DNA of 47,578 nucleotides, taken from assembly GCA_029863385.1 (NCBI GenBank), contig JAOTVU010000019.1, forward strand, positions 1 to 47,578, written 5' to 3'. Below the pieces are notes generated by a model. The model was given only the letters and a program-made list of their open reading frames with translations. It did not search any database and was not told where the DNA came from. How positions within the stretch are numbered: the stretch's first letter is position 1; the number at the start of each line of letters is the position of its first letter. Shown here piece after piece: positions 1 through 47,578 of this stretch. The position numbers and the translations under genes were made by a program. This DNA is from Acidimicrobiia bacterium (GTDB lineage Bacteria; Actinomycetota; Acidimicrobiia; Acidimicrobiales; SZUA-35).

Positions 1-756
1 CGCGACGACCACCTGATCTCGGTGGTACCCCGCGAGGTACGCCAGGCCTACGACATGCGGACCATCCTCTCCGCCGCGTTCGATCGATCGCCCGATGGCG
101 TGTCGAGCTTCTTCGAGATAGGCCGGGCCTGGGGCACGTCGATCATCGCCGGCCTGGCCCGCCTCGACGGCGTGCCGGTGGCCGTCTACGCCGAAGACCC
201 ACGTATCTACGGCGGTGGTTGGACCAACGACGCCTGCCGAAAGCTGATCCGCCTCGCCGACCTGGCATCGCTGTTCAAACTGCCCCTGATCCATTTCGAG
301 GACTGCCCCGGGTTCGTGATCGGGAAGACATCGGAGGAAGAGGGAACGATCCGGACCGGTTCCGTCGCCCTGGTGGCGCTGCGGCAACTGGCGGTTCCCT
401 ACTGCACAGTGCTGGTGCGAAAGGCCTTCGGCGTGGCCGGTGCCTCCAACCGCGCGCCGGGTGCTTCGTCGATGCGTATGGCCTGGCCATCGGCGGACTG
501 GGGTTCGCTGCCCGTTGAGGGCGGCCTGGAGGTGGCCTACAAGGCCGAACTGGAGGCCGCAGAGGATCCCGATGCCCTCCATGCCGAGATCACCGAGCGG
601 CTGAACCGGTTGCGTTCGCCGCTGCGTTCCGCCGAGTTCTACGAGATCGAGCAGATCATCGATCCCCGTGACACCCGACCGATGCTTTGCGACTGGGTCC
701 ACCTGGCCAGGCGAACCCTGCGGCCGGGCCCGACGGCGTGGGGTTTCCGCCCCTGA
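1..756 (+). CDS. Acyl-CoA carboxylase carboxyltransferase subunit, 5'-truncated
   Basis: The open frame runs in from the window edge, so the true start lies upstream and only the last 252 residues are visible. The segment opens with the AYDMR motif and continues with a crotonase-fold C-terminal carboxyltransferase half: an FFEIGRAWGTSI block, a glycine-rich GGGWT turn and the 'PLIHFEDCPGFVIG' strand-loop. These are typical of biotin-dependent acetyl-, propionyl- or methylcrotonyl-CoA carboxylase beta chains. In that family this domain transfers CO2 from carboxybiotin to an acyl-CoA in the cytoplasm. The end (WVHLARRTL) also fits. The acyl substrate cannot be decided without the N-terminal half and any biotin carboxylase neighbour. 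It ends 15 bp before a convergent gene. A short stem (749-763) spans the stop codon. Confidence 0.85.
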   Translation, partial: RDDHLISVVPREVRQAYDMRTILSAAFDRSPDGVSSFFEIGRAWGTSIIAGLARLDGVPVAVYAEDPRIYGGGWTNDACRKLIRLADLASLFKLPLIHFEDCPGFVIGKTSEEEGTIRTGSVALVALRQLAVPYCTVLVRKAFGVAGASNRAPGASSMRMAWPSADWGSLPVEGGLEVAYKAELEAAEDPDALHAEITERLNRLRSPLRSAEFYEIEQIIDPRDTRPMLCDWVHLARRTLRPGPTAWGFRP

Positions 757-771
757 CCGGGGCTCGGGCTC

Positions 772-1287
772 TCAGCCGGCCGATACGAATCGGTACCTGG
801 TGACATCCGCGGGGAAATCGCGCCATGCCATTGCCTTGATCGGGGTGAGCACGCACAGTCCGCCGGCGCCGGGCCCGGACCAGGCGTCGGCCGCCGGCTC
901 GTAGCCCTTGGCGGCGTATTTCGCCCCGAAGGCATCGGACAGGCGAACCCCGAAGTCGTAGTCGACCGGAGCCGACGGGGCCGCCGTACCCTCCACGATC
1001 ACCACGTCGGAACCGCTTTCCAGATGCAGCACGCACGCCGGGTTGGTTCGCAGGTTCCGGGCGTGGATGGTGTCGGGTGAGCCGTCGTACCAGAATCGTC
1101 CGTCGAGCCAGACGCCCCAGCGGGGCACCACGTGCGGCCGACCGTCAGGCCGGGTCGTGGCCAGCCAGACGTGCATCGAGGTCTCCAGTCGGCCTTCGAC
1201 CTCGCTCCACGGGCGGAAACCACCCAGATCGGTGGGCACGCCGTAACCCTCGGGCATTCGAGGTCGATCAATGTTCACTCCTGGCAT
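772..1287 (-). CDS. Pyridoxamine 5'-phosphate oxidase-family protein
   Basis: A 171-residue split-barrel flavin/F420-binding protein. The sequence shows the usual order for the family: MHVWLATTRPDGRPHVVPRWGVWLDGRFWY (strands 1-3, in separate pieces), then 'RNLRTNPACVLHLE' and 'VVIVEGTA'. This 'nonspecific PNPOx-like' group includes F420- or FMN-dependent reductases and haem-binding proteins, so the substrate is unknown. The open frame extends upstream into the xylulokinase gene. I chose the ATG at 1287 because family similarity begins right after it. It starts 10 bp after the xylulokinase stop and could be its operon partner. A TAGGAT -10-like hexamer lies 7 nt upstream of the ATG, so it might also have its own leaderless transcript. 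Confidence 0.8.
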   Translation of the reverse strand: MPGVNIDRPRMPEGYGVPTDLGGFRPWSEVEGRLETSMHVWLATTRPDGRPHVVPRWGVWLDGRFWYDGSPDTIHARNLRTNPACVLHLESGSDVVIVEGTAAPSAPVDYDFGVRLSDAFGAKYAAKGYEPAADAWSGPGAGGLCVLTPIKAMAWRDFPADVTRYRFVSAG

Positions 1288-1294
1288 GACGCTG

Positions 1295-1300
1295 ATCCTA
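1295..1300 (-). promoter_or_regulatory. Candidate -10 (TAGGAT), leaderless start of PNPOx-like gene
   Basis: TAGGAT on the minus strand is followed by 7 nt and then the ATG at 1287. Actinobacterial TANNNT -10 elements 6-7 nt before a start codon commonly give leaderless mRNAs. It overlaps the xylulokinase stop codon, so chance occurrence is quite possible here. Confidence 0.3.
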
Positions 1301-2749
1301 CTCGGTGAGATCTCGTGCCCAGTGGTAATGCCGACGGGCTTCGGCGGCTGCGTCGACAAGACGGTCATCAGGATCGATGAGCGAACCGTGACCGAGGCTC
1401 CAGCGGTCGGCCATGTCGACGAAGGAGCCGTGGCCCGCCACGACCGCGGCCTGCAGAGCGGCACCCGTCGCCACCGTCTCATCGTCGTCCGGGATCGTGA
1501 GCTGCCGTTGCGACAGGTCGGCCATGATCCGACGGTATGCCGCCGACTTGGCGCCACCGCCGATCAGGAAGGTGCGGCCTCCGAGGCTGACGCCGGCCGA
1601 TTCGAGGGCCTGCATGCCGTCGAGCAGCCCGCAGGCCACACCCTCGAACGCCGCCCGTGCGATCTGTCGGCGTTCGACGTCGGACCGCATCCCGGCCAAC
1701 AAACCGGTCGCGGTCGGACGGTTCGGGGTCCGCTCCCCGTCGAGATAGGGCACGAGCACCACACCATCGGCCCCGATGGGAGCCGAGAGCGCCAACTCGT
1801 CGAACTCGGCGTAATCGGCCCCGAGCAGACGACGGAAGGCCTCGGTGACCTTGGTGGCGTTCAACGTGCAGACCAGTGGCAGGAAGTTGCCCGTTGCGTC
1901 GGCAAAGCCGGCGACCAAGCCGGTCTCATCGGCCGTCGGAATTGCACTGACGGCGTAAGCGGTTCCCGAGGTCCCGATGGAGATGGCCAGGTCACCGGTC
2001 CGGAGACCGAGACCGAGGGCGCCCCCCATGTTGTCGCCCGAACCGGGGCCGACGACGACATTGGACGGCAGCCCGAGCTCGTTCGCCGCTTCCGCTGTCA
2101 CCGTTCCGGCGACCGCCGTCGGGCCCAGCACGCTGGGCAACTTGTCGACGACGGACGGGGCGACGAGTTCGAGCACCTCATCGACGTATTCCTCGATCGA
2201 CGGCGACCACCAGCCCGTGCCCGACGCGTCACCGCGATCGGTCACGTGCTCGCCGGTCAGCCTCCAGGTCAGGTAGTCGTGGGGCAGCATCACCCTGTCG
2301 ATGCGGTCGATCAGCTCGGGCTCGTGTTCGGCCACCCAGGCCAGCTTGGTGACGGTGAAGGCGGGGGCGGGCACGGACCCGCAGCGGTCGACCCACACAT
2401 CGGCCCCCGAGGCCGCCACCAGCGCTTCGGTCTGCGGGGCCGACTCGGTGTCGTTCCAGAGTTTGGCGGGACGGAGCGGCTCACCGGCCTCGTCGACCAA
2501 CACCAAGCCGTGCTGCTGGCCGGCCACCGACACCCCGACGATCCCGGCCCGCACCTCGGGATCGATCTGGGCGAAGGCGGCGGCGAGGGCGGACCACCAG
2601 GCATTCGGGTCCTGCTCGCTGCGGGGCGGCGTGGTCGAGGGATGCGATGCTCGGCCCGTGCCGACGACCGTGCCGTCGTCGACCCGACGGACCTCGACCT
2701 TGGTCGACTGGGTTGATGAATCGATTCCTGCTACATACGCCTCGGCCAT
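1298..2749 (-). CDS. xylB: Xylulokinase (FGGY-family carbohydrate kinase)
   Basis: 483 residues, the normal length for xylulokinase, which phosphorylates D-xylulose with ATP in the cytoplasm to feed the pentose phosphate pathway. Visible family signs are the N-terminal phosphate-binding segment GIDSSTQSTKVEV (residues 8-20), the substrate-loop motif SVAGQQHGLVLVD, the LWNDTES block, the catalytic-region GSGDNMGGALGLGL, and the ATPase glycine motif ISIGTSGTAYAV. The QQHG motif is characteristic of XylB rather than glycerol or ribulo-kinases. It follows iolD in the same direction after a 133-bp spacer and precedes a PNPOx-like gene, so it may serve a pentitol or pentose arm beside the inositol genes. 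No xylose isomerase is nearby. A TAGCCT -10-like element lies 6 nt before the ATG. Confidence 0.9.
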   Translation of the reverse strand: MAEAYVAGIDSSTQSTKVEVRRVDDGTVVGTGRASHPSTTPPRSEQDPNAWWSALAAAFAQIDPEVRAGIVGVSVAGQQHGLVLVDEAGEPLRPAKLWNDTESAPQTEALVAASGADVWVDRCGSVPAPAFTVTKLAWVAEHEPELIDRIDRVMLPHDYLTWRLTGEHVTDRGDASGTGWWSPSIEEYVDEVLELVAPSVVDKLPSVLGPTAVAGTVTAEAANELGLPSNVVVGPGSGDNMGGALGLGLRTGDLAISIGTSGTAYAVSAIPTADETGLVAGFADATGNFLPLVCTLNATKVTEAFRRLLGADYAEFDELALSAPIGADGVVLVPYLDGERTPNRPTATGLLAGMRSDVERRQIARAAFEGVACGLLDGMQALESAGVSLGGRTFLIGGGAKSAAYRRIMADLSQRQLTIPDDDETVATGAALQAAVVAGHGSFVDMADRWSLGHGSLIDPDDRLVDAAAEARRHYHWARDLTE

Positions 2750-2755
2750 CGCTCC

Positions 2756-2761
2756 AGGCTA
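2756..2761 (-). promoter_or_regulatory. Candidate -10 (TAGCCT), leaderless start of xylB
   Basis: On the minus strand TAGCCT is followed by GGAGCG (6 nt) and the ATG at 2749. The spacing matches a TANNNT promoter whose transcript begins at or next to the start codon. The GGAG inside the gap is too close to the ATG to be an ordinary Shine-Dalgarno sequence. Confidence 0.4.
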
Positions 2762-2777
2762 GGGCGCAATCTCCGAC

Positions 2778-2797
2778 CCAATCCGCTCCGGAATTGG
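2778..2797 (-). terminator. Hairpin between iolD and xylB, candidate terminator
   Basis: In the 133-bp spacer, CCAATCCG (2778-2785) pairs with CGGAATTGG (2789-2797) around a 3-nt loop with one bulged base. There is no U-tract, which is common in GC-rich actinobacteria. It could end the iol transcript or lie in the xylB leader region. Confidence 0.35.
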
Positions 2798-2882
2798 CAG
2801 ATTCTCCGCGCGCCGTGAGCGCGTGGATTCAACCAGATCGGTCGGGGAGCTGCTGGTCAGCGCTTCTGCGACCGGGAGCTGT

Positions 2883-4766
2883 CTACCAGCCGACCCGCTG
2901 GTCGGCCTGGCCCTTGTCCATCTCGGCTCGTGCGTCACGCACCGACTGCAGGTTCGAGACCTCGGGCACACCGACCTGCCAGAAGGCACCACCCTCGGTC
3001 CAGGTGTAGGCGTCGACCTTGGCGGCGATGACGTAGGTCCGATCACTGGCCCGGGCCCGCTCCAATGCCGCCTGGAGCTCCTCGTAGGTCGACACGGTCT
3101 CGGAGGCACAACCCAGGGCCGCGGCGTGGGCTGCGAAGTCGACCTCGACCACCTCACCATTGTGGCTGCCGGCCAGACGGCAATCGGCCAGGAGGTTGTT
3201 GAACGGCTTGCCGCCCTGGCCGATCTGGAGGCGATTGATCACGGCAAACCCGCCGTTGTCGCAGACGATCACGATCATCTTGTGACCCGTCAGGACCGAG
3301 CTGTAGAGATCCGAGTTCATCATCAGGTACGAACCGTCGCCGACGAACACGAACACATCACCGTCGCCGGAACGTCCCATCGCCTCATGGGCCATGGCCG
3401 CCCCCCAACCCCCCGACACCTCATAGCCCATGCAGGAGAAGCCGTATTCGCAGTCGAACGTGGCCACCCCCTTCGACCACCAGCCGTTGTTGACCTCGCC
3501 GGGGAAGCCGCCGGCCGCCGCCAGGCAGACATCGTCCTCATTCGATTGATCGTTGGCGGCTCGTACAACCTGGGCGTAGGTCAACACCTCGGCCGACGGG
3601 TCGGGCGATCCGATGCTCTCGAGGTAGGAGCGGAACCCCTCCTTCTCGGCAGAAGCCCGCTCCATCCAGGCCTCGGGGGCACACCAGTCGCCCAGCAGCT
3701 CTCCCATCTCCCGAAGGGTTTCACGGGCATCACCAACGACGGGAAGCGACCGATGCTTGATGGCATCGAAACGGGTCGTGTTGACCCCGACGATCACCGT
3801 CGATTCGTTTCTGAACACGGTCCACGAACCCGTGGTGAAGTCCTGGAGACGGCAACCGACCGCCAGGACGACATCGGCCTCCGCGGCCAGGTTGTTGGCC
3901 GCCTCACACCCGGTGACACCGATCGGTCCGACGTAGGCCGCGTCGTCGCCGAGCAGGCTCGACTTGCCGGCCACCGTCTCGACGACCGGGATGCCGTGGT
4001 TGGCCGCGAACTGGGCCAGTTCGGCTTCGGCCACCGAGTAATGCACGCCGCCGCCGGCGATGATCAGGGGCTTGCGGGCTGTCCGCAGCACCTCAACCGC
4101 GGTGATCAGCTCACTCGAATCGGGGCGGGGACGAGGCACCTCGTGTACGACCGGATCGAACAGACGAACGGGGTAATCGTAGGCCTCGGCCTGTGTGTCC
4201 TGCGGCAAGCCGATGAAGGCCGGACCACGCGTGGCCGGATCGAGCATCGTGGCGAGGGCGGCGGGCAGCGACTGGGCGACCTGTGCGGGGTGGGTGATGC
4301 GATCCCAGTACGTGGTGACCGCCCTGAACGCGTCATTGACCGTTGTCGACGGCTCCCCGAAATTCTCGACCTGTTGGAGCACCGGATCGGGGATTCGGCT
4401 GACAAACGTGTCACCGGAGAACAGCAGCAGCGGCAGGCGGTTGGCCGACGCGACCCCCGCCGCCGTGACCATGTTGGTGGCACCGGGGCCGACCGAGGAC
4501 GTGGCCACCATGATCTGACGCCCCCGAACCGCTTTGTTGTAGGCGACGGCCGCCAGCGCCATGCCCTGCTCGTTCTGGCCCCGCCAGGTCGGGAACTCGT
4601 CGCGAACCTCCTCCAGCGCGTGGCCGAGACAGGTCACGTTGCCGTGTCCGAAAATACCGAAGACGCCCGGAAACATCGGGGCTTCGCTGCCATCGGCCAG
4701 CCGGGTGCGCTGAGCCATCATCCAGCGGACGATGGCCTGAGCGGTCGTGAGTCGAACGGTCTCCAT
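2883..4766 (-). CDS. iolD: 3D-(3,5/4)-trihydroxycyclohexane-1,2-dione hydrolase IolD
   Basis: A ThDP-dependent enzyme of 627 residues that hydrolytically opens the ring of the dione made by IolE, giving 5-deoxy-glucuronate for IolB. The family layout is complete. The N-terminal PYR domain has the catalytic glutamate in GQNEQGMALAA. The central domain carries 'ADVVLAVGCRLQDFTTG'. The C-terminal PP domain has the Mg/ThDP motif beginning GDGSYLMMNSDLYSS and ending near CDNGGF. Length and the FGIFGHGNVTCLGHAL start match IolD rather than acetolactate synthase. The frame also allows a TTG start at 4778, but GGAG sits 6 nt before the ATG at 4766, so I use that ATG. It follows the aldolase gene after 85 nt containing an unusual tandem repeat. 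Confidence 0.93.
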   Translation of the reverse strand: METVRLTTAQAIVRWMMAQRTRLADGSEAPMFPGVFGIFGHGNVTCLGHALEEVRDEFPTWRGQNEQGMALAAVAYNKAVRGRQIMVATSSVGPGATNMVTAAGVASANRLPLLLFSGDTFVSRIPDPVLQQVENFGEPSTTVNDAFRAVTTYWDRITHPAQVAQSLPAALATMLDPATRGPAFIGLPQDTQAEAYDYPVRLFDPVVHEVPRPRPDSSELITAVEVLRTARKPLIIAGGGVHYSVAEAELAQFAANHGIPVVETVAGKSSLLGDDAAYVGPIGVTGCEAANNLAAEADVVLAVGCRLQDFTTGSWTVFRNESTVIVGVNTTRFDAIKHRSLPVVGDARETLREMGELLGDWCAPEAWMERASAEKEGFRSYLESIGSPDPSAEVLTYAQVVRAANDQSNEDDVCLAAAGGFPGEVNNGWWSKGVATFDCEYGFSCMGYEVSGGWGAAMAHEAMGRSGDGDVFVFVGDGSYLMMNSDLYSSVLTGHKMIVIVCDNGGFAVINRLQIGQGGKPFNNLLADCRLAGSHNGEVVEVDFAAHAAALGCASETVSTYEELQAALERARASDRTYVIAAKVDAYTWTEGGAFWQVGVPEVSNLQSVRDARAEMDKGQADQRVGW

Positions 4767-4790
4767 GAGGTACTCCAAAGCGGGATGAAA

Positions 4791-4828
4791 GGTGAAGGTG
4801 AGACGGTGAAAACGGTGAAAACGGTGAG
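4791..4828. repeat. Tandem GGTGA(A/G) repeats in the aldolase-iolD spacer
   Basis: Five copies of GGTGAA or GGTGAG begin at 4791, 4797, 4805, 4814 and 4823; the last three are in near-perfect 9-bp register (ACGGTGAAA units). In the iolD mRNA this reads as repeated UUCACC/UUUUCACCG, a G-poor unstructured tract ending about 25 nt before the start codon. Confidence 0.7.
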
Positions 4829-4851
4829 ATGGCGAAACGGGAACGGAGGGC

Positions 4852-5772
4852 TCAGCGCGCCCACGGCCAGTCGTCGAGCGAGGCGGGGCCGTAGTGATGA
4901 TGCCACGGTCTGGCGTCGGCGGCGATGGCGCAGAGCCTGTCGAACCGCTCGACGACGGTGGTGTTCAGCACCTCGGGCCTGCTCTCGACGGGGAGGGCCT
5001 CCCGCCACAGGGCGCGACCGACCATGAACCCGGAGCAGCCGGCGGCGACGGCCTCGGTCAGCTGAGCGGCGAAGTCGTCGAATCCGACACCCCAGCTGAG
5101 CAACGTCCAGGGGTTGTCCCCACAGGCGTCGTTCAGCAACCCGCAGGCTCCGGGTGCGGGAAACGGCATCTTCAGGATCATCGGCCCGAATTCCGTCAGC
5201 CGCGACGCCGAACGGAGGATCAGCTCGCGACGCTCGCCGTCGCTGCCGAAGTCGTAGGGAATGGGTTCGATCAGCACCGGCAGCTGAGCCGCCGCGCACT
5301 GCTCGACCACCCGACGGACCAACCGTTCCTGCCGCGGGGCGAGGGCGTCGTCGTCGGCTCGATAGAGCACGAACAGCTTGGCCGCGTCAGCGCCGGCCTC
5401 CAGCAGCTGGGCTGGCGTCCAGCCTGGCATCAGCTCGTTACCCGCGGCCGGGTTGGCCATGTAGCCTTGCGACTCCAGGGCGCAGATCACGCCAACCGAA
5501 CGGTCGACGATGCCGGCATCGGTGAGATGGGGGAACGAGAACTCCGGTTCGACCATGACCGCCGAGGGCCGACTGCCGAGAGCGCCCACGACGTCGGCCT
5601 TGAACGTGGTGAGGACCTCGGGCGACGGATCGGCGGCTCCGCCCGCACGTTCGCCGTATCGCGCGAACTCGGCGACGAGGGCGTCGCGATGATCAACTGC
5701 GGCGACACAGAAGACGCCGTCGTTGTTGGTGAGGCGCTGAAAGCGGCGTCGGGTTCCGTGATCCATCATCAT
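4852..5772 (-). CDS. LacD-like class I aldolase, probable 2-deoxy-5-keto-gluconate-6-P aldolase
   Basis: 306 residues, resembling tagatose-1,6-bisphosphate aldolase (LacD) and related DUF2090-type TIM-barrel aldolases. Recognisable parts are the N-terminal 'FCVAAVDHRDAL' strand, 'VMVEPEFSFPHL', the putative Schiff-base strand 'GADAAKLFVLYRADDD', 'LPVLIEPIPYDF' and the C-terminal phosphate-binding 'GCSGFMVGRALW'. Placement directly after iolC and iolB suggests it cleaves 2-deoxy-5-keto-gluconate 6-phosphate to DHAP and malonic semialdehyde, replacing the class II aldolase IolJ. That role is inferred from context. Three ATG codons are stacked at 5772, 5769 and 5766. The first overlaps the iolB stop as ATGA, implying translational coupling, and was chosen. 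Confidence 0.75.
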   Translation of the reverse strand: MMMDHGTRRRFQRLTNNDGVFCVAAVDHRDALVAEFARYGERAGGAADPSPEVLTTFKADVVGALGSRPSAVMVEPEFSFPHLTDAGIVDRSVGVICALESQGYMANPAAGNELMPGWTPAQLLEAGADAAKLFVLYRADDDALAPRQERLVRRVVEQCAAAQLPVLIEPIPYDFGSDGERRELILRSASRLTEFGPMILKMPFPAPGACGLLNDACGDNPWTLLSWGVGFDDFAAQLTEAVAAGCSGFMVGRALWREALPVESRPEVLNTTVVERFDRLCAIAADARPWHHHYGPASLDDWPWAR

Positions 5773-6638
5773 GGCGATCGGTCGCCGCTCGGATCGACGA
5801 CGGGCAGCTCCCAGGCACCGGAACCCCAATCGGATTCGATCCAGGTGAAGTCGGAGTGGAAACAGGGCGGCGTGGCCCGCTCCTCGCCGACCAGTTCACC
5901 GGCCAGGTAGTTGAGGAAGTACATGTTGGCGCCCGGGCAGGCCACCGACGAGTGGTAGCCGCCGGGCACGAGTGCGCAATCGCCGTCTCCGCCCGTCATG
6001 ACCTGGTCGAAGGGCGCCGGACCGTCGCCGACATAGCCGCTGCCGTCATCCCAGTTCCGGTGCATCCAGAAGCCTTCGGGCCGATCCATGCGGAAGTAGT
6101 AGGTCTCCTCCAGGTAGGGCGATCCGTCGACACCGTCGTGCCGGTGTGGCGCCCAACCCGACCAGGTACCCCGGGGAACATAGACCTCGTAGAGGATCAG
6201 GCGCTCGGCCTCGATGGGGGCTGCCAGTGTGTGGTTGACCTGGCGCAACGCGGCCCCGCCGCCCCGGACCTCGGAGCGGATCGTCGACGGTTGGATCAGC
6301 CGGGCCGGGTACCAGCCCTCGGCCGGAGCCGAACCGATGGCGAAGGTCAATCCCTGATCGGCGGCCTCGATCGCCACCTCGACCCCGGGAGGGGCGTAGG
6401 CCACCGGCGACAGCTCGGCGAACACCGAGGCTCGGGAGACGTCGTGGGTGTGGTCGTCGAGGCGAACCGTGCCTCGCCCGGCGAGGGGCACGACGGCGGT
6501 TTCGGCCCCGTCGAGCCGCTGCGTGTGGTTCTCACCGGCGGCCAGTTCGATGACCGAGAACGACAGGTACTGCCAGCCCGCCGTCGCCGGGCTGACCGAG
6601 AGCAGCACACCGGGCCCGGACTCGGCAATGATTGTCAT
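5769..6638 (-). CDS. iolB: 5-deoxy-glucuronate isomerase IolB (copy 1)
   Basis: A bicupin isomerase of 289 residues converting 5-deoxy-glucuronate to 2-deoxy-5-keto-gluconate. The C-terminal cupin has the metal-binding signature WAPHRHD, then EETYYF, then the downstream histidine of 'VPGGYHSSVACPG'. The 'PEGFWMHRNW' stretch is typical of IolB. The frame is open for 22 codons upstream, but the ATG at 6638 forms a 4-bp ATGA overlap with the iolC stop and homology begins immediately after it. It sits between iolC and the aldolase, both coupled by ATGA overlaps, so the three proteins are probably made in similar amounts. A second, clearly different IolB is encoded at 14138-15109. Confidence 0.93.
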   Translation of the reverse strand: MTIIAESGPGVLLSVSPATAGWQYLSFSVIELAAGENHTQRLDGAETAVVPLAGRGTVRLDDHTHDVSRASVFAELSPVAYAPPGVEVAIEAADQGLTFAIGSAPAEGWYPARLIQPSTIRSEVRGGGAALRQVNHTLAAPIEAERLILYEVYVPRGTWSGWAPHRHDGVDGSPYLEETYYFRMDRPEGFWMHRNWDDGSGYVGDGPAPFDQVMTGGDGDCALVPGGYHSSVACPGANMYFLNYLAGELVGEERATPPCFHSDFTWIESDWGSGAWELPVVDPSGDRSP

Positions 6639-7621
6639 GAGGACTCCTCTCGCCCGGCCAGAAACTCGTCGACCTCCTCGACATACGGCATGTCGTCGGC
6701 GCACAACAACCGGCCGGCGACGATGGCCCCGGCGGCATTGCCGTAGCGCACAGACTCCTCGATCGACCAGCCGGACAGCAACCCGTGGCAGAACGCACCG
6801 CCGAAGGCGTCACCGGCACCGAGCCCGCAGACGACCTCCACCGGGAACGGTGCCACCTCGGTTCTCGTGCCGTCCGCCTTCGCCACCAGGACACCGTCGC
6901 CACCGAGTTTCACCACGGCCGCCTCGACACCCTTGGCCAGCAGGCGGTCGGCGGCCTCATCGGGATCGTCGCTACCGACGGCGACCCTGCATTCCTGACG
7001 ATTGCCGATGACGATGGTGAACTGCTCGATGAGCGGCTCGATCACGGCGTGGGCGACTCCCTCCGAGGGCCAGAAGTGAGGCCGCCAATCGAGATCGAAG
7101 ATGGTGTGCCAGCGTCGCTCCCGGCGATCGAGCGCTTTGACCACTGCGCTTCGACTCGGTTCCACCGAGAACCGTGATGCCGGGATCCAGAGAATCGCGG
7201 CATCCTCGATCGGCACCGCATCGAGATCGGCGTGACCGAGTTGGAAGTCGGGGGCCTCCGGATAGCGGTAGAAGATGATCGACGGCTCCTCGACGGGATC
7301 GAGTTCGGCGAAGGCGAGCGGGGTCGGCAGGTGCGGGTGGACCGACACGTACGTTGCGTCGACCCCGAACCGCTCGGTGAGCGCGTGCCGCACGTCGAGT
7401 CCGAACGCGTCGTCGCCGACCTTCGTCACCACAGCGGCCCGGTGCCCCAGGCGAGCGGCGGCCACGGCCACGTTGGTGGCCGTGCCTCCGATCGACTTCT
7501 GGAACGACGTCACATTCGACATCGGGCCCTGCTGGTGGGGGTAGAGGTCGATCGAAACGCGCCCGATGGTGATCAGGTCCGGCGCGTCGGCCGATGCTTC
7601 TTCGCTGTTGGTGTTCGACAT
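6635..7621 (-). CDS. iolC: 5-dehydro-2-deoxygluconokinase IolC
   Basis: A PfkB/ribokinase-family kinase of about 328 residues that phosphorylates 2-deoxy-5-keto-gluconate. Visible motifs are the N-terminal 'LITIGRVSIDLYP', the substrate-binding 'SIGGTATNVAVAAARLG' and the C-terminal anion-hole and catalytic-base motif 'VCGLGAGDAFGGAFCHGLL', whose final aspartate is the base. The HQQGPMSNVTSFQ insert after the first strand is typical of IolC. Two starts are possible: ATG 7669, adding 16 low-complexity residues, and ATG 7621. I prefer 7621 because it leaves about 14 residues before the first strand, as usual; neither has a strong Shine-Dalgarno sequence. It follows the LacI-type gene in the same direction and overlaps iolB by 4 bp. 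Confidence 0.92.
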   Translation of the reverse strand: MSNTNSEEASADAPDLITIGRVSIDLYPHQQGPMSNVTSFQKSIGGTATNVAVAAARLGHRAAVVTKVGDDAFGLDVRHALTERFGVDATYVSVHPHLPTPLAFAELDPVEEPSIIFYRYPEAPDFQLGHADLDAVPIEDAAILWIPASRFSVEPSRSAVVKALDRRERRWHTIFDLDWRPHFWPSEGVAHAVIEPLIEQFTIVIGNRQECRVAVGSDDPDEAADRLLAKGVEAAVVKLGGDGVLVAKADGTRTEVAPFPVEVVCGLGAGDAFGGAFCHGLLSGWSIEESVRYGNAAGAIVAGRLLCADDMPYVEEVDEFLAGREESS

Positions 7622-7690
7622 GGCAGATCCCGGATTCGATTCCTTGGACGATAGGGGCGAATTGGACATTCGGCGGGTGACCTTGGCGTA

Positions 7691-8737
7691 TCAGGCCGAG
7701 GCCCGCCGGGGGGTTACAACCGGTGGGGCGGTCGTGTTTCGGACGACCAACTCCGGCGTGACAACATGGCAGACCGACTGGCGACGGCCGGATTCGAGGC
7801 GCTCGAGCACGATCTCGGCGGCGAGCCGGCCCATCTCGACCCTCGGCTGATGGATCGTGGTCAAGCCGATGTGCCGAAGCTGAGCCAGGTGGGTGTTGTC
7901 GTACCCGATCACCGACACCGACTCGGGAACAGGATGGCCGGCAACGGTCAATGCGTCGATCATGCCGACGGCGGCCAGATCGTTGGCGGCGAAAACAGCC
8001 GTCGGCACCATTCCAGCCTCGACCAGGTCGATGGCGGCCTCGAGGCCCGAGCGTTCGGTGAACTCACCGGGCACGACGCGAACCTCGAGACCCATCGACT
8101 CCATGACGCCGCAGAAGCCCTCACGACGATGATCGGCGCCGGCACCGTTCCCGCCGTCGAGGTGAACGATGTCACGATGACCGAGGTTGACGAGATGCTC
8201 GGCGGCCAACTCTCCCCCACGTAGGTCGTCGTTGACCACGGCATCGACGCCGGGAAACGACGAGCCGATGGTGACCACCGGTGTGTTCTTGCTCGCATCT
8301 CGTAGGGTGTCGCCATCGGCGGTCGGACCGAGGACGAGGATTCCGTCCACACGATATTCGAGAAACGCTTCGACGGCCTGGCGCTCGTCGATGTCGGTGC
8401 GCCAGGCCGTGTTGAGCAGGAGCCGAAAGCCGTTGGCCTGTGCGACCTCGTGAACGCCGTCGACCAGATCGGCGAAGAAGGTGTTGTGCAGGTCGTTGAC
8501 CACGACGCCGAGGGTGTTCGATCGACGTTCGGCCAGGCTGCGGGCCGCAGCGTTCGGACGGTAGCCGAGGCGATCGGCCGCATCGAGTACCGCCTTTCGC
8601 CGCCTGTCGCTGACATTCGGGGCGTTTCGCATCACCAGCGACACCAGCGCACGAGACACCCCTGCCGCCTCGGCCACGTCGTCCATGGTCGGTGGGCGCA
8701 GTCTGGTGATGGAGGGAAGCGGCTCATCGGGCGACAT
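7691..8737 (-). CDS. LacI-family transcriptional regulator of the inositol genes
   Basis: 348 residues with the canonical LacI layout. The N-terminal helix-turn-helix and hinge read 'TMDDVAEAAGVSRALVSLVMRN' up to 'YRPNAAARSLAERRSNTLGVVV'; the rest is a periplasmic-binding-protein-like effector domain (FFADLVDGVHEVA, VVTIGSSFPGVDAVVNDD, 'PTAVFAANDLAAVGMIDAL'). The hinge carries the AARSLA pattern associated with central-CG palindromes. Two identical palindromes of exactly that type lie at 8756-8769, just upstream of this gene, and at 8900-8913, before iolE. That implies autoregulation and control of both arms. GTG 8740 directly precedes ATG 8737; I use the ATG. The effector is presumably an inositol or a pathway intermediate. 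Confidence 0.9.
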   Translation of the reverse strand: MSPDEPLPSITRLRPPTMDDVAEAAGVSRALVSLVMRNAPNVSDRRRKAVLDAADRLGYRPNAAARSLAERRSNTLGVVVNDLHNTFFADLVDGVHEVAQANGFRLLLNTAWRTDIDERQAVEAFLEYRVDGILVLGPTADGDTLRDASKNTPVVTIGSSFPGVDAVVNDDLRGGELAAEHLVNLGHRDIVHLDGGNGAGADHRREGFCGVMESMGLEVRVVPGEFTERSGLEAAIDLVEAGMVPTAVFAANDLAAVGMIDALTVAGHPVPESVSVIGYDNTHLAQLRHIGLTTIHQPRVEMGRLAAEIVLERLESGRRQSVCHVVTPELVVRNTTAPPVVTPRRASA

Positions 8738-8755
8738 CACTGCCGACTGTAGGGT

Positions 8756-8769
8756 TTGGAGCGCTCCAA
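8756..8769. promoter_or_regulatory. LacI-family operator O1 (TTGGAGCGCTCCAA)
   Basis: A perfect 14-bp palindrome with central CG, 18 bp upstream of the regulator's ATG. It is identical base for base to the copy at 8900-8913. The position fits repression of the regulator and downstream iolC arm. Confidence 0.85.
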
Positions 8770-8869
8770 TTCAAGTCCCCCAGGACACGAATCTCGTCCA
8801 TCGATTGTGACCAGCACCACAGATTCACCCCGTCCACGACCCAAATACCGAGAGCGGAACGATTCGGTC

Positions 8870-8898
8870 TTGCGTCGCAACCGGGATTGACCTACGTT
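8870..8898 (+). promoter_or_regulatory. Candidate iolE promoter
   Basis: TTGCGT (8870-8875) and TACGTT (8893-8898) are separated by exactly 17 nt. The predicted transcript start, about 8905, falls inside operator O2, so a bound repressor would block initiation. An alternative -35 (TTGACC, 8887-8892) lacks a good -10. Confidence 0.55.
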
Positions 8899-8899
8899 A

Positions 8900-8913
8900 T
8901 TGGAGCGCTCCAA
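8900..8913. promoter_or_regulatory. LacI-family operator O2 (TTGGAGCGCTCCAA)
   Basis: Second copy of the perfect 14-bp palindrome, immediately downstream of the proposed iolE -10 and 144 bp (start to start) from O1. Two identical sites at this distance could support repression by DNA looping. Confidence 0.85.
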
Positions 8914-8955
8914 ATCCGCCGAGCCACACGCCTCGCGGGTCACACGCCGGAAAGG

Positions 8956-9864
8956 ATGTCACGCTTGTCCGCAACCTCCACCTTCCTCGACCGAGTCGCC
9001 ACCGCCCCCATCTCCTGGGGCGTTTGCGAGGTACCGGGCTGGGGTCACCAGCTGTCGCCTGACCGTGTGCTCGCCGAGATGAGCAGCCTGGGCTTCACCA
9101 AAACCGAGCTCGGCTCCACCGGCTGGCTGCCGGAGAACACCGCGGAACTCCGCAGCATCCTTGCCCGACACGACATGTCGCTGCTGGCCGCGTTCATCCC
9201 TCTCGTACTCCACGACCCGGAGCAGGCCGACCGTACCCGAGCCGAAGCCGTGGCCACGGCCGAACTCCTCGCCGACAGCGGTGCTCGGTACTTCAACACC
9301 GCGCCCGTCACATCGACCGACTGGCAGCCCCGCCGCCCAGTGACCGGCGCGGAGTGGGCCCACCTCTACCAGATGATCGCCGAGATCGGAAAGATCTGCG
9401 CCGAGCACAATCTGCTCCAGGTGATCCACGAACACGTTGGCTGCGTCGTCGAGACCGCCGATGAGGTGCAGGCCGTGATCGACAACACCGACGCGGCCCT
9501 CGTGGTCGACACGGGCCATCTCGCCATCGGAGGCTGCGACCCGGTGGAACTGGTGAAGCATCACGCCGATCGCGTCGGCCTGGTGCACCTGAAGGACACC
9601 GACCTCGCGGTGGCCGCCCGCCTGAACGACAAGCAACTGACCCTGATGGAGGCGGTACAGGAAGGCCTGTTCACCCCTCTCGGCCGGGGTGATCTCGACG
9701 TGGCCGGTCTGATCACCTCACTGGAGGACGGCGGCTACGACGGCTGGTACGTGATCGAACAGGACTGCGCCATCACCGGCGACCTCCCCGCCGAGGGCGA
9801 GGGGCCGATCCGTGATGTGGAGACCAGCGTCGACTTTCTCAAAGCGCTTGCCACGTCTCTCTGA
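8956..9864 (+). CDS. iolE: Inosose dehydratase IolE
   Basis: About 302 residues of a xylose-isomerase-like TIM barrel that dehydrates scyllo-inosose (2-keto-myo-inositol) to the trihydroxycyclohexane dione used by IolD. The start 'APISWGVCEVPGWGHQLSPDRVLAEM' is diagnostic of IolE. Metal-site strands follow: 'LLQVIHEHVG', 'ALVVDTGHLAIGG', 'VGLVHLKDTD' and 'GWYVIEQDCA'. The ATG at 8956 is directly abutted by GGAAAGG, which is too close for normal initiation; the TTG at 8965 (reading LSATSTF) has AAAGGA at good spacing and may be the real start. An upstream ATG at 8887 lies within the promoter/operator and is rejected. It is first gene of the plus-strand arm, controlled by O2. Confidence 0.92.
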   Translation: MSRLSATSTFLDRVATAPISWGVCEVPGWGHQLSPDRVLAEMSSLGFTKTELGSTGWLPENTAELRSILARHDMSLLAAFIPLVLHDPEQADRTRAEAVATAELLADSGARYFNTAPVTSTDWQPRRPVTGAEWAHLYQMIAEIGKICAEHNLLQVIHEHVGCVVETADEVQAVIDNTDAALVVDTGHLAIGGCDPVELVKHHADRVGLVHLKDTDLAVAARLNDKQLTLMEAVQEGLFTPLGRGDLDVAGLITSLEDGGYDGWYVIEQDCAITGDLPAEGEGPIRDVETSVDFLKALATSL

Positions 9865-9882
9865 CCCGGTCGGGCAATGACA

Positions 9883-9937
9883 TTTTGAGGACAGTTTTCG
9901 AGACAGGACTGGGGACTCTGTGCCATTCTTCGAGACA
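9883..9937 (+). repeat. Three TTTTCGAGACA-like boxes upstream of the ABC importer
   Basis: Similar 11-mers lie at 9883-9893 (TTTTGAGGACA), 9895-9905 (TTTTCGAGACA) and 9927-9937 (TCTTCGAGACA). The core TTCGAGACA recurs exactly 32 bp apart, about three helical turns. They sit in the 207-bp gap before the binding-protein gene and may bind a regulator other than the LacI protein. A TAAGAT -10-like hexamer follows at 9989-9994 without a clear -35. Confidence 0.4.
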
Positions 9938-10071
9938 TTCTGTGTGACAACACCGACATCGACCTCGGGTGAGCAACGCCGAGCGTATTAAGATCCACGT
10001 GCTGGACTCCTGTCGGAACCACCGGCGGACCTGGCAACCACATAACAGCAACAAAGGGGAGTAACACTCAC

Positions 10072-11139
10072 ATGAAGCATCTCAAGAGCTTGCTTGCGCT
10101 GCTCTTCGCCTTCACATTGATCGCGTCCGCCTGCGGCGGATCCGACGAAGGCGATGAGGGAGCGAGCACCGACGAGTCGTCCGAATCAACCGACGACGCG
10201 GCAACCGACGATTCGGAGTCCGGCGACGAAGCCGCCGACGAATCGGGCGACGAATCCGTCGACCTCACCCAGGGAGGCGACCTGACCTTCCACATGATCA
10301 CCCACTCCGACGATGGACCGTTCTGGTCGGTCGTGAAGCGGGGCTTCGACGCGGCCTGCGCCGACGTCGGGGTGAACTGCGTGTGGCTGGCCGGCAACAA
10401 CGACCCGGGCAAGATGGTCACCGACATCCAGACCGCCATCGGTGAGGGTTCGAGCGGCATCGCCGCCTCGCTGCCCAGCCCCGACCAGTTGGTCGGACCG
10501 CTGCAGGAGGCCGTCGCCGCCGGTATTCCCGTCTACACCATCAACTCCGGTGTGAACGACTACCAGGACATCGGCGCCACCACCCACGTCGGCCAGACCG
10601 AGGTCATCGCCGGCAACGGAGCAGGCGAGCGGTTCAATGACGCCGGCGCCACCAAGATCCTGTGTGGTCGCCAGGAAGAGTCGAACGTGGCGCTCGAAGA
10701 GCGTTGTGACGGCCTGGCCGAAACCTTCGGCGGCGACGTCATCAGCGAGTTCGTCGGCCTCGACGCCGACCAGACCGCCCAGATCAACGGCATCAAGGCC
10801 GTCCTGGAGGCCAACCCGGACATCGACGGCTTCATGGGCACCGGGCCGGTCATCGCCATGTCGGGCCTGACCGCCGCTCAGGAGTTGGGTCGCGACCTCA
10901 CCGTTGGCGGGTTCGACATCACGCCCGAGCTCATCGACGCCATCGAGGCCGGCGACGTCGCCTTCACCGTGGATCAGCAGCAGTACCTGCAGGGTTATCT
11001 GCCGGTCATCCTGCTGTACCTCGAGGTCACGAACCTCAACACCGCCGGTGGTGGTCTGCCGATCCTGACCGGTCCGGGCTTCGTCACGACCGACAACGCG
11101 GCCGACGTCAAGGCGCTGGTCGCCGAAGGCACCCGCTAG
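10072..11139 (+). CDS. Sugar/inositol ABC transporter substrate-binding lipoprotein
   Basis: 355 residues. The N-terminus is a lipoprotein signal with lipobox ASAC (lipidated Cys21), followed by an extremely acidic Asp/Glu/Ser linker (residues about 24-63) that tethers the domain to the membrane. The rest is a Peripla_BP_4/RbsB-like two-lobe fold: 'DDGPFWSVVKRGFDAA', 'SLPSPDQLVGPLQEAVAAGIPVYTINSG', 'GGFDITPELIDAIEAGDVAFTVDQQQYLQGYLPV'. Such proteins capture a monosaccharide or inositol for an ABC importer; the genes behind it supply permease and ATPase. Context among iol genes suggests myo- or another inositol, by inference. AAAGGGGAG about 10 nt before the ATG supports the start. Its 3' side carries a strong hairpin that may raise its mRNA level over the permease's. 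Confidence 0.88.
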   Translation: MKHLKSLLALLFAFTLIASACGGSDEGDEGASTDESSESTDDAATDDSESGDEAADESGDESVDLTQGGDLTFHMITHSDDGPFWSVVKRGFDAACADVGVNCVWLAGNNDPGKMVTDIQTAIGEGSSGIAASLPSPDQLVGPLQEAVAAGIPVYTINSGVNDYQDIGATTHVGQTEVIAGNGAGERFNDAGATKILCGRQEESNVALEERCDGLAETFGGDVISEFVGLDADQTAQINGIKAVLEANPDIDGFMGTGPVIAMSGLTAAQELGRDLTVGGFDITPELIDAIEAGDVAFTVDQQQYLQGYLPVILLYLEVTNLNTAGGGLPILTGPGFVTTDNAADVKALVAEGTR

Positions 11140-11194
11140 TGGTAGTCAGCACACGCTGAGCCGAACGATCACCATCGTGTGATCCTCGGTACCG

Positions 11195-11235
11195 GAACAG
11201 GCTCGGCTCTCGGAACACGGGGGCCGGGCCTGTTC
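11195..11235 (+). terminator. Intercistronic hairpin between binding-protein and permease genes
   Basis: GAACAGGC (11195-11202) pairs perfectly with GCCTGTTC (11228-11235); an inner CGGC/GCCG pair (11204-11207 with 11223-11226) extends it. No U-tract follows and the next gene is co-directional, so partial termination or 3'-end protection of the upstream mRNA is more likely than full termination. A smaller stem (11167-11184) precedes it. Confidence 0.5.
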
Positions 11236-11295
11236 ACTATCGGACCGCCGCCCGTTAGCGGCACGACAGACAAAACGAAGGGGGATACGAGCCAC

Positions 11296-13272
11296 ATGAG
11301 TGACGCAACAACAGAGGTGCCCGAAACCGAGGGGCACGGGCATCAAGACAACGGAGGGGAAGAGACCGCCGAGACAAGCTCGGCCCGTGACGAGCGCATC
11401 GCCTATCGCGGCGTGTTCGCCCGTCTGCTGGTACGACCTGAGATCGGGGCCATCATCGCCGCGATGGCCATCTGGGCCTTCTTCTGGTCGGTGTCCGACG
11501 TGTTCGGACTGACACCGGGAACCGCATCGATCCTCGACGTGGCCTCCACGCTCGGCATCATGGCGGTGGCCGTCGCCCTGCTCATGATCGGCGGCGAATT
11601 CGACCTGTCGTCCGGAGCGGCGACCGGCGCCTTCGGTATCCTGACCCTGCTGCTGGTGCGCGACTTCACCGGCGACATGGGCGGCTACGGTCTGAGCCTC
11701 TGGGTCGCGCTACCGGTGTCACTGGCCATCGCCCTCGGATTGGGGTGGGTGAACGGCACCATGGTGAACCGCACGGCGCTCCCCAGCTTCATCGTCACCC
11801 TCGGCACGTTCTTCATCATTCGCGGCGCCAAACTCGGTTTCTCCAAACTGATCGTCGACCAGATCCAGGTCGGCAAGATGGACGACCTGGCCTTGAACGC
11901 GTCGGCACGCGGCGGCGACAAGGGCTACGGGTTCTTCCAGCCGATCTTCGCCGCCGAGTGGCAGCGAAACAGTCACGTCTGGGAAGGACGCGACATTCTC
12001 TACACCACCGGGTGCCTGGTCGGCATCGGGCTGATCGGCCTGGCCGTGTTCGAACTCAGGTTCGCCCGCAAGGAGCACATGAACCCGACCGGCCTGATCG
12101 CCTTCGCCGCCGGTGTAGCCGGGATGGTTGCCGGCGTTCTCTACCTCCACAATACCGACGGGGTGTCAGGCAACGCGGTCGGCGCCATCATCATCGGCTT
12201 GTCGATCCTGATCACCGGTTTCGGACTTGCCCGGTGGCGGTACCAGCCCCTGGCCGACCGGGGCGCCGTCGCCTGGTCCGGGGCCTGGATCACCGAGTTC
12301 GGCCTGGGACTCGGAGCGCTGGTCCTGGCTCTCGTTTCCGCCCTGGTGTTCGACAAGGACAACAGTGAGACGATGTTGATTCTCGTCACCGAGCAAGGCA
12401 TGCGGGCGATTCTCTTCGTCGGACTCGGCGGAGCGGGGGCGGTGCTGTTGTTGATGGCAGCCAACGGGGCCGGTCGAACCTCACAGTTGATGCGGTCCGT
12501 GATCCTGTTTGTCACGGCGGTCGCCACCGCCGGATTCTCGTTCTTCATCCGCTCGCAGTCGGCGTCGGTCAAGTTCCGATCCGAGGTCTTCTCGGTCATG
12601 CTGGTCCTCGCCGCCGTCATCGCCACCTGGGCCATCGTGACCGCGGTGTTCGGGGAGCGTCGCCATCCGGACACCGCAGCGGACCACCTCGGCGGGCGCC
12701 TGGCCATCGCTGGGGGGTTGCTGTTCGCCGTCGGGGTCACCACCCGCCTGCTCTTCGCCACCCAGGCCGACATCGACGCCGGCGCCCCGCCCGCCGTCTT
12801 CAGTGTCCGCACCCTGTGGTTCATCCTGTTCGCCGCGGTCTGTTCGTTGGTTCTGGCGAAGACGGCCTTCGGATCCTGGACCTTCGCCGTCGGCGGTAAC
12901 AAGGAGGCGGCCCGTCAGATCGGTGTTCCAGCGGCCCGAACCAAGACACAGTTGTTCATGGTCGTGTCCCTCGCGGCCTGGCTGGTCGGCACGCTGCTGG
13001 CCTTCCGGCTCAACACCATCCAGGCCGGCACCGGCAACGGTCTCGAATTCGAGTACATCATCGCCGCGGTCGTCGGTGGCACGGCGCTCACCGGTGGCTA
13101 CGGATCGACGTTCGGGGCGGCCATCGGAGCGATCATCATGGCCATGTCCGTCCAGGGCATCCCGGCCTCCCGCTGGAACTCCGACTGGCGTTTCGTCTTC
13201 CTGGGCGGCATCCTGCTGGTAGCCGTCATCGCCAACAACTTCATCCGGGCCAAAGCCGAAGCGACCCGATAG
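11296..13272 (+). CDS. Sugar ABC transporter permease with large extra membrane segment
   Basis: 658 residues, where RbsC/XylH-type permeases (BPD_transp_2) are normally about 320-430. The N-terminal core is normal: '[22 protein letters not shown]' and '[23 protein letters not shown]'. The C-terminal core resumes near residue 500 with '[23 protein letters not shown]' (the ATPase-contact loop) and ends in '[20 protein letters not shown]'. Between them lie roughly 300 residues with about eight additional hydrophobic helices of no family I recognise. The frame is continuous, so this is not a simple frameshift. The ATG at 11296 has an AGGGGGAT ribosome site; an upstream ATG (11179) lies within the hairpin region and is rejected. 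It pairs with the binding protein and ATPase on either side. Confidence 0.85.
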
Positions 13273-13286
13273 AGAGGATCAACAAC

Positions 13287-14078
13287 ATGAGTGAAACACC
13301 GCTTCTCGAACTGACCGACATCGGCAAGTACTACGGCAACATCATCGCCCTGCGCCACGTGACCACCCACGTGAACGCCGGAGAGGTGACCTGCGTGCTC
13401 GGCGACAACGGCGCCGGCAAGTCGACGTTCATCAAGATCCTGTCTGGCGTGCACCAACACGACGAGGGCACTTTCAAGCTGGAGGGGGAGGAAGTCCGCT
13501 TCGAGTCACCACGGGAAGCGCTCGACCGCGGGATCGCCGCCGTGTACCAGGATCTGGCGATGGTGCCCCTGATGTCGGTGTGGCGAAACTTCTTCCTCGG
13601 CTCCGAACCGAAGAAGGGTTCGTGGCCGCTGCAATGGATCGACACCAAGTCGGCCAAGCGGGTCGCCAAGGAGGAGATGGCCAAGATGGGCATCGACATT
13701 CGCGACACGGAACAGCCGGTGGGCACACTGTCGGGCGGTGAGCGCCAATCGGTGGCCATCGCCCGGGCCGTCCACTTCGGGGCCAAGGTGCTCATCCTCG
13801 ACGAGCCGACCTCGGCCCTCGGCGTGAAACAGTCCGGCGTCGTGCTTCGCTACATCGTGGAGGCGGCGAAACGAGGATTGGGCGTGATCTTCATCACCCA
13901 CAACCCGGCTCACGCCTACCCGGTCGGCGACCGATTCCTGATCCTCAACCGCGGCCACTCCATGGGCAACTTCGCCAAGGACGAGATCGACCAGAATGAG
14001 CTGACCCGTCTGATGGCCGGCGGCTCCGAGCTGGAAGAACTCCAGGCGGAGCTGTCGCAAGCCATCAGCGGAGTCTGA
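13287..14078 (+). CDS. Sugar ABC transporter ATPase, single nucleotide-binding domain
   Basis: 263 residues containing one complete ABC domain: Walker [11 protein letters not shown]-loop '[24 protein letters not shown]', signature [14 protein letters not shown], Walker B '[12 protein letters not shown]', and switch histidine in FITHN. Most sugar importers of this class (RbsA/MglA/XylG) have two fused domains. A one-domain protein like this (FrcA type) should work as a homodimer on the permease. Its start is 14 nt after the permease stop with GAGAGGAT upstream. The C-terminal '[19 protein letters not shown]' is the normal tail. It energises uptake of the substrate bound by the upstream lipoprotein. 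Confidence 0.92.
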
Positions 14079-14137
14079 CTCAGGCCGTTCATCCATCACG
14101 GTTCACGACCTCACATCCAAGGAGCACTCACAGATCC

Positions 14138-15109
14138 ATGACCACTCGACGCCACTATCCCCGGGAATCGTTGGCCGACGAGGGCCACTCTTTGAACCTG
14201 ACCCAGGAGCAGGCCGACTGGACCTGGACCGGCCTGCGGGTGTTCTCGATGGTGGCAGGTGAGACCCGTACCTTCGAAACCGACGATTGCGAGATCGCCC
14301 TGCTGCCGCTGAGTGGCGGGCAGTCAACCGTCGAGGTCAACCCCGAGGGTGGCTCGACCGCCTTCTTCGAGCTCGAGGGTCGGGTCAATGTGTTCAACCG
14401 GGTCACCGATTTCGTCTACGTCGGCCGCGACTCGCGAATCACGATAAACGTGCCCGAGTCGTCGGCCGACGGGGTCGAATTGGCCGTACCCATGGCCCGC
14501 TGCGACAACGCCCTGGAACCGAAATACGGGCCGGCGGAGGAGGTCGAGACCGAGGCTCGCGGCGGTGGTCCCGCCACCCGGCAGGTCACCAACTTCCTCA
14601 CCCCGGAGCGGTGGAGCCACGCCGACAACCTGATGTGCTGTGAGTTGATCACGCCCGACGGCAACTGGTCGAGCTATCCACCGCACAAGCACGACGATTC
14701 ACCCGAGTGTGTGGTCAACAACGAGGAAATCTACTACTTCCGCATCGGCAAGCGCGGCAACGGTCCGGGAGGGTCCGTCGGCTACAGCACCGAGGGGTTC
14801 GGGATGCACCGCACCTACATCGGCAACCGTCCGGACCTGGAGGCCGACGATCCGCTGGCCCTTTTCGACGAGAACGTCGTGGTCCGCGACGGGGACGTGT
14901 ATCTGATTCCCCGGGGGTACCACGGCCCGTGCATCGCCGCCCCGGGCTACCCGATGTACTACCTGAACGTGCTGGCCGGACCCGGCGGCGACCGTTCGAT
15001 GGCGTTCTGCGACGACCCCAACCATCACTGGGTCCGTGACACCTGGTCGGGGATGGAACTGGATCCGAGGTGTCCGGTCACCTCCGCATCGGGGGTGGTG
15101 GAGCACTGA
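14138..15109 (+). CDS. Second 5-deoxy-glucuronate isomerase-like protein (IolB copy 2)
   Basis: 323 residues of the IolB bicupin family, longer than and quite different from copy 1. Shared landmarks are RGGGPATRQV (copy 1 has RGGGAALRQV), the metal-site PPHKHD, 'EEIYYFRIG', 'GFGMHRTYI' and 'YLIPRGYHGPCIAAPGYPMYYLN'. All expected metal-binding histidines and the glutamate are present, so it should be active. Known IolB isomerises 5-deoxy-glucuronate; a second copy in the transporter operon might act on the product of another inositol stereoisomer. The substrate assignment is inference. AAGGAG lies 14 nt upstream of the ATG, a rather long spacing. The next gene starts 2 nt after its stop. Confidence 0.85.
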   Translation: MTTRRHYPRESLADEGHSLNLTQEQADWTWTGLRVFSMVAGETRTFETDDCEIALLPLSGGQSTVEVNPEGGSTAFFELEGRVNVFNRVTDFVYVGRDSRITINVPESSADGVELAVPMARCDNALEPKYGPAEEVETEARGGGPATRQVTNFLTPERWSHADNLMCCELITPDGNWSSYPPHKHDDSPECVVNNEEIYYFRIGKRGNGPGGSVGYSTEGFGMHRTYIGNRPDLEADDPLALFDENVVVRDGDVYLIPRGYHGPCIAAPGYPMYYLNVLAGPGGDRSMAFCDDPNHHWVRDTWSGMELDPRCPVTSASGVVEH

Positions 15110-15111
15110 CG

Positions 15112-16329
15112 ATGACCGGTACAACGGAAGACAACAAGCCGACGATCGGTATCGCCGTCGTCGGCTTCGGCTGGATGGGCCAGGCCCACAGCCGGTCCTA
15201 CGCCCGGATCCCGAGCCTGTTCCCGGACCGACTGGCCAACCCGAGGCTGGTCATCTGCTGCGACAACGTCGCCGCCCGGGCCGATCTCGCAGTACGGGAC
15301 TTCGGCTTCGCCGAAGGAACGACCGATGTGGCGGCTGCCGTCGAACACCCCGACGTCGACGCCGTCATCGTCTGCGGTCCCAACATGTTGCACGAGGCGC
15401 ACAGCGTCGCCGCGGCCGCTGCCGGCAAGCATGTGTTCTGCGAGAAGCCGGTTGGCGGCACACCGGACCAGACGGTCCGTATCGAGAAGGCGGCCCGGGA
15501 AGCGGGTGTCATCACCGGCGTCGGCTACAACTACCGGTGGGCCCCTCTGGTCCGGTACGCCAAGCAGCTGATCGCGGAGGGAGTTCTGGGCGATATCACC
15601 AACTACCGCGGACGGTTCTTCTCCATGTACGGCGCCGATCCGCTCGGCCTGCTCTCGTGGCGGTTCGAGCATGACGGCGCCGGCTACGGCGTCAGCACCG
15701 ACATTCTCAGCCACAGCGTGGATCTGGCGATGATGCTGAACGGCCCGATCGACTCGGTGGTCGGGGTCGCCGAAACGTTCATCAAGGAGCGCCCGCTGCC
15801 CAAACCCGGTGAGGGCACCCACTACGACCGCGGCCACCCCGACGACCCGACCGGCCCGGTGACCAACGAGGACTATGCGGGCTGCATCGTCCGGTTCGCC
15901 AACGGCGCCATCGGCAATTTCGAGACAAGCAGGGCCATCATGGGACCGAAGAGTCAGATGGCGTTCGAGATCTACGGCACGAAGGGTTCGCTGTCGTGGA
16001 ATCTGGAGACGATGAACGAGATGGACATCTTCCTCACCGACCTCGACGACTCGAGCGGTCATCGCCTGCTGCACGACGGGTACACCAAGGTCTACACCGG
16101 CGACCGCTTCCCGTTCCAGGGCAATTTCGTGCCCGGCGACGCCAACAGCATCGGCTACGAGGATCTGAAGGTGATCGAGTGCCTGCAGTTCCTCAACGCC
16201 ATCGCGTCGGGTGAGCAACACGAGCCGGGTTTCAACGAGGCGATCGGCTATGTGAGCTTCCAGTCGGCCCTGATCCGTTCGTGGGATTCGGGCCGCTGGG
16301 AGAACGTGACCGACGTCCGTCTGCCGTAG
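15112..16329 (+). CDS. Gfo/Idh/MocA-family oxidoreductase, probable inositol or sugar dehydrogenase
   Basis: 405 residues: an N-terminal Rossmann fold (GIAVVGFGWMGQAHSRSY), the family EKP motif in VFCEKPVGG, and the C-terminal domain with catalytic 'STDILSHSVDLAMML' (Asp-x3-His). A long loop near 'KERPLPKPGEGTHYDRGHPDDPTG' makes it larger than the 340-residue IolG downstream. These enzymes oxidise inositols or sugars with NAD(P). Context suggests a second inositol dehydrogenase, for example for scyllo- or chiro-inositol, feeding the same IolE step. The ATG at 15112 lies 2 nt after iolB-2; an in-frame upstream GTG/ATG region would overlap iolB-2 by 40 bp and is not preferred. Confidence 0.85.
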   Translation: MTGTTEDNKPTIGIAVVGFGWMGQAHSRSYARIPSLFPDRLANPRLVICCDNVAARADLAVRDFGFAEGTTDVAAAVEHPDVDAVIVCGPNMLHEAHSVAAAAAGKHVFCEKPVGGTPDQTVRIEKAAREAGVITGVGYNYRWAPLVRYAKQLIAEGVLGDITNYRGRFFSMYGADPLGLLSWRFEHDGAGYGVSTDILSHSVDLAMMLNGPIDSVVGVAETFIKERPLPKPGEGTHYDRGHPDDPTGPVTNEDYAGCIVRFANGAIGNFETSRAIMGPKSQMAFEIYGTKGSLSWNLETMNEMDIFLTDLDDSSGHRLLHDGYTKVYTGDRFPFQGNFVPGDANSIGYEDLKVIECLQFLNAIASGEQHEPGFNEAIGYVSFQSALIRSWDSGRWENVTDVRLP

Positions 16330-16363
16330 GCGGGGATTCGAACGACGACACGACCGCGAAAGG

Positions 16364-16381
16364 ATGAGCACTGACCGATGA
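16364..16381 (+). other. Five-codon minimal ORF ending on the iolG start
   Basis: ATG-AGC-ACT-GAC-CGA-TGA (16364-16381) follows GAAAGG directly, and its stop overlaps the iolG ATG as ATGA. It may be a chance product of a badly spaced ribosome site, or a tiny leader ORF coupling translation into iolG. Confidence 0.25.
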
Positions 16382-17397
16382 GCGGTGATTCGCAACTCCG
16401 TCTGGGAGTGCTGGGAGTGGGACGAATCGGGTCGATGCATGTCGACCTGATCGCCAATCGAACCGAGGGTGGAACCGTCACCGGCGTGTTCGATGTCCAT
16501 GCCGCGGGGGCCCGAGCCGTGGCCGAGCGGTTCGGCGTGACCGCCTTCGACTCGGCCGAGGCGCTGATCGCGTCGGACGACGTCGACGCCGTGGCGATCT
16601 GCACCAGCACCGACACGCATGTCGACCTGATCGTGGCCGCAGCGGAGGCGGGCAAGGCCATCTTCTGCGAGAAGCCGATCTCGCTCGATTTGGCCGAGGT
16701 GGATCGCGGCCTCGCCGCGGTCGAAGCCGCCGGCGTTCCGCTGCACATCGGCTTCAACCGCCGATTCGATCCCGGCCACCGGGCCGTCCGGGATGCGGTC
16801 GCCGACGGGACCGTCGGCGATCTCCGGCAGATCGCCATCACCAGTCGAGATCCCGCTCCCCCACCGATCGGCTACATCGAGCGCAGCGGCGGAATCTTCT
16901 GCGACATGACCATCCACGATTTCGATATGGCCCGCTACGTCGCCGGCAGTGAGGTCACCGAGGTCTTCGCCAAAGGTTGGATCTCGGTCGACCAGGCCAT
17001 CGGCGATGCCGGAGACTATGACACGGTGACCGCCATGTTGACCCATGAGAACGGCGTGGTCACCACCATCGACAACTGCCGACAGAGTTCCTACGGGTAT
17101 GACCAGCGGGTGGAGGCGTTCGGTTCGTCCGGGGCCGCCATATCCGAGAACCATCGCGACCATTACGCCCTCACGTTGACCGCGGAGGGCGGTCGGAGCG
17201 CACTGGTGCCGAACTTTTTCCTCGAGCGCTACATACCGTCGTATGTGAACCAGTGGAACGAGTTCATAACCGCTGTGACCTCGGGGGCTCCGACGCCGAT
17301 CTCGGGGGCCGACGGCCGCGCCCCTCTCGTCATGGGCCTGGCGGCGGGACGTTCGGTGGCCGAGGGTCGCCCCGTCGCCACCACCGAGATCGACTGA
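16378..17397 (+). CDS. iolG: Inositol 2-dehydrogenase IolG
   Basis: 339 residues, the usual IolG length. It oxidises myo-inositol to scyllo-inosose with NAD+, the first pathway step. The Rossmann start is 'LRLGVLGVGRIGSMHVDLI' (GxGxxG), followed by 'VDAVAICTSTDTHVDLI', the catalytic lysine in IFCEKPISLDL, 'HIGFNRRFDPGH', and the catalytic Asp-x3-His in 'GGIFCDMTIHDFDMARY'. The EKPIS and FNRRFDP segments are the classical IolG signature. It closes the plus-strand arm, 48 bp after the larger dehydrogenase. The ribosome-binding sequence AAAGGA is 13-14 nt away, with a minimal ORF between (16364-16381). It ends 47 bp before the convergent arsR; no terminator hairpin is visible there. Confidence 0.93.
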   Translation: MSGDSQLRLGVLGVGRIGSMHVDLIANRTEGGTVTGVFDVHAAGARAVAERFGVTAFDSAEALIASDDVDAVAICTSTDTHVDLIVAAAEAGKAIFCEKPISLDLAEVDRGLAAVEAAGVPLHIGFNRRFDPGHRAVRDAVADGTVGDLRQIAITSRDPAPPPIGYIERSGGIFCDMTIHDFDMARYVAGSEVTEVFAKGWISVDQAIGDAGDYDTVTAMLTHENGVVTTIDNCRQSSYGYDQRVEAFGSSGAAISENHRDHYALTLTAEGGRSALVPNFFLERYIPSYVNQWNEFITAVTSGAPTPISGADGRAPLVMGLAAGRSVAEGRPVATTEID

Positions 17398-17444
17398 CCG
17401 ACTGCGAACTCCGTGTCACCCACGACCCACGTCGAGCGACGGGG

Positions 17445-17819
17445 TCAGCAGCAGGAAAGGTCGAGGGCCCGGCGGACTGATTCCAGGCGTTCGCCGTTGA
17501 TGCGGAACCAAGCCCACTTGCCCCGCTGCTCGCGATCCAGGATGCCTGCCTTGACCAGCTGCCCGAGGTGATGGCTCACGGTTGGCTGGCTCCGCTCCAC
17601 CAACTCCGGGAGATCGCAGGCACAGGCCTCGCCGGCGGGAGCGGTGCCGATGATCGAGACGAGGCGGAGTCGTATCGGGTCGGCGAGCGTCTTCAGGATG
17701 ACGGCCATCTCCTCGGCGGCCTCCTCATCGAACGCGGATCCGAACAGCGGAACACAACAGGGCGTGGACGCCACGGCGGCTTCCTGGGTGTCGATGGCGG
17801 AATCAGTGGGGACTGCCAT
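17445..17819 (-). CDS. arsR: ArsR-family arsenical-responsive repressor
   Basis: 124 residues with a winged-helix core ('ILKTLADPIRLRLVSII', 'VERSQPTVSHHLGQLVKAGILDREQRGKWAWFRI'). Cysteines occur at C21-C22 near the N-terminus, C66 and C68 at the start of the recognition-helix region (EACACDLPE), and a terminal C123-C124 pair. An N-terminal CC plus a cysteine before the recognition helix matches the Corynebacterium ArsR type that binds As(III). The frame extends upstream through the promoter to 17951, but the ATG at 17819 matches the family length. It is divergent from the ArsI gene and flanks two TATCGAT boxes, so autoregulation and control of arsI are likely. CAATAT lies 6 nt before the ATG, so a leaderless mRNA is possible. 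Confidence 0.88.
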   Translation of the reverse strand: MAVPTDSAIDTQEAAVASTPCCVPLFGSAFDEEAAEEMAVILKTLADPIRLRLVSIIGTAPAGEACACDLPELVERSQPTVSHHLGQLVKAGILDREQRGKWAWFRINGERLESVRRALDLSCC

Positions 17820-17828
17820 GGAAACATA

Positions 17829-17858
17829 TTGACAGATATCGATGTGAATTGCTAACGT
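17829..17858 (+). promoter_or_regulatory. Candidate arsI promoter
   Basis: A perfect TTGACA -35 (17829-17834) and TAACGT -10 (17853-17858) with an 18-nt spacer. Box A lies in the spacer and box B overlaps the end of the -10 and the start site, so repressor binding would block polymerase. Confidence 0.6.
17837..17843. promoter_or_regulatory. Candidate ArsR box A (TATCGAT)
   Basis: First of two identical TATCGAT motifs in the arsR-arsI gap, in AT-rich dyad-like context (GATATCGATG). Confidence 0.55.
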
Positions 17859-17864
17859 ATCGAT
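17858..17864. promoter_or_regulatory. Candidate ArsR box B (TATCGAT)
   Basis: Second TATCGAT, exactly 21 bp from box A (two helical turns, same DNA face); it extends to the 8-bp palindrome TATCGATA. Confidence 0.55.
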
Positions 17865-17910
17865 AGTCATCAAAATGTACATCCAAGGCACGGTTCGGAA
17901 AGGACCCGTC

Positions 17911-18354
17911 ATGCGCCTCCAATTGGCACTCAACGTCAGCGACCTGGACACCGCCGTCGACTTCTACAGCAAGATGTTCGACACGGAGCCGGCCAAGCGG
18001 AAACCCGGCTACGCCAACTTCGCCATCGAGCAGCCCCCGCTCAAGCTGGTGCTGTTCGAGGGAACCACCGCCCCGTCGGGCTCGATCAACCACCTCGGCG
18101 TCGAGGTCGAAACGGCCGAGCAGGTCGTTGCGGCCGAGAGCCGCCTGACCGAGACCGGGCTCGTCACCACCGGCGTCGACGAGACGATCTGCTGCTTCGC
18201 CGAGAAGACCGAAACCTGGCTCGAAGCCCCCGACGGCAACCGCTGGGAGTGGTACGTCAAGAAGGCCGACGCCGACCAGTTCGAGAACACGATCGTCGAG
18301 AAGGTGTCGGCGGGCGCCGGTGTGTCACCCTGTGGCGAAACCGGCTGCTGCTAG
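17911..18354 (+). CDS. arsI: ArsI/CadI-family vicinal-oxygen-chelate protein, probable C-As lyase
   Basis: 147 residues of one VOC dioxygenase module: 'LQLALNVSDLDTAVDFYSKMF', 'KPGYANFAIEQPPLKLVLFE', 'NHLGVEVET', 'ETICCFAEKTETWLEAPDG', 'RWEWYVKKAD'. The adjacent cysteines C94-C95 are the organoarsenical-binding pair of ArsI. The Fe(II) ligands expected for ArsI (Gln near the N-terminus, His, Glu) are present as Q4, H61 and E113. ArsI cleaves the C-As bond of methyl- and aromatic As(III) compounds; the same family includes the cadmium-induced CadI, so metal-induced binding cannot be excluded. The C-terminus ends CGETGCC, adding soft-metal ligands. GGAAAGGA precedes the ATG at 17911; an upstream ATG (17875) lies in the leader. 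It is divergent from arsR. Confidence 0.85.
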   Translation: MRLQLALNVSDLDTAVDFYSKMFDTEPAKRKPGYANFAIEQPPLKLVLFEGTTAPSGSINHLGVEVETAEQVVAAESRLTETGLVTTGVDETICCFAEKTETWLEAPDGNRWEWYVKKADADQFENTIVEKVSAGAGVSPCGETGCC

Positions 18355-18372
18355 CACGATGGGCCGGCTCCC

Positions 18373-19056
18373 CTACCCCGTGAACCCGGCCTCTTTGTGG
18401 GAGCCATCGCACAGCGGCTTGATCGACGAGGCCCCGCAGCGGCAGAGGGTGACCCGCTGACGGGTCTCGACGAGGTCGCCGTCGGATCGCTGGATCGGAA
18501 TCCCGCCGCTCACCCACAGCGGCCCGTCGGGTACGACGGCCACCTCGTCGGGAAGGTCGGGCTCGATCATCTCGCCGTCGACGGCGAAGGTCAGCGCACC
18601 CGAGGGGCACTTCTCGACCATCGCCATGACCTGGGCCCGGACGACTGTGTCGTCGGTGTCCGCCGTCATCTTCCAGACGTTCGACACCTTGTTTCCGCAG
18701 AAGCCGGCGTGGACGCAGATACCACGGTCGTCGAACACCTCGATGCCGGTGCCGCCGAGCGAGCTGGCCCGATCGGCATAGGAGTCGGGAGGTGAGGTCT
18801 CCGTGCCGTCGAATCCGATCGAGGCGTGCGTGCCGTCGCAGAACGGCTTGCTCTCCGACTTACCGCATCGACACAGCGCATAGGTCGAGCGCTCGTCCTC
18901 CATCGTTTCGGTGCGCCACGTCAAAGGCTCGCCGTGCTCCGACATCACCGGTGTCTTCTTCTTCAGGGGAACTCCACCGACCACCAGGTACGGACCGTCT
19001 TTCCGCACCTTGATCGTCGCCTCAGGTACAGATTCTTGCGCTTCGTCATCGGCCAT
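18373..19056 (-). CDS. Double CDGSH iron-sulfur protein with central ferredoxin-like domain
   Basis: 227 residues with three metal-site modules. The first CDGSH site is C62/C64/C73/H77 in LCRCGKSESKPFCDGTH. The central Fer4_19-type segment has C114, C120 and C150 (GICVHAGFCGN and EKCPSGAL). The second CDGSH site is C205/C207/C216/H220 in LCRCGASSIKPLCDGSH. Each CDGSH motif (CxCx2(S/T)x3PxCDG(S/T)H) binds a [2Fe-2S] cluster with 3Cys-1His ligation; the middle module resembles a divergent mono-cluster ferredoxin. Electron transfer or Fe-S redox sensing is likely, but the partner is unknown. Convergent with arsI, 18 bp apart. TAGTGT lies 6 nt before the ATG, so a leaderless mRNA is likely. Confidence 0.9.
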   Translation of the reverse strand: MADDEAQESVPEATIKVRKDGPYLVVGGVPLKKKTPVMSEHGEPLTWRTETMEDERSTYALCRCGKSESKPFCDGTHASIGFDGTETSPPDSYADRASSLGGTGIEVFDDRGICVHAGFCGNKVSNVWKMTADTDDTVVRAQVMAMVEKCPSGALTFAVDGEMIEPDLPDEVAVVPDGPLWVSGGIPIQRSDGDLVETRQRVTLCRCGASSIKPLCDGSHKEAGFTG

Positions 19057-19062
19057 GGACCA

Positions 19063-19068
19063 ACACTA
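19063..19068 (-). promoter_or_regulatory. Candidate -10 (TAGTGT), leaderless start of CDGSH gene
   Basis: On the minus strand TAGTGT is followed by TGGTCC (6 nt) and the ATG at 19056; no Shine-Dalgarno sequence is present. Confidence 0.5.
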
Positions 19069-19099
19069 GGGCGTAGTGCCGTTGGCTCAAACCTCACCG

Positions 19100-19105
19100 T
19101 AGGCT
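19100..19105 (+). promoter_or_regulatory. Candidate -10 (TAGGCT), leaderless start of hypothetical gene
   Basis: TAGGCT is followed by 7 nt and the ATG at 19113, with no purine-rich ribosome site between. Confidence 0.5.
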
Positions 19106-19112
19106 TCGGTCC

Positions 19113-19724
19113 ATGGTCTCCCGGAGCAATGATCACACCATCGAAACGCTCCGCGGCTCGATCACTTCGGCCGGTTTCGCCGCGGGCCACCAGTTTGTCA
19201 TCGGTCACTGGCCGATCTCGCCGATCGGCCGTTTTGCGGACATCATGTGGCACGGCGCCGACGGTTCGAAAACGCTGATCGCCTCGGCCGATGCCGCCGA
19301 GTACATCACCGACATCTACCCGTTCGACGATCGGATCGACGCCGAGGTGTCGGTCATCGACACCGTCGGCGGGCGCAGTGAGAATCGCCTGGTGGTCGAG
19401 TCGGAGCCGTTGACGCTCTCGTTGACGATCGGGCGCTTGGTGGTTCCATTCCCGCCTCGACCACGATGGATAACCGCCACGATCGAGCGGTGGGCGTCCC
19501 GAGCGCTGCTCGGCGTGAACACCCACGGTCTCAGTCCGACGGGCGTGGAAGAGTGGTATCGCACGGCATCGGTTCGTCGCGTCGTCGGCGGTCGAGCCAG
19601 CTTGCGCGGCGTGGACCTGGGAACGGTGGTTGATCTCGACCGACCGATGGACGTCGGGTTCAGCGAACCTCCGAGACAGCCGACCCATGTCCGGCTCCGC
19701 GTTGACGTCCGGCGGCCGGACTGA
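19113..19724 (+). CDS. Conserved hypothetical protein
   Basis: 203 residues, no signal peptide, no convincing membrane helix and no catalytic motif I recognise. The N-terminal half (TIETLRGSITSAGFAAGHQFVIGHWPISPIGRFADIMW) looks like a beta-rich fold. It carries a 'DGSKTLIASADAAEYITDIYPFDD' stretch resembling uncharacterised actinobacterial proteins annotated only as conserved hypothetical. The codon pattern is normal for the window and the frame is open throughout, so I consider it a real gene. It is divergent from the CDGSH gene with 56 bp between starts; both have -10-like elements 6-7 nt before the ATG. No function is proposed. Confidence 0.7.
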   Translation: MVSRSNDHTIETLRGSITSAGFAAGHQFVIGHWPISPIGRFADIMWHGADGSKTLIASADAAEYITDIYPFDDRIDAEVSVIDTVGGRSENRLVVESEPLTLSLTIGRLVVPFPPRPRWITATIERWASRALLGVNTHGLSPTGVEEWYRTASVRRVVGGRASLRGVDLGTVVDLDRPMDVGFSEPPRQPTHVRLRVDVRRPD

Positions 19725-19871
19725 CCTTACACTCACCTTAGACCAACCATCCTCCGGGCCGGGGAAGGCTCGAAGATCGACGGGCTCGGCTATGGTCCTC
19801 GGTGACATCGCCAACCGCCGCGAAGTCACCGACCGGGGAAGGGCGTTCCGCCCGACCCGGCGTCAACTGGT

Positions 19872-19916
19872 CGGCCTCCTGATCCATCGCCGAACGTCTC
19901 TGGGGTCAGGAGGCCG
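19872..19916 (-). terminator. Strong hairpin after the alpha/beta hydrolase gene
   Basis: 19872-19885 pairs with 19903-19916 over 14 bp (one T-G wobble) around a 17-nt loop; the core is CGGCCTCCTGA/TCAGGAGGCCG. It begins 9 bp beyond the hydrolase stop on its strand. No U-run follows. The rest of the 200-bp gap (19725-19924) shows nothing else. Confidence 0.6.
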
Positions 19917-19924
19917 GTCAGGTC

Positions 19925-20686
19925 TCAGCCCGCTCGACCGAGCGATTCGGCATAGGCGGCGGCGGCGAGATCGACCACGACGTCGACTTGCTGATGGTGC
20001 AGGAGATGCCCGAACCCGGGCAGCAGCACACCTTTTGCCGCATCCCCGATCGCTGCGACCGTCGACCAGAGCTGATCGTCGGTGGCGTAGTCGTCGTCAT
20101 CGCCCTGGACGACCAGGGTCGGGCATTCGATCGCCGCCAGCCGGTCTCGGATATCCCAGCGACCGAAGTCGTCGCTCACCCAGACCCCTGACCAGGCCTC
20201 GAAGACCGCGGCGGCGTCGACATGATAGGGGTCGAGGGAGCGAACGATCCGTGACGGCTCGGCTCGCATGGCGGAGATGGCGTCAACGCAAACCGGTTCG
20301 ACGAAGCTGTGTGGCGCCAGCGCCACAATCCCCTGACACGGCGCACCGGACGCGGCGTGGATCAGGCTGATCGATCCCCCGTCGGAGTGTCCGACGAGAA
20401 ACGGATCGGCGATCTCGAGTTCGCGGAGAAGCCGGGCCAGGAGGTGAGCCTGGTGGTGAAGCCAGAGGGTGGGCCACGGACCGGCCGGGATCGGGGTTGA
20501 TCCCCCGTGACCGGGTCGGTTGAAGGCCAGGACGGCGGCTCCGGTGCGGTCGGCCAACTCAGCGGGCGTGTCCCGCCACTGAGCGATCGACCCGAGCCCG
20601 TCGTGAAGCATCACGATTCGCGGCGTACCTGCGCCCCAGACCCGGTACTCGACGGAGGCGGCGGCGATATCGATCCGCTCGGGCAT
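19925..20686 (-). CDS. Alpha/beta-fold hydrolase
   Basis: 253 residues with the canonical fold order: 'PRIVMLHDGLGSIAQWRDTPAEL' (oxyanion region), 'AAVLAFNRPGHGGS', the nucleophile elbow FLVGHSDGGS with Ser101, the acid-bearing 'CPTLVVQGDDDDYA' and the C-terminal histidine in LLPGFGHLLHH. All three members of a Ser-Asp-His triad can be placed. The PGHGGS and GHSDGG motifs are typical of small esterases, haloperoxidase-like and meta-cleavage-product hydrolases; the substrate is unknown. It appears monocistronic. TACCCT lies 6 nt before the ATG (leaderless candidate), and a 14-bp hairpin follows the stop. Confidence 0.88.
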   Translation of the reverse strand: MPERIDIAAASVEYRVWGAGTPRIVMLHDGLGSIAQWRDTPAELADRTGAAVLAFNRPGHGGSTPIPAGPWPTLWLHHQAHLLARLLRELEIADPFLVGHSDGGSISLIHAASGAPCQGIVALAPHSFVEPVCVDAISAMRAEPSRIVRSLDPYHVDAAAVFEAWSGVWVSDDFGRWDIRDRLAAIECPTLVVQGDDDDYATDDQLWSTVAAIGDAAKGVLLPGFGHLLHHQQVDVVVDLAAAAYAESLGRAG

Positions 20687-20692
20687 CCCCCG

Positions 20693-20698
20693 AGGGTA
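20693..20698 (-). promoter_or_regulatory. Candidate -10 (TACCCT), leaderless start of hydrolase
   Basis: On the minus strand TACCCT, then CGGGGG, then the ATG at 20686. The same hexamer precedes the regulator at 25193 by 7 nt. Confidence 0.5.
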
Positions 20699-20721
20699 GA
20701 CGCCGATAGCGCCTGCTGCCG

Positions 20722-21360
20722 CTATCGCCCCTTGGGCGTCGGTTCCGGCACGGTCCAGTCGGCGGGCATCCGGGTGAAATCGAAGAACGGTGCCTCGTCG
20801 CCCGATGCGACGGCATCCTCGATCTGGTCGTAGAAGCCCTTGCCGGTCTCCTGGGCGAAGGTGATGGCCACCTCGTCATCGCTGTCGCCCGGATTCGGCC
20901 GTTGCACGTATTCCGGGAAGCTCGCCTCGGCCGCATCACCCTCGGCGTAGCCGCGGGCGAACATCTGCTTGAGGATGCCGAAGCCGTCGTTGCGCACCAG
21001 CGTTGCCCCCCGGGGTGTCCCACCGAGGCTCTTCATGTGCTCGCTGAACTTGTCGAGATCGTAGGTGTCGTAGGCGACGTGCTGGACCGCATGATCGCCG
21101 TGGCGCTCCACGAACTTCGTGACCTGGGACTTCTTGGCCCGGTCGATGCCTTCGATCAGCGCGACGCCGAAGTCGCCGTAGTCGATGCACCAGATCTTCA
21201 TGCTGGAGTCGGGGTCGTCGGGCCGAACATCGTCAATCCGGTTGATGAGGGTTCCGCCTTCTACCTCGAGGTGGAACCAGGCCCACCGCTCGATGGTCCC
21301 CTTCTCGCAAGCGTAGGTCACGTGGTCGACTTTCTTGAGATGAGCGGACACCGCTGTCAC
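20722..21360 (-). CDS. HPPD-like vicinal-oxygen-chelate protein, half length
   Basis: 212 residues resembling only the catalytic C-terminal VOC domain of 4-hydroxyphenylpyruvate dioxygenase, which is normally 350-400 residues with two VOC domains. 'KKVDHVTYA' (H13), 'VQHVAYDTYDL' (H94) and 'FPEYVQR' (E150) supply a full 2-His-1-Glu Fe(II) triad, and 'NDGFGILKQMFARG' matches the HPPD segment before the glutamate. It may be a nonheme-iron dioxygenase of a keto acid, but the substrate is not known. The start is GTG 21360, with AAAGG close upstream; GTG 21351 is an alternative. It is divergent from an Lrp-family gene, which probably regulates it. Confidence 0.72.
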   Translation of the reverse strand: MTAVSAHLKKVDHVTYACEKGTIERWAWFHLEVEGGTLINRIDDVRPDDPDSSMKIWCIDYGDFGVALIEGIDRAKKSQVTKFVERHGDHAVQHVAYDTYDLDKFSEHMKSLGGTPRGATLVRNDGFGILKQMFARGYAEGDAAEASFPEYVQRPNPGDSDDEVAITFAQETGKGFYDQIEDAVASGDEAPFFDFTRMPADWTVPEPTPKGR

Positions 21361-21432
21361 AACCTTTCGTCATCCGATCGTTGCTCCGATGAAGAGCCTT
21401 TCCATCAGATTAGTCACTCTGAACAGCGATAC

Positions 21433-21445
21433 TCAAGAGTCTTGA
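21433..21445. promoter_or_regulatory. Candidate Lrp-type operator (TCAAGAGTCTTGA)
   Basis: A perfect 13-bp palindrome (arms TCAAGA/TCTTGA around one G) in the AT-rich 146-bp gap between the VOC gene and the Lrp gene. A second, looser TCAGA/TCTGA dyad lies at 21405-21422. Confidence 0.45.
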
Positions 21446-21506
21446 TCATGTTGCTGTATCTGACAGTTTCTACGTACCATACTGATGGACACGGAGGCCT
21501 GAGGAG

Positions 21507-22040
21507 ATGAGTCGAATGAACAGCTTGCCGCTTGGCAACAACGGCGGACCGTCCATGAGGGCGGGATCGGGCGGAAGGTATGACATCGACGAAACCGATC
21601 AGCGAATCATCGTCGCGCTCCGTCGTCGGCCGCGAGCATCGGTGTCCGAATTGTCCCGCCTGCTGTCGCTTGCCCGGGGCACGGTGCACACTCGTCTGGA
21701 CCGGCTCGAGCACCGTGGGGTGATAACCGGCTATGGGCCGGACCTCAATCTTGCCTGTGCCGGCTACTCGGTTCGGGCGTTCACCACCTTGTCGATCGCC
21801 CAGGGCCACCACGATCGGATCGTCGAACAGCTCCGTTGCATTCCTCAGATTCTGGAGGTTCATACCATCACCGGGCCCGGGGATCTTCTGGTGAAGATCG
21901 CCGCCCGCTCCAACGATCACCTCCACGAGGTCCTCCAGGTCATTTCCTCCATTGCCGAGGTGTCGCACTCGACCACCCAACTTGCGCTGGCCAGTCCGGT
22001 CCTCAAGTCCGGGGCCGACCTCCTGGCCGACCTGGATTAG
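21507..22040 (+). CDS. Lrp/AsnC-family transcriptional regulator
   Basis: 177 residues. An N-terminal helix-turn-helix ('IDETDQRIIVALRRRPRASVSELSRLLSLARGTVHTRLDRLEHRGVITGYG') is followed by a RAM/AsnC effector domain ('VRAFTTLSIAQG', 'ILEVHTITGPGDLLVKIAARSNDHLHEVLQ'). Lrp-family proteins sense amino acids or keto acids and often control a divergent catabolic gene; here that is the HPPD-like gene, with a palindrome between. The ATG at 21507 has GAGGAG directly abutting it and an earlier GGAGG about 10 nt away. The ATG at 21516 is the better-spaced partner of GAGGAG, so the start is uncertain by three codons. Confidence 0.9.
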   Translation: MSRMNSLPLGNNGGPSMRAGSGGRYDIDETDQRIIVALRRRPRASVSELSRLLSLARGTVHTRLDRLEHRGVITGYGPDLNLACAGYSVRAFTTLSIAQGHHDRIVEQLRCIPQILEVHTITGPGDLLVKIAARSNDHLHEVLQVISSIAEVSHSTTQLALASPVLKSGADLLADLD

Positions 22041-22090
22041 CCAACCGGCATGGTCGGGCACGAGCGGGCTCGGCCGATCCCGGGCGACCG

Positions 22091-22096
22091 TATGCT
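22091..22096 (+). promoter_or_regulatory. Candidate -10 (TATGCT), leaderless start of deazaflavin oxidoreductase
   Basis: TATGCT is followed by 6 nt and the ATG at 22103; no ribosome site is visible. Confidence 0.5.
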
Positions 22097-22102
22097 TGGG
22101 CG

Positions 22103-22480
22103 ATGGCGAACATCACCGGACGACCCGAGGTCGACGCCGCACTCGCTCGGGATCTGACCATCGACATCACGACCATGGGACGCCAGTCGGGTCGACCCCG
22201 GACCGTCGAGATCTGGTTCCTGGCCGTCGACGATCGGATCTTCATCACGGGCACACCGGGGCCCCGGGACTGGTACGCCAATCTCCTGGCCGACGATTCA
22301 CTGACGTTCCATCTCAAGGAATCGGTGCGAGCCGACCTGGAGGCCACCGCCCGCCCGGTCGACGACGAGGCGACACGCCGGTTCGTGTTCGAGCATCCCT
22401 CCGCTCGGTGGTACCGCGACCAAACCGACCTCGACGACCTCGTGGCCAACGCCCCGATGGTCGAGGTCACATTCCGCTGA
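22103..22480 (+). CDS. Nitroreductase/deazaflavin (F420)-dependent oxidoreductase family protein
   Basis: 125 residues of the Ddn-like split-barrel family: 'ITTMGRQSGRPRTVEIWFLAVDDRIFITGTPGPRDWYANLL' followed by 'DDSLTFHLK'. The TxGRxSGxxR motif and the 'W..NL' segment are the usual F420-binding landmarks, although the glycine pair before DWYANL is replaced by PG-P, so cofactor preference is uncertain. It is smaller than typical Ddn (about 150 residues) but has an intact core. It starts 62 bp after the Lrp gene, with its own -10-like element 6 nt before the ATG. It is convergent with the flavin reductase gene and overlaps its 3' end by 14 bp (22467-22480). Confidence 0.8.
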   Translation: MANITGRPEVDAALARDLTIDITTMGRQSGRPRTVEIWFLAVDDRIFITGTPGPRDWYANLLADDSLTFHLKESVRADLEATARPVDDEATRRFVFEHPSARWYRDQTDLDDLVANAPMVEVTFR

Positions 22481-23969
22481 CTCGGCTCCGGGCTCGTCCC
22501 CACCAACCGGTCGCCCACCGGGCCACGTGGCCGGTCACATCGCCCGCGGCCTCATCCAGGTACCGCTCCACCGCTTCGGTGATCACCTCGCTGTAGGTCG
22601 GGTACGGGATCACCGTGCCGTACCAGCGGTGAAACCCGATGCCGGTTTTCATGGCGAGCGAGAACGTGGTGATGACCTCGCCGGCCCGGGGGCCGACGAT
22701 GGTAGCCCCGAGAACCTCACCTGTCGGGGGTCTCACGTCGACGACCAGGATGCTGCGATCGACGGAATCGGTGTAACTTCGATCGATGGCGGAACCGTCG
22801 ACGACGATGCGGATGACGTCATCGGGTGGTGCGACGGGTTGCTCGCCGATCGTGGCCACCTCCGGGTCGGCGAACGTCACGGTCGGGCGCAGCGGCTCGT
22901 CGCCGACAGGGAGGTAGGGATGGACGATCGACTGGATGATGCGGCGACCCCAGACCGACGCCTGGTGGGTGGTGCCGCCCTTGTTCGTCATGTCACCGAC
23001 CGCCCACACACCCTTTGCCGACGTGCGGCCCCGGCCATCCACCACGACCGCACCTCGATCGTCGAGTTCGACGCCGAGTTCGGATAACCCGAGACCGGCC
23101 GTGTTGGGGGTTCGCCCGATGGCCACCAGCACACGGTCGACGCCGTGGACGGTTGTGCCACCACCGTTGGCCGAGGCGGCGGAGCCTGCCGGTGCGAGTT
23201 CCAGACGGCGGCCATCGGGCCGGTATCCGGTTGCTCGAACTCCGGTATGGACGGCAACACCCAGCCCGGTGAGCGCATCGGTGATGATCCGAGCAGCCTC
23301 GGGCAGGACACCGGGAAGAACCTGCTCGGCCAACTCGACGACCGTGACCGACGATCCCAGCCGCCGGAAGGCCGTGGCCATCTCCACGCCGATCGACCCG
23401 CCGCCCAGGATCGCGAGGTGGGCGGGCGGGGCCTGCACGTCGAACAGGTCCTCGTTGGTCAGTACCACCCCTTCGGCCCCGTCGTCGTCCAGCCCTGGAA
23501 CGGCGACGCGGCGGGGTGACGATCCCGTGGCGAGCACGATGTTGTCGGCGGTTGCCTGCCAGACGGTGCCGTCGCCGCGGGTGATCGACACGGTTCGATC
23601 CGGGTCGAGCCTGCCGCGACCGTAGACGAACGTCACGCCCTCGGCCCCGCCGAATTCTTCGACCTCGTGATCCCGAAGGGCGTCCCGGCGTGCCCGCACG
23701 GTCGCAAGGATGGCGGCGGGGTCGTTGCCTGCGCCGCCGGCGCAGGCCGATGTCTCATGGAGAAGCGTCTTCGACGGAATACAGCCGGTGTTCGTGCAGT
23801 CGCCGCCCATGTGCTCCCGCTCGACGAGCAGAACGTCGCGTCCGAAGCGACCGAGGCCGACGGCGACCGTCAAACCTCCACTACCCGCTCCGACCACAAT
23901 GGCGTCGAAACGGCGACGGGTCGGAGTCGCTTCAGGAGGTACGGTGGTCACGGAACCAGTAAACCGCAC
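22467..23969 (-). CDS. FAD/NAD(P)-binding disulfide oxidoreductase (dihydrolipoamide/mercuric reductase-like)
   Basis: 500 residues of the class I pyridine-nucleotide disulfide reductase family. FAD motif 'FDAIVVGAGSGGLTVAVGLGRFG' is followed by the redox-active disulfide GGDCTNTGCIPSKTLL (CxxxxC), the NAD(P) motif 'HLAILGGGSIGVEMATAFRRLG', 'GVWAVGDMT' and a C-terminal dimerisation domain. That domain lacks the usual HxxxxE pair; 'YPTYSEVITEA' stands at its place (HPT is expected). This resembles uncharacterised mercuric-reductase-like proteins rather than true Lpd. No N-terminal HMA domain is visible. The frame is open to 24392, but GTG 23969 has AAGGAG 5 nt upstream and homology begins about 17 residues later. 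Confidence 0.85.
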   Translation of the reverse strand: MRFTGSVTTVPPEATPTRRRFDAIVVGAGSGGLTVAVGLGRFGRDVLLVEREHMGGDCTNTGCIPSKTLLHETSACAGGAGNDPAAILATVRARRDALRDHEVEEFGGAEGVTFVYGRGRLDPDRTVSITRGDGTVWQATADNIVLATGSSPRRVAVPGLDDDGAEGVVLTNEDLFDVQAPPAHLAILGGGSIGVEMATAFRRLGSSVTVVELAEQVLPGVLPEAARIITDALTGLGVAVHTGVRATGYRPDGRRLELAPAGSAASANGGGTTVHGVDRVLVAIGRTPNTAGLGLSELGVELDDRGAVVVDGRGRTSAKGVWAVGDMTNKGGTTHQASVWGRRIIQSIVHPYLPVGDEPLRPTVTFADPEVATIGEQPVAPPDDVIRIVVDGSAIDRSYTDSVDRSILVVDVRPPTGEVLGATIVGPRAGEVITTFSLAMKTGIGFHRWYGTVIPYPTYSEVITEAVERYLDEAAGDVTGHVARWATGWWGRARSRVSGM

Positions 23970-24052
23970 GACGGCTCCTTCGATTCCCGGAGGCCATCGG
24001 CCAAGCCACGAGGCCCGGGCTTCGGCTCGGTGTCGCCGCGGTCGGTGGCATG

Positions 24053-25054
24053 TCAGCCGTCGATCGTGGTGGCCACCTGCCTGGCGATCACCTTTGCGGA
24101 AACATCCGCCACCAGCCGGGTCATCTCCGCGGTTGTTTCCACGTTGCCAAACTCGACGACAAGGCCGCCGTTCTCCAGATCTATGCCGTAGATGTTGCCT
24201 CCGAGCCTGCCTCTCGCCACATCGTCGACCAGGTCCTGAAGCACGACCTCCCACTCGTAGATCTGGCTCGCCACGACGACACCGTCGGCCGCAGCCGGTG
24301 TCTGATCGGACTGGGTACCGAACCAGAGCAGGCCCTCCCGTGCGGCGACACCGATCGCACCAACCGTCATCCGGGCGGTACCGGTCAGGCAATCGGCGCC
24401 GTTCAGCGCCAGAACCACGGCGGCGTCAGCCGCTATGTCGACATCGTCGAACGTCCCGGCGTAGATGACGTCGACCTCGGCGCCACCGGCCTCAGCACCG
24501 AGTTTGAAGCCGTCGACGTAGCGTTTTGCCTCAGCGACCTCGGTCGGACCGACGACGCCGATTCTGGAGCACATGGTGGCGGCCAGCGCGCCGAGCACGT
24601 AGCCGCCCTCATCGGAGGCCGCCGTGTAGGACGAGACGTTGTCGAGCCCGAAGGTGTCGGCCGCAGGGCCCCAGGCGAAGGCGATCTCGGGAAAGTCGGC
24701 GGCGATTTCCGGCAGGAAATCTCCGTACTCGGAGCTGTGGACCATGATCAGGTCGTAGCCGTCGTCGGCGTAGGTTCGAGCAGCCGTCGCCGCGTCCTCC
24801 GGACGGGCGATGCCGGAGATGACCGTCAACTCGGCCACTCCGTCGACGGCATCGAGTCCCCCGATGATGCTCTGGGTCGACGACAAGTCGTTCTCCGCGC
24901 CGGGGGCGACGACGGCGACACGAATCCCGTCCCCGGCGCCTTCCTCCGAAACGGCGTCCTGGGATTCGGATCCGAAACCCAACCGGCCGCACGCAGGGAG
25001 GATGAAGGCCAGGCCGGCGGCGACGACCATCATCCATCTGGTTGTGCGGATCAT
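24053..25054 (-). CDS. BMP-family ABC substrate-binding lipoprotein
   Basis: 333 residues with a lipoprotein signal ('MVVAAGLAFILPAC', lipidated Cys22) and a Bmp/PnrA-like domain: 'IRVAVVAPGAENDLSSTQSII', 'GYDLIMVHSSEYGDFLPEIAADFPEIAFAW', 'EGGYVLGALAATMCSRIGVVGPTEVAEAKRYVDGFKLGAE', 'YAGTFDDVDIAADAA', 'IYEWEVVLQDLVDD'. PnrA-type members bind nucleosides for ABC import, but others bind different ligands. No permease or ATPase gene adjoins it, so it is an orphan receptor here. GGGAGAG 5-6 nt before the ATG supports the start. It is divergent from the small HTH regulator at 25193. Confidence 0.85.
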   Translation of the reverse strand: MIRTTRWMMVVAAGLAFILPACGRLGFGSESQDAVSEEGAGDGIRVAVVAPGAENDLSSTQSIIGGLDAVDGVAELTVISGIARPEDAATAARTYADDGYDLIMVHSSEYGDFLPEIAADFPEIAFAWGPAADTFGLDNVSSYTAASDEGGYVLGALAATMCSRIGVVGPTEVAEAKRYVDGFKLGAEAGGAEVDVIYAGTFDDVDIAADAAVVLALNGADCLTGTARMTVGAIGVAAREGLLWFGTQSDQTPAAADGVVVASQIYEWEVVLQDLVDDVARGRLGGNIYGIDLENGGLVVEFGNVETTAEMTRLVADVSAKVIARQVATTIDG

Positions 25055-25179
25055 CGTGCTCTCCCTTGACTTTCAGCCGTCGTCGTGGCCAGGCTACCCG
25101 TTGTCGGGATCGCCATCCCCGGCGCGTCGACGGAGTCCGGGGCCGACGACTCGGGATCGCCCCGGCCCCCGACGCAAGC

Positions 25180-25185
25180 TACCCT
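25180..25185 (+). promoter_or_regulatory. Candidate -10 (TACCCT), leaderless start of HTH regulator
   Basis: TACCCT is followed by 7 nt and the ATG at 25193, with no ribosome site. Confidence 0.5.
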
Positions 25186-25192
25186 ACGGGCC

Positions 25193-25609
25193 ATGAACGA
25201 CGAGCAGGCGCCTGCGCCCGTCGACCTCGACGGGGCGGTCCCGGCAGTCGAGCTGCAGGAGTTTCTGGTTCATCTGGCTCCAATCGTCGATGCGTTCGGA
25301 GGGGCCATCGTTCCGGTCTCGGACGCCGACCCGGCGGACACGCCGATCATCTGGAGGGGAACGCTCGTCGGTTATGTTCAGGGCTCGGAGCTCCATGGAG
25401 CCCTCGATCGCCTCGTGGGCGTGGTGGAACGAGAAGCCGGGTGCAGCCTCGAGGAGATGAATCGGTCGCAGAAGCAGACCGCCGTTCGTCGCCTCGATGA
25501 ACTCGGGGCGTTCCTACTCCGAGGAGCGGTGGAGGACATCGCCCACCTGATGGGGGTGAGCCGGGTGACGCTCTACAGCTACCTCAACGCCATCCGCCCG
25601 AAGGACTGA
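25193..25609 (+). CDS. Small YheO/DauR-like helix-turn-helix regulator
   Basis: 138 residues. The N-terminal part ('ELQEFLVHLAPIVDAFGGAIVPVSDADPADTPIIWRGTLVGYVQG') looks like a shortened PAS-like sensor. The C-terminal half 'LDELGAFLLRGAVEDIAHLMGVSRVTLYSYLNAI' matches the HTH_22 DNA-binding domain of YheO/DauR-type regulators (pattern: G-F-x-[LI]-[KR]-G-A-V-x2-[VI]-A-x-x-[LM]-G-V-S-R-x-T-[VL]-Y). YheO itself is about 240 residues, so this is a compact version. An upstream in-frame ATG (25085) is unlikely because the TANNNT element and family start favour 25193. It is divergent from the BMP lipoprotein and might control it. Confidence 0.75.
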   Translation: MNDEQAPAPVDLDGAVPAVELQEFLVHLAPIVDAFGGAIVPVSDADPADTPIIWRGTLVGYVQGSELHGALDRLVGVVEREAGCSLEEMNRSQKQTAVRRLDELGAFLLRGAVEDIAHLMGVSRVTLYSYLNAIRPKD

Positions 25610-25647
25610 TGGCCATCGGGCCCTGTCGGCCGGAGTTTGGACGAGAA

Positions 25648-25687
25648 CCGACCTCCGGGCTTCCGGAAGGAGGGAAGCGGAGGTCGG
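25648..25687 (+). terminator. Hairpin after the HTH regulator
   Basis: CCGACCTCCG (25648-25657) pairs perfectly with CGGAGGTCGG (25678-25687); the loop contains an inner palindrome CTTCCGGAAG. It lies 38 bp after the stop and has no U-tract. Confidence 0.55.
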
Positions 25688-25696
25688 AGTGGAGTG

Positions 25697-25757
25697 GCGC
25701 CGAGCGACGTTGAGATGCGGCGAGGTGGCGCAACAGCTTCAATCGATCGCTCGGCGC
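25697..25757. repeat. Perfect 11-bp inverted repeat in the 523-bp gene-free region
   Basis: GCGCCGAGCGA (25697-25707) and TCGCTCGGCGC (25747-25757) are exact reverse complements around 39 nt, with further partial pairing inside (CGTTGAG with CTTCAATCG). The rest of the gap 25610-26132 is more AT-rich than the flanks, has no frame with coding character and no recognisable element remnant. A structured RNA or a second terminator are both possible. Confidence 0.5.
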
Positions 25758-26119
25758 TCCCGGGCAGAGCCACGGGTATCACTCCGAACATAGCAAAGTG
25801 CCTCAAACACGTGACCCGCCGGAGGGAACAGAAAGCATCCGATGGTTCAACTGCTACCCGGACAACGCTACCCAACCGGCGGTGAGCCCCGGACCAACAA
25901 AGTGCAAGCATTTGGTTAGCTGTCGTCCGAGCCCCCGCCAACGGTGCGATTGCACGACCCCACCGCCACATGCCATCGAGAACCCGGCGAGTATCGATCC
26001 GAATGTCGAAGCAACGACAAATACCTTGTGGGAGAAGTCCTCTGAATTCCAACCTTTCCATGCCGAGAGAACTGGGCAGGTTGCCCACCATGCGAACACC
26101 CGGTGGGTTCGGGAACGAG

Positions 26120-26125
26120 TAGACT
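26120..26125 (+). promoter_or_regulatory. Candidate -10 (TAGACT), leaderless start of wzt
   Basis: TAGACT, 7 nt, then the ATG at 26133; no -35 match at normal spacing and no ribosome site. Confidence 0.45.
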
Positions 26126-26132
26126 GACAAGA

Positions 26133-27521
26133 ATGCAACCGGCCGCCGCCAATCACGGTTTCCCCCTCGCTCCCAGGCAACCCGCCTCTCGGGAGCACGC
26201 AACCGGCTTCCTATCAAAAAACAGGCCTGTCGAGACCGCCGATGACGGACGGAACCCACCGGTTGCCGTATCCGTGAGGAACGTGGGCAAGACGTTCCGA
26301 GGCGGCACCTCGGACCCCAAGACCCTGAAAGAACGACTGCTGACCAACCTGTCGTCCAATACATCCAAATTTCTGGCTTTGGATGATGTCTCATTTGATA
26401 TTTATCAGGGAGAAACATTCGGGATAATAGGCCACAATGGGTCCGGTAAGAGCACCCTACTCAAGATCATTGCCGGCATCATGCGTCCCACAACCGGAGA
26501 AGTGCTCGTAGCTGGTCGGCTGGCCGCCCTGCTCGAGTTGGGAGCCGGCTTCCATCCCGAGCTCACCGGGGCTGAAAACATCCACCTCAACGGCTCCATC
26601 CTCGGACTGGAGGAGTCCTACGTTGATGAGCTGTTCCAGGACATCGTCGACTTCGCCGAGATCGAGGATTTCATCCACGCCCCGGTCAAGCATTATTCGT
26701 CGGGCATGAGAGCCCGTCTCGGGTTCTCGGTGGCCACCTACCTCGATCCCGACGTCCTCCTGATCGACGAGGTGCTCTCGGTCGGTGACGAGCAGTTTCG
26801 ACGCAAGTGCATGGAGCGGGTCCATCGGTTCCGATCCATGGGCCGCACCATGATCCTGGTCAGCCACAGTGCAAGCACCGTGGCCCAGCTGTGCCAACGC
26901 AGTGCCGTGCTGTCTCACGGCCGGTTGTTGCATGTCGGCGATTCGACCGAGGCCATCGCCATCTACCGGGCCGCCCTGGCGGCTGGACGGCGCAGGCGCG
27001 GTACCGCGGCCACCACCGTCGAGGAGCCGACCGAGCATCGGGCGGTGTCGATCATCGATACCCGGGTGGTGACCGGTGACGACACGGAACCGACGCTGAA
27101 CCCGGGCGACGACGTGACCATCGAGATCAAGCTGGAGGCGTTCGACCAGATCGAAGGCCGTCTGAGACTCGCCGTGAAGTCCGAGGAGGGGACGGTGCTG
27201 ATCAACCAGGCCAGTACGCCGCTGCTGGGCCGCAATCTCGAGTTGGAACCGGGCACCGCAACAGTCACGTTCACCCTCCACTCGGTTCCTCTCCGGGATG
27301 GCACCTATACGGTCGACGCCATTGCCGAGTCGGCCGATGGGCGCACGACCCTGCACCGGGTGGGGAGCGCCTGCGCCTTCCGAATAGTCAGTCGAAATCC
27401 CCATTTGGGGCTGGTTGCCGTCGATCTGTCGTGCCAACTCGGCGACGGATCCGACCCGATCGGCTCATCCTCGGGTCCGACCCGAGATCGGAGCCGGACC
27501 CCACAAGAGGTCGCCCAGTGA
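26133..27521 (+). CDS. wzt: Polysaccharide ABC exporter ATPase with C-terminal cargo domain (Wzt-like)
   Basis: 462 residues. The ABC domain has 'FLALDDVSFDIYQGETFGIIGHNGSGKSTLLKIIAGI' (Walker A), 'LAALLELGAGFHPELTGAENIHLNGSILGL' (Wzt/TagH-specific Q-loop block), signature HYSSGMRARLGFSVA, Walker B 'DVLLIDEVLSVGDEQF' and switch histidine SHS. After a variable linker, residues about 300-430 form a beta-rich Wzt_C-like domain ('PGDDVTIEIKLEAFDQIEGRLRLAVKSEEGTVLINQ'). In E. coli O9a and Klebsiella O12 this domain recognises the chemically capped end of the finished glycan. The first about 50 residues are nonconserved. The 5' part of the gene is visibly more AT-rich than the rest. It overlaps the permease start by GTGA. 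Confidence 0.9.
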   Translation: MQPAAANHGFPLAPRQPASREHATGFLSKNRPVETADDGRNPPVAVSVRNVGKTFRGGTSDPKTLKERLLTNLSSNTSKFLALDDVSFDIYQGETFGIIGHNGSGKSTLLKIIAGIMRPTTGEVLVAGRLAALLELGAGFHPELTGAENIHLNGSILGLEESYVDELFQDIVDFAEIEDFIHAPVKHYSSGMRARLGFSVATYLDPDVLLIDEVLSVGDEQFRRKCMERVHRFRSMGRTMILVSHSASTVAQLCQRSAVLSHGRLLHVGDSTEAIAIYRAALAAGRRRRGTAATTVEEPTEHRAVSIIDTRVVTGDDTEPTLNPGDDVTIEIKLEAFDQIEGRLRLAVKSEEGTVLINQASTPLLGRNLELEPGTATVTFTLHSVPLRDGTYTVDAIAESADGRTTLHRVGSACAFRIVSRNPHLGLVAVDLSCQLGDGSDPIGSSSGPTRDRSRTPQEVAQ

Positions 27522-28441
27522 CCACTACGGCATCACCACCACCAAACGAGCTGCGACCCATCGGCACCAGTCGACCGGCGGCCAGCGCAACTCGCCAGCT
27601 GGCCGAGGTGTGGAACCATCGAAGCCTCCTGCTCACTCTGGCCGGACGCGACGTCAAGTCCCGGCACCGCAACAGCCTCCTCGGCTTCACCTGGAACCTC
27701 CTGAACCCGCTTCTGCAGATGGTGATCTACACGGTGGTGTTCACCTATTTCATGCCCGGGGGAACCCCTATGTTTCCCCTCAAGCTGTTGACCGGCACCG
27801 CCATCTTCAGCCTGTTCACCACCGGCGTCACCAACGGCACCACTTCGGTGACCGGCAACACGGCTCTGGTCTCCAAGATCTGGTTCCCCCGGGAGGTGCT
27901 GCCGGTCGCCGCCATTGTGTCCAATCTGGTCACCTTCGCAAGCCGGATCAGCATCCTGGTCGTGGCTATGATCATCTACCGTCATCCACCGGCCTGGTCC
28001 TTGTTGTGGCTGGCCGTGTGCGCAGTGTTGGTCACCATGGTTCTGGCCACTGGCGCTGCCGTGCTGTTGTCGGCGCTCAATGTCTATTTTCGCGACGTCC
28101 AGCACTTCCTGGACCTGATCCTGCTGGCGCTGTTCTGGTTCACCCCGATCATCTGGAGCTACGGATTCGTGGCCAACGAACTGATCAACCGGTTCGGTCC
28201 CCGCTGGGAGCGTCTGGCGATGTTGAATCCGCTCACGCCCGTCGTAACCGTCTTCGAACGGGTGCTCTACAATCCAGCCGCCCTACCGCCGGACGGGCAG
28301 CACCAGTTCGAACTGATCCTGCGACCCACGAGCTGGCATCTCCAGAACCTGGGCTACTCGCTCGTCGTCGGCCTGGTCCTCCTCTACATCGGGCTGCGGG
28401 TGTTCTCCCGACTTGAAGGCTCGTTCGTCGAAAACCTCTAG
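27518..28441 (+). CDS. wzm: Polysaccharide ABC exporter permease (Wzm/TagG-like)
   Basis: 307 residues of the ABC-2 family. The N-terminal motif 'LAGRDVKSRHRNSLLGFTWNLLNPLLQMVIYTVVFTYFM' (cytosolic amphipathic helix then helix 1) is a hallmark of O-antigen and teichoic acid exporters. About six membrane segments follow, including 'ALNVYFRDVQHFLDLILLALFWFTPIIWSY' and a C-terminal 'YSLVVGLVLLYIGLRVFSRLEGSFVENL'. With the upstream ATPase it should move a lipid-linked glycan across the cytoplasmic membrane. The GTG start at 27518 overlaps the wzt stop by 4 bp, so the two are translationally coupled; longer readings would overlap wzt heavily. Confidence 0.92.
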   Translation: MTTTASPPPNELRPIGTSRPAASATRQLAEVWNHRSLLLTLAGRDVKSRHRNSLLGFTWNLLNPLLQMVIYTVVFTYFMPGGTPMFPLKLLTGTAIFSLFTTGVTNGTTSVTGNTALVSKIWFPREVLPVAAIVSNLVTFASRISILVVAMIIYRHPPAWSLLWLAVCAVLVTMVLATGAAVLLSALNVYFRDVQHFLDLILLALFWFTPIIWSYGFVANELINRFGPRWERLAMLNPLTPVVTVFERVLYNPAALPPDGQHQFELILRPTSWHLQNLGYSLVVGLVLLYIGLRVFSRLEGSFVENL

Positions 28442-28457
28442 TCAGCGGCCCACCACC

Positions 28458-31400
28458 ATGACCGATTTCGACCCGTCCCCCGACCTCGACCTTCGAACCG
28501 AACGCCGACTGCTGACCGACCAGATCCGGGAACTGGAGCTTCGGGTGGCCACGAACCACGCCCACTGCGAGACCGCGGCCGCCGAGTTGGAGGCTTTCAG
28601 GAGCCGCCGTCTGGTGAGAGTCTCGACCCGCCTGGCCGACGCTCTGGCCCCCCGGCTCGACCGCCTCGCGCGGGTCATTCCGCTATCCTGGCCCCCGGGG
28701 CGATGGGGGCCGTCGGCCGGACCTCCGCAAGGCACCGATCAACCACCACCCGGCCGGTCCTCGTTTGGGACCCTTGGCCTGGTATCGCCGGCGGAGCTGG
28801 TTGACGAGCTGTCGGCGGTGGCACTGGATCGCCGCCGAGAGTCACTGGTCAGCGTGATCATGCCCACCCACAATCGAGCCCGTCTGATCGGGCGGGCCAT
28901 CGAGTCGGCACTGGAGCAGACCCATGAGAAGCTCCAGCTGATCATCGTCGACGACGGCAGTACCGATGACACCGCTGCGGTGGTGGCTCGCTACCAGGCC
29001 ACCACCGATCGCATCACGATGGTGAACCAGCAGCGGGCCGGCCCGGCCCGAGCCCGAAACCGGGCCTTGGAGCTGGCACGCGGCGACTTCTGCGCCTACC
29101 TCGACAGCGACAACGTGTGGACGCCACGCTTCCTCGAGGTGATGGTCGGGCTTCTGATCGATTCCTCCAGCGCCTGCGGCTACGCCGCTCTGGCCCGCGA
29201 GATCGACGGTAACACGGTGGCGGTGGTCAACGAGCCCTTTGACTGGGGCCGGTGCCGCCAATCCAACCTGGTCGACCTGAACGTACTCGTTCACCGAGCC
29301 GGTCTTCCGGAGGCCCACTTCGACCCGTCGCTGGGTCGTAACGAGGACTGGGATCTGGTCCTGCGCTTGGCCCGGCGCCACCAGATGCTGCACGCCCCTT
29401 TCATCGGCTGCCGCTATCGTGACGACAACTCGACCGACCGGGTTTCGGTCACCGGGCTCAACGTCTTCACCAGAATCGTGCGGGCCAAACACCCGGCCGA
29501 CGGAGGGCCAACGTTGGCTACCGACATGGTGGCGGCCTCGCTGCCGCTCTCCGTATCGATCCGGGTGGCCGCACCTTTCGCCGACCGGCTCGAATGGGGT
29601 GATCACCATCTGGCCAATGCGATGGCTCGATCGCTGGCCGGACTCGGACACCGGGCCGTGGTCCGCTACCGGGACTCGCTGCTTTCGGCCGGGGATGAGG
29701 ATGTCAACATCGTGCTACGAGGAGCCGTCCCCTTTGCCCCAAGACCGTGGGCGGTCAACGTCCTGTGGATCATCTGCGACCCCGAGCAGGTGGAGCCCTC
29801 CGAGCTCCAGTCGTTCGATCTGGTTCGGGTTGCCTCGGCGTCCTACGCCGCCCTGCTGAACTGTGTGCCCGGCATCTCTGCTCGCCCGCTACTCCAGGCC
29901 TCAGGGTTCACGCCACCCGAGCAACGCCGCCCGTTGCCGTCGTCGAACTCGGACTTCGAAGCCGACGACTGGAAGTCCTGTGTGGACGGTCGGGTCCTGT
30001 TCGTCGGAAACAGCCGCGGTGATCATCGTCCGCTGATCGACATGGCGGTGGCGGTCGGATTGAATCCCGTCGTCGTTGGATCGGGCTGGGACGGCACCAC
30101 GGTAGCGCCCCACGTGGTAGCCGACTTCGTCGACAACCGGGATCTACCCTCTCTGTACCGGCGGGCGAGCTGGGTCCTGAACGACCACTGGCCATCCATG
30201 GTCGACTTCGGTATCGTGTCGAACCGCCTCTTCGACGTGCTGGCGGCCGGAGGGATGGCGGTGTCGGACCGGCTGGACGAGCTCGCCACCGTGCTGCCCT
30301 CAGTGGTTCAGGTCGACGGCGAGGAGCGACTGGCCGAGATCGTGACCGGCACCCGCCCCGATCCCCTTCCGTGGACCTCCAGCCTCCACCTCACCGACCG
30401 GATGACCACCCTGATGTCCGACGTGGCCGATTGGGTCATCGGGCAACAGGGACTGCGCTCTGATATCAGCCCGGATGTCGACGATGGTGATGCGACCCGG
30501 TTCAGGTCGACCGAGCGGCCTTCGATTGTCGTGGTGGCACCGGGCTGGAGTGACGGGGCCGATCCCCGCCACCACCTTTGCTTCCGGTCGTTGATCGCCC
30601 CCCTGACCTCCGGGTTGAGCGGACAACGTTTCGACGTCGTCCCGGCCGCCAGTCTGGCGTTGGCGGTCGATCACGACGGCCCGATGGTGGTGTTCGTCAC
30701 TCGACCATCCGACGTGAGCCAACTGTCCGACGGCGCCCGGTGGCCCGATCGGCCGTACGTGTTGGCCACCCACTCGGGTCACGAGTCCGCAGCAACCGTG
30801 GTGGCTGCGACCGAGCACTGGGGCCGACCGCTGGCCCACTGGGAACTGGCCGGCAGTCCTTGCATCGACCCCCGGCTTTGGCGGCGTTACCACCGCCGAT
30901 CAATGCCCCCGCCTGAGCACCAGCGGCAACCTCGGATCATTGAACTGAGCGGGATCGGGAACGGCCGACCGCCCACAGTACTCACCCCCGCGGGCGACGA
31001 CGGCGGCGCAGCGGCGGCACTGATGGGCGACGGTTTGGACCACTACCGGCTCTGTCGGCTGGTCCGAGGCTCAGGGCCATTCGATCTGGCGGTGATCGGC
31101 GGGGCGGTCGACGCTGATCCTGATCGGTCGTCTCTAGTGTATGAAGCACTGGTCGGGCGGGCCCTCGGGTCACTCGTGGTGATCCGATCCGAGACCAACG
31201 GCCAAACAAACGAAGTGACGGGCGAACGCGAAGGCACGGTTGACGAGCTCGGGACTCTTGGGATCGACCCCGCCGATCTCTGGATCATCGAGCACGGGTT
31301 CGGGGAGGGCCTTGTGGAACAACTCAGCGATCGATGGCCGGATCTTCGCTTGCAACGGCGGGCCGACCGTCGGTTCCCGGACGCCGCTTTCTGGCATCGC

Positions 31401-31508
31401 TTCGGTTCACGGGCCGCCGCCGACCGTCTCTTCAGGCAGTGGCCGGAGTGGCCCGCTCCTCGAGATAGCCGTGCTCGGACAGGAAGCGGCGGAGGTTGGT
31501 CTCGATGA
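28458..31508 (+). CDS. Large bimodular glycosyltransferase (GT2 plus CgeB-like GT)
   Basis: 1016 residues. Residues 8-55 are a short charged helical segment. About 130-310 is a GT2 (GT-A) domain: 'SVIMPTHNRARLIGRAIESALEQ', 'LIIVDDGSTDDT' and metal-site DSDN near 217. About 370-640 is a CgeB/DUF3880-like GT-B module: 'DRLEWGDHHLANAMARSLAGLGH', 'ILFVGNSRGDH'-type segment near 516, 'RASWVLNDHWPSMVDFGIVSNRLFDVLAAGG'. Residues about 690-1016 match nothing I recognise but contain Rossmann-like strands ('SIVVVAPGWSDG', 'FDLAVIGGAVDAD'). Two sugar transfers by one protein suggest synthesis of a repeat unit. The ATG at 28458 follows wzm by 16 nt. The last 77 bp overlap the convergent sulfotransferase. 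Confidence 0.85.
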   Translation: MTDFDPSPDLDLRTERRLLTDQIRELELRVATNHAHCETAAAELEAFRSRRLVRVSTRLADALAPRLDRLARVIPLSWPPGRWGPSAGPPQGTDQPPPGRSSFGTLGLVSPAELVDELSAVALDRRRESLVSVIMPTHNRARLIGRAIESALEQTHEKLQLIIVDDGSTDDTAAVVARYQATTDRITMVNQQRAGPARARNRALELARGDFCAYLDSDNVWTPRFLEVMVGLLIDSSSACGYAALAREIDGNTVAVVNEPFDWGRCRQSNLVDLNVLVHRAGLPEAHFDPSLGRNEDWDLVLRLARRHQMLHAPFIGCRYRDDNSTDRVSVTGLNVFTRIVRAKHPADGGPTLATDMVAASLPLSVSIRVAAPFADRLEWGDHHLANAMARSLAGLGHRAVVRYRDSLLSAGDEDVNIVLRGAVPFAPRPWAVNVLWIICDPEQVEPSELQSFDLVRVASASYAALLNCVPGISARPLLQASGFTPPEQRRPLPSSNSDFEADDWKSCVDGRVLFVGNSRGDHRPLIDMAVAVGLNPVVVGSGWDGTTVAPHVVADFVDNRDLPSLYRRASWVLNDHWPSMVDFGIVSNRLFDVLAAGGMAVSDRLDELATVLPSVVQVDGEERLAEIVTGTRPDPLPWTSSLHLTDRMTTLMSDVADWVIGQQGLRSDISPDVDDGDATRFRSTERPSIVVVAPGWSDGADPRHHLCFRSLIAPLTSGLSGQRFDVVPAASLALAVDHDGPMVVFVTRPSDVSQLSDGARWPDRPYVLATHSGHESAATVVAATEHWGRPLAHWELAGSPCIDPRLWRRYHRRSMPPPEHQRQPRIIELSGIGNGRPPTVLTPAGDDGGAAAALMGDGLDHYRLCRLVRGSGPFDLAVIGGAVDADPDRSSLVYEALVGRALGSLVVIRSETNGQTNEVTGEREGTVDELGTLGIDPADLWIIEHGFGEGLVEQLSDRWPDLRLQRRADRRFPDAAFWHRFGSRAAADRLFRQWPEWPAPRDSRARTGSGGGWSR

Positions 31509-32289
31509 ATTCGATCTCGTCGCCGGTCAACTCGTTGGCCCATCCGCCTACTTTGGCGTTGCGGACGAACTGACCCGGCCCCCGCTCGGCCACCGGCACA
31601 TTCTCGTAGGAGTTGGCTTTGATTGCGGCGGCCAGTCGTTCGTCGTCGACTTCGAGCCCGAACACATGACTGAGGTGACGAAGCTGGGATTCGGTGTCGG
31701 CGCGGAGCCGCTCGTAGTGCATCTCATAGAGCTGACCGGGGGCCGCCTGCTCCCGAAGGTCACGCAACTTCACGCCCAGGTTCTGGAAGCGTCCGACAGT
31801 CTGACGGACGATCTGGTTCCGATCGAACTCGGTGGTCAGCCGCTCGGCCATCCAAGATCCCGGTCGACGAGCGTCAATGAGGGAGGCAGTGACATCGCGG
31901 GGATCGCGGATCATGACAATGATCTTGGACTTTGGCATTATCTCGGCGATGAGCGGGGCAACATACGAAGAATTAGGCTCCTTGATCAACAAATAGCCAT
32001 CCTCAGAATGCTCCGGTGAACATCTGGAAATTATGTCATGAAAGAAAGAATTGAGAGCTGGTTGCCAAGCGTTACGTAATGGCGTGGAGAACCAGAACGT
32101 AGGGTCATCAAGACGCAGGGGATCGTTTCGCTCAAGATTGTTGCGGAACGTGACGCAGTGCCCGATTCCCGGCTCGTTCCAAAGGTAGCTGTCAAGCCAA
32201 TCAGCGAGAAGCTTGGCCATCCATGTCGTCCCAGATCTCGGGTGTCCAAAGATCCACAGAATGTCGCTTTCCTGGTATTTTTCTGCCAT
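31432..32289 (-). CDS. Sulfotransferase family protein
   Basis: 285 residues. The PAPS 5'-phosphosulfate loop is 'LWIFGHPRSGTTWMAKLL' (residues 11-28), and the 3'-phosphate-binding segment is 'KIIVMIRDPRDVTASLI'. 'LYEMHYERLRAD' and the terminal 'ELTGDEIEFIETNLRRFLSEHGY' are typical of carbohydrate/aryl sulfotransferase_1 proteins. It would sulfate a glycan or lipid acceptor from PAPS in the cytoplasm. It is the only minus-strand gene of the glycan locus and overlaps the end of the convergent glycosyltransferase by 77 bp. Its first about 400 bp and the gap before it are distinctly AT-rich against the rest of the window, suggesting acquisition from another genome. AGGATGGAG precedes the ATG. 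Confidence 0.88.
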   Translation of the reverse strand: MAEKYQESDILWIFGHPRSGTTWMAKLLADWLDSYLWNEPGIGHCVTFRNNLERNDPLRLDDPTFWFSTPLRNAWQPALNSFFHDIISRCSPEHSEDGYLLIKEPNSSYVAPLIAEIMPKSKIIVMIRDPRDVTASLIDARRPGSWMAERLTTEFDRNQIVRQTVGRFQNLGVKLRDLREQAAPGQLYEMHYERLRADTESQLRHLSHVFGLEVDDERLAAAIKANSYENVPVAERGPGQFVRNAKVGGWANELTGDEIEFIETNLRRFLSEHGYLEERATPATA

Positions 32290-32371
32290 TACTCCATCCT
32301 GGTGAGCCGCGAGATACGATCCAATTACACCGCATTACGTTTCAACGGTATCTTGGGATTGAGCAACGAAC

Positions 32372-34171
32372 ATGCATACTGAGGAGAAAGATTACCCAAA
32401 GACGATGCCGGCTCGTGGCGGACAGTCGACCTCGTCCGTGACGTCGCCGGTCGTCGTTCTAGGACCTCACCGATCGGGAACGAGCGCCCTGGCCGGATGG
32501 TTGGCCGAGTGCGGGCTGTGGCTGGGCGACGTCATTGAGGTCGGCCCCGACAACCCGGCCGGCTATCACGAGAACCGGGCTGTGCTGTCGGCCCACATCG
32601 ACCTGCTCGCTTCGATGCAGCGGGACTGGCAATGTCCGCCCGAGTGGTTCGACGCCTTCTTGTTCGATTTGGAGCCTTTGCGATCAGCGGTCAAGTCGCT
32701 GGCGGGCTGCGGTGACCGGTTGTGGGGAATCAAAGACCCGAGGATGCTGTATCTACTGCCGGCCTGGTGCCATGTCGTTCCGGCCATGACCTTCGTTGGC
32801 ACCTTTCGACACCCCTCGGCCATCGCCGACTCCCTGGTTCGGCGCAACGGGTTCGACCGCCGCTTTGCCCTCGACCTGGCCGAACGCCAGATCGAGCGGC
32901 TGCATGCTCTGTGGTTGCGATATCGGTTTCCACTGATCGAGTTCGGATTGGACAACGACTCGTTCGCACCACGGGTCAGAGCGGTGGCTGAGATGCTGGG
33001 GCTCAACCCGGCAACGGCCAGCGGCTCACCGTTCGACCCAGGGTTGATTCACCATCAATGGTCGGATTCCGAGTTGGTCTCGATGACGGATCAAATGCAA
33101 CCGTCAGCCGCCTACGCGGCCCTGGCCGAGGCGGCCTATGAGCCGCTGACCAGGCCGTCGACGGTGACCGCCGAAGATCTCGCCTCGGTGTTGACCGACC
33201 TTGTGCGCCCCAGACGGGATCGGCTGAGCACCAGGGGTCCCAGCTTCGAGGAGCGCCGCCGGTTGTGCTCCGACCACGCCGCCGAGTTCGCCATCGAAGT
33301 CGCCGCCACCGCCTGCATCACCCCGACCGATATGTCCACCAGGCTTGAGGCTGGCACGGCCACCGGTAATGTCCCGGGAACCCCGATGCAGCCAATCAGC
33401 CATGTCGTGGCCGCAGCCGTGGCCGAGGTGGGAGGCTCCGAGGCGATCGAAGCCGTGCTACAGACATATCGGAGTCAGGTCATGGCCGACGCCATCGCCG
33501 TGTTCGACGGCTTTTTCACCGACGAAGCTCCGTTGCCGGAAGACCGCTGGTGGCCCCGCTCGGCGGTCACCAGCCATCGCACCAGGCCGCCCCACCATAT
33601 CCACGTCGACCAGCTCCGAGCTGCGGCCGCCGTCTCCGGCTGGTACCTGGCCACTGTGGCCGATATCGGCCCCGGTCAGGGAAGAAGATTGGCCAGCTTC
33701 GTGACGAATCCAACTCGCCGTCGGGAACAGCGCACCCACGAAGAGTGGCATCAGATGGTCGCCGAGCGGGACACAACCATTGCCCTACAGGCCGGCCACA
33801 TCGAGCACCGCGACAATCTGCTGGCACAGATCGATGAGCGCCGAGGGGATGAGCAGGCCGAGTTGACTGCTCGACTGGCCGAACAGGCTACCGAGATCGA
33901 GCGGTTGAGCATCGAGCTGGCCGACCTGGACCAGGTCCGACGGGCGGAGTACGAACGATTGCTCGACGACAATCAAGGCCTGCGACACTGGGTCGGCGAA
34001 CTGGCGGCCGAGAAGGACTTTTTGGCGCATCGCCTACACCTCGCAGAACAGCATCACCGGGTGACGTTGCTGTCGCCCCGGCAGGTCCACTTTTTGAAGC
34101 GGGTGATTCCCCGACCGCTGGTCCCGCTGCTCCAGCGTGGGCGGCGGCTCTACCGCCGGGTTCACTCGTGA
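32372..34171 (+). CDS. Sulfotransferase-like protein with C-terminal coiled coil and basic tail
   Basis: 599 residues in three parts. Residues about 25-230 are a P-loop sulfotransferase-like domain: 'VVVLGPHRSGTSALAGWLAE' (27-46), 'DNPAGYHENRAV', 'GIKDPRMLYLLP', 'FVGTFRHPSAIADSLVRRNG'. About 230-450 is a helical region of unknown function. About 455-563 is a long heptad-rich coiled coil, and 564-599 is a strongly basic tail likely to bind membrane lipids. This resembles the layout of E. coli WbdD (capping enzyme, coiled-coil ruler, membrane tail) but with sulfotransferase-like chemistry; that parallel is inference. Start choice is ATG 32372; ATG 32405 is an alternative just before the domain. 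It is divergent from the sulfotransferase and overlaps the next gene by GTGA. Confidence 0.82.
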   Translation: MHTEEKDYPKTMPARGGQSTSSVTSPVVVLGPHRSGTSALAGWLAECGLWLGDVIEVGPDNPAGYHENRAVLSAHIDLLASMQRDWQCPPEWFDAFLFDLEPLRSAVKSLAGCGDRLWGIKDPRMLYLLPAWCHVVPAMTFVGTFRHPSAIADSLVRRNGFDRRFALDLAERQIERLHALWLRYRFPLIEFGLDNDSFAPRVRAVAEMLGLNPATASGSPFDPGLIHHQWSDSELVSMTDQMQPSAAYAALAEAAYEPLTRPSTVTAEDLASVLTDLVRPRRDRLSTRGPSFEERRRLCSDHAAEFAIEVAATACITPTDMSTRLEAGTATGNVPGTPMQPISHVVAAAVAEVGGSEAIEAVLQTYRSQVMADAIAVFDGFFTDEAPLPEDRWWPRSAVTSHRTRPPHHIHVDQLRAAAAVSGWYLATVADIGPGQGRRLASFVTNPTRRREQRTHEEWHQMVAERDTTIALQAGHIEHRDNLLAQIDERRGDEQAELTARLAEQATEIERLSIELADLDQVRRAEYERLLDDNQGLRHWVGELAAEKDFLAHRLHLAEQHHRVTLLSPRQVHFLKRVIPRPLVPLLQRGRRLYRRVHS

Positions 34172-36348
34172 ACGGCCACTTCCGCCCGGTCGACGTCATC
34201 GTCCCGGTCTACAACGCCATCGAAGCCGTCGAGCGCTGTCTGCACAGCGTGCTGGCCAACACTTCTGACGATCCCGACGTTCGCATCGTGGTGGCCGACG
34301 ACGCCAGCCCCGACCCGGAGATGGCCGTCCTCTGCACCCGACTGGCCGATGCTCATCCCCGGCTGACCATCCGCCGCCGCCCGACCAACGTGGGTTTCCC
34401 CGGCAACTGTAACGAGTCGATGGCCGAAGCAAAGGGCGACGTTGTCCTACTGAACAGCGACACGGTGGTCCCGGCGGGATGGCTGGAGCCGCTACGGCGT
34501 CTGGCTCACTCCTCGACCCGAGTGGGCAGTGTGACCCCGCTCACCTCCAACGGCCAGATCTGCAGCGTGCCGGTGTGGCTGACGTCCAACACCTATCCAC
34601 CGTCGATCACGGTGGACGACCTCAATGACGTGGCCCGGGCTGTGGGATACGGCGACTGGATTGAGATTCCGACCGGGGTGGGCTTCTGCCAGTACTTCAC
34701 CCAGCCGGGTCTGCAAGCCGTCGGCCTCTTCGATACTGCCATGTTCGGACGTGGCTACGGCGAGGAGAACGATCTGTGCCTACGCCTGCGCCACCACGGC
34801 TTCGTCAACTTGCTGTGCGACACCGTCTTCGTCCATCACGAGGGCGGGCTGTCATTCGGGGAATCGACGCCGGAGCGGCTGAGGGTCAATCTGGCCAGGC
34901 TGAACGCTCGCTGGCCTGGCTACGACGGCTTCATCGCCCGCTTCATCGATGAAAACCCCCTGGCGGGGGTGCAGGCCCGGTTCGGTTTGGAACTCCTGCG
35001 GCGCATCAAACCGCCCGGGAAATTGCGAATTCTCCAGGTGCTGCACAACCCGATCCGGTCGGGCCATATCGGGGGGACGGAGTTCCATGTCGACGATCTG
35101 GTTTCAGGTAGTGACGAGGACCACGTGATCCTCTCCACCGTCGACGATGTTCCGGTGGTACAACATGGCGATGTAACCGGCCTCAAGCCGTTTCCGATCA
35201 CCAGCACCGCCGTCACGACACACGACTGGATTCGCCCGCTGCTGAGCACCGGGATCGATGTCATTCATGTTCACCACTTGGCCGGACTGGGTTTTCAGCG
35301 GGTTGCGGCCCTTCTCGACGGGGCGTCCCGTTGTGAGATTCCACTTGTGTTCACCGCCCACGACTACTTCGCCCTCTGCCCCGGCATTCAGCTGCGGGAC
35401 GCTGAGTCCGGTGTCGCCTGCCGTTCCGATGTCGGTCAGGCCTGTCCCGGTTGTGACCGGGTAAGCGTCGAACTTGTCGGCGGCCCCCGGGACATCTGGC
35501 GGAACCAGTGGCGGAGTCTGCTGGCCGACTGCACCGTGGTCGCCCCATCCCAGGCGGCCGCCGAGCGCCATCGGGCGGTGTGGGGGTCACTACCCCGGCT
35601 GGAGGTGATACCCCATGGCCTCGAACGCAGCCCGGTTGACCTGAGCGGCTCGACCGATCTGGCCGGCCCAGATGGCGTCAGCCGGTCGATGCCGGTCAAG
35701 ATCGCCGTGATCGGTTACGGAGGTGCTCACAAGGGTGACCGGGAGCTGGCGGCAATCATCGAGCATCTGTCGGGCCGGGGTTTCGAATGGCACCTGTTCG
35801 GCCGGGAGGCCCCGACCCCAACCGCAGACGATCCTGACGGCGGGGCGACTCTGCGGGAAGACGTCGTCCATCACGGTTACTACCAGCGTGATCAAATCAC
35901 CCGCCTGCTGGCCGACGGTTCGTTCACCGCCGCCCTGACCCTACCCAACTGGCCGGAGACCTTCTCGTACACGCTGTCCGAAGCGTGGCTGGCCGGCCTG
36001 TTCGTTTTCGCGTCGGACCAGGGCGCGATCGCCGAGAGGATCGCCGCGACCGGCGCCGGGGTCGTCCTTTCATCAGACGACCCGGCCGAGCGGGCTCGGC
36101 TGATCGCCGAAACCGTGGCCTCACCCGCGGAGATGGCTCGGCTGGCCGCCGCCGCCCGGCGAGCTGGTCGCAATCACCCCACGGTTGGTGCTATGAGCGC
36201 TGCCTACGACCGGCTGTACCGCCGCTTGGCCGCCGAACACGGAAAGCAGGCTCCGGCGACCAGCTCGACGCTGCCGTACCCATGGAGCGCGGATGAGAAG
36301 TCGCAGCTGGTCGGCATGTTCCGGTCGCCGCTGCCGACCGGCGACTGA
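34168..36348 (+). CDS. Bifunctional glycosyltransferase (GT2 fused to GT4)
   Basis: 726 residues. Residues about 5-260 are GT2: 'VDVIVPVYNAIEAVERCLHSVL', 'VVADDASPDPEM', 'NVGFPGNCNESMAEAKGDVVLLNSDT', 'FGRGYGEENDLCLRLRHHG' (acidic base motif EEND). About 290-710 are GT4 (GT-B): 'VLHNPIRSGHIGGTEFHVDDLV', 'IDVIHVHHLAGLGFQRVAALL', 'VFTAHDYFALCPGIQL' with a cysteine cluster (C-x-x-C near 'ACPGCDR'), 'EVIPHGLE', 'LTLPNWPETFSYTLSEAWLAGLFVFASDQGAI'. It probably adds two sugars in succession to the exported glycan. The GTG start overlaps the preceding stop by 4 bp, so it is coupled to the coiled-coil protein. Confidence 0.92.
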   Translation: MNGHFRPVDVIVPVYNAIEAVERCLHSVLANTSDDPDVRIVVADDASPDPEMAVLCTRLADAHPRLTIRRRPTNVGFPGNCNESMAEAKGDVVLLNSDTVVPAGWLEPLRRLAHSSTRVGSVTPLTSNGQICSVPVWLTSNTYPPSITVDDLNDVARAVGYGDWIEIPTGVGFCQYFTQPGLQAVGLFDTAMFGRGYGEENDLCLRLRHHGFVNLLCDTVFVHHEGGLSFGESTPERLRVNLARLNARWPGYDGFIARFIDENPLAGVQARFGLELLRRIKPPGKLRILQVLHNPIRSGHIGGTEFHVDDLVSGSDEDHVILSTVDDVPVVQHGDVTGLKPFPITSTAVTTHDWIRPLLSTGIDVIHVHHLAGLGFQRVAALLDGASRCEIPLVFTAHDYFALCPGIQLRDAESGVACRSDVGQACPGCDRVSVELVGGPRDIWRNQWRSLLADCTVVAPSQAAAERHRAVWGSLPRLEVIPHGLERSPVDLSGSTDLAGPDGVSRSMPVKIAVIGYGGAHKGDRELAAIIEHLSGRGFEWHLFGREAPTPTADDPDGGATLREDVVHHGYYQRDQITRLLADGSFTAALTLPNWPETFSYTLSEAWLAGLFVFASDQGAIAERIAATGAGVVLSSDDPAERARLIAETVASPAEMARLAAAARRAGRNHPTVGAMSAAYDRLYRRLAAEHGKQAPATSSTLPYPWSADEKSQLVGMFRSPLPTGD

Positions 36349-36424
36349 ACGCTCCATCACAGACCCCGGGTCACTGTTACGTCCTCTGAATGCCTGCATT
36401 GCCACTACCCAAAGGAGCTCGATC

Positions 36425-37282
36425 ATGGCCGACAACAAACTCGAGGCTGCGTTCTTCGACCAGCACGACAACCAACTGACACGCTCGGTGGCCTGGTCGG
36501 CCATCCCTTTCTTCCAGTCCCGGCTGCACCAGCGGTTGGACCTGGTGGCCACCGCCACCGCCCACCTGGAACGCACCGAGGATCTTCGAGCTCTGACCTT
36601 GGGCTGCGGCGACATGACCGGCGAGTACGGGCTGCTGCGACGGTTCCCCGTGACCCAGATCGTGGCCTATGACCTGAGCGAGGGACAACGGGCCAACTTC
36701 TACGAGCGGACCTACGACGAGTCGGCCGGCATCGACGTCGACTACCGCATCGGTGACGCCGCCGCCGACACCCTGGGCAGCGAGGAATTCGATCTCGTCT
36801 ACATCCAGCAGTCGTTCCACCACTTCGAGGAGGTGGAGAAGGTCGCGGCCAACATCCGAATGGCTCTACGTCCCGGTGGGGTATTCCTGCTCAACGACTA
36901 CATCGGCACCCCGTTCCTGCAGCGCAGCGAGCGCCAGCGGGCGGCCACCCGCCGCATCTGGCGACATCTCCCCGCCCGTCTCCGGACAGGGGCCAACGGT
37001 GAGGTGTGGGACGACATACTCATCCCGCCGATCGAGAACCTGCCTCCCCACGAGGCGGTTCGCTCCGACGCCATCCTGCCCGCGCTGCGGGAGAACTTCG
37101 ACATCATCGATGAGCACCAGTTCGCCGGGCTGTTGTTTCCCCTGTTCAATGGCTTCGCCCAGAACTACACCGAGGCCGACATGACCTTCGTCCGCTCGAT
37201 GTGGGAGGTCGACGAGTGGATGATCGCCGAGGGAGCCATCGAGCCCAACTTCATTCGGGGCCTGTACCGGGCCAAAGCCTGA
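36425..37282 (+). CDS. SAM-dependent methyltransferase
   Basis: 285 residues with a class I Rossmann methyltransferase core: motif I 'RALTLGCGDMTGEYGLL' (near 55-72), acidic loop 'IVAYDLSEGQRANF', 'YRIGDAAADTLGSEEFDLVYIQQSFHHFEEVEKVAANIRMALRPGGVFLLNDYIG' (motifs II-III; HHFE resembles the HF-E of type 11 enzymes). The C-terminal part 'LPALRENFDIIDEHQFAGLLFPLFNGFAQNY' is common in methyltransferases of glycan loci. It may methylate a sugar or the glycan end. AAAGGAG 8 nt before the ATG at 36425 sets the start; upstream in-frame codons are rejected. The 76-bp gap from the GT gene is the widest in this transcript, and the stop is 6 bp from convergent tadC. Confidence 0.85.
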   Translation: MADNKLEAAFFDQHDNQLTRSVAWSAIPFFQSRLHQRLDLVATATAHLERTEDLRALTLGCGDMTGEYGLLRRFPVTQIVAYDLSEGQRANFYERTYDESAGIDVDYRIGDAAADTLGSEEFDLVYIQQSFHHFEEVEKVAANIRMALRPGGVFLLNDYIGTPFLQRSERQRAATRRIWRHLPARLRTGANGEVWDDILIPPIENLPPHEAVRSDAILPALRENFDIIDEHQFAGLLFPLFNGFAQNYTEADMTFVRSMWEVDEWMIAEGAIEPNFIRGLYRAKA

Positions 37283-37288
37283 GATGGA

Positions 37289-38182
37289 TCAAAGGCCGCT
37301 GCCGAGAATGCGGATCGCCACCGGACCGAGGAGCACGACGAAGAGGGCCGGCAGCATGCACAGCACCATCGGGAACACCAGCTTCACCGGGAGGCGCATG
37401 GCCTGCTCCTCGGAGTGGAGGCGCCGGATCTCCCGCATGTGTTCGCTCTGGACCCGGGCCACCCGGGCCATGGGAACGCCGAGTCCGTCGGCCTGCTTGA
37501 TCGCGGAGACGAACTGGCGGACCTCCTGCGTGCCGGTGCGGGTGGCGATGTCCTCCAACGCCTCGTTGCGGGGCCGGCCGAGCCGAATGGCGTGAAGGGC
37601 GCGGGCGAACTCGTCGACGAGGGGGCCCGACGTGGAGCGGGCGATCTTGTCGACGGCGGAGTTGAAGCCGAGGCCCGCTTCGAGCAGGACGGTGAGCTGG
37701 TCGAGGACGTCGGGTAGGGCGGCGACGATTTCCCGCTGCCGGGCGTCGGCCCGCCGTCGAACGTAGGCGTCGGGGGCGACGAAGCCGACGAAACCGAGCA
37801 GCAATGTCCACAGGAGTCGGGATCGGGGTTCGGCTCCGACCGAGATGGCGAAGCCGCCGACGAGGCCGGCCGTGATCAGCAACGACTTGAGGGCGACGAA
37901 GCCCTCCAGCGGCAGCCGGCCGGCCAGACCGGCGTGAACCAGATTGCGGGTGGTCGAGTCGGCGAAGCCGCCCGGCGTGAGACGGCGGGCCTGACGGGCG
38001 ACGGCGTCGATCACGGGAATCACAACGCGATCCCGAATCGATTCGCCGAGGTAGCTGTCGTGCAGGGCCTTGGGAGCCGTGAGCTCGAAGCGGGCCGCAG
38101 CAGAGCGATCACCGGGCATGAGCGCATACCCGAGGAGCGGGACGGCGAGAACGGCCAACACGCTGGCGACAATGACGGTCAT
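37289..38182 (-). CDS. tadC: Tad pilus inner-membrane platform protein TadC
   Basis: 297 residues of the T2SSF family. N-terminal hydrophobic segment 'MTVIVASVLAVLAVPLLGYAL'; helices 'LKSLLITAGLVGGFAISVG' and 'LLWTLLLGFVGFVAPD'; the cytoplasmic T2SSF core 'REIVAALPDVLDQLTVLLEAGLGFNSAVDKIARSTSGPL' and 'LEDIATRTGTQEVRQFVSAIKQADGLGVPMARV'; last helix 'VLCMLPALFVVLLGPVAIRIL'. With TadB it forms the membrane base on which TadA drives pilin assembly. AGGAGG 6 nt before the ATG gives the start. It is the last gene of the minus-strand tad operon, 27 bp after tadB. Confidence 0.92.
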   Translation of the reverse strand: MTVIVASVLAVLAVPLLGYALMPGDRSAAARFELTAPKALHDSYLGESIRDRVVIPVIDAVARQARRLTPGGFADSTTRNLVHAGLAGRLPLEGFVALKSLLITAGLVGGFAISVGAEPRSRLLWTLLLGFVGFVAPDAYVRRRADARQREIVAALPDVLDQLTVLLEAGLGFNSAVDKIARSTSGPLVDEFARALHAIRLGRPRNEALEDIATRTGTQEVRQFVSAIKQADGLGVPMARVARVQSEHMREIRRLHSEEQAMRLPVKLVFPMVLCMLPALFVVLLGPVAIRILGSGL

Positions 38183-38209
38183 CTGCTGCCTCCTGTCATC
38201 CGCGTGCCT

Positions 38210-39241
38210 CTACAGCACCGCGGCGTTGATCATGCTCCGGATCCACAGCCCGCCAGCGACCAGCATGACCGTGACCAGCCCTGTCATCCAGTACGTCAGC
38301 TGCGTGCCCCAGATTCCGTCGAAGTACTCCGGATTGGTGAGGCCGATGAAGACGGCGAGGCCCGGCGGGAGCACGAAGAGGACGAGGGCGGACATGCGGG
38401 CCTCGGCGGTCAGCGCCGAGACCTGGGCGTTGAGGCGGGCCCGCGCCCGGATCGTCGCCGCAACGTTCTCCAGGACCTCGACCAGGTCGCCGCCCACAGT
38501 GGCGTTGATCTCGATGGCGTCCACCACCCAACGCAGATCGACGCTGTCCATCCGTTCCGAAACGTTCCGGAGCGAATCGGTGAGGCTACCGCTCACCCGG
38601 GACTCGTTGAGCGCTCTGGTCAGTTCGGAACTGATCGGATCCTCGTACTCCTTGGCCACCGTGCCGAGTCCGACGTTCATCGAGTAGCCGACACGAAGGA
38701 CGTTGGCGATCGACGACAGCACGTCGGGTAGAGCGTCCTCGAAAGCGGCCTTCCGGCGGCGGAACCGCTGATCGATCACGATGCGGGGCAACACGACGGC
38801 CAGGAAGGCGCCGACGGCGGCACCGAAGACTCCTCGCCACAGGAAGCCGACGCCGGCGCACAGCAGCACGGCGAAGGCTACGAGCATCACCAGCTCCCCG
38901 ACCTGCAGTCGCAGGCCCGCACGTTCGAGACGTTTGGCCGTGTAGTCCCGGGCGTCGGTTCGCAACAGCCGCTCGATGGCCCGCAGGACGGCGTCACGCA
39001 GGGCGTCGGCCATCGTCGGTTTCGGTATCCCGGCCGCCCGCCCGATACGGGGGGCCGTGGCGCGGGAGCCGGACCGGCTGAAGAGCAGGAACGACAACAC
39101 CACGATGGTGACGGCCACGCAGCCCGTGCCGATCCACAACAGCCAGTCGCCCTCCGTCAGCCCGGGGCGTGGAATGACGGTCACCGATTCCGCCGGCAAC
39201 ACCCGATACGACAACTCGGAGATCGGCCGGGCATAGCTCAT
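38210..39241 (-). CDS. tadB: Tad pilus inner-membrane platform protein TadB
   Basis: 343 residues, T2SSF family. N-terminal helix 'WLLWIGTGCVAVTIVVLSFLLFS', a pair 'LVMLVAFAVLLCAGVGFLW' and 'VFGAAVGAFLAVVLPRIVID', then the core 'AFEDALPDVLSSIANVLRVGYSMNVGLGTVAKEYEDPISSELTRAL' and 'DLRWVVDAIEINATVGGDLVEVLENVAATIRAR', ending in two helices. It is the TadC partner. The ATG at 39241 overlaps the tadA stop as ATGA; the longer open frame upstream lies inside tadA and is not used. Confidence 0.92.
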   Translation of the reverse strand: MSYARPISELSYRVLPAESVTVIPRPGLTEGDWLLWIGTGCVAVTIVVLSFLLFSRSGSRATAPRIGRAAGIPKPTMADALRDAVLRAIERLLRTDARDYTAKRLERAGLRLQVGELVMLVAFAVLLCAGVGFLWRGVFGAAVGAFLAVVLPRIVIDQRFRRRKAAFEDALPDVLSSIANVLRVGYSMNVGLGTVAKEYEDPISSELTRALNESRVSGSLTDSLRNVSERMDSVDLRWVVDAIEINATVGGDLVEVLENVAATIRARARLNAQVSALTAEARMSALVLFVLPPGLAVFIGLTNPEYFDGIWGTQLTYWMTGLVTVMLVAGGLWIRSMINAAVL

Positions 39242-40614
39242 CGCCGAACCTCGGCACCCGGGTCGAAGATCGACTGATCGATCTGGATCGAGTACTTCGC
39301 CATCTTGTCGAGCTTGCGGGGCCGGACACCGGTGGCCCGGAGGGTCTCCTTGCCCGGCCCAAGACCCGGGTCGAAGGTGAAGATCTCGTCGAGTGAGATC
39401 TGATCCCCCTCGAGGCCGATGACCTCGGTGATGCTGGTGACCATGCGTCGACCGTCCCGCAGGCGCTCGAGCTGCACGATCACGTCGATGGCGGCCGCCA
39501 TCTGCTCCCGCACGGCCCGGGCCGGCAGTTCGAATCCGGCGAACATCACCATCGTCTCGAGACGGCTGGTGGCCTCCCGTGGGGCGTTGGCGTGGAGGGT
39601 GGTCAGCGAACCGTCGTGGCCGGTGTTCATGGCCTGGAGCATGTCGAGGGCCTCGGCGCCGCGGCACTCGCCGATCACGATGCGGTCGGGGCGCATTCGG
39701 AGGCTGTTGCGAAGCAGATCCCGGCTGGTGACCTCGCCGGTTCCCTCCAGGTTCGGTGGCCGACACTCGAGCCGGATCAGGTTCCGTTGCCGCAGTTTCA
39801 GCTCGACGGCGTCCTCGATCGTGACGATTCGCTCGCTGTCGGGAATGAAGCTCGACAACATGTTGAGGAAGGTGGTCTTGCCGGTGCCGGTACCGCCGGA
39901 GACGAGGATGTTGAGTTTGCCCTGGACGCAGGCCTGGAGGAACGACACGGCCTGCGGGGTGATGCTCCGGCGGTCGATGAGTTCGCTGGCGGTCAGGCCG
40001 CTCTTCATGAACTTGCGAATGGTGAGCGACGGCCCGTCGACCGCGAGCGGTGGGATCACGGCGTTGACCCGGGAACCGTCGGGCAGACGTGCGTCGACCA
40101 TGGGCGACGTCTCGTCGATCCGACGGCCGACGCTGGTCACGATCCGGCTGATGACCTGGCGGAGGTGGGCGTCGGTCCGGAACCTGATGTCCGACATCGA
40201 GATCATGCCGTCGCGCTCGACGAAGATGGCATCGGTCCCGTTCACCATGACCTCGGTGACGGCGTCGTCCTCCAGCAGTGGTTCGATCGGACCGTAGCCG
40301 AGGATGTCGTTGGTGACCGACGTGATCATCTGCCGCTGTTCACGGCTGTCAAGCGGCAGGTTCTCGTCGCGGATCAGGCGTTCGAGCTCCTCGCCGACTA
40401 GCCGGCGGAGCTCCTCCTGCGACAGGTCGGATTCGCTGGTGGCGGTACCCACCTGGTCGACCAGTTTGATCCGGACCCGGTCGCCGAGGCTGTCGAGAAA
40501 CCGACCGGTCTCGGCGTTGCCGATCGACTTGAGCGGAGCCCGCCGCTCAACCGGCCGGGCGTTGCCGGACGAGGAATCGGAATTGAGGTCGGCGAGAAGC
40601 TTTCCCAGGCTCAT
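39238..40614 (-). CDS. tadA: Tad/Flp pilus assembly ATPase TadA (CpaF)
   Basis: 458 residues of the secretion-superfamily ATPases. The N-terminal domain ends in 'ILGYGPIEPLLEDDAVTEVMVNGTDAIFVERDG'. The C-terminal RecA-like domain has Walker A 'ILVSGGTGTGKTTFLNMLSS', Asp box 'RIVTIEDAVELKL', Walker B-like 'RPDRIVIGECRGAEALDMLQAMNTGHDGSLTTLHAN' with the His box, typical of CpaF rather than PilB or PilT. It hydrolyses ATP to polymerise Flp pilins. ATG 40614 follows the tadZ stop by 2 nt; a GTG at 40629 would overlap tadZ and is less likely. The tail after residue about 400 ('EIFTFDPGLG') is normal. Confidence 0.95.
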   Translation of the reverse strand: MSLGKLLADLNSDSSSGNARPVERRAPLKSIGNAETGRFLDSLGDRVRIKLVDQVGTATSESDLSQEELRRLVGEELERLIRDENLPLDSREQRQMITSVTNDILGYGPIEPLLEDDAVTEVMVNGTDAIFVERDGMISMSDIRFRTDAHLRQVISRIVTSVGRRIDETSPMVDARLPDGSRVNAVIPPLAVDGPSLTIRKFMKSGLTASELIDRRSITPQAVSFLQACVQGKLNILVSGGTGTGKTTFLNMLSSFIPDSERIVTIEDAVELKLRQRNLIRLECRPPNLEGTGEVTSRDLLRNSLRMRPDRIVIGECRGAEALDMLQAMNTGHDGSLTTLHANAPREATSRLETMVMFAGFELPARAVREQMAAAIDVIVQLERLRDGRRMVTSITEVIGLEGDQISLDEIFTFDPGLGPGKETLRATGVRPRKLDKMAKYSIQIDQSIFDPGAEVRR

Positions 40615-40616
40615 GG

Positions 40617-41789
40617 CTACCGGAACCACCCTCGCTCGGTCGACTGGGCCGGTACCCGCGCCCCTCGCAGGGCCACGGCCAGGGCCGCGAACGTGGTGGC
40701 CACCGAACCCCGGGGCCGGGCCTCGAGGTAGGCCGAGCCCTCGTTGGCCGCGGCGGGCAGGTTGCGGTCGTACGGCAGCACGTAGTCGATCCGGCGGCGC
40801 AGGACGGCCTCGACGTCCTCTCTGGTCAGCGAGCTGCGCCGATCCTCCTTGTTGAGGATGACGTGGCGGCGGGCCCGCTGGAAGCCGACGGCGTCGTAGC
40901 CGTCGAGGTGCCGTTCGAGGGTTCGTATCCCGCCGACCTCGGGGGTGGTCACGGCCAGCACCTCGTTGGCGGCGCGGACGGCGGCCACCGTGGCGTCGGA
41001 CGTGCCGGGGCCGGTGTCGATCAGCACGATCCGGAACATGCGGGTCAGTTGGTCGATCAGGTGCTGGACGCCTTCGGGCTCGATGGCCGCCGCCTCGACC
41101 AGCGACGTCGGGGCCGGGAGGACGAGGGCGCCGGAACCGTGGCTCGTCAGGCTGAGTTTGAGGCTCGTCGGGTCGTCGACGACGCCGGAGCCCACGACCG
41201 TCGAGACGTTCGACGCCACCTCCATGCCGAGGCTGTCGGCCACGTCGCCGCCGGTCAGGTCGAGATCGACGACGACCAGTTCGCCCGGCACCTGGGAGGC
41301 GAGAGCGTAGGCCAGGTTGACGGCAACGGTTGTCTTGCCGACACCACCCTTCGGCCCGAGGACCGTTATGACGGTGCCTCGTTCCGGGCGTGCCTCGGCC
41401 CGGGTGCTGGATCGGATGGCTGCCGCCTCGTCGAGCAGCCGAAGCGCCTCCCGTAGCTCCTTGTGGCCCTTCGACGGCGAGACGACATCGCGTACACCGT
41501 GGCTCATCGCTTTGGCGAGGAAGTCCGTCGTCGGCTCACAGACGGCGATGCAGTCGACCTCGGGACGGCTGGTCCGCAGGAACGCAGACGATTCGAGTAC
41601 AACATCGACCTCGATGTCGGGACCGAAGACGATCACGTCGACGCTCAGTGAGGCCAGCCACGACGTCCGATCCTCGGCGGCCATGTCGCTGGTGATCGGA
41701 TCCTCGCGGCGGACATTGGTGTCGGCGGGGGGCTTGTCGACGAATCCCGTCATCGTCCGGTCGCTGCTGATCACGGCAATGGTGCTCAC
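40617..41789 (-). CDS. tadZ: Pilus-localisation ATPase TadZ/CpaE
   Basis: 390 residues. Residues about 1-125 form a degenerate receiver-like domain ('VDVIVFGPDIEVDVVLES', 'HGVRDVVSPSKGHKELREALRLL'). About 135-370 is a MinD/ParA-type ATPase with the deviant Walker A GPKGGVGKTTVAVNLA, 'LVVVDLDLTGGDVADSLGME' and 'FRIVLIDTGPGTSDATVAAVRAANEVLAVTTPE'. TadZ/CpaE proteins position the Tad machine at one place in the cell. The GTG start at 41789 overlaps the rcpC stop by 4 bp. It is followed directly by tadA. Confidence 0.92.
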   Translation of the reverse strand: MSTIAVISSDRTMTGFVDKPPADTNVRREDPITSDMAAEDRTSWLASLSVDVIVFGPDIEVDVVLESSAFLRTSRPEVDCIAVCEPTTDFLAKAMSHGVRDVVSPSKGHKELREALRLLDEAAAIRSSTRAEARPERGTVITVLGPKGGVGKTTVAVNLAYALASQVPGELVVVDLDLTGGDVADSLGMEVASNVSTVVGSGVVDDPTSLKLSLTSHGSGALVLPAPTSLVEAAAIEPEGVQHLIDQLTRMFRIVLIDTGPGTSDATVAAVRAANEVLAVTTPEVGGIRTLERHLDGYDAVGFQRARRHVILNKEDRRSSLTREDVEAVLRRRIDYVLPYDRNLPAAANEGSAYLEARPRGSVATTFAALAVALRGARVPAQSTERGWFR

Positions 41790-42682
41790 TGGCCCTCCTC
41801 CTCGGTTGCCGGGTCGACGTCGTTCTCCGCGGTGGGCTCCTGGTCCGCGCCGTCCGGGCCGTCATCGGACCCGTCGATCTCCTCGTCGGCGGCGGCGAGA
41901 ATCGAGGTCAGGGCGTCGGAGAGTTCCCTGTCGAAGAGGTTCTCGATCTGCACCAGGTCACCCGATCCGGGAGTGGGCTCGTCGCCCTCCCGGGCGAGCC
42001 AGACGATGCCGTACTCGTCGGCGAACACCACCCGCTCGGCTTCGGTCGGATCGACCGCCAACGTGACCAGGAAGTCGGAGCCCGGGGTCTGGCGGTTCCG
42101 GTCGTTCTCCTCGCCGGCCAGGGTCTCGGGCGCGGCCGACTGGACGTTGGTGACCAGAGCCTGACGGAGCAGCACCCCGCTCGCCGGGTCGACCGTGTCG
42201 TCACTCAGATCGATGTCGCCGACGTAGGCCACCACGGCAACCCGTTCGCCGGGTACGACCTGGCCGCCGACGGCTCGTGACGGGTTGATCTGGACCGTGA
42301 CCTCGACCAGGCCCGGCTCGACCTGCACCTCGCCTCCCGCGACGAGACGGGTCTCGCCGTCGAGGAAGCGGGCGGCCAGAAGTTGCTCGCCGGGCACGAG
42401 ATCGACGGAGGTGATCATGTCGCCGACCTCGGACAGGTCGGTGATCGCTCCGGGGGTCCGGGTCGACGCCGGGACCCGACGCACTTCGGTGCTCAGCGCC
42501 AGCTCATCGGTTCGGGTTCCCGCCTCGACCGGCTGGGTGGCGACCACGACATCAACCAGTTGCTGACCGGCCAGCGCGCGATCCTCGGCGGTTCGCACGT
42601 AGCGGACCAGCGTGACGACACCGACGGCACCTAGCACCAGTGCCAAGGTGGCGGCTCCCAACCGCTTTGCGTTGGGTCTCAT
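41786..42682 (-). CDS. rcpC: RcpC/CpaB-family pilus assembly protein (SAF domain)
   Basis: 298 residues. N-terminal membrane anchor 'LGAATLALVLGAVGVVTLVRYV', then a SAF domain ('VDVVVATQPVEAGTRTDELALSTEVRRVPASTR', 'LVPGEQLLAARFLDGE') and the RcpC-type 'VEVTVQINPSRAVGGQVVPGERVAVVAYVG' strand block. The last about 45 residues are very acidic (Asp/Glu-rich, ending ATEEEGQ), an unusual tail. In diderms RcpC works with the outer-membrane secretin RcpA; no secretin gene is present here, as expected for a monoderm. The ATG has GAGGGA about 9 nt upstream. A 118-bp spacer separates it from tadG and contains the palindrome CGGTGCACCG. Confidence 0.88.
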   Translation of the reverse strand: MRPNAKRLGAATLALVLGAVGVVTLVRYVRTAEDRALAGQQLVDVVVATQPVEAGTRTDELALSTEVRRVPASTRTPGAITDLSEVGDMITSVDLVPGEQLLAARFLDGETRLVAGGEVQVEPGLVEVTVQINPSRAVGGQVVPGERVAVVAYVGDIDLSDDTVDPASGVLLRQALVTNVQSAAPETLAGEENDRNRQTPGSDFLVTLAVDPTEAERVVFADEYGIVWLAREGDEPTPGSGDLVQIENLFDRELSDALTSILAAADEEIDGSDDGPDGADQEPTAENDVDPATEEEGQ

Positions 42683-42800
42683 GAATCGGTCCCTCGCTTC
42701 TCTCCATCAAGGGCGACCCGGGTGATCGCCATCGGTTCAACACATCCAGTCGGCCCGACAACGGCCGCGCTTAACCGGTCGGTGCACCGGGGTGGGGGTT

Positions 42801-43922
42801 TCAAGGGCACTCAGCGATCACTGCGCCGCAAATACGGACCGCCGGATCGAGATCGAGGTCATCGGGATCGATGAAACGAAAGCTCAACGAGCGGATATCG
42901 GCCTGCTGCAGCGTCTGGTAGGCCACGAGTTCTGCGTAGACGAGCTCATCGACGCGGAACTGCAGATTCCCGCCGTTGCCCTCGGTTACCTCACGAACGA
43001 TCGGGATGAGGCTGATCGTGCCGTTGTCGGTGATCGAGTCGAGTTCGTTCCGGACGGCCACGCTCAGTACGCCAGGGCTGCCTTCGTAGCAGGCGACGGG
43101 ATCGTCGGTGCAGACCGTTTCCGGCGGCGGGCAGGTCTGGTTCTGACAGGTGTTCAGCACCCCGTCGTAGCCTTCTGCGATCCAGCCCCGGGTCTCGGGA
43201 GTGCCGTTCGACTGTCCGTCGAGATCGGCGACGGCCCAGTTGCCGCCGCCGCCGTTGCCACCACCGCCACCCCCGCCATTGCCGCCCCCGCCATTTCCCC
43301 CGGCCCCGTTGCCGCCCCCGTTGCCGGAGTTGCCGCCGGCGGCACCGTCGCCTTGATCGACCAGGCAGGCCTGCAGGTTGTCGCTCATGAGGAACTGGAT
43401 GGTCGGCGGAGTGGGCGTCGTGCCGTCGAGCCAGTTCTCGAACTGGTTGTTGTAGACCCGGCACAGCATGAAGGGTCGGATGCCGGCTTCGACAGGCCGG
43501 AGATACTCGGCGGCGGTCGACGAGTGGGCGGTCCCGGAGCTGATCCCGAACACGGTGGCGAAGCCGTAGGGGACGATCTGGGCCGCCTCGACCTCGACGA
43601 TGCCCGGCCGGGTCACGGCATCACAGCCGAACGTGGTGGGATCGTGGTTCGGGGCATTGGTGTCCAGGTAGACGCGGGCCTCGACGCAAGCCGATGTTGC
43701 GTCGCCACCCTCGGCCATGATCGTGGCCGCTGCGAGCGATGCCGCATCGGTGGCGGTCACCATCGCCCGGCGTTGCACCACGAGTTGACCGAAGTCGACG
43801 GCCATTGCGGCGATGGCGACAAACGCAACAAGCGCCCCCGAGACGAGCACCAGTGAGGCACCCCGCTCCCGGTTGACGCGCCGGGGCCACGTCGCTGGCG
43901 TGATCAATCGAGATATTCGCAT
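42801..43922 (-). CDS. tadG: TadG-like pilus-associated protein with Gly/Asn-rich segment
   Basis: 373 residues. The N-terminal TadE/TadG-like segment 'NRERGASLVLVSGALVAFVAIAAMAVDFGQLVVQRRAMVTATDAASLAAA' contains one membrane helix preceded by ERGA and followed by the D-x-G pattern of 'putative Flp pilus-assembly TadE/G-like' proteins. The exterior part has seven or more cysteines and, at residues about 195-228, a low-complexity tract of glycine blocks separated by single asparagines. It is probably an exported pseudopilin-like or surface protein of the Tad system. The ATG at 43922 lies inside the end of tadE (19-bp overlap). Longer readings would run deep into tadE. Confidence 0.82.
   Translation of the reverse strand: MRISRLITPATWPRRVNRERGASLVLVSGALVAFVAIAAMAVDFGQLVVQRRAMVTATDAASLAAATIMAEGGDATSACVEARVYLDTNAPNHDPTTFGCDAVTRPGIVEVEAAQIVPYGFATVFGISSGTAHSSTAAEYLRPVEAGIRPFMLCRVYNNQFENWLDGTTPTPPTIQFLMSDNLQACLVDQGDGAAGGNSGNGGGNGAGGNGGGGNGGGGGGGNGGGGNWAVADLDGQSNGTPETRGWIAEGYDGVLNTCQNQTCPPPETVCTDDPVACYEGSPGVLSVAVRNELDSITDNGTISLIPIVREVTEGNGGNLQFRVDELVYAELVAYQTLQQADIRSLSFRFIDPDDLDLDPAVRICGAVIAECP
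43239..43337 (-). repeat. GGC/GCC-rich low-complexity tract in tadG
   Basis: About 33 codons encode runs of two to seven glycines separated by asparagine (with one Ala and one Ser), from imperfect GGN-GGN-AAC units. This flexible tract lies between the pilin-like N-terminus and the cysteine-rich C-terminal half and is prone to length variation. Confidence 0.8.
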
Positions 43923-44338
43923 CGGAACGTGCCCTCGCCGGTCAGGTTCACCGTCTGCCCGGCGACGAACGGGATGTCGAGCACGGCCGCAACCTGCACG
44001 TTGACCGTGACGTTCTCGGGACGGGGGTTGACCGTGGCATCGCAAGGGATGCTGCTTACGTTCTGTGGCGAGATCGTCACCACCGGGGTGTTGGCCAGGT
44101 TGATGTTGGCCAGCGCCGTTGCAACCGACGCCTCGATCTCCGATTCGGTCGTGTCGGGGAACGAACCCTGCCGGGCGCCCTCACGGGCGGCGGCGTGAAT
44201 GCCCTGCTGCTGGTGGAGCAGGAGACCGAGCTGCACCACGCCCATCATGATCATGATGAGCACGGGCGCGACCAGGGCGAACTCCACAATGGCGGCACCG
44301 CCGTCACGGCGCCGATCGGTTGGCTGGGTTCGCCTCAC
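43904..44338 (-). CDS. tadE: TadE-like minor pseudopilin
   Basis: 144 residues. The TadE signature 'DGGAAIVEFALVAPVLIMIMMGVVQLGLLLHQQQGIHAAAREGARQGS' shows a positively charged N-terminus, a glycine before the hydrophobic stretch with glutamate at position +5, and the AREGAR motif. Such pseudopilins are cleaved by a prepilin peptidase (absent from this window) and needed for Flp pilus formation. Two cysteines in the C-terminal half could form a disulfide. It begins with GTG 44338, preceded closely by AAAGG. First gene of the operon; the 81-bp gap to the divergent pgmB holds both promoters. Confidence 0.9.
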   Translation of the reverse strand: MRRTQPTDRRRDGGAAIVEFALVAPVLIMIMMGVVQLGLLLHQQQGIHAAAREGARQGSFPDTTESEIEASVATALANINLANTPVVTISPQNVSSIPCDATVNPRPENVTVNVQVAAVLDIPFVAGQTVNLTGEGTFRCEYLD

Positions 44339-44404
44339 GACCTTTCACATCGACCGCGGACCGTCGATTCTTAACCGAGCGGGCCATCTGGGGCCGGCGT
44401 TCCC

Positions 44405-44410
44405 TACAAT
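44405..44410 (+). promoter_or_regulatory. Candidate -10 (TACAAT) of the pgmB-GH65 operon
   Basis: TACAAT matches the TATAAT consensus in five of six bases and ends 9 nt before the ATG at 44420, so the mRNA would have a leader of three bases or none. No ribosome site is visible. Confidence 0.5.
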
Positions 44411-44419
44411 CGCGTTTCC

Positions 44420-45172
44420 ATGAGCGATGACACCATCGACAAGCACGACCCGGACACTCTGGTCGACTGGACCGCCTACGAGGCTGTCCTGTTCGATCTC
44501 GACGGCGTTATCACTCCCACCGCCGAGATCCACGAGCGGGCCTGGGCCGAGCTGTTCGCCCCTTGGGACTACACGCCCGACGACTACCTTCGCTTCATCG
44601 ACGGCAAGCCGCGCTACGACGGGGTTCGTTCCTTCCTCGCCTCCCGTGACGTGACCCTGCCCGAGGGCGACCCGAGCGATCCTGCCGGTGACGGATCGGT
44701 CTGCGCGCTCGGCAACAGGAAGAACGTCGTGTTCAACGCCATCCTCGAACGCGAGGGCGTCACCCCCTACCCGGGGTCGATGCGATTGATGGATCTGCTC
44801 GATGACATCGGGGTCCGACAGGCGATCGTGTCGTCGTCGAAGAACGCCCGCCCGGTGCTGGCCGCCGCCGGGCTGGCGGACCGTTTTCCCCACGTGGTCG
44901 ACGGTGTGGTCGCCGCCGACGAGGGGTTGGCGGGCAAGCCGGCCCCGGACATGTTTCTGCGTGGTGCCCAGCTTCTCGGTGTGACCGCCACCGACACGGT
45001 CGTGGTCGAGGACGCCACCTCGGGCGTGGCGGCCGGCGTGGCCGGCGGATTCCCGCTGGTGATCGGGGTCGACCGGGGTGGCAACCGCGACGCCCTGGCG
45101 GCCAACGGTGCATCGGTCGTGGTCGACGACCTCGACGAACTGGTTCCCGGATCCAATGGAGGCACGTCATGA
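44420..45172 (+). CDS. pgmB: Beta-phosphoglucomutase (HAD family)
   Basis: 250 residues. The HAD nucleophile motif is FDLDGVITPTAEIHERAW with Asp26 (nucleophile) and Asp28 (acid/base). The substrate-binding IDGKPRYDGVRSFL block is specific to beta-phosphoglucomutases. 'RQAIVSSSKNARPVLAAAGL', 'GKPAPDMFLRGAQLLGV' and 'VVVEDATSGVAAGVAGG' are the later HAD motifs. It converts beta-glucose 1-phosphate to glucose 6-phosphate, the expected next step after an inverting GH65 phosphorylase, whose gene overlaps it by ATGA. Together they form a compact disaccharide-salvage operon divergent from the tad genes. Confidence 0.93.
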   Translation: MSDDTIDKHDPDTLVDWTAYEAVLFDLDGVITPTAEIHERAWAELFAPWDYTPDDYLRFIDGKPRYDGVRSFLASRDVTLPEGDPSDPAGDGSVCALGNRKNVVFNAILEREGVTPYPGSMRLMDLLDDIGVRQAIVSSSKNARPVLAAAGLADRFPHVVDGVVAADEGLAGKPAPDMFLRGAQLLGVTATDTVVVEDATSGVAAGVAGGFPLVIGVDRGGNRDALAANGASVVVDDLDELVPGSNGGTS

Positions 45173-47571
45173 AGATCCGCCCCACGGCGAGCTCGATCCC
45201 CCGCCATCGCTTTCCGATCGATGAGTGGCGCTTCGTGGAGATCGAACCGTCGTCGAACGACCTGGGGCTCACCGAAACCCTGTTCGCGGTGGGCAACGGC
45301 TACCTGGGGATGCGCGACAATCCGCCCGAAGGACGGGACGCCAACACCCACGGCACCTTCCTCAACGGTTTTCACGAGACCTGGCCGATTCATCACGCCG
45401 AGTCGGCGTTCGCGTTCGCCAAGACAGGCCAGACGATCGTCAACGTGCCGGACACGAAAACTATCAAGCTGTATGTCGACGACGAACCCCTGCTCCTGAC
45501 CGAGGCCGACCTCGAGCACTACGAGCGGGTCGTCGACTTCCGATCCGGGCGCTCACACCGCGAGGTCGTCTGGAGGACACCGGCCAGCAACCGTGTGCGT
45601 GTGCGCTCGGAGAGGATGGTCAGCCTGGTACAGCGGCATCTGGCGGTGCTGCGGTTCGAGATCACGCTGCTCGACTACGACGGTCCCATCGTCGTGTCGT
45701 CGCAAATGCTCAACCGCCAGGACGGCGAGGACGAGTACCACGTCACCGCAGCCGCCCTCGGTGAGGGCGAAGGACGAGATCCCCGCCAGGGCCGACGCTT
45801 CGACCAGCGTGTACTCGAACCCATCCTCCAGGACGTGGACTTCGATCTCGGCGTCGGTGGGGAGGTAACCCTCGGTTACCGCACGGTCTCGAGCCGGATG
45901 ACGCTGGCCTGCGCCTACCGCCACACCGTCACAACCAACTGTCCGTTCGACGTCGAGACCGACGTGTCGGACGATCTGGCCAAAACCGTGTTCACCGTCG
46001 ACGGCCGGGTCGGGGAGACATTCGCCATCACGAAGTACGTGTCCTATCACAGCTCCCGCGGGGTACCTCCCATCGAGTTGAAGGATCGCTGCAACAGCAC
46101 CATCGACCGGGCGGTGACCGCCGGACCGACGGCGCTCGAGGACGAGCAGCGTCGATGGCTCGACGAGTACTGGCACCACAGCGACATCGTGGTCGACGGC
46201 GACGCCGCAGCCCAGCAGGCGATTCGGTGGAACCTGTTTCAACTCGCCCAGGCCTCGGCCCGCACCCACGAGCAGGGCATCGCCGCCAAAGGCGTCACGG
46301 CCGGCGGCTACGACGGCCACTATTTCTGGGACACCGAGGTCTACGTCCTCCCGTATCTCTCCTACACCAATCCCGAGGCGGCAAGGAAGTTGCTGCGCTT
46401 CCGGTGGCGCATGCTCGACAGGGCCCGACATCGAGCCAGCGAGCTGAGCCAGCGGGGCGCTCTGTATCCGTGGCGGACCATCAACGGCGAGGAGGCGTCC
46501 GCCTACTATGCGGCCGGGACGGCGCAGTACCACATCAACACCGCCGTGGCATACGCCCTCGAGCGATATCTGACCGCCACCGGAGACCAGGACTTCCTCG
46601 AGCACGAGGCGGTGGAGATCCTCGTCGAAACCGCCCGTCTCTTCGCCGATCTCGGCTTCTACTACTCGAACAACGGCAAGGAGCGGTTCCACATCCACGG
46701 CGTCACCGGCCCCGACGAGTACACGACGGTCGTCAACGACAACATGTACACCAACGTCATGGCCCGCTTCAACCTCGGGCTCGCCGCCTGGGCGGTCGAG
46801 ACCGTGGCCGAATCGAGCCCCGAGGCCTACGAAGCGCTCGTCCGCTCCACAGGCCTGGTGGAGGGGGAGGTAACCGAGTGGAAACGAGCGGCCGACGCCA
46901 TGTTCATCCCATTCGACGACGAGCTGCGCATCCACCCCCAGGACGTCAACTTCCTCCGCCGCGAGGCGTGGGATTTCGCCGGAACGCCGTCGGACAAATA
47001 TCCTCTCCTCCTCCATTTTCATCCCCTGGTCATCTACCGACACCAGGTTCTCAAACAGGCCGACGTCGTGCTGGCCATGTTCCTCCGGGGCAAACACTTC
47101 GACACCGAACAGAAACGCCGCAATTTCGACTACTACGATCCGCTGACCACCGGCGACTCGTCGCTCTCGGCCTGTGTTCAGTCGATCGTGGCCGCCGACG
47201 TCGGCTACAGCCATCTGGCCTACGACTACTTCAACCAGTCGCTCTATCTCGACCTGGCCGACAGCCACGGCAACACCACCGACGGGGTCCACATCGCGAA
47301 TGCCGGTGGCGTCTGGGCCGCCATCGTCTACGGATTCGCCGGGACAACCGATCGCGAGGGTTGCTTGTCGTTCACCCCACGGCTTCCCGAGCAGTGGAAC
47401 TCGGTCTGCTTCCGACTGCTTTGGCACGGCCAGACCCTCAAGGTCACCGTCGACGGCGACGGATGCCTGGTCGAGGTCGAAAGCAGCGGTGAGACCGATC
47501 TGCTGGTCGACGGCGCCACCGTGACCGTCAGGCGCGAAAAGCCACTGCGAATCCCGGCCCAAGGCCACTAG
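45169..47571 (+). CDS. Glycoside hydrolase family 65 disaccharide phosphorylase
   Basis: 800 residues, the usual GH65 length and order: N-terminal beta-sandwich ('LGLTETLFAVGNGYLGMRDNPPEG'), linker helices, the (alpha/alpha)6 catalytic barrel with 'AKGVTAGGYDGHYFWDTEVYVLPYL', the catalytic acid Glu517 in HGVTGPDEYTTVVNDNMYTN, the phosphate-binding 'KQADVVLAMFL' and 'DPLTTGDSSLSACVQSIVAADVGY', and a small C-terminal beta domain. GH65 enzymes split trehalose, maltose, kojibiose, nigerose or similar with phosphate, giving beta-glucose 1-phosphate and glucose or another sugar. The disaccharide cannot be told from sequence alone. Start ATG overlaps the pgmB stop. The gene ends 7 bp before the window edge; nothing after it can be assessed. 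Confidence 0.94.
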   Translation: MKIRPTASSIPRHRFPIDEWRFVEIEPSSNDLGLTETLFAVGNGYLGMRDNPPEGRDANTHGTFLNGFHETWPIHHAESAFAFAKTGQTIVNVPDTKTIKLYVDDEPLLLTEADLEHYERVVDFRSGRSHREVVWRTPASNRVRVRSERMVSLVQRHLAVLRFEITLLDYDGPIVVSSQMLNRQDGEDEYHVTAAALGEGEGRDPRQGRRFDQRVLEPILQDVDFDLGVGGEVTLGYRTVSSRMTLACAYRHTVTTNCPFDVETDVSDDLAKTVFTVDGRVGETFAITKYVSYHSSRGVPPIELKDRCNSTIDRAVTAGPTALEDEQRRWLDEYWHHSDIVVDGDAAAQQAIRWNLFQLAQASARTHEQGIAAKGVTAGGYDGHYFWDTEVYVLPYLSYTNPEAARKLLRFRWRMLDRARHRASELSQRGALYPWRTINGEEASAYYAAGTAQYHINTAVAYALERYLTATGDQDFLEHEAVEILVETARLFADLGFYYSNNGKERFHIHGVTGPDEYTTVVNDNMYTNVMARFNLGLAAWAVETVAESSPEAYEALVRSTGLVEGEVTEWKRAADAMFIPFDDELRIHPQDVNFLRREAWDFAGTPSDKYPLLLHFHPLVIYRHQVLKQADVVLAMFLRGKHFDTEQKRRNFDYYDPLTTGDSSLSACVQSIVAADVGYSHLAYDYFNQSLYLDLADSHGNTTDGVHIANAGGVWAAIVYGFAGTTDREGCLSFTPRLPEQWNSVCFRLLWHGQTLKVTVDGDGCLVEVESSGETDLLVDGATVTVRREKPLRIPAQGH

Positions 47572-47578
47572 AGCGGGC

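Follow-up and report, generated by a model that had tools for sequence, protein, structure and literature searches.

A block of seven genes in the window (the whole stretch of 47,578 nucleotides analysed) looks composite, with a Wzm/Wzt exporter unit standing beside a sulfation cassette. We give roughly even odds, about 0.5, to the reading that the two units act on one sulfated glycan, which would be exported by way of a cargo domain at the C-terminus of Wzt. The product of the locus is probably a sulfated surface glycan, and its export by Wzm/Wzt is plausible. The features are as follows.

Wzt, 26133..27521, plus strand: ABC nucleotide-binding domain and predicted C-terminal cargo (cap-binding) domain, the latter at about residues 300-440
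Wzm, 27518..28441, plus strand: ABC-2 type permease, with a chosen GTG start
GT1, 28458..31508, plus strand: short coiled-coil-like stretch, GT2-family domain, Glyco_trans_1_2 domain, and 376 residues without a Pfam match
ST1, 31432..32289, minus strand: predicted PAPS-type sulfotransferase (profiles, motifs)
ST2, 32372..34171, plus strand: predicted sulfotransferase-fold domain (residues 19-257), undefined middle, helix (456-565), C-terminal helices (569-598)
GT2, 34168..36348, plus strand: GT2-family and GT4/GT1-type domains
MT, 36425..37282, plus strand: SAM-dependent methyltransferase, with a chosen start
Hairpin, 25648..25687, plus strand: 3' of an HTH_22 gene, probably outside the glycan system

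A GTGA overlap joins the wzt stop to the chosen wzm start, and another joins the ST2 stop to the GT2 start. Alternative starts are a TTG at 28413 for GT1 and an ATG at 36293 for MT, the latter of which would overlap GT2. ST1 lies opposite to all other genes of the block and is convergent (tail-to-tail) with GT1. The single gene block of the preliminary description therefore stands as seven genes found together, but not as a single operon.

The exporter is predicted, and very probably so, to read a chemical tag on surface sugars. Pfam profiles confirm an ABC ATPase and ABC-2 permease pair, with PF00005 in the ATPase part of Wzt (79 bits) and ABC2_membrane, PF01061, in Wzm (45 bits); against NF050109, a model for a galactan exporter permease, Wzm scores 75 bits, under the cut-off of 380. 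The Wzt tail scores 56.2 bits against Wzt_C, PF14524 (cut-off 30.4), and is matched to PDB sequences by profile with an E-value of 1.8e-12. Its AF2 model (pLDDT 87) superimposes on the Aquifex Wzt-CBD (6o14) with Z 15.8, rmsd 2.4 and 127 residues aligned, and further matches are to the O12 Wzt (Z 13.6) and to 2r5o (Z 13.5), which we take to be the Wzt of E. coli O9a. With the tail alone as query, phmmer found nothing beyond weak similarity to constructs of HIV protease (best E 0.055). By both profile and predicted fold the tail is judged a genuine cargo domain, as had been proposed, and the structural check suggested at that time comes out in its favor.

GT1 and GT2 each have a GT2-family domain and a GT-B-type domain in Pfam; their description as bimodular is incomplete because the C-terminal 376 residues of GT1, which have no Pfam match at E<=0.01, form a further stretch. 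In MT, Pfam finds domains typical of SAM methyltransferases (PF08241, 51 bits). The earlier assignments of Wzm, a methyltransferase and two sulfotransferase-like proteins to the block are thus upheld by Pfam domains, marginally in the case of ST2.

The leading alternative, which we consider unlikely though a serious contender, is that the two units are independent neighbors, Wzm/Wzt (perhaps with GT1) exporting one glycan while ST1, ST2, GT2 and MT modify another molecule. The inverted orientation of ST1 favors it; the packing of both units into 11 kb, with hardly any gaps, argues against it. The distribution of the genes bears on it more broadly. In a family set of 39 genomes, the source genome included, of which 20 pass 90% completeness and 5% contamination, relatives of Wzt (E<=1e-30) occur in 35, that is, in 34 of the 38 others. 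The cargo tail was found in 28 of the 29 family Wzt loci read, and the remaining locus ends at a contig end. This exporter has apparently belonged to the family for a long time. By comparison, neither GT2 (E<=1e-30) nor MT (E<=1e-10) was found in any of the 38 other family genomes, many of them incomplete, a difference that favors independent units. A single conserved gene set throughout the family, for which the preliminary description suggested a search, is rejected. Counting the source genome, nine of the 39 have relatives of ST2 (E<=1e-5), most of which match its first 160-230 residues.

The order ST1-ST2-GT2 recurs in another taxonomic order at 32-50% identity, with identical gene order in genomes G092 and G288 and pieces in G381; relatives of GT2 in family f31 show 45-50% identity over nearly the full length. 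No Wzt accompanies the cassette within the 20-kb stretches L196 and L197, where its neighbors appear, by eye, unrelated to glycans and where all three genes share one strand, in contrast to the inverted ST1 here. The cassette therefore need not serve the exporter, which again favors independence. It is a separable unit that another order also has, probably through lateral transfer, a direction of inheritance that we infer.

Stretches around tailed Wzt genes in the family show ST1/ST2-type matches in only two cases of 20, L047 and, about 12 kb off, L061, in a tblastn count that detects ST1- and ST2-like types only. ORF calling was poor on some loci (L048, L050, L057-L059), and L043 contains a sulfotransferase-like motif that Pfam leaves unclassified. 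Two second, less similar copies of Wzt, in G017:C114 and G029:C32, have PF13469 places within about 5 kb among the matches listed, and the former also has a weak ST1-like match near its second copy. A regular association of cargo tail and sulfotransferase was not seen in these 20 stretches. A broader census of 80 loci, six of which (L105-L110) were inspected, gave distant Wzts only.

Relatives of GT1, matched mostly over its middle module only, were followed in stretches from 16 of 17 other genomes (G241 was left out). ST2-like genes occur in eight of these stretches, Wzm/Wzt in five, and both in three (L094, L098, L100), where each Wzt is a tail-less ORF of 250-254 residues. Without a sulfotransferase match are L099, which has a tailed Wzt, and L085, whose Wzt is tail-less. 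Since ST2-like genes lie near tail-less Wzts, sulfation and the cargo domain do not travel together. Homologous loci, then, were found with a tailed Wzt and no ST1/ST2 types, with the cassette and no Wzt in the 20 kb covered, and with ST2-like genes near a tail-less Wzt, a picture largely against the original idea. However, in L094 an ST2-like start and glycosyltransferase modules form a single polypeptide adjoining Wzm/Wzt, which speaks against independent units. Similar fusions in L097, L098 and L100 likewise tie the ST2 type of protein to glycan assembly.

For the cap itself, the candidate chemistries are sulfate, methyl or another group. A methyl cap added by MT, with sulfate a chain decoration that Wzt does not read, is a distinctly doubtful reading. 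In its favor, the closest solved cargo domain (8dky) is reported to bind 3-O-methyl-mannose (PMC9445017), and a methyl cap linked to Wzt is described from a monoderm, Geobacillus stearothermophilus, whose Wzt is predicted to bind the cap (PMC2943079). Against it, the alignment places Arg409 here at the methyl-stacking Trp362 of the Aquifex pocket. The stacking column has Trp in none of 28 tails, in an alignment made without L029, L035 and L042; in rows L039-L041 a Trp falls in the next column, which makes the alignment of these three less certain. Furthermore, no coiled-coil stretch was found in MT, and MT is not found in the family genomes that retain the tail. Mean pairwise identity is 24% in the tail (without the cut locus L035) versus 60% in the ATPase part, an excess of variation expected if the domain is fitted to differing cargo.

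Sulfate as the export cap is possible, since the layout of ST2 is like that of coiled-coil chain terminators and since the methyl-stacking Trp is Arg here. In its full form, with ST2 a terminator that carries a coiled-coil ruler and stops the chain by sulfation of its end, and with a Wzt cargo domain, Arg409 included, that admits only sulfate-capped chains, the proposal is improbable. The ST2 model (mean pLDDT 67.7; mostly 77-94 in the sulfotransferase part as far as residue 220) shows one helix of 110 residues and further helices at the C-terminus, with a coiled-coil score limited to residues 492-525. A comparable coiled-coil stretch occurs in 44 of 437 neighborhood ORFs. Residues 300-430 are suspected, from visual inspection, to be a degenerate methyltransferase; Pfam is silent on this candidate region, and AF2 confidence there is too low. 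The preliminary description had suggested a sulfated or methylated glycan with its cap as the signal, and of this a sulfated, exported glycan is plausible, while a sulfate cap has no direct support.

ST1 and ST2 are both predicted PAPS-dependent sulfotransferases, the former by profile and motifs, the latter by profile and fold. ST1 matches PF13469 (82 bits) and PF00685 (61 bits) and resembles SULT2B1 (E 2.9e-4). The cores of three motifs, presumably those of the PAPS site, are invariant across four genomes. The ST2 model aligns with PAP-bound sulfotransferases, with Z 13.1 to TPST and 12.0 to 4gox, and Foldseek gave one match at E<=0.001. That ST1, ST2 or both are sulfotransferase-like by fold only, as might be argued from the marginal PF13469 score of ST2 (28.1 bits, cut-off 27), the lower score of its L196 relative (24.9) and the reported Aeromonas salmonicida glycan, which lacks sulfate although ORF19, a gene with a sulfotransferase domain, adjoins wzt (PMC4483657), is very improbable given the SULT2B1-like motifs of ST1, the fold of ST2, and nine ST2 residues (H33, R34, G36, S38, K121, P123, R124, R146, S154) kept in 15 of 15 aligned rows, from which L061 was omitted because its start is missing from the reference. 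An APS kinase gene is present in the source genome (G000:C284) and in 36 of 39 family genomes, and PF13469 proteins occur in at least 38 of 39; being so widespread, they do not single out this locus.

Terminator control of the locus, also raised earlier, is rejected. Terminator-like sites number six, against 6.5 +/- 2.7 in shuffles, and Rfam matched nothing within the window. A strong hairpin (z -3.4), in which 25648-25657 pairs with 25678-25687, has no T-run after it. It starts 39 nt past the stop codon of the HTH_22 gene that lies upstream and is about 445 nt 5' of wzt; read most simply, it is probably the end of that gene.

Returning to the reading in which exporter and cassette cooperate, we infer that both units work on the same glycan and that this glycan is sulfated. 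GT1 and GT2 would assemble a lipid-linked glycan at the inner membrane face, ST1 and ST2 would transfer sulfate to it from PAPS, and MT would add methyl. The Wzt cargo domain would then hold the non-reducing end, and Wzm/Wzt would export the finished chain. Such a system would be a route to bacterial sulfated polysaccharides alongside Wzx/Wzy, and, should sulfate be the cap, a sulfate-gated glycan exporter. The export caps named in the literature cited here are methyl, methyl-phosphate and Kdo, and a sulfated or sulfate-capped glycan exported by Wzt would broaden this cap code. The separable ST1-ST2-GT2 cassette can also serve as a lead to glycans of this kind among uncultured lineages.

Among known systems, two narrow the earlier view that such glycans are uncharacterised in monoderms. 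The S-layer glycan cluster of G. stearothermophilus has in common with this locus a monoderm host, Wzm/Wzt, the methyltransferase activity of a capping enzyme, and a multi-module glycosyltransferase, as described in PMC2943079. It differs in that its methyltransferase lies inside the transferase WsaE, unlike the separate MT gene here (in the slg type, the capping methyltransferase is joined to glycosyltransferases), and in having rml genes in the cluster; that paper nowhere mentions sulfate. In Actinoplanes missouriensis, a sulfated EPS has already been predicted for the wps-1 cluster, with phenotypes described for mutants, and that actinomycete locus similarly has two sulfotransferases of different families and a methyltransferase (PMC13390465). 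It is, however, of Wzx/Wzy type, and the paper leaves Wzt unmentioned; neither a Wzx flippase nor a Wzy polymerase is found among the seven proteins here. The synechan cluster of the cyanobacterium Synechocystis also pairs a sulfated exopolysaccharide with sulfotransferases, according to PMC8205485. The systems of Aquifex aeolicus, Klebsiella O12 and 2r5o have the ABC exporter and the tail fold in common with Wzt here, and are set apart by the sulfotransferases of this block and, for Aquifex, by the cap pocket, in which Arg409 here stands for Trp362 and Glu399 for His350. Klebsiella O4 and O7 (PMC11231755) and E. coli O9a (PMC3482155) likewise are described with a cargo domain in Wzt, and their caps are Kdo, methyl or methyl-phosphate. 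The O9a terminator WbdD is reported to run from a catalytic domain through a long coiled coil to a C-terminal membrane-associated region (PMC3482155); at the catalytic place of WbdD and of the Klebsiella terminators, ST2 has its predicted sulfotransferase-fold domain.

Seven genes occupy 26133-37282. The ABC exporter genes Wzt (ATPase) and Wzm (permease), the multi-module glycosyltransferases GT1 and GT2, the sulfotransferase-like ST2 and the methyltransferase MT lie on the + strand as Wzt, Wzm, GT1, ST2, GT2, MT, and the sulfotransferase-like ST1 lies on the - strand, tail-to-tail with GT1. GTGA overlaps are seen at Wzt/Wzm (Wzm being taken from a GTG start at 27518) and ST2/GT2. All gene families named in the preliminary description are found, ST2 marginally (28.1 versus 27 bits); its suggestion of possible terminator control fares less well, terminator-like sites being at chance level (6 observed, 6.5 expected). 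The one strong hairpin that was folded stands 3' of a gene upstream of wzt:

25085-25609, + strand (that of wzt), HTH_22 regulator-like protein (PF13309, 67 bits)

By eye only, the window also has an inositol-catabolism locus at 1298-17397 (iolC/iolD/iolB-like genes, sugar ABC transporter, LacI-type regulator) and Tad pilus genes at 37289-42682 on the - strand, immediately past MT.

The likeliest reading, at a probability of about 0.5, is that a sulfated, perhaps methylated glycan is exported through Wzm/Wzt with some cap. As to recurrence of the whole gene set, also raised in the preliminary description, Wzt is widespread in the window's family (35 of 39 genomes, own included, E<=1e-30), and GT2 (E<=1e-30) and MT (E<=1e-10) were found among these 39 in the window's genome only. 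The Wzt tail, its C-terminal cargo domain, was observed in 28 of the 29 loci that were read, the remaining one ending at a contig edge. A Wzm match is present in 17 of the 20 stretches surrounding Wzt, the exceptions being L047, L053 and L058. Among 395 class genomes, evenly drawn out of a larger group, ST1 (E<=1e-25) is found in five: its own, three of f31, a family of another order (49-50%), and one at 30%. ST2 (E<=1e-20) and GT2 (E<=1e-60) are each found in ten, the nearest GT2 again in f31. By eye, several genomes of the family have dTDP-rhamnose genes near the tailed Wzt, and others have methylmalonyl-CoA mutase genes there (L043, L045, L046, L048, L054, L056, L060, L061).

Two f31 genomes, G092 and G288 (another order by kinship label), carry ST1, ST2 and GT2 in that order on one strand; the window differs in that ST1 is inverted. 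This cassette is surrounded by genes unrelated to glycans (by eye) and contains further sulfotransferase-like genes, which in G092 also follow it. No Wzt match was found in the 20 kb read around it in either genome; their Wzt relatives are on other contigs, the match ending at about residue 283. These two 20-kb stretches each hold a sulfation islet:

L196:7524-14141, ST1, HIPKTGG-type sulfotransferase-like protein, ST2 and GT2, with one more PF00685 sulfotransferase (94 bits)
L197:6998-12399, ST1, the HIPKTGG-type protein and ST2 as a single 779-aa ORF, and GT2

The HIPKTGG-type protein is assigned by motif, with no Pfam match. G381 has cassette pieces split over two short contigs. At L228:5778-6950 an ST1 fragment adjoins an IS110-type transposase (by eye), on a contig also having an ST2-like gene and GT2, which hints at a possible way for the cassette to move. 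Since Wzt is widespread in the family and the cassette is shared with f31, a resident exporter and a travelling sulfation cassette seem to have come together in the window, the direction of inheritance being a proposal. That exporter and sulfation genes are independent neighbours, as the f31 cassettes apart from Wzt would allow, is the leading alternative, and less likely given ST2-like proteins beside other exporters.

In L094, a 1514-aa protein adjoining Wzm/Wzt begins like ST2 (34% over 25-427, tblastn; no Pfam call for that part) and continues with GT2-family and Glyco_trans_1_2 domains; L097 has a similar protein, in 11 kb without Wzm/Wzt. Proteins with an ST-like start and glycosyltransferase modules lie <1 kb from Wzt in L098 (start at 23.9 bits, below cut-off) and L100 (start found by a custom profile). 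The Wzts of L094, L098 and L100 are 250-254 aa ORFs without a tail. Such fusions link ST2-like proteins with ABC-exported glycan assembly, yet set them apart from cap reading. In G025, a genome of the window's genus, two proteins adjoin each other at L101:12100-17432. One (572 aa) opens with a sulfotransferase-like motif and also has a methyltransferase domain; the other (1140 aa) opens in a similar way and carries glycosyltransferase domains. Pfam recognises only the methyltransferase and glycosyltransferase parts.

The cargo domain proposed for the Wzt C-terminus is upheld by structural comparison of a predicted model. Built by AF2 (pLDDT 87) from 28 tails, namely the window's, 26 from its family and one from its order, it gives Z 15.8 to Aquifex Wzt-CBD (rmsd 2.4, 127 aligned), 13.6 to O12 Wzt and 13.5 to 2r5o, the first unrelated row having Z 12.2. 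A profile search against PDB sequences agrees (E 1.8e-12), and the tail, at 56 bits to the Wzt_C profile, is the only PF14524 match in the window's genome. Mean pair identity across the family is 24% for the tail versus 60% for the ATPase part. The Aquifex methyl cap is surrounded by Trp362, His350, Thr346, Ala348 and Leu300 (Nat Commun 2022, PMC9445017), aligned respectively with Arg409, Glu399, Asp395, Ile397 and Ala347. The Trp362 column holds Arg in 18 of the 28 tails, His in 5 and Trp in 0 (L039-L041 have Trp one column on), which argues that an Aquifex-kind methyl-stacking pocket is not kept. A methyl cap with sulfate as decoration is improbable on this alignment. Within the exported sulfated-glycan reading, sulfate as the cap has a slim chance: Arg409 would suit an anionic cap, but Asp and Glu lie near it, and Arg at this position is common also where no ST1/ST2-type gene is seen nearby.

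ST1 aligns with SULT2B1 in two loops and the C-terminal Gly-Trp motif, all of which have a PAPS-related role; its motif cores are identical in four genomes. The predicted fold of ST2 residues 19-257 gives Z 13.1 to TPST, 12.0 to 4gox and 10.7 to heparan 3-O-sulfotransferase, with nucleotide kinases next (Z 9.8); Foldseek returns a single match at E<=0.001. APS kinase is present in the window's genome, in 36/39 family genomes and in 11/14 control genomes, and PF13469 proteins in 38/39 family genomes; these would allow PAPS-dependent sulfation, and do not single out the locus. That no sulfate is made at all is the least probable alternative, the marginal profile score of ST2 speaking for it and the ST1 motifs against it. 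After its sulfotransferase fold (19-257), ST2 is predicted to have a middle stretch, one helix (456-565) and C-terminal helices. Its coiled coil would be suggestive rather than distinctive, because only residues 492-525 pass the score and 44 of 437 neighbourhood ORFs have comparable stretches.

This layout is similar to that of the coiled-coil terminators WbdD (see also PMC3482155) and Klebsiella O4/O7; among the examples described there, every terminated one has a Wzt bearing a cargo domain (PMC11231755). Elsewhere, a sulfotransferase-domain gene adjoins wzt in a system where sulfate was not found in the glycan (PMC4483657), and putative Microcystis EPS genes include methyltransferases and sulfotransferases, with a wzm/wzt pair outside any glycan cluster (PMC4390846); synechan is a further system (PMC8205485). 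An actinomycete has two sulfotransferases and a methyltransferase for a Wzx/Wzy-type EPS, the sulfation of which is a prediction (PMC13390465), and a monoderm with Wzm/Wzt makes a methyl-capped glycan whose cap Wzt is predicted to bind (PMC2943079).

Follow-up and report, generated by a model that had tools for sequence, protein, structure and literature searches.

The 599-aa protein encoded at positions 32372-34171 of the window (the whole stretch of 47,578 nucleotides analysed here, from an Acidimicrobiia bacterium) is best read, on the grounds of its sequence, its structural model and analogy, as a chain terminator that sulfates an ABC-exported surface glycan and has a coil as its spacer, a variant of the WbdD/WbbB type; we put the probability of this reading at about 0.52. 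Such a protein would probably cap the finished chain with sulfate and help to set its length, a cap chemistry that has not been described before. Sequence and model agree on a chain composed of a PAPS-dependent sulfotransferase (ST) domain, a methyltransferase-like (MT) middle domain, a single long helix and a basic tail (Table 1). The first-pass annotation had recognized an ST domain, a middle region, about 110 residues of helix and a 36-residue basic tail, and this description was borne out by the ORF call, Pfam and AlphaFold2. The AlphaFold2 model (mean pLDDT 78.6, 20 aligned sequences) shows two folded domains, the first of them N-terminal and compact, followed by the helix and two short tail helices. 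None of the NCBIfam models names this protein, and a Pfam match to IFT20 (20.2 bits versus a cut-off of 27) was taken as an artefact of the coil.

Table 1. Positions of the sulfotransferase-coil protein, its parts and the neighbouring cluster genes (window coordinates; GT, glycosyltransferase)
Feature	Position	Strand	Basis
ST-MT-coil-basic tail protein, 599 aa, ATG start	32372..34171	+	ORF call, Pfam, AlphaFold2, fold match
PAPS-ST domain, residues 21-253	32432..33130	+	profile and fold matches
P-loop, residues 31-38	32462-32485	+	within PAPS-ST domain
E67	32570-32572	+	within PAPS-ST domain
KDPR, residues 121-124	32732-32743	+	within PAPS-ST domain
R146...S154	32807-32833	+	within PAPS-ST domain
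Class-I MT-like middle domain, residues 282-447	33215..33712	+	fold match; homologues; alignment
Single long helix, residues 456-566	33737..34069	+	AlphaFold2
Coiled-coil core, residues 489-530	33836-33961	+	COILS; shuffles
36-residue basic tail, residues 564-599	34061..34168	+	composition; hydrophobic moment
Wzt, ABC ATPase with Wzt_C glycan-binding-type domain	26103..27521	+	Pfam ABC_tran 5.7e-22, Wzt_C 4.8e-15
Wzm, ABC-2 glycan exporter permease	27431..28441, homology from ~27515	+	Pfam, profile
1031-aa GT2 + GT-B glycosyltransferase	28413..31508	+	Pfam; GT part 31-37% identical to L133-L135
Stand-alone sulfotransferase, 285 aa	31432..32289	-	Pfam 1e-22; 49-50% identical neighbours in L131/L132
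GT2-GT4 enzyme, 726 aa	34168..36348	+	Pfam; 4-nt overlap; 47% identical conserved neighbour in L131/L132
Methyltransferase, end of cluster	36293..37282	+	Pfam; pathway membership inferred

By sequence and model, the N-terminal domain belongs to the PAPS-dependent sulfotransferase superfamily (Sulfotransfer_3); sulfate transfer itself is predicted. The Pfam match covers residues 26-183 and barely clears the curated cut-off (E-value 2.9e-6), and the fold comparison of the model aligns residues ~12-253 with solved PAPS sulfotransferases at Z-scores of 11-13 (tick tyrosylprotein sulfotransferase (TPST) 13.1, OLS/CurM domains 11.9-12.2, over ~200 residues). A profile built from 14 relatives retrieves tyrosylprotein sulfotransferases by sequence (E-value 2e-8), in an alignment that pairs the P-loop (GxHRSGTS, aligned with GVPRSGTT of TPST1), the KDP motif and the 3'-phosphate Arg...Ser. 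The common ground with the tyrosylprotein sulfotransferases and the OLS/CurM domains thus consists of the fold and these motifs, whereas identity is only 14-17%, their acceptors are proteins or polyketides, and they carry no coil. R34, E67, K121, P123 and the 3'-phosphate-binding pair R146 and S154 are invariant in 98/98 homologues, and G36 of the P-loop is kept in 97/98. The first-pass annotation had tied its proposal to conservation of the PAPS-binding residues, and on this point the proposal stands. In TPST2 and Stf0, catalysis depends on the Lys of the KDP motif and on an acidic residue that follows the P-loop helix, hence we regard K121 and E67 as candidate catalytic residues. An APS kinase gene is present in the host genome, on a different contig from the glycan cluster. 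That the ST domain is inactive and the protein a structural scaffold, with a methyl cap supplied by the separate methyltransferase encoded at the end of the cluster, we consider highly improbable: methyl is a known kind of cap and the Pfam score of the domain is marginal, but the PAPS-binding and catalytic residues are invariant throughout the homologues, and sulfate-activation genes recurrently adjoin the genes of coil-bearing members.

The middle region, called unknown in the first-pass annotation, does exist as a separate domain, but its fold can be assigned: residues 289-448 match 3cc8 at a Z-score of 10.5 and other class-I methyltransferases at 9-10. In the full-length model most of its core has pLDDT values of 80-94, with two loops below 50; modelled by itself, the domain reached a pLDDT of 43.8 and that model was set aside, so that the MT assignment is based on the full-length model. 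None of the seven aligned sequences that have the middle domain contains the SAM-binding GxGxG loop. We infer that it may be a pseudo-methyltransferase that serves as a structural or glycan-holding module.

The helix that follows runs unbroken for 111 residues in the AlphaFold2 model, and COILS (run as a re-implementation) assigns a coiled-coil core with P 1.0. A coiled-coil segment this long (42 residues) arises in only 3.4% of shuffled versions of the helix with unchanged composition, therefore the heptad signal exceeds what composition would give. Of the earlier description of about 110 heptad-rich residues, the length of the helix is retained, while the coiled coil is certain for 42 residues only, a point that counts against the terminator reading. 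The tail contains 9 K/R, 2 H and 0 D/E; its most amphipathic 18-mer (residues 580-597) is matched by 0.9% of shuffles, uncorrected for the 10 windows tried. It can be described as basic and partly amphipathic, with low model confidence in this region. A catalytic domain followed by an extended coiled coil, as revealed by COILS, AlphaFold2 and the shuffles, is the layout of the coil-mounted terminators.

Coiled coils are strongly enriched in this family: they occur in 37/85 ST-family proteins versus 31/657 similarly sized neighbouring genes (odds ratio 15.6, p 9e-21). On the tree of 98 ST domains the coil label switches 21 times, at least 8 of them on starred branches, which speaks for repeated gain or loss of coils and does not allow a single origin to be asserted. 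In the Luteimonas terrae member (L145:9995-11491) the coil is built of similar serial stretches (LAAQ.SWSE.AV.ERE.L...) and could therefore lengthen or shorten by whole repeats, so that related strains would offer a natural experiment on a length ruler. In the Lysobacter antarcticus member (L142:9869-11764) the interval between the ST domain and the coil holds a different segment, which reads like a beta-sandwich and, judging from its sequence, possibly binds glycan like the corresponding module of the K. pneumoniae O7 terminator.

In the window, the gene lies in a cluster (26103-37282) that encodes, in order, Wzt with the Wzt_C domain, Wzm, the 1031-aa glycosyltransferase, an inverted stand-alone sulfotransferase, the ST-MT-coil protein, the GT2-GT4 enzyme and a methyltransferase, so that both exporter components are found upstream of the ST-MT-coil gene. 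The translational coupling to the GT2-GT4 gene claimed in the first-pass annotation is real: the TGA stop of the ST-MT-coil gene (34169-34171) lies within the GTGA that contains the GTG start of the GT2-GT4 gene at 34168, an overlap of 4 nt (34168-34171). The GT2-GT4 enzyme is the probable polymerase partner of the ST-MT-coil protein. To the left of the cluster are inositol-type catabolism and transport genes, and on the right it is abutted by a Tad/Flp pilus cluster on the opposite strand (37289-44045). Antisense ORFs over wzt-wzm (25579-27437) have no Pfam match and were taken as shadows. Elsewhere in the window (1271-5027) there are long ORFs (481 and 734 aa) with zero Pfam matches, some of them opposed by antisense ORFs of similar length, which makes the coding strand ambiguous. 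An Rfam search found zero families within positions 20000-40000.

In the tree the protein falls into a clade of seven (SH-aLRT 99) whose members all bear a coil and the MT-like middle domain; the sister group consists of five stand-alone sulfotransferases. Sequence comparison shows that its nearest relatives either belong to the identical gene set or are fused ST-MT-coil-GT proteins. The loci of two clade members (designated L131 and L132; other loci are numbered likewise) keep the three genes for a stand-alone sulfotransferase, an ST-MT-coil protein and a GT2-GT4 enzyme, the last with 47% identity to its counterpart in the window over ~720 residues. Since homologues (49-50% identity) of the inverted sulfotransferase, which the first-pass annotation had missed, are encoded directly upstream of the ST-MT-coil gene in both loci, the cassette with two sulfotransferases is conserved. 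In three further clade members (L133-L135) the ST-MT-coil part is fused to a GT part in proteins of ~1520 residues, and L109/L136 encodes a shorter fusion of this kind. The order ST-coil-GT was found in every coil-GT fusion examined (L133-L135, L109, L126, L068, L058, L143 and L139). As these fusions join the kind of enzyme encoded by the neighbouring gene, and in the same order, they provide good evidence that the coil end and the glycosyltransferase work together.

A relative from Nitriliruptorales (L148:6326-7699) has kept the RDWTCPP motif and has a basic tail; its P-loop is gone (LVLCGRGTDPATV), and hence it is probably no longer active as a sulfotransferase. Near fused ST-coil-GT genes there are genes for SLH-domain proteins (L133:8523-9869, L134:345-1889, L136:6456-7994), of which two have a GH26 match, and given this proximity the glycan may be attached to a surface resembling an S-layer.

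It is conceivable, albeit improbable, that the cassette of two sulfotransferases and the GT2-GT4 enzyme is independent of the neighbouring Wzm-Wzt and sulfates another acceptor, e.g. a glycolipid or a protein-linked oligosaccharide. L131 and L132, where the set lies among unrelated genes and no wzm-wzt is found within ~10 kb, would agree with such independence and count against the terminator reading, the more so as they are two of the nearest relatives; the inversion of one of the sulfotransferase genes in the window and the SLH-domain neighbours of some fused relatives point the same way. On the other hand, an ABC exporter is encoded close by in the window, L133, the L109/L136 contig, L115, L067, L142, L143 and L145, and in the nearest fused relative the gene adjoins wzm-wzt and cysDNC together.

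In the latter locus (L133), cysD, cysN, cysC, wzm and wzt adjoin the gene of the fused protein; the L109/L136 contig contains cysC-wzm-wzt with overlapping ends, L076 and L100 have cysD and cysN-cysC nearby, and in Hyphomicrobium (L143) cysD, cysN-cysC, wzm and wzt are found beside the gene of an ST-coil-GT2-GT4 protein. Within the class set, sulfate-activation genes were seen beside coil-bearing members in 4 loci, versus ~0.23 expected. The ST-coil genes of Lysobacter antarcticus (L142) and Luteimonas terrae (L145) come immediately after wzm and a wzt that encodes Wzt_C and, by analogy, are in the position where wbdD would stand. A wzm gene is present within 20 kb of 13/37 coil-bearing members (0.7 expected). 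In the first-pass annotation, homologues mainly from genomes without an ABC-type glycan exporter had been named as an outcome that would speak against its reading; the permease was found in 30/30 genomes of the class that encode an ST-coil protein, compared with 276/395 overall (hypergeometric p 1.3e-5, ignoring kinship and genome size). For Wzx-type flippases, 0 were seen near coil-bearing members, which is uninformative, since 0.43 were expected.

Within the ST family, coil-bearing members are no nearer to wzm-wzt than the coil-less ones (about 10/36 versus 10/45 within 10 kb), and the presence of Wzt_C does not differ (17/30 versus 17/24 genomes). What does differ is the Wzt encoded near unfused and GT-fused members: it has Wzt_C in 5/6 of the unfused ST-coil loci (the window, L115, L067, L142 and L145; not L060) and a glycan-binding domain in 0/5 of the GT-fused loci (L133, L156, L058 and L143, judged by Pfam; L059, judged by length alone). 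This contrast has a p-value of 0.015 and comes from few, partly related loci; if it holds, reading of the cap at export goes with the unfused form, as in the window. Such reading is not general, because the Wzt proteins of the GT-fused relatives lack the glycan-binding domain, which, like the equal proximity of coil-less members to wzm-wzt, counts against the terminator reading. The idea of a sulfating chain-length ruler put forward in the first-pass annotation is partly supported: gene order, GT fusions, Wzt_C and the sulfate-activation neighbours fit a capping enzyme, but measurement of the chain by the coil, sulfate as the stop signal and a trimeric state are predictions of that idea, and coil-bearing members are not closer to wzm-wzt.

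The same observations bear on the main rival to this reading, which we regard as less probable, namely that the coil and the tail hold the sulfotransferase in the assembly complex as a decorating enzyme, neither terminator nor ruler, that sulfates repeat units or side sugars during growth. The cassette contains two sulfotransferase genes, which hints at sulfation in more than one place, the GT-fused relatives without a nearby Wzt_C imply that sulfate need not be an export signal, and the coil-less relatives are equally often near wzm-wzt. A decorating role fits less well with the enzyme being always at the coil end away from the glycosyltransferase, as in the known terminators, and with the presence of Wzt_C beside most unfused ST-coil genes.

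The terminator reading draws on known systems, those of E. coli O9a and several Klebsiella serotypes, in which terminator and polymerase are located at opposite ends of the coil and a module of Wzt lets only capped chains through (PMC3482155, PMC11231755). WbdD (E. coli O9a and O8, K. pneumoniae O3 and O5) has an N-terminal capping enzyme, a coil and a C-terminal membrane-binding tail that recruits the polymerase, and its gene adjoins wzm-wzt, with cap reading by Wzt (PMC3482155, PMC11231755); the window protein is predicted to share this arrangement. We found no sequence relation between the two. The N-terminal methyltransferase and kinase that define WbdD are absent from the window protein, in which Pfam finds only Sulfotransfer_3 and an MT-like remnant occupies the middle, and its host is a member of Acidimicrobiia; thus it is not a WbdD, but as far as the layout shows it may work like one. 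The shared order of enzyme, coil and tail, with a different enzyme domain, was correctly noted in the first-pass annotation. WbbB of K. pneumoniae O12 and ORF6 of O7 unite terminator, coil and polymerizing glycosyltransferases in one chain, comparable to L133-L135 and L143 (PMC11231755), but their cap is Kdo or methyl-phosphate, and the form in the window is split between two genes that are translationally coupled. In K. pneumoniae O4, ORF7 (a GT137 Kdo transferase) is likewise a terminator with a new enzyme fold on a coil and an extra pre-coil domain, although it is a glycosyltransferase rather than a sulfotransferase and the extra domain is TPR-like. Among Gram-positive types, WsaE of the Geobacillus stearothermophilus S-layer glycan has an N-terminal capping enzyme fused to glycosyltransferases and a product exported by Wzm-Wzt (PMC2943079); its cap is methyl, and a coil is not described in that review. 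A sulfotransferase acting as chain terminator was not found in the mainly open-access literature searched. Aeromonas salmonicida, with a stand-alone sulfotransferase gene beside wzt and yet an O-antigen without detected sulfate (PMC4483657), counts against the terminator reading.

As a terminator, the ST-MT-coil protein would end chain growth as a subunit of the complex that assembles an ABC-transporter-dependent surface glycan. Its basic tail would bind the inner membrane face, and the C-terminal end of the coil would recruit the coupled GT2-GT4 enzyme (perhaps the 1031-aa glycosyltransferase as well) as polymerase. The coil, bundled as a putative oligomer, would keep the sulfotransferase ~16 nm away, as 111 helical residues extend 0.15 nm each. 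Once the lipid-linked chain is long enough to reach the predicted active site, sulfate from PAPS would be placed on its non-reducing end and growth would stop, whereby the coil would act as a ruler; the C-terminal domain of Wzt would then read the sulfated end, and Wzm-Wzt would export the chain.

The known coil-mounted terminators add methyl, methyl-phosphate or Kdo, and a sulfating one, if true, would add a charged cap chemistry and extend the ruler logic to Actinomycetota. We tentatively suggest, with rather less confidence than for the window protein itself, that sulfate could be a further, widespread signal by which bacterial surface glycans that leave through ABC transporters are terminated and exported. 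Coil-mounted sulfotransferases of Actinomycetota and Pseudomonadota would add it, in some cases supplied by sulfate-activation genes of their own operon, and the glycan-binding domain of Wzt would read it. Lysobacter antarcticus GW1-59 and Luteimonas terrae THG-MD21 are named strains that would allow the length of the coil, the cap and the length of the glycan to be altered and measured. If the reading is true, it would also explain the role of many "sulfotransferase family" proteins that bear long coils.
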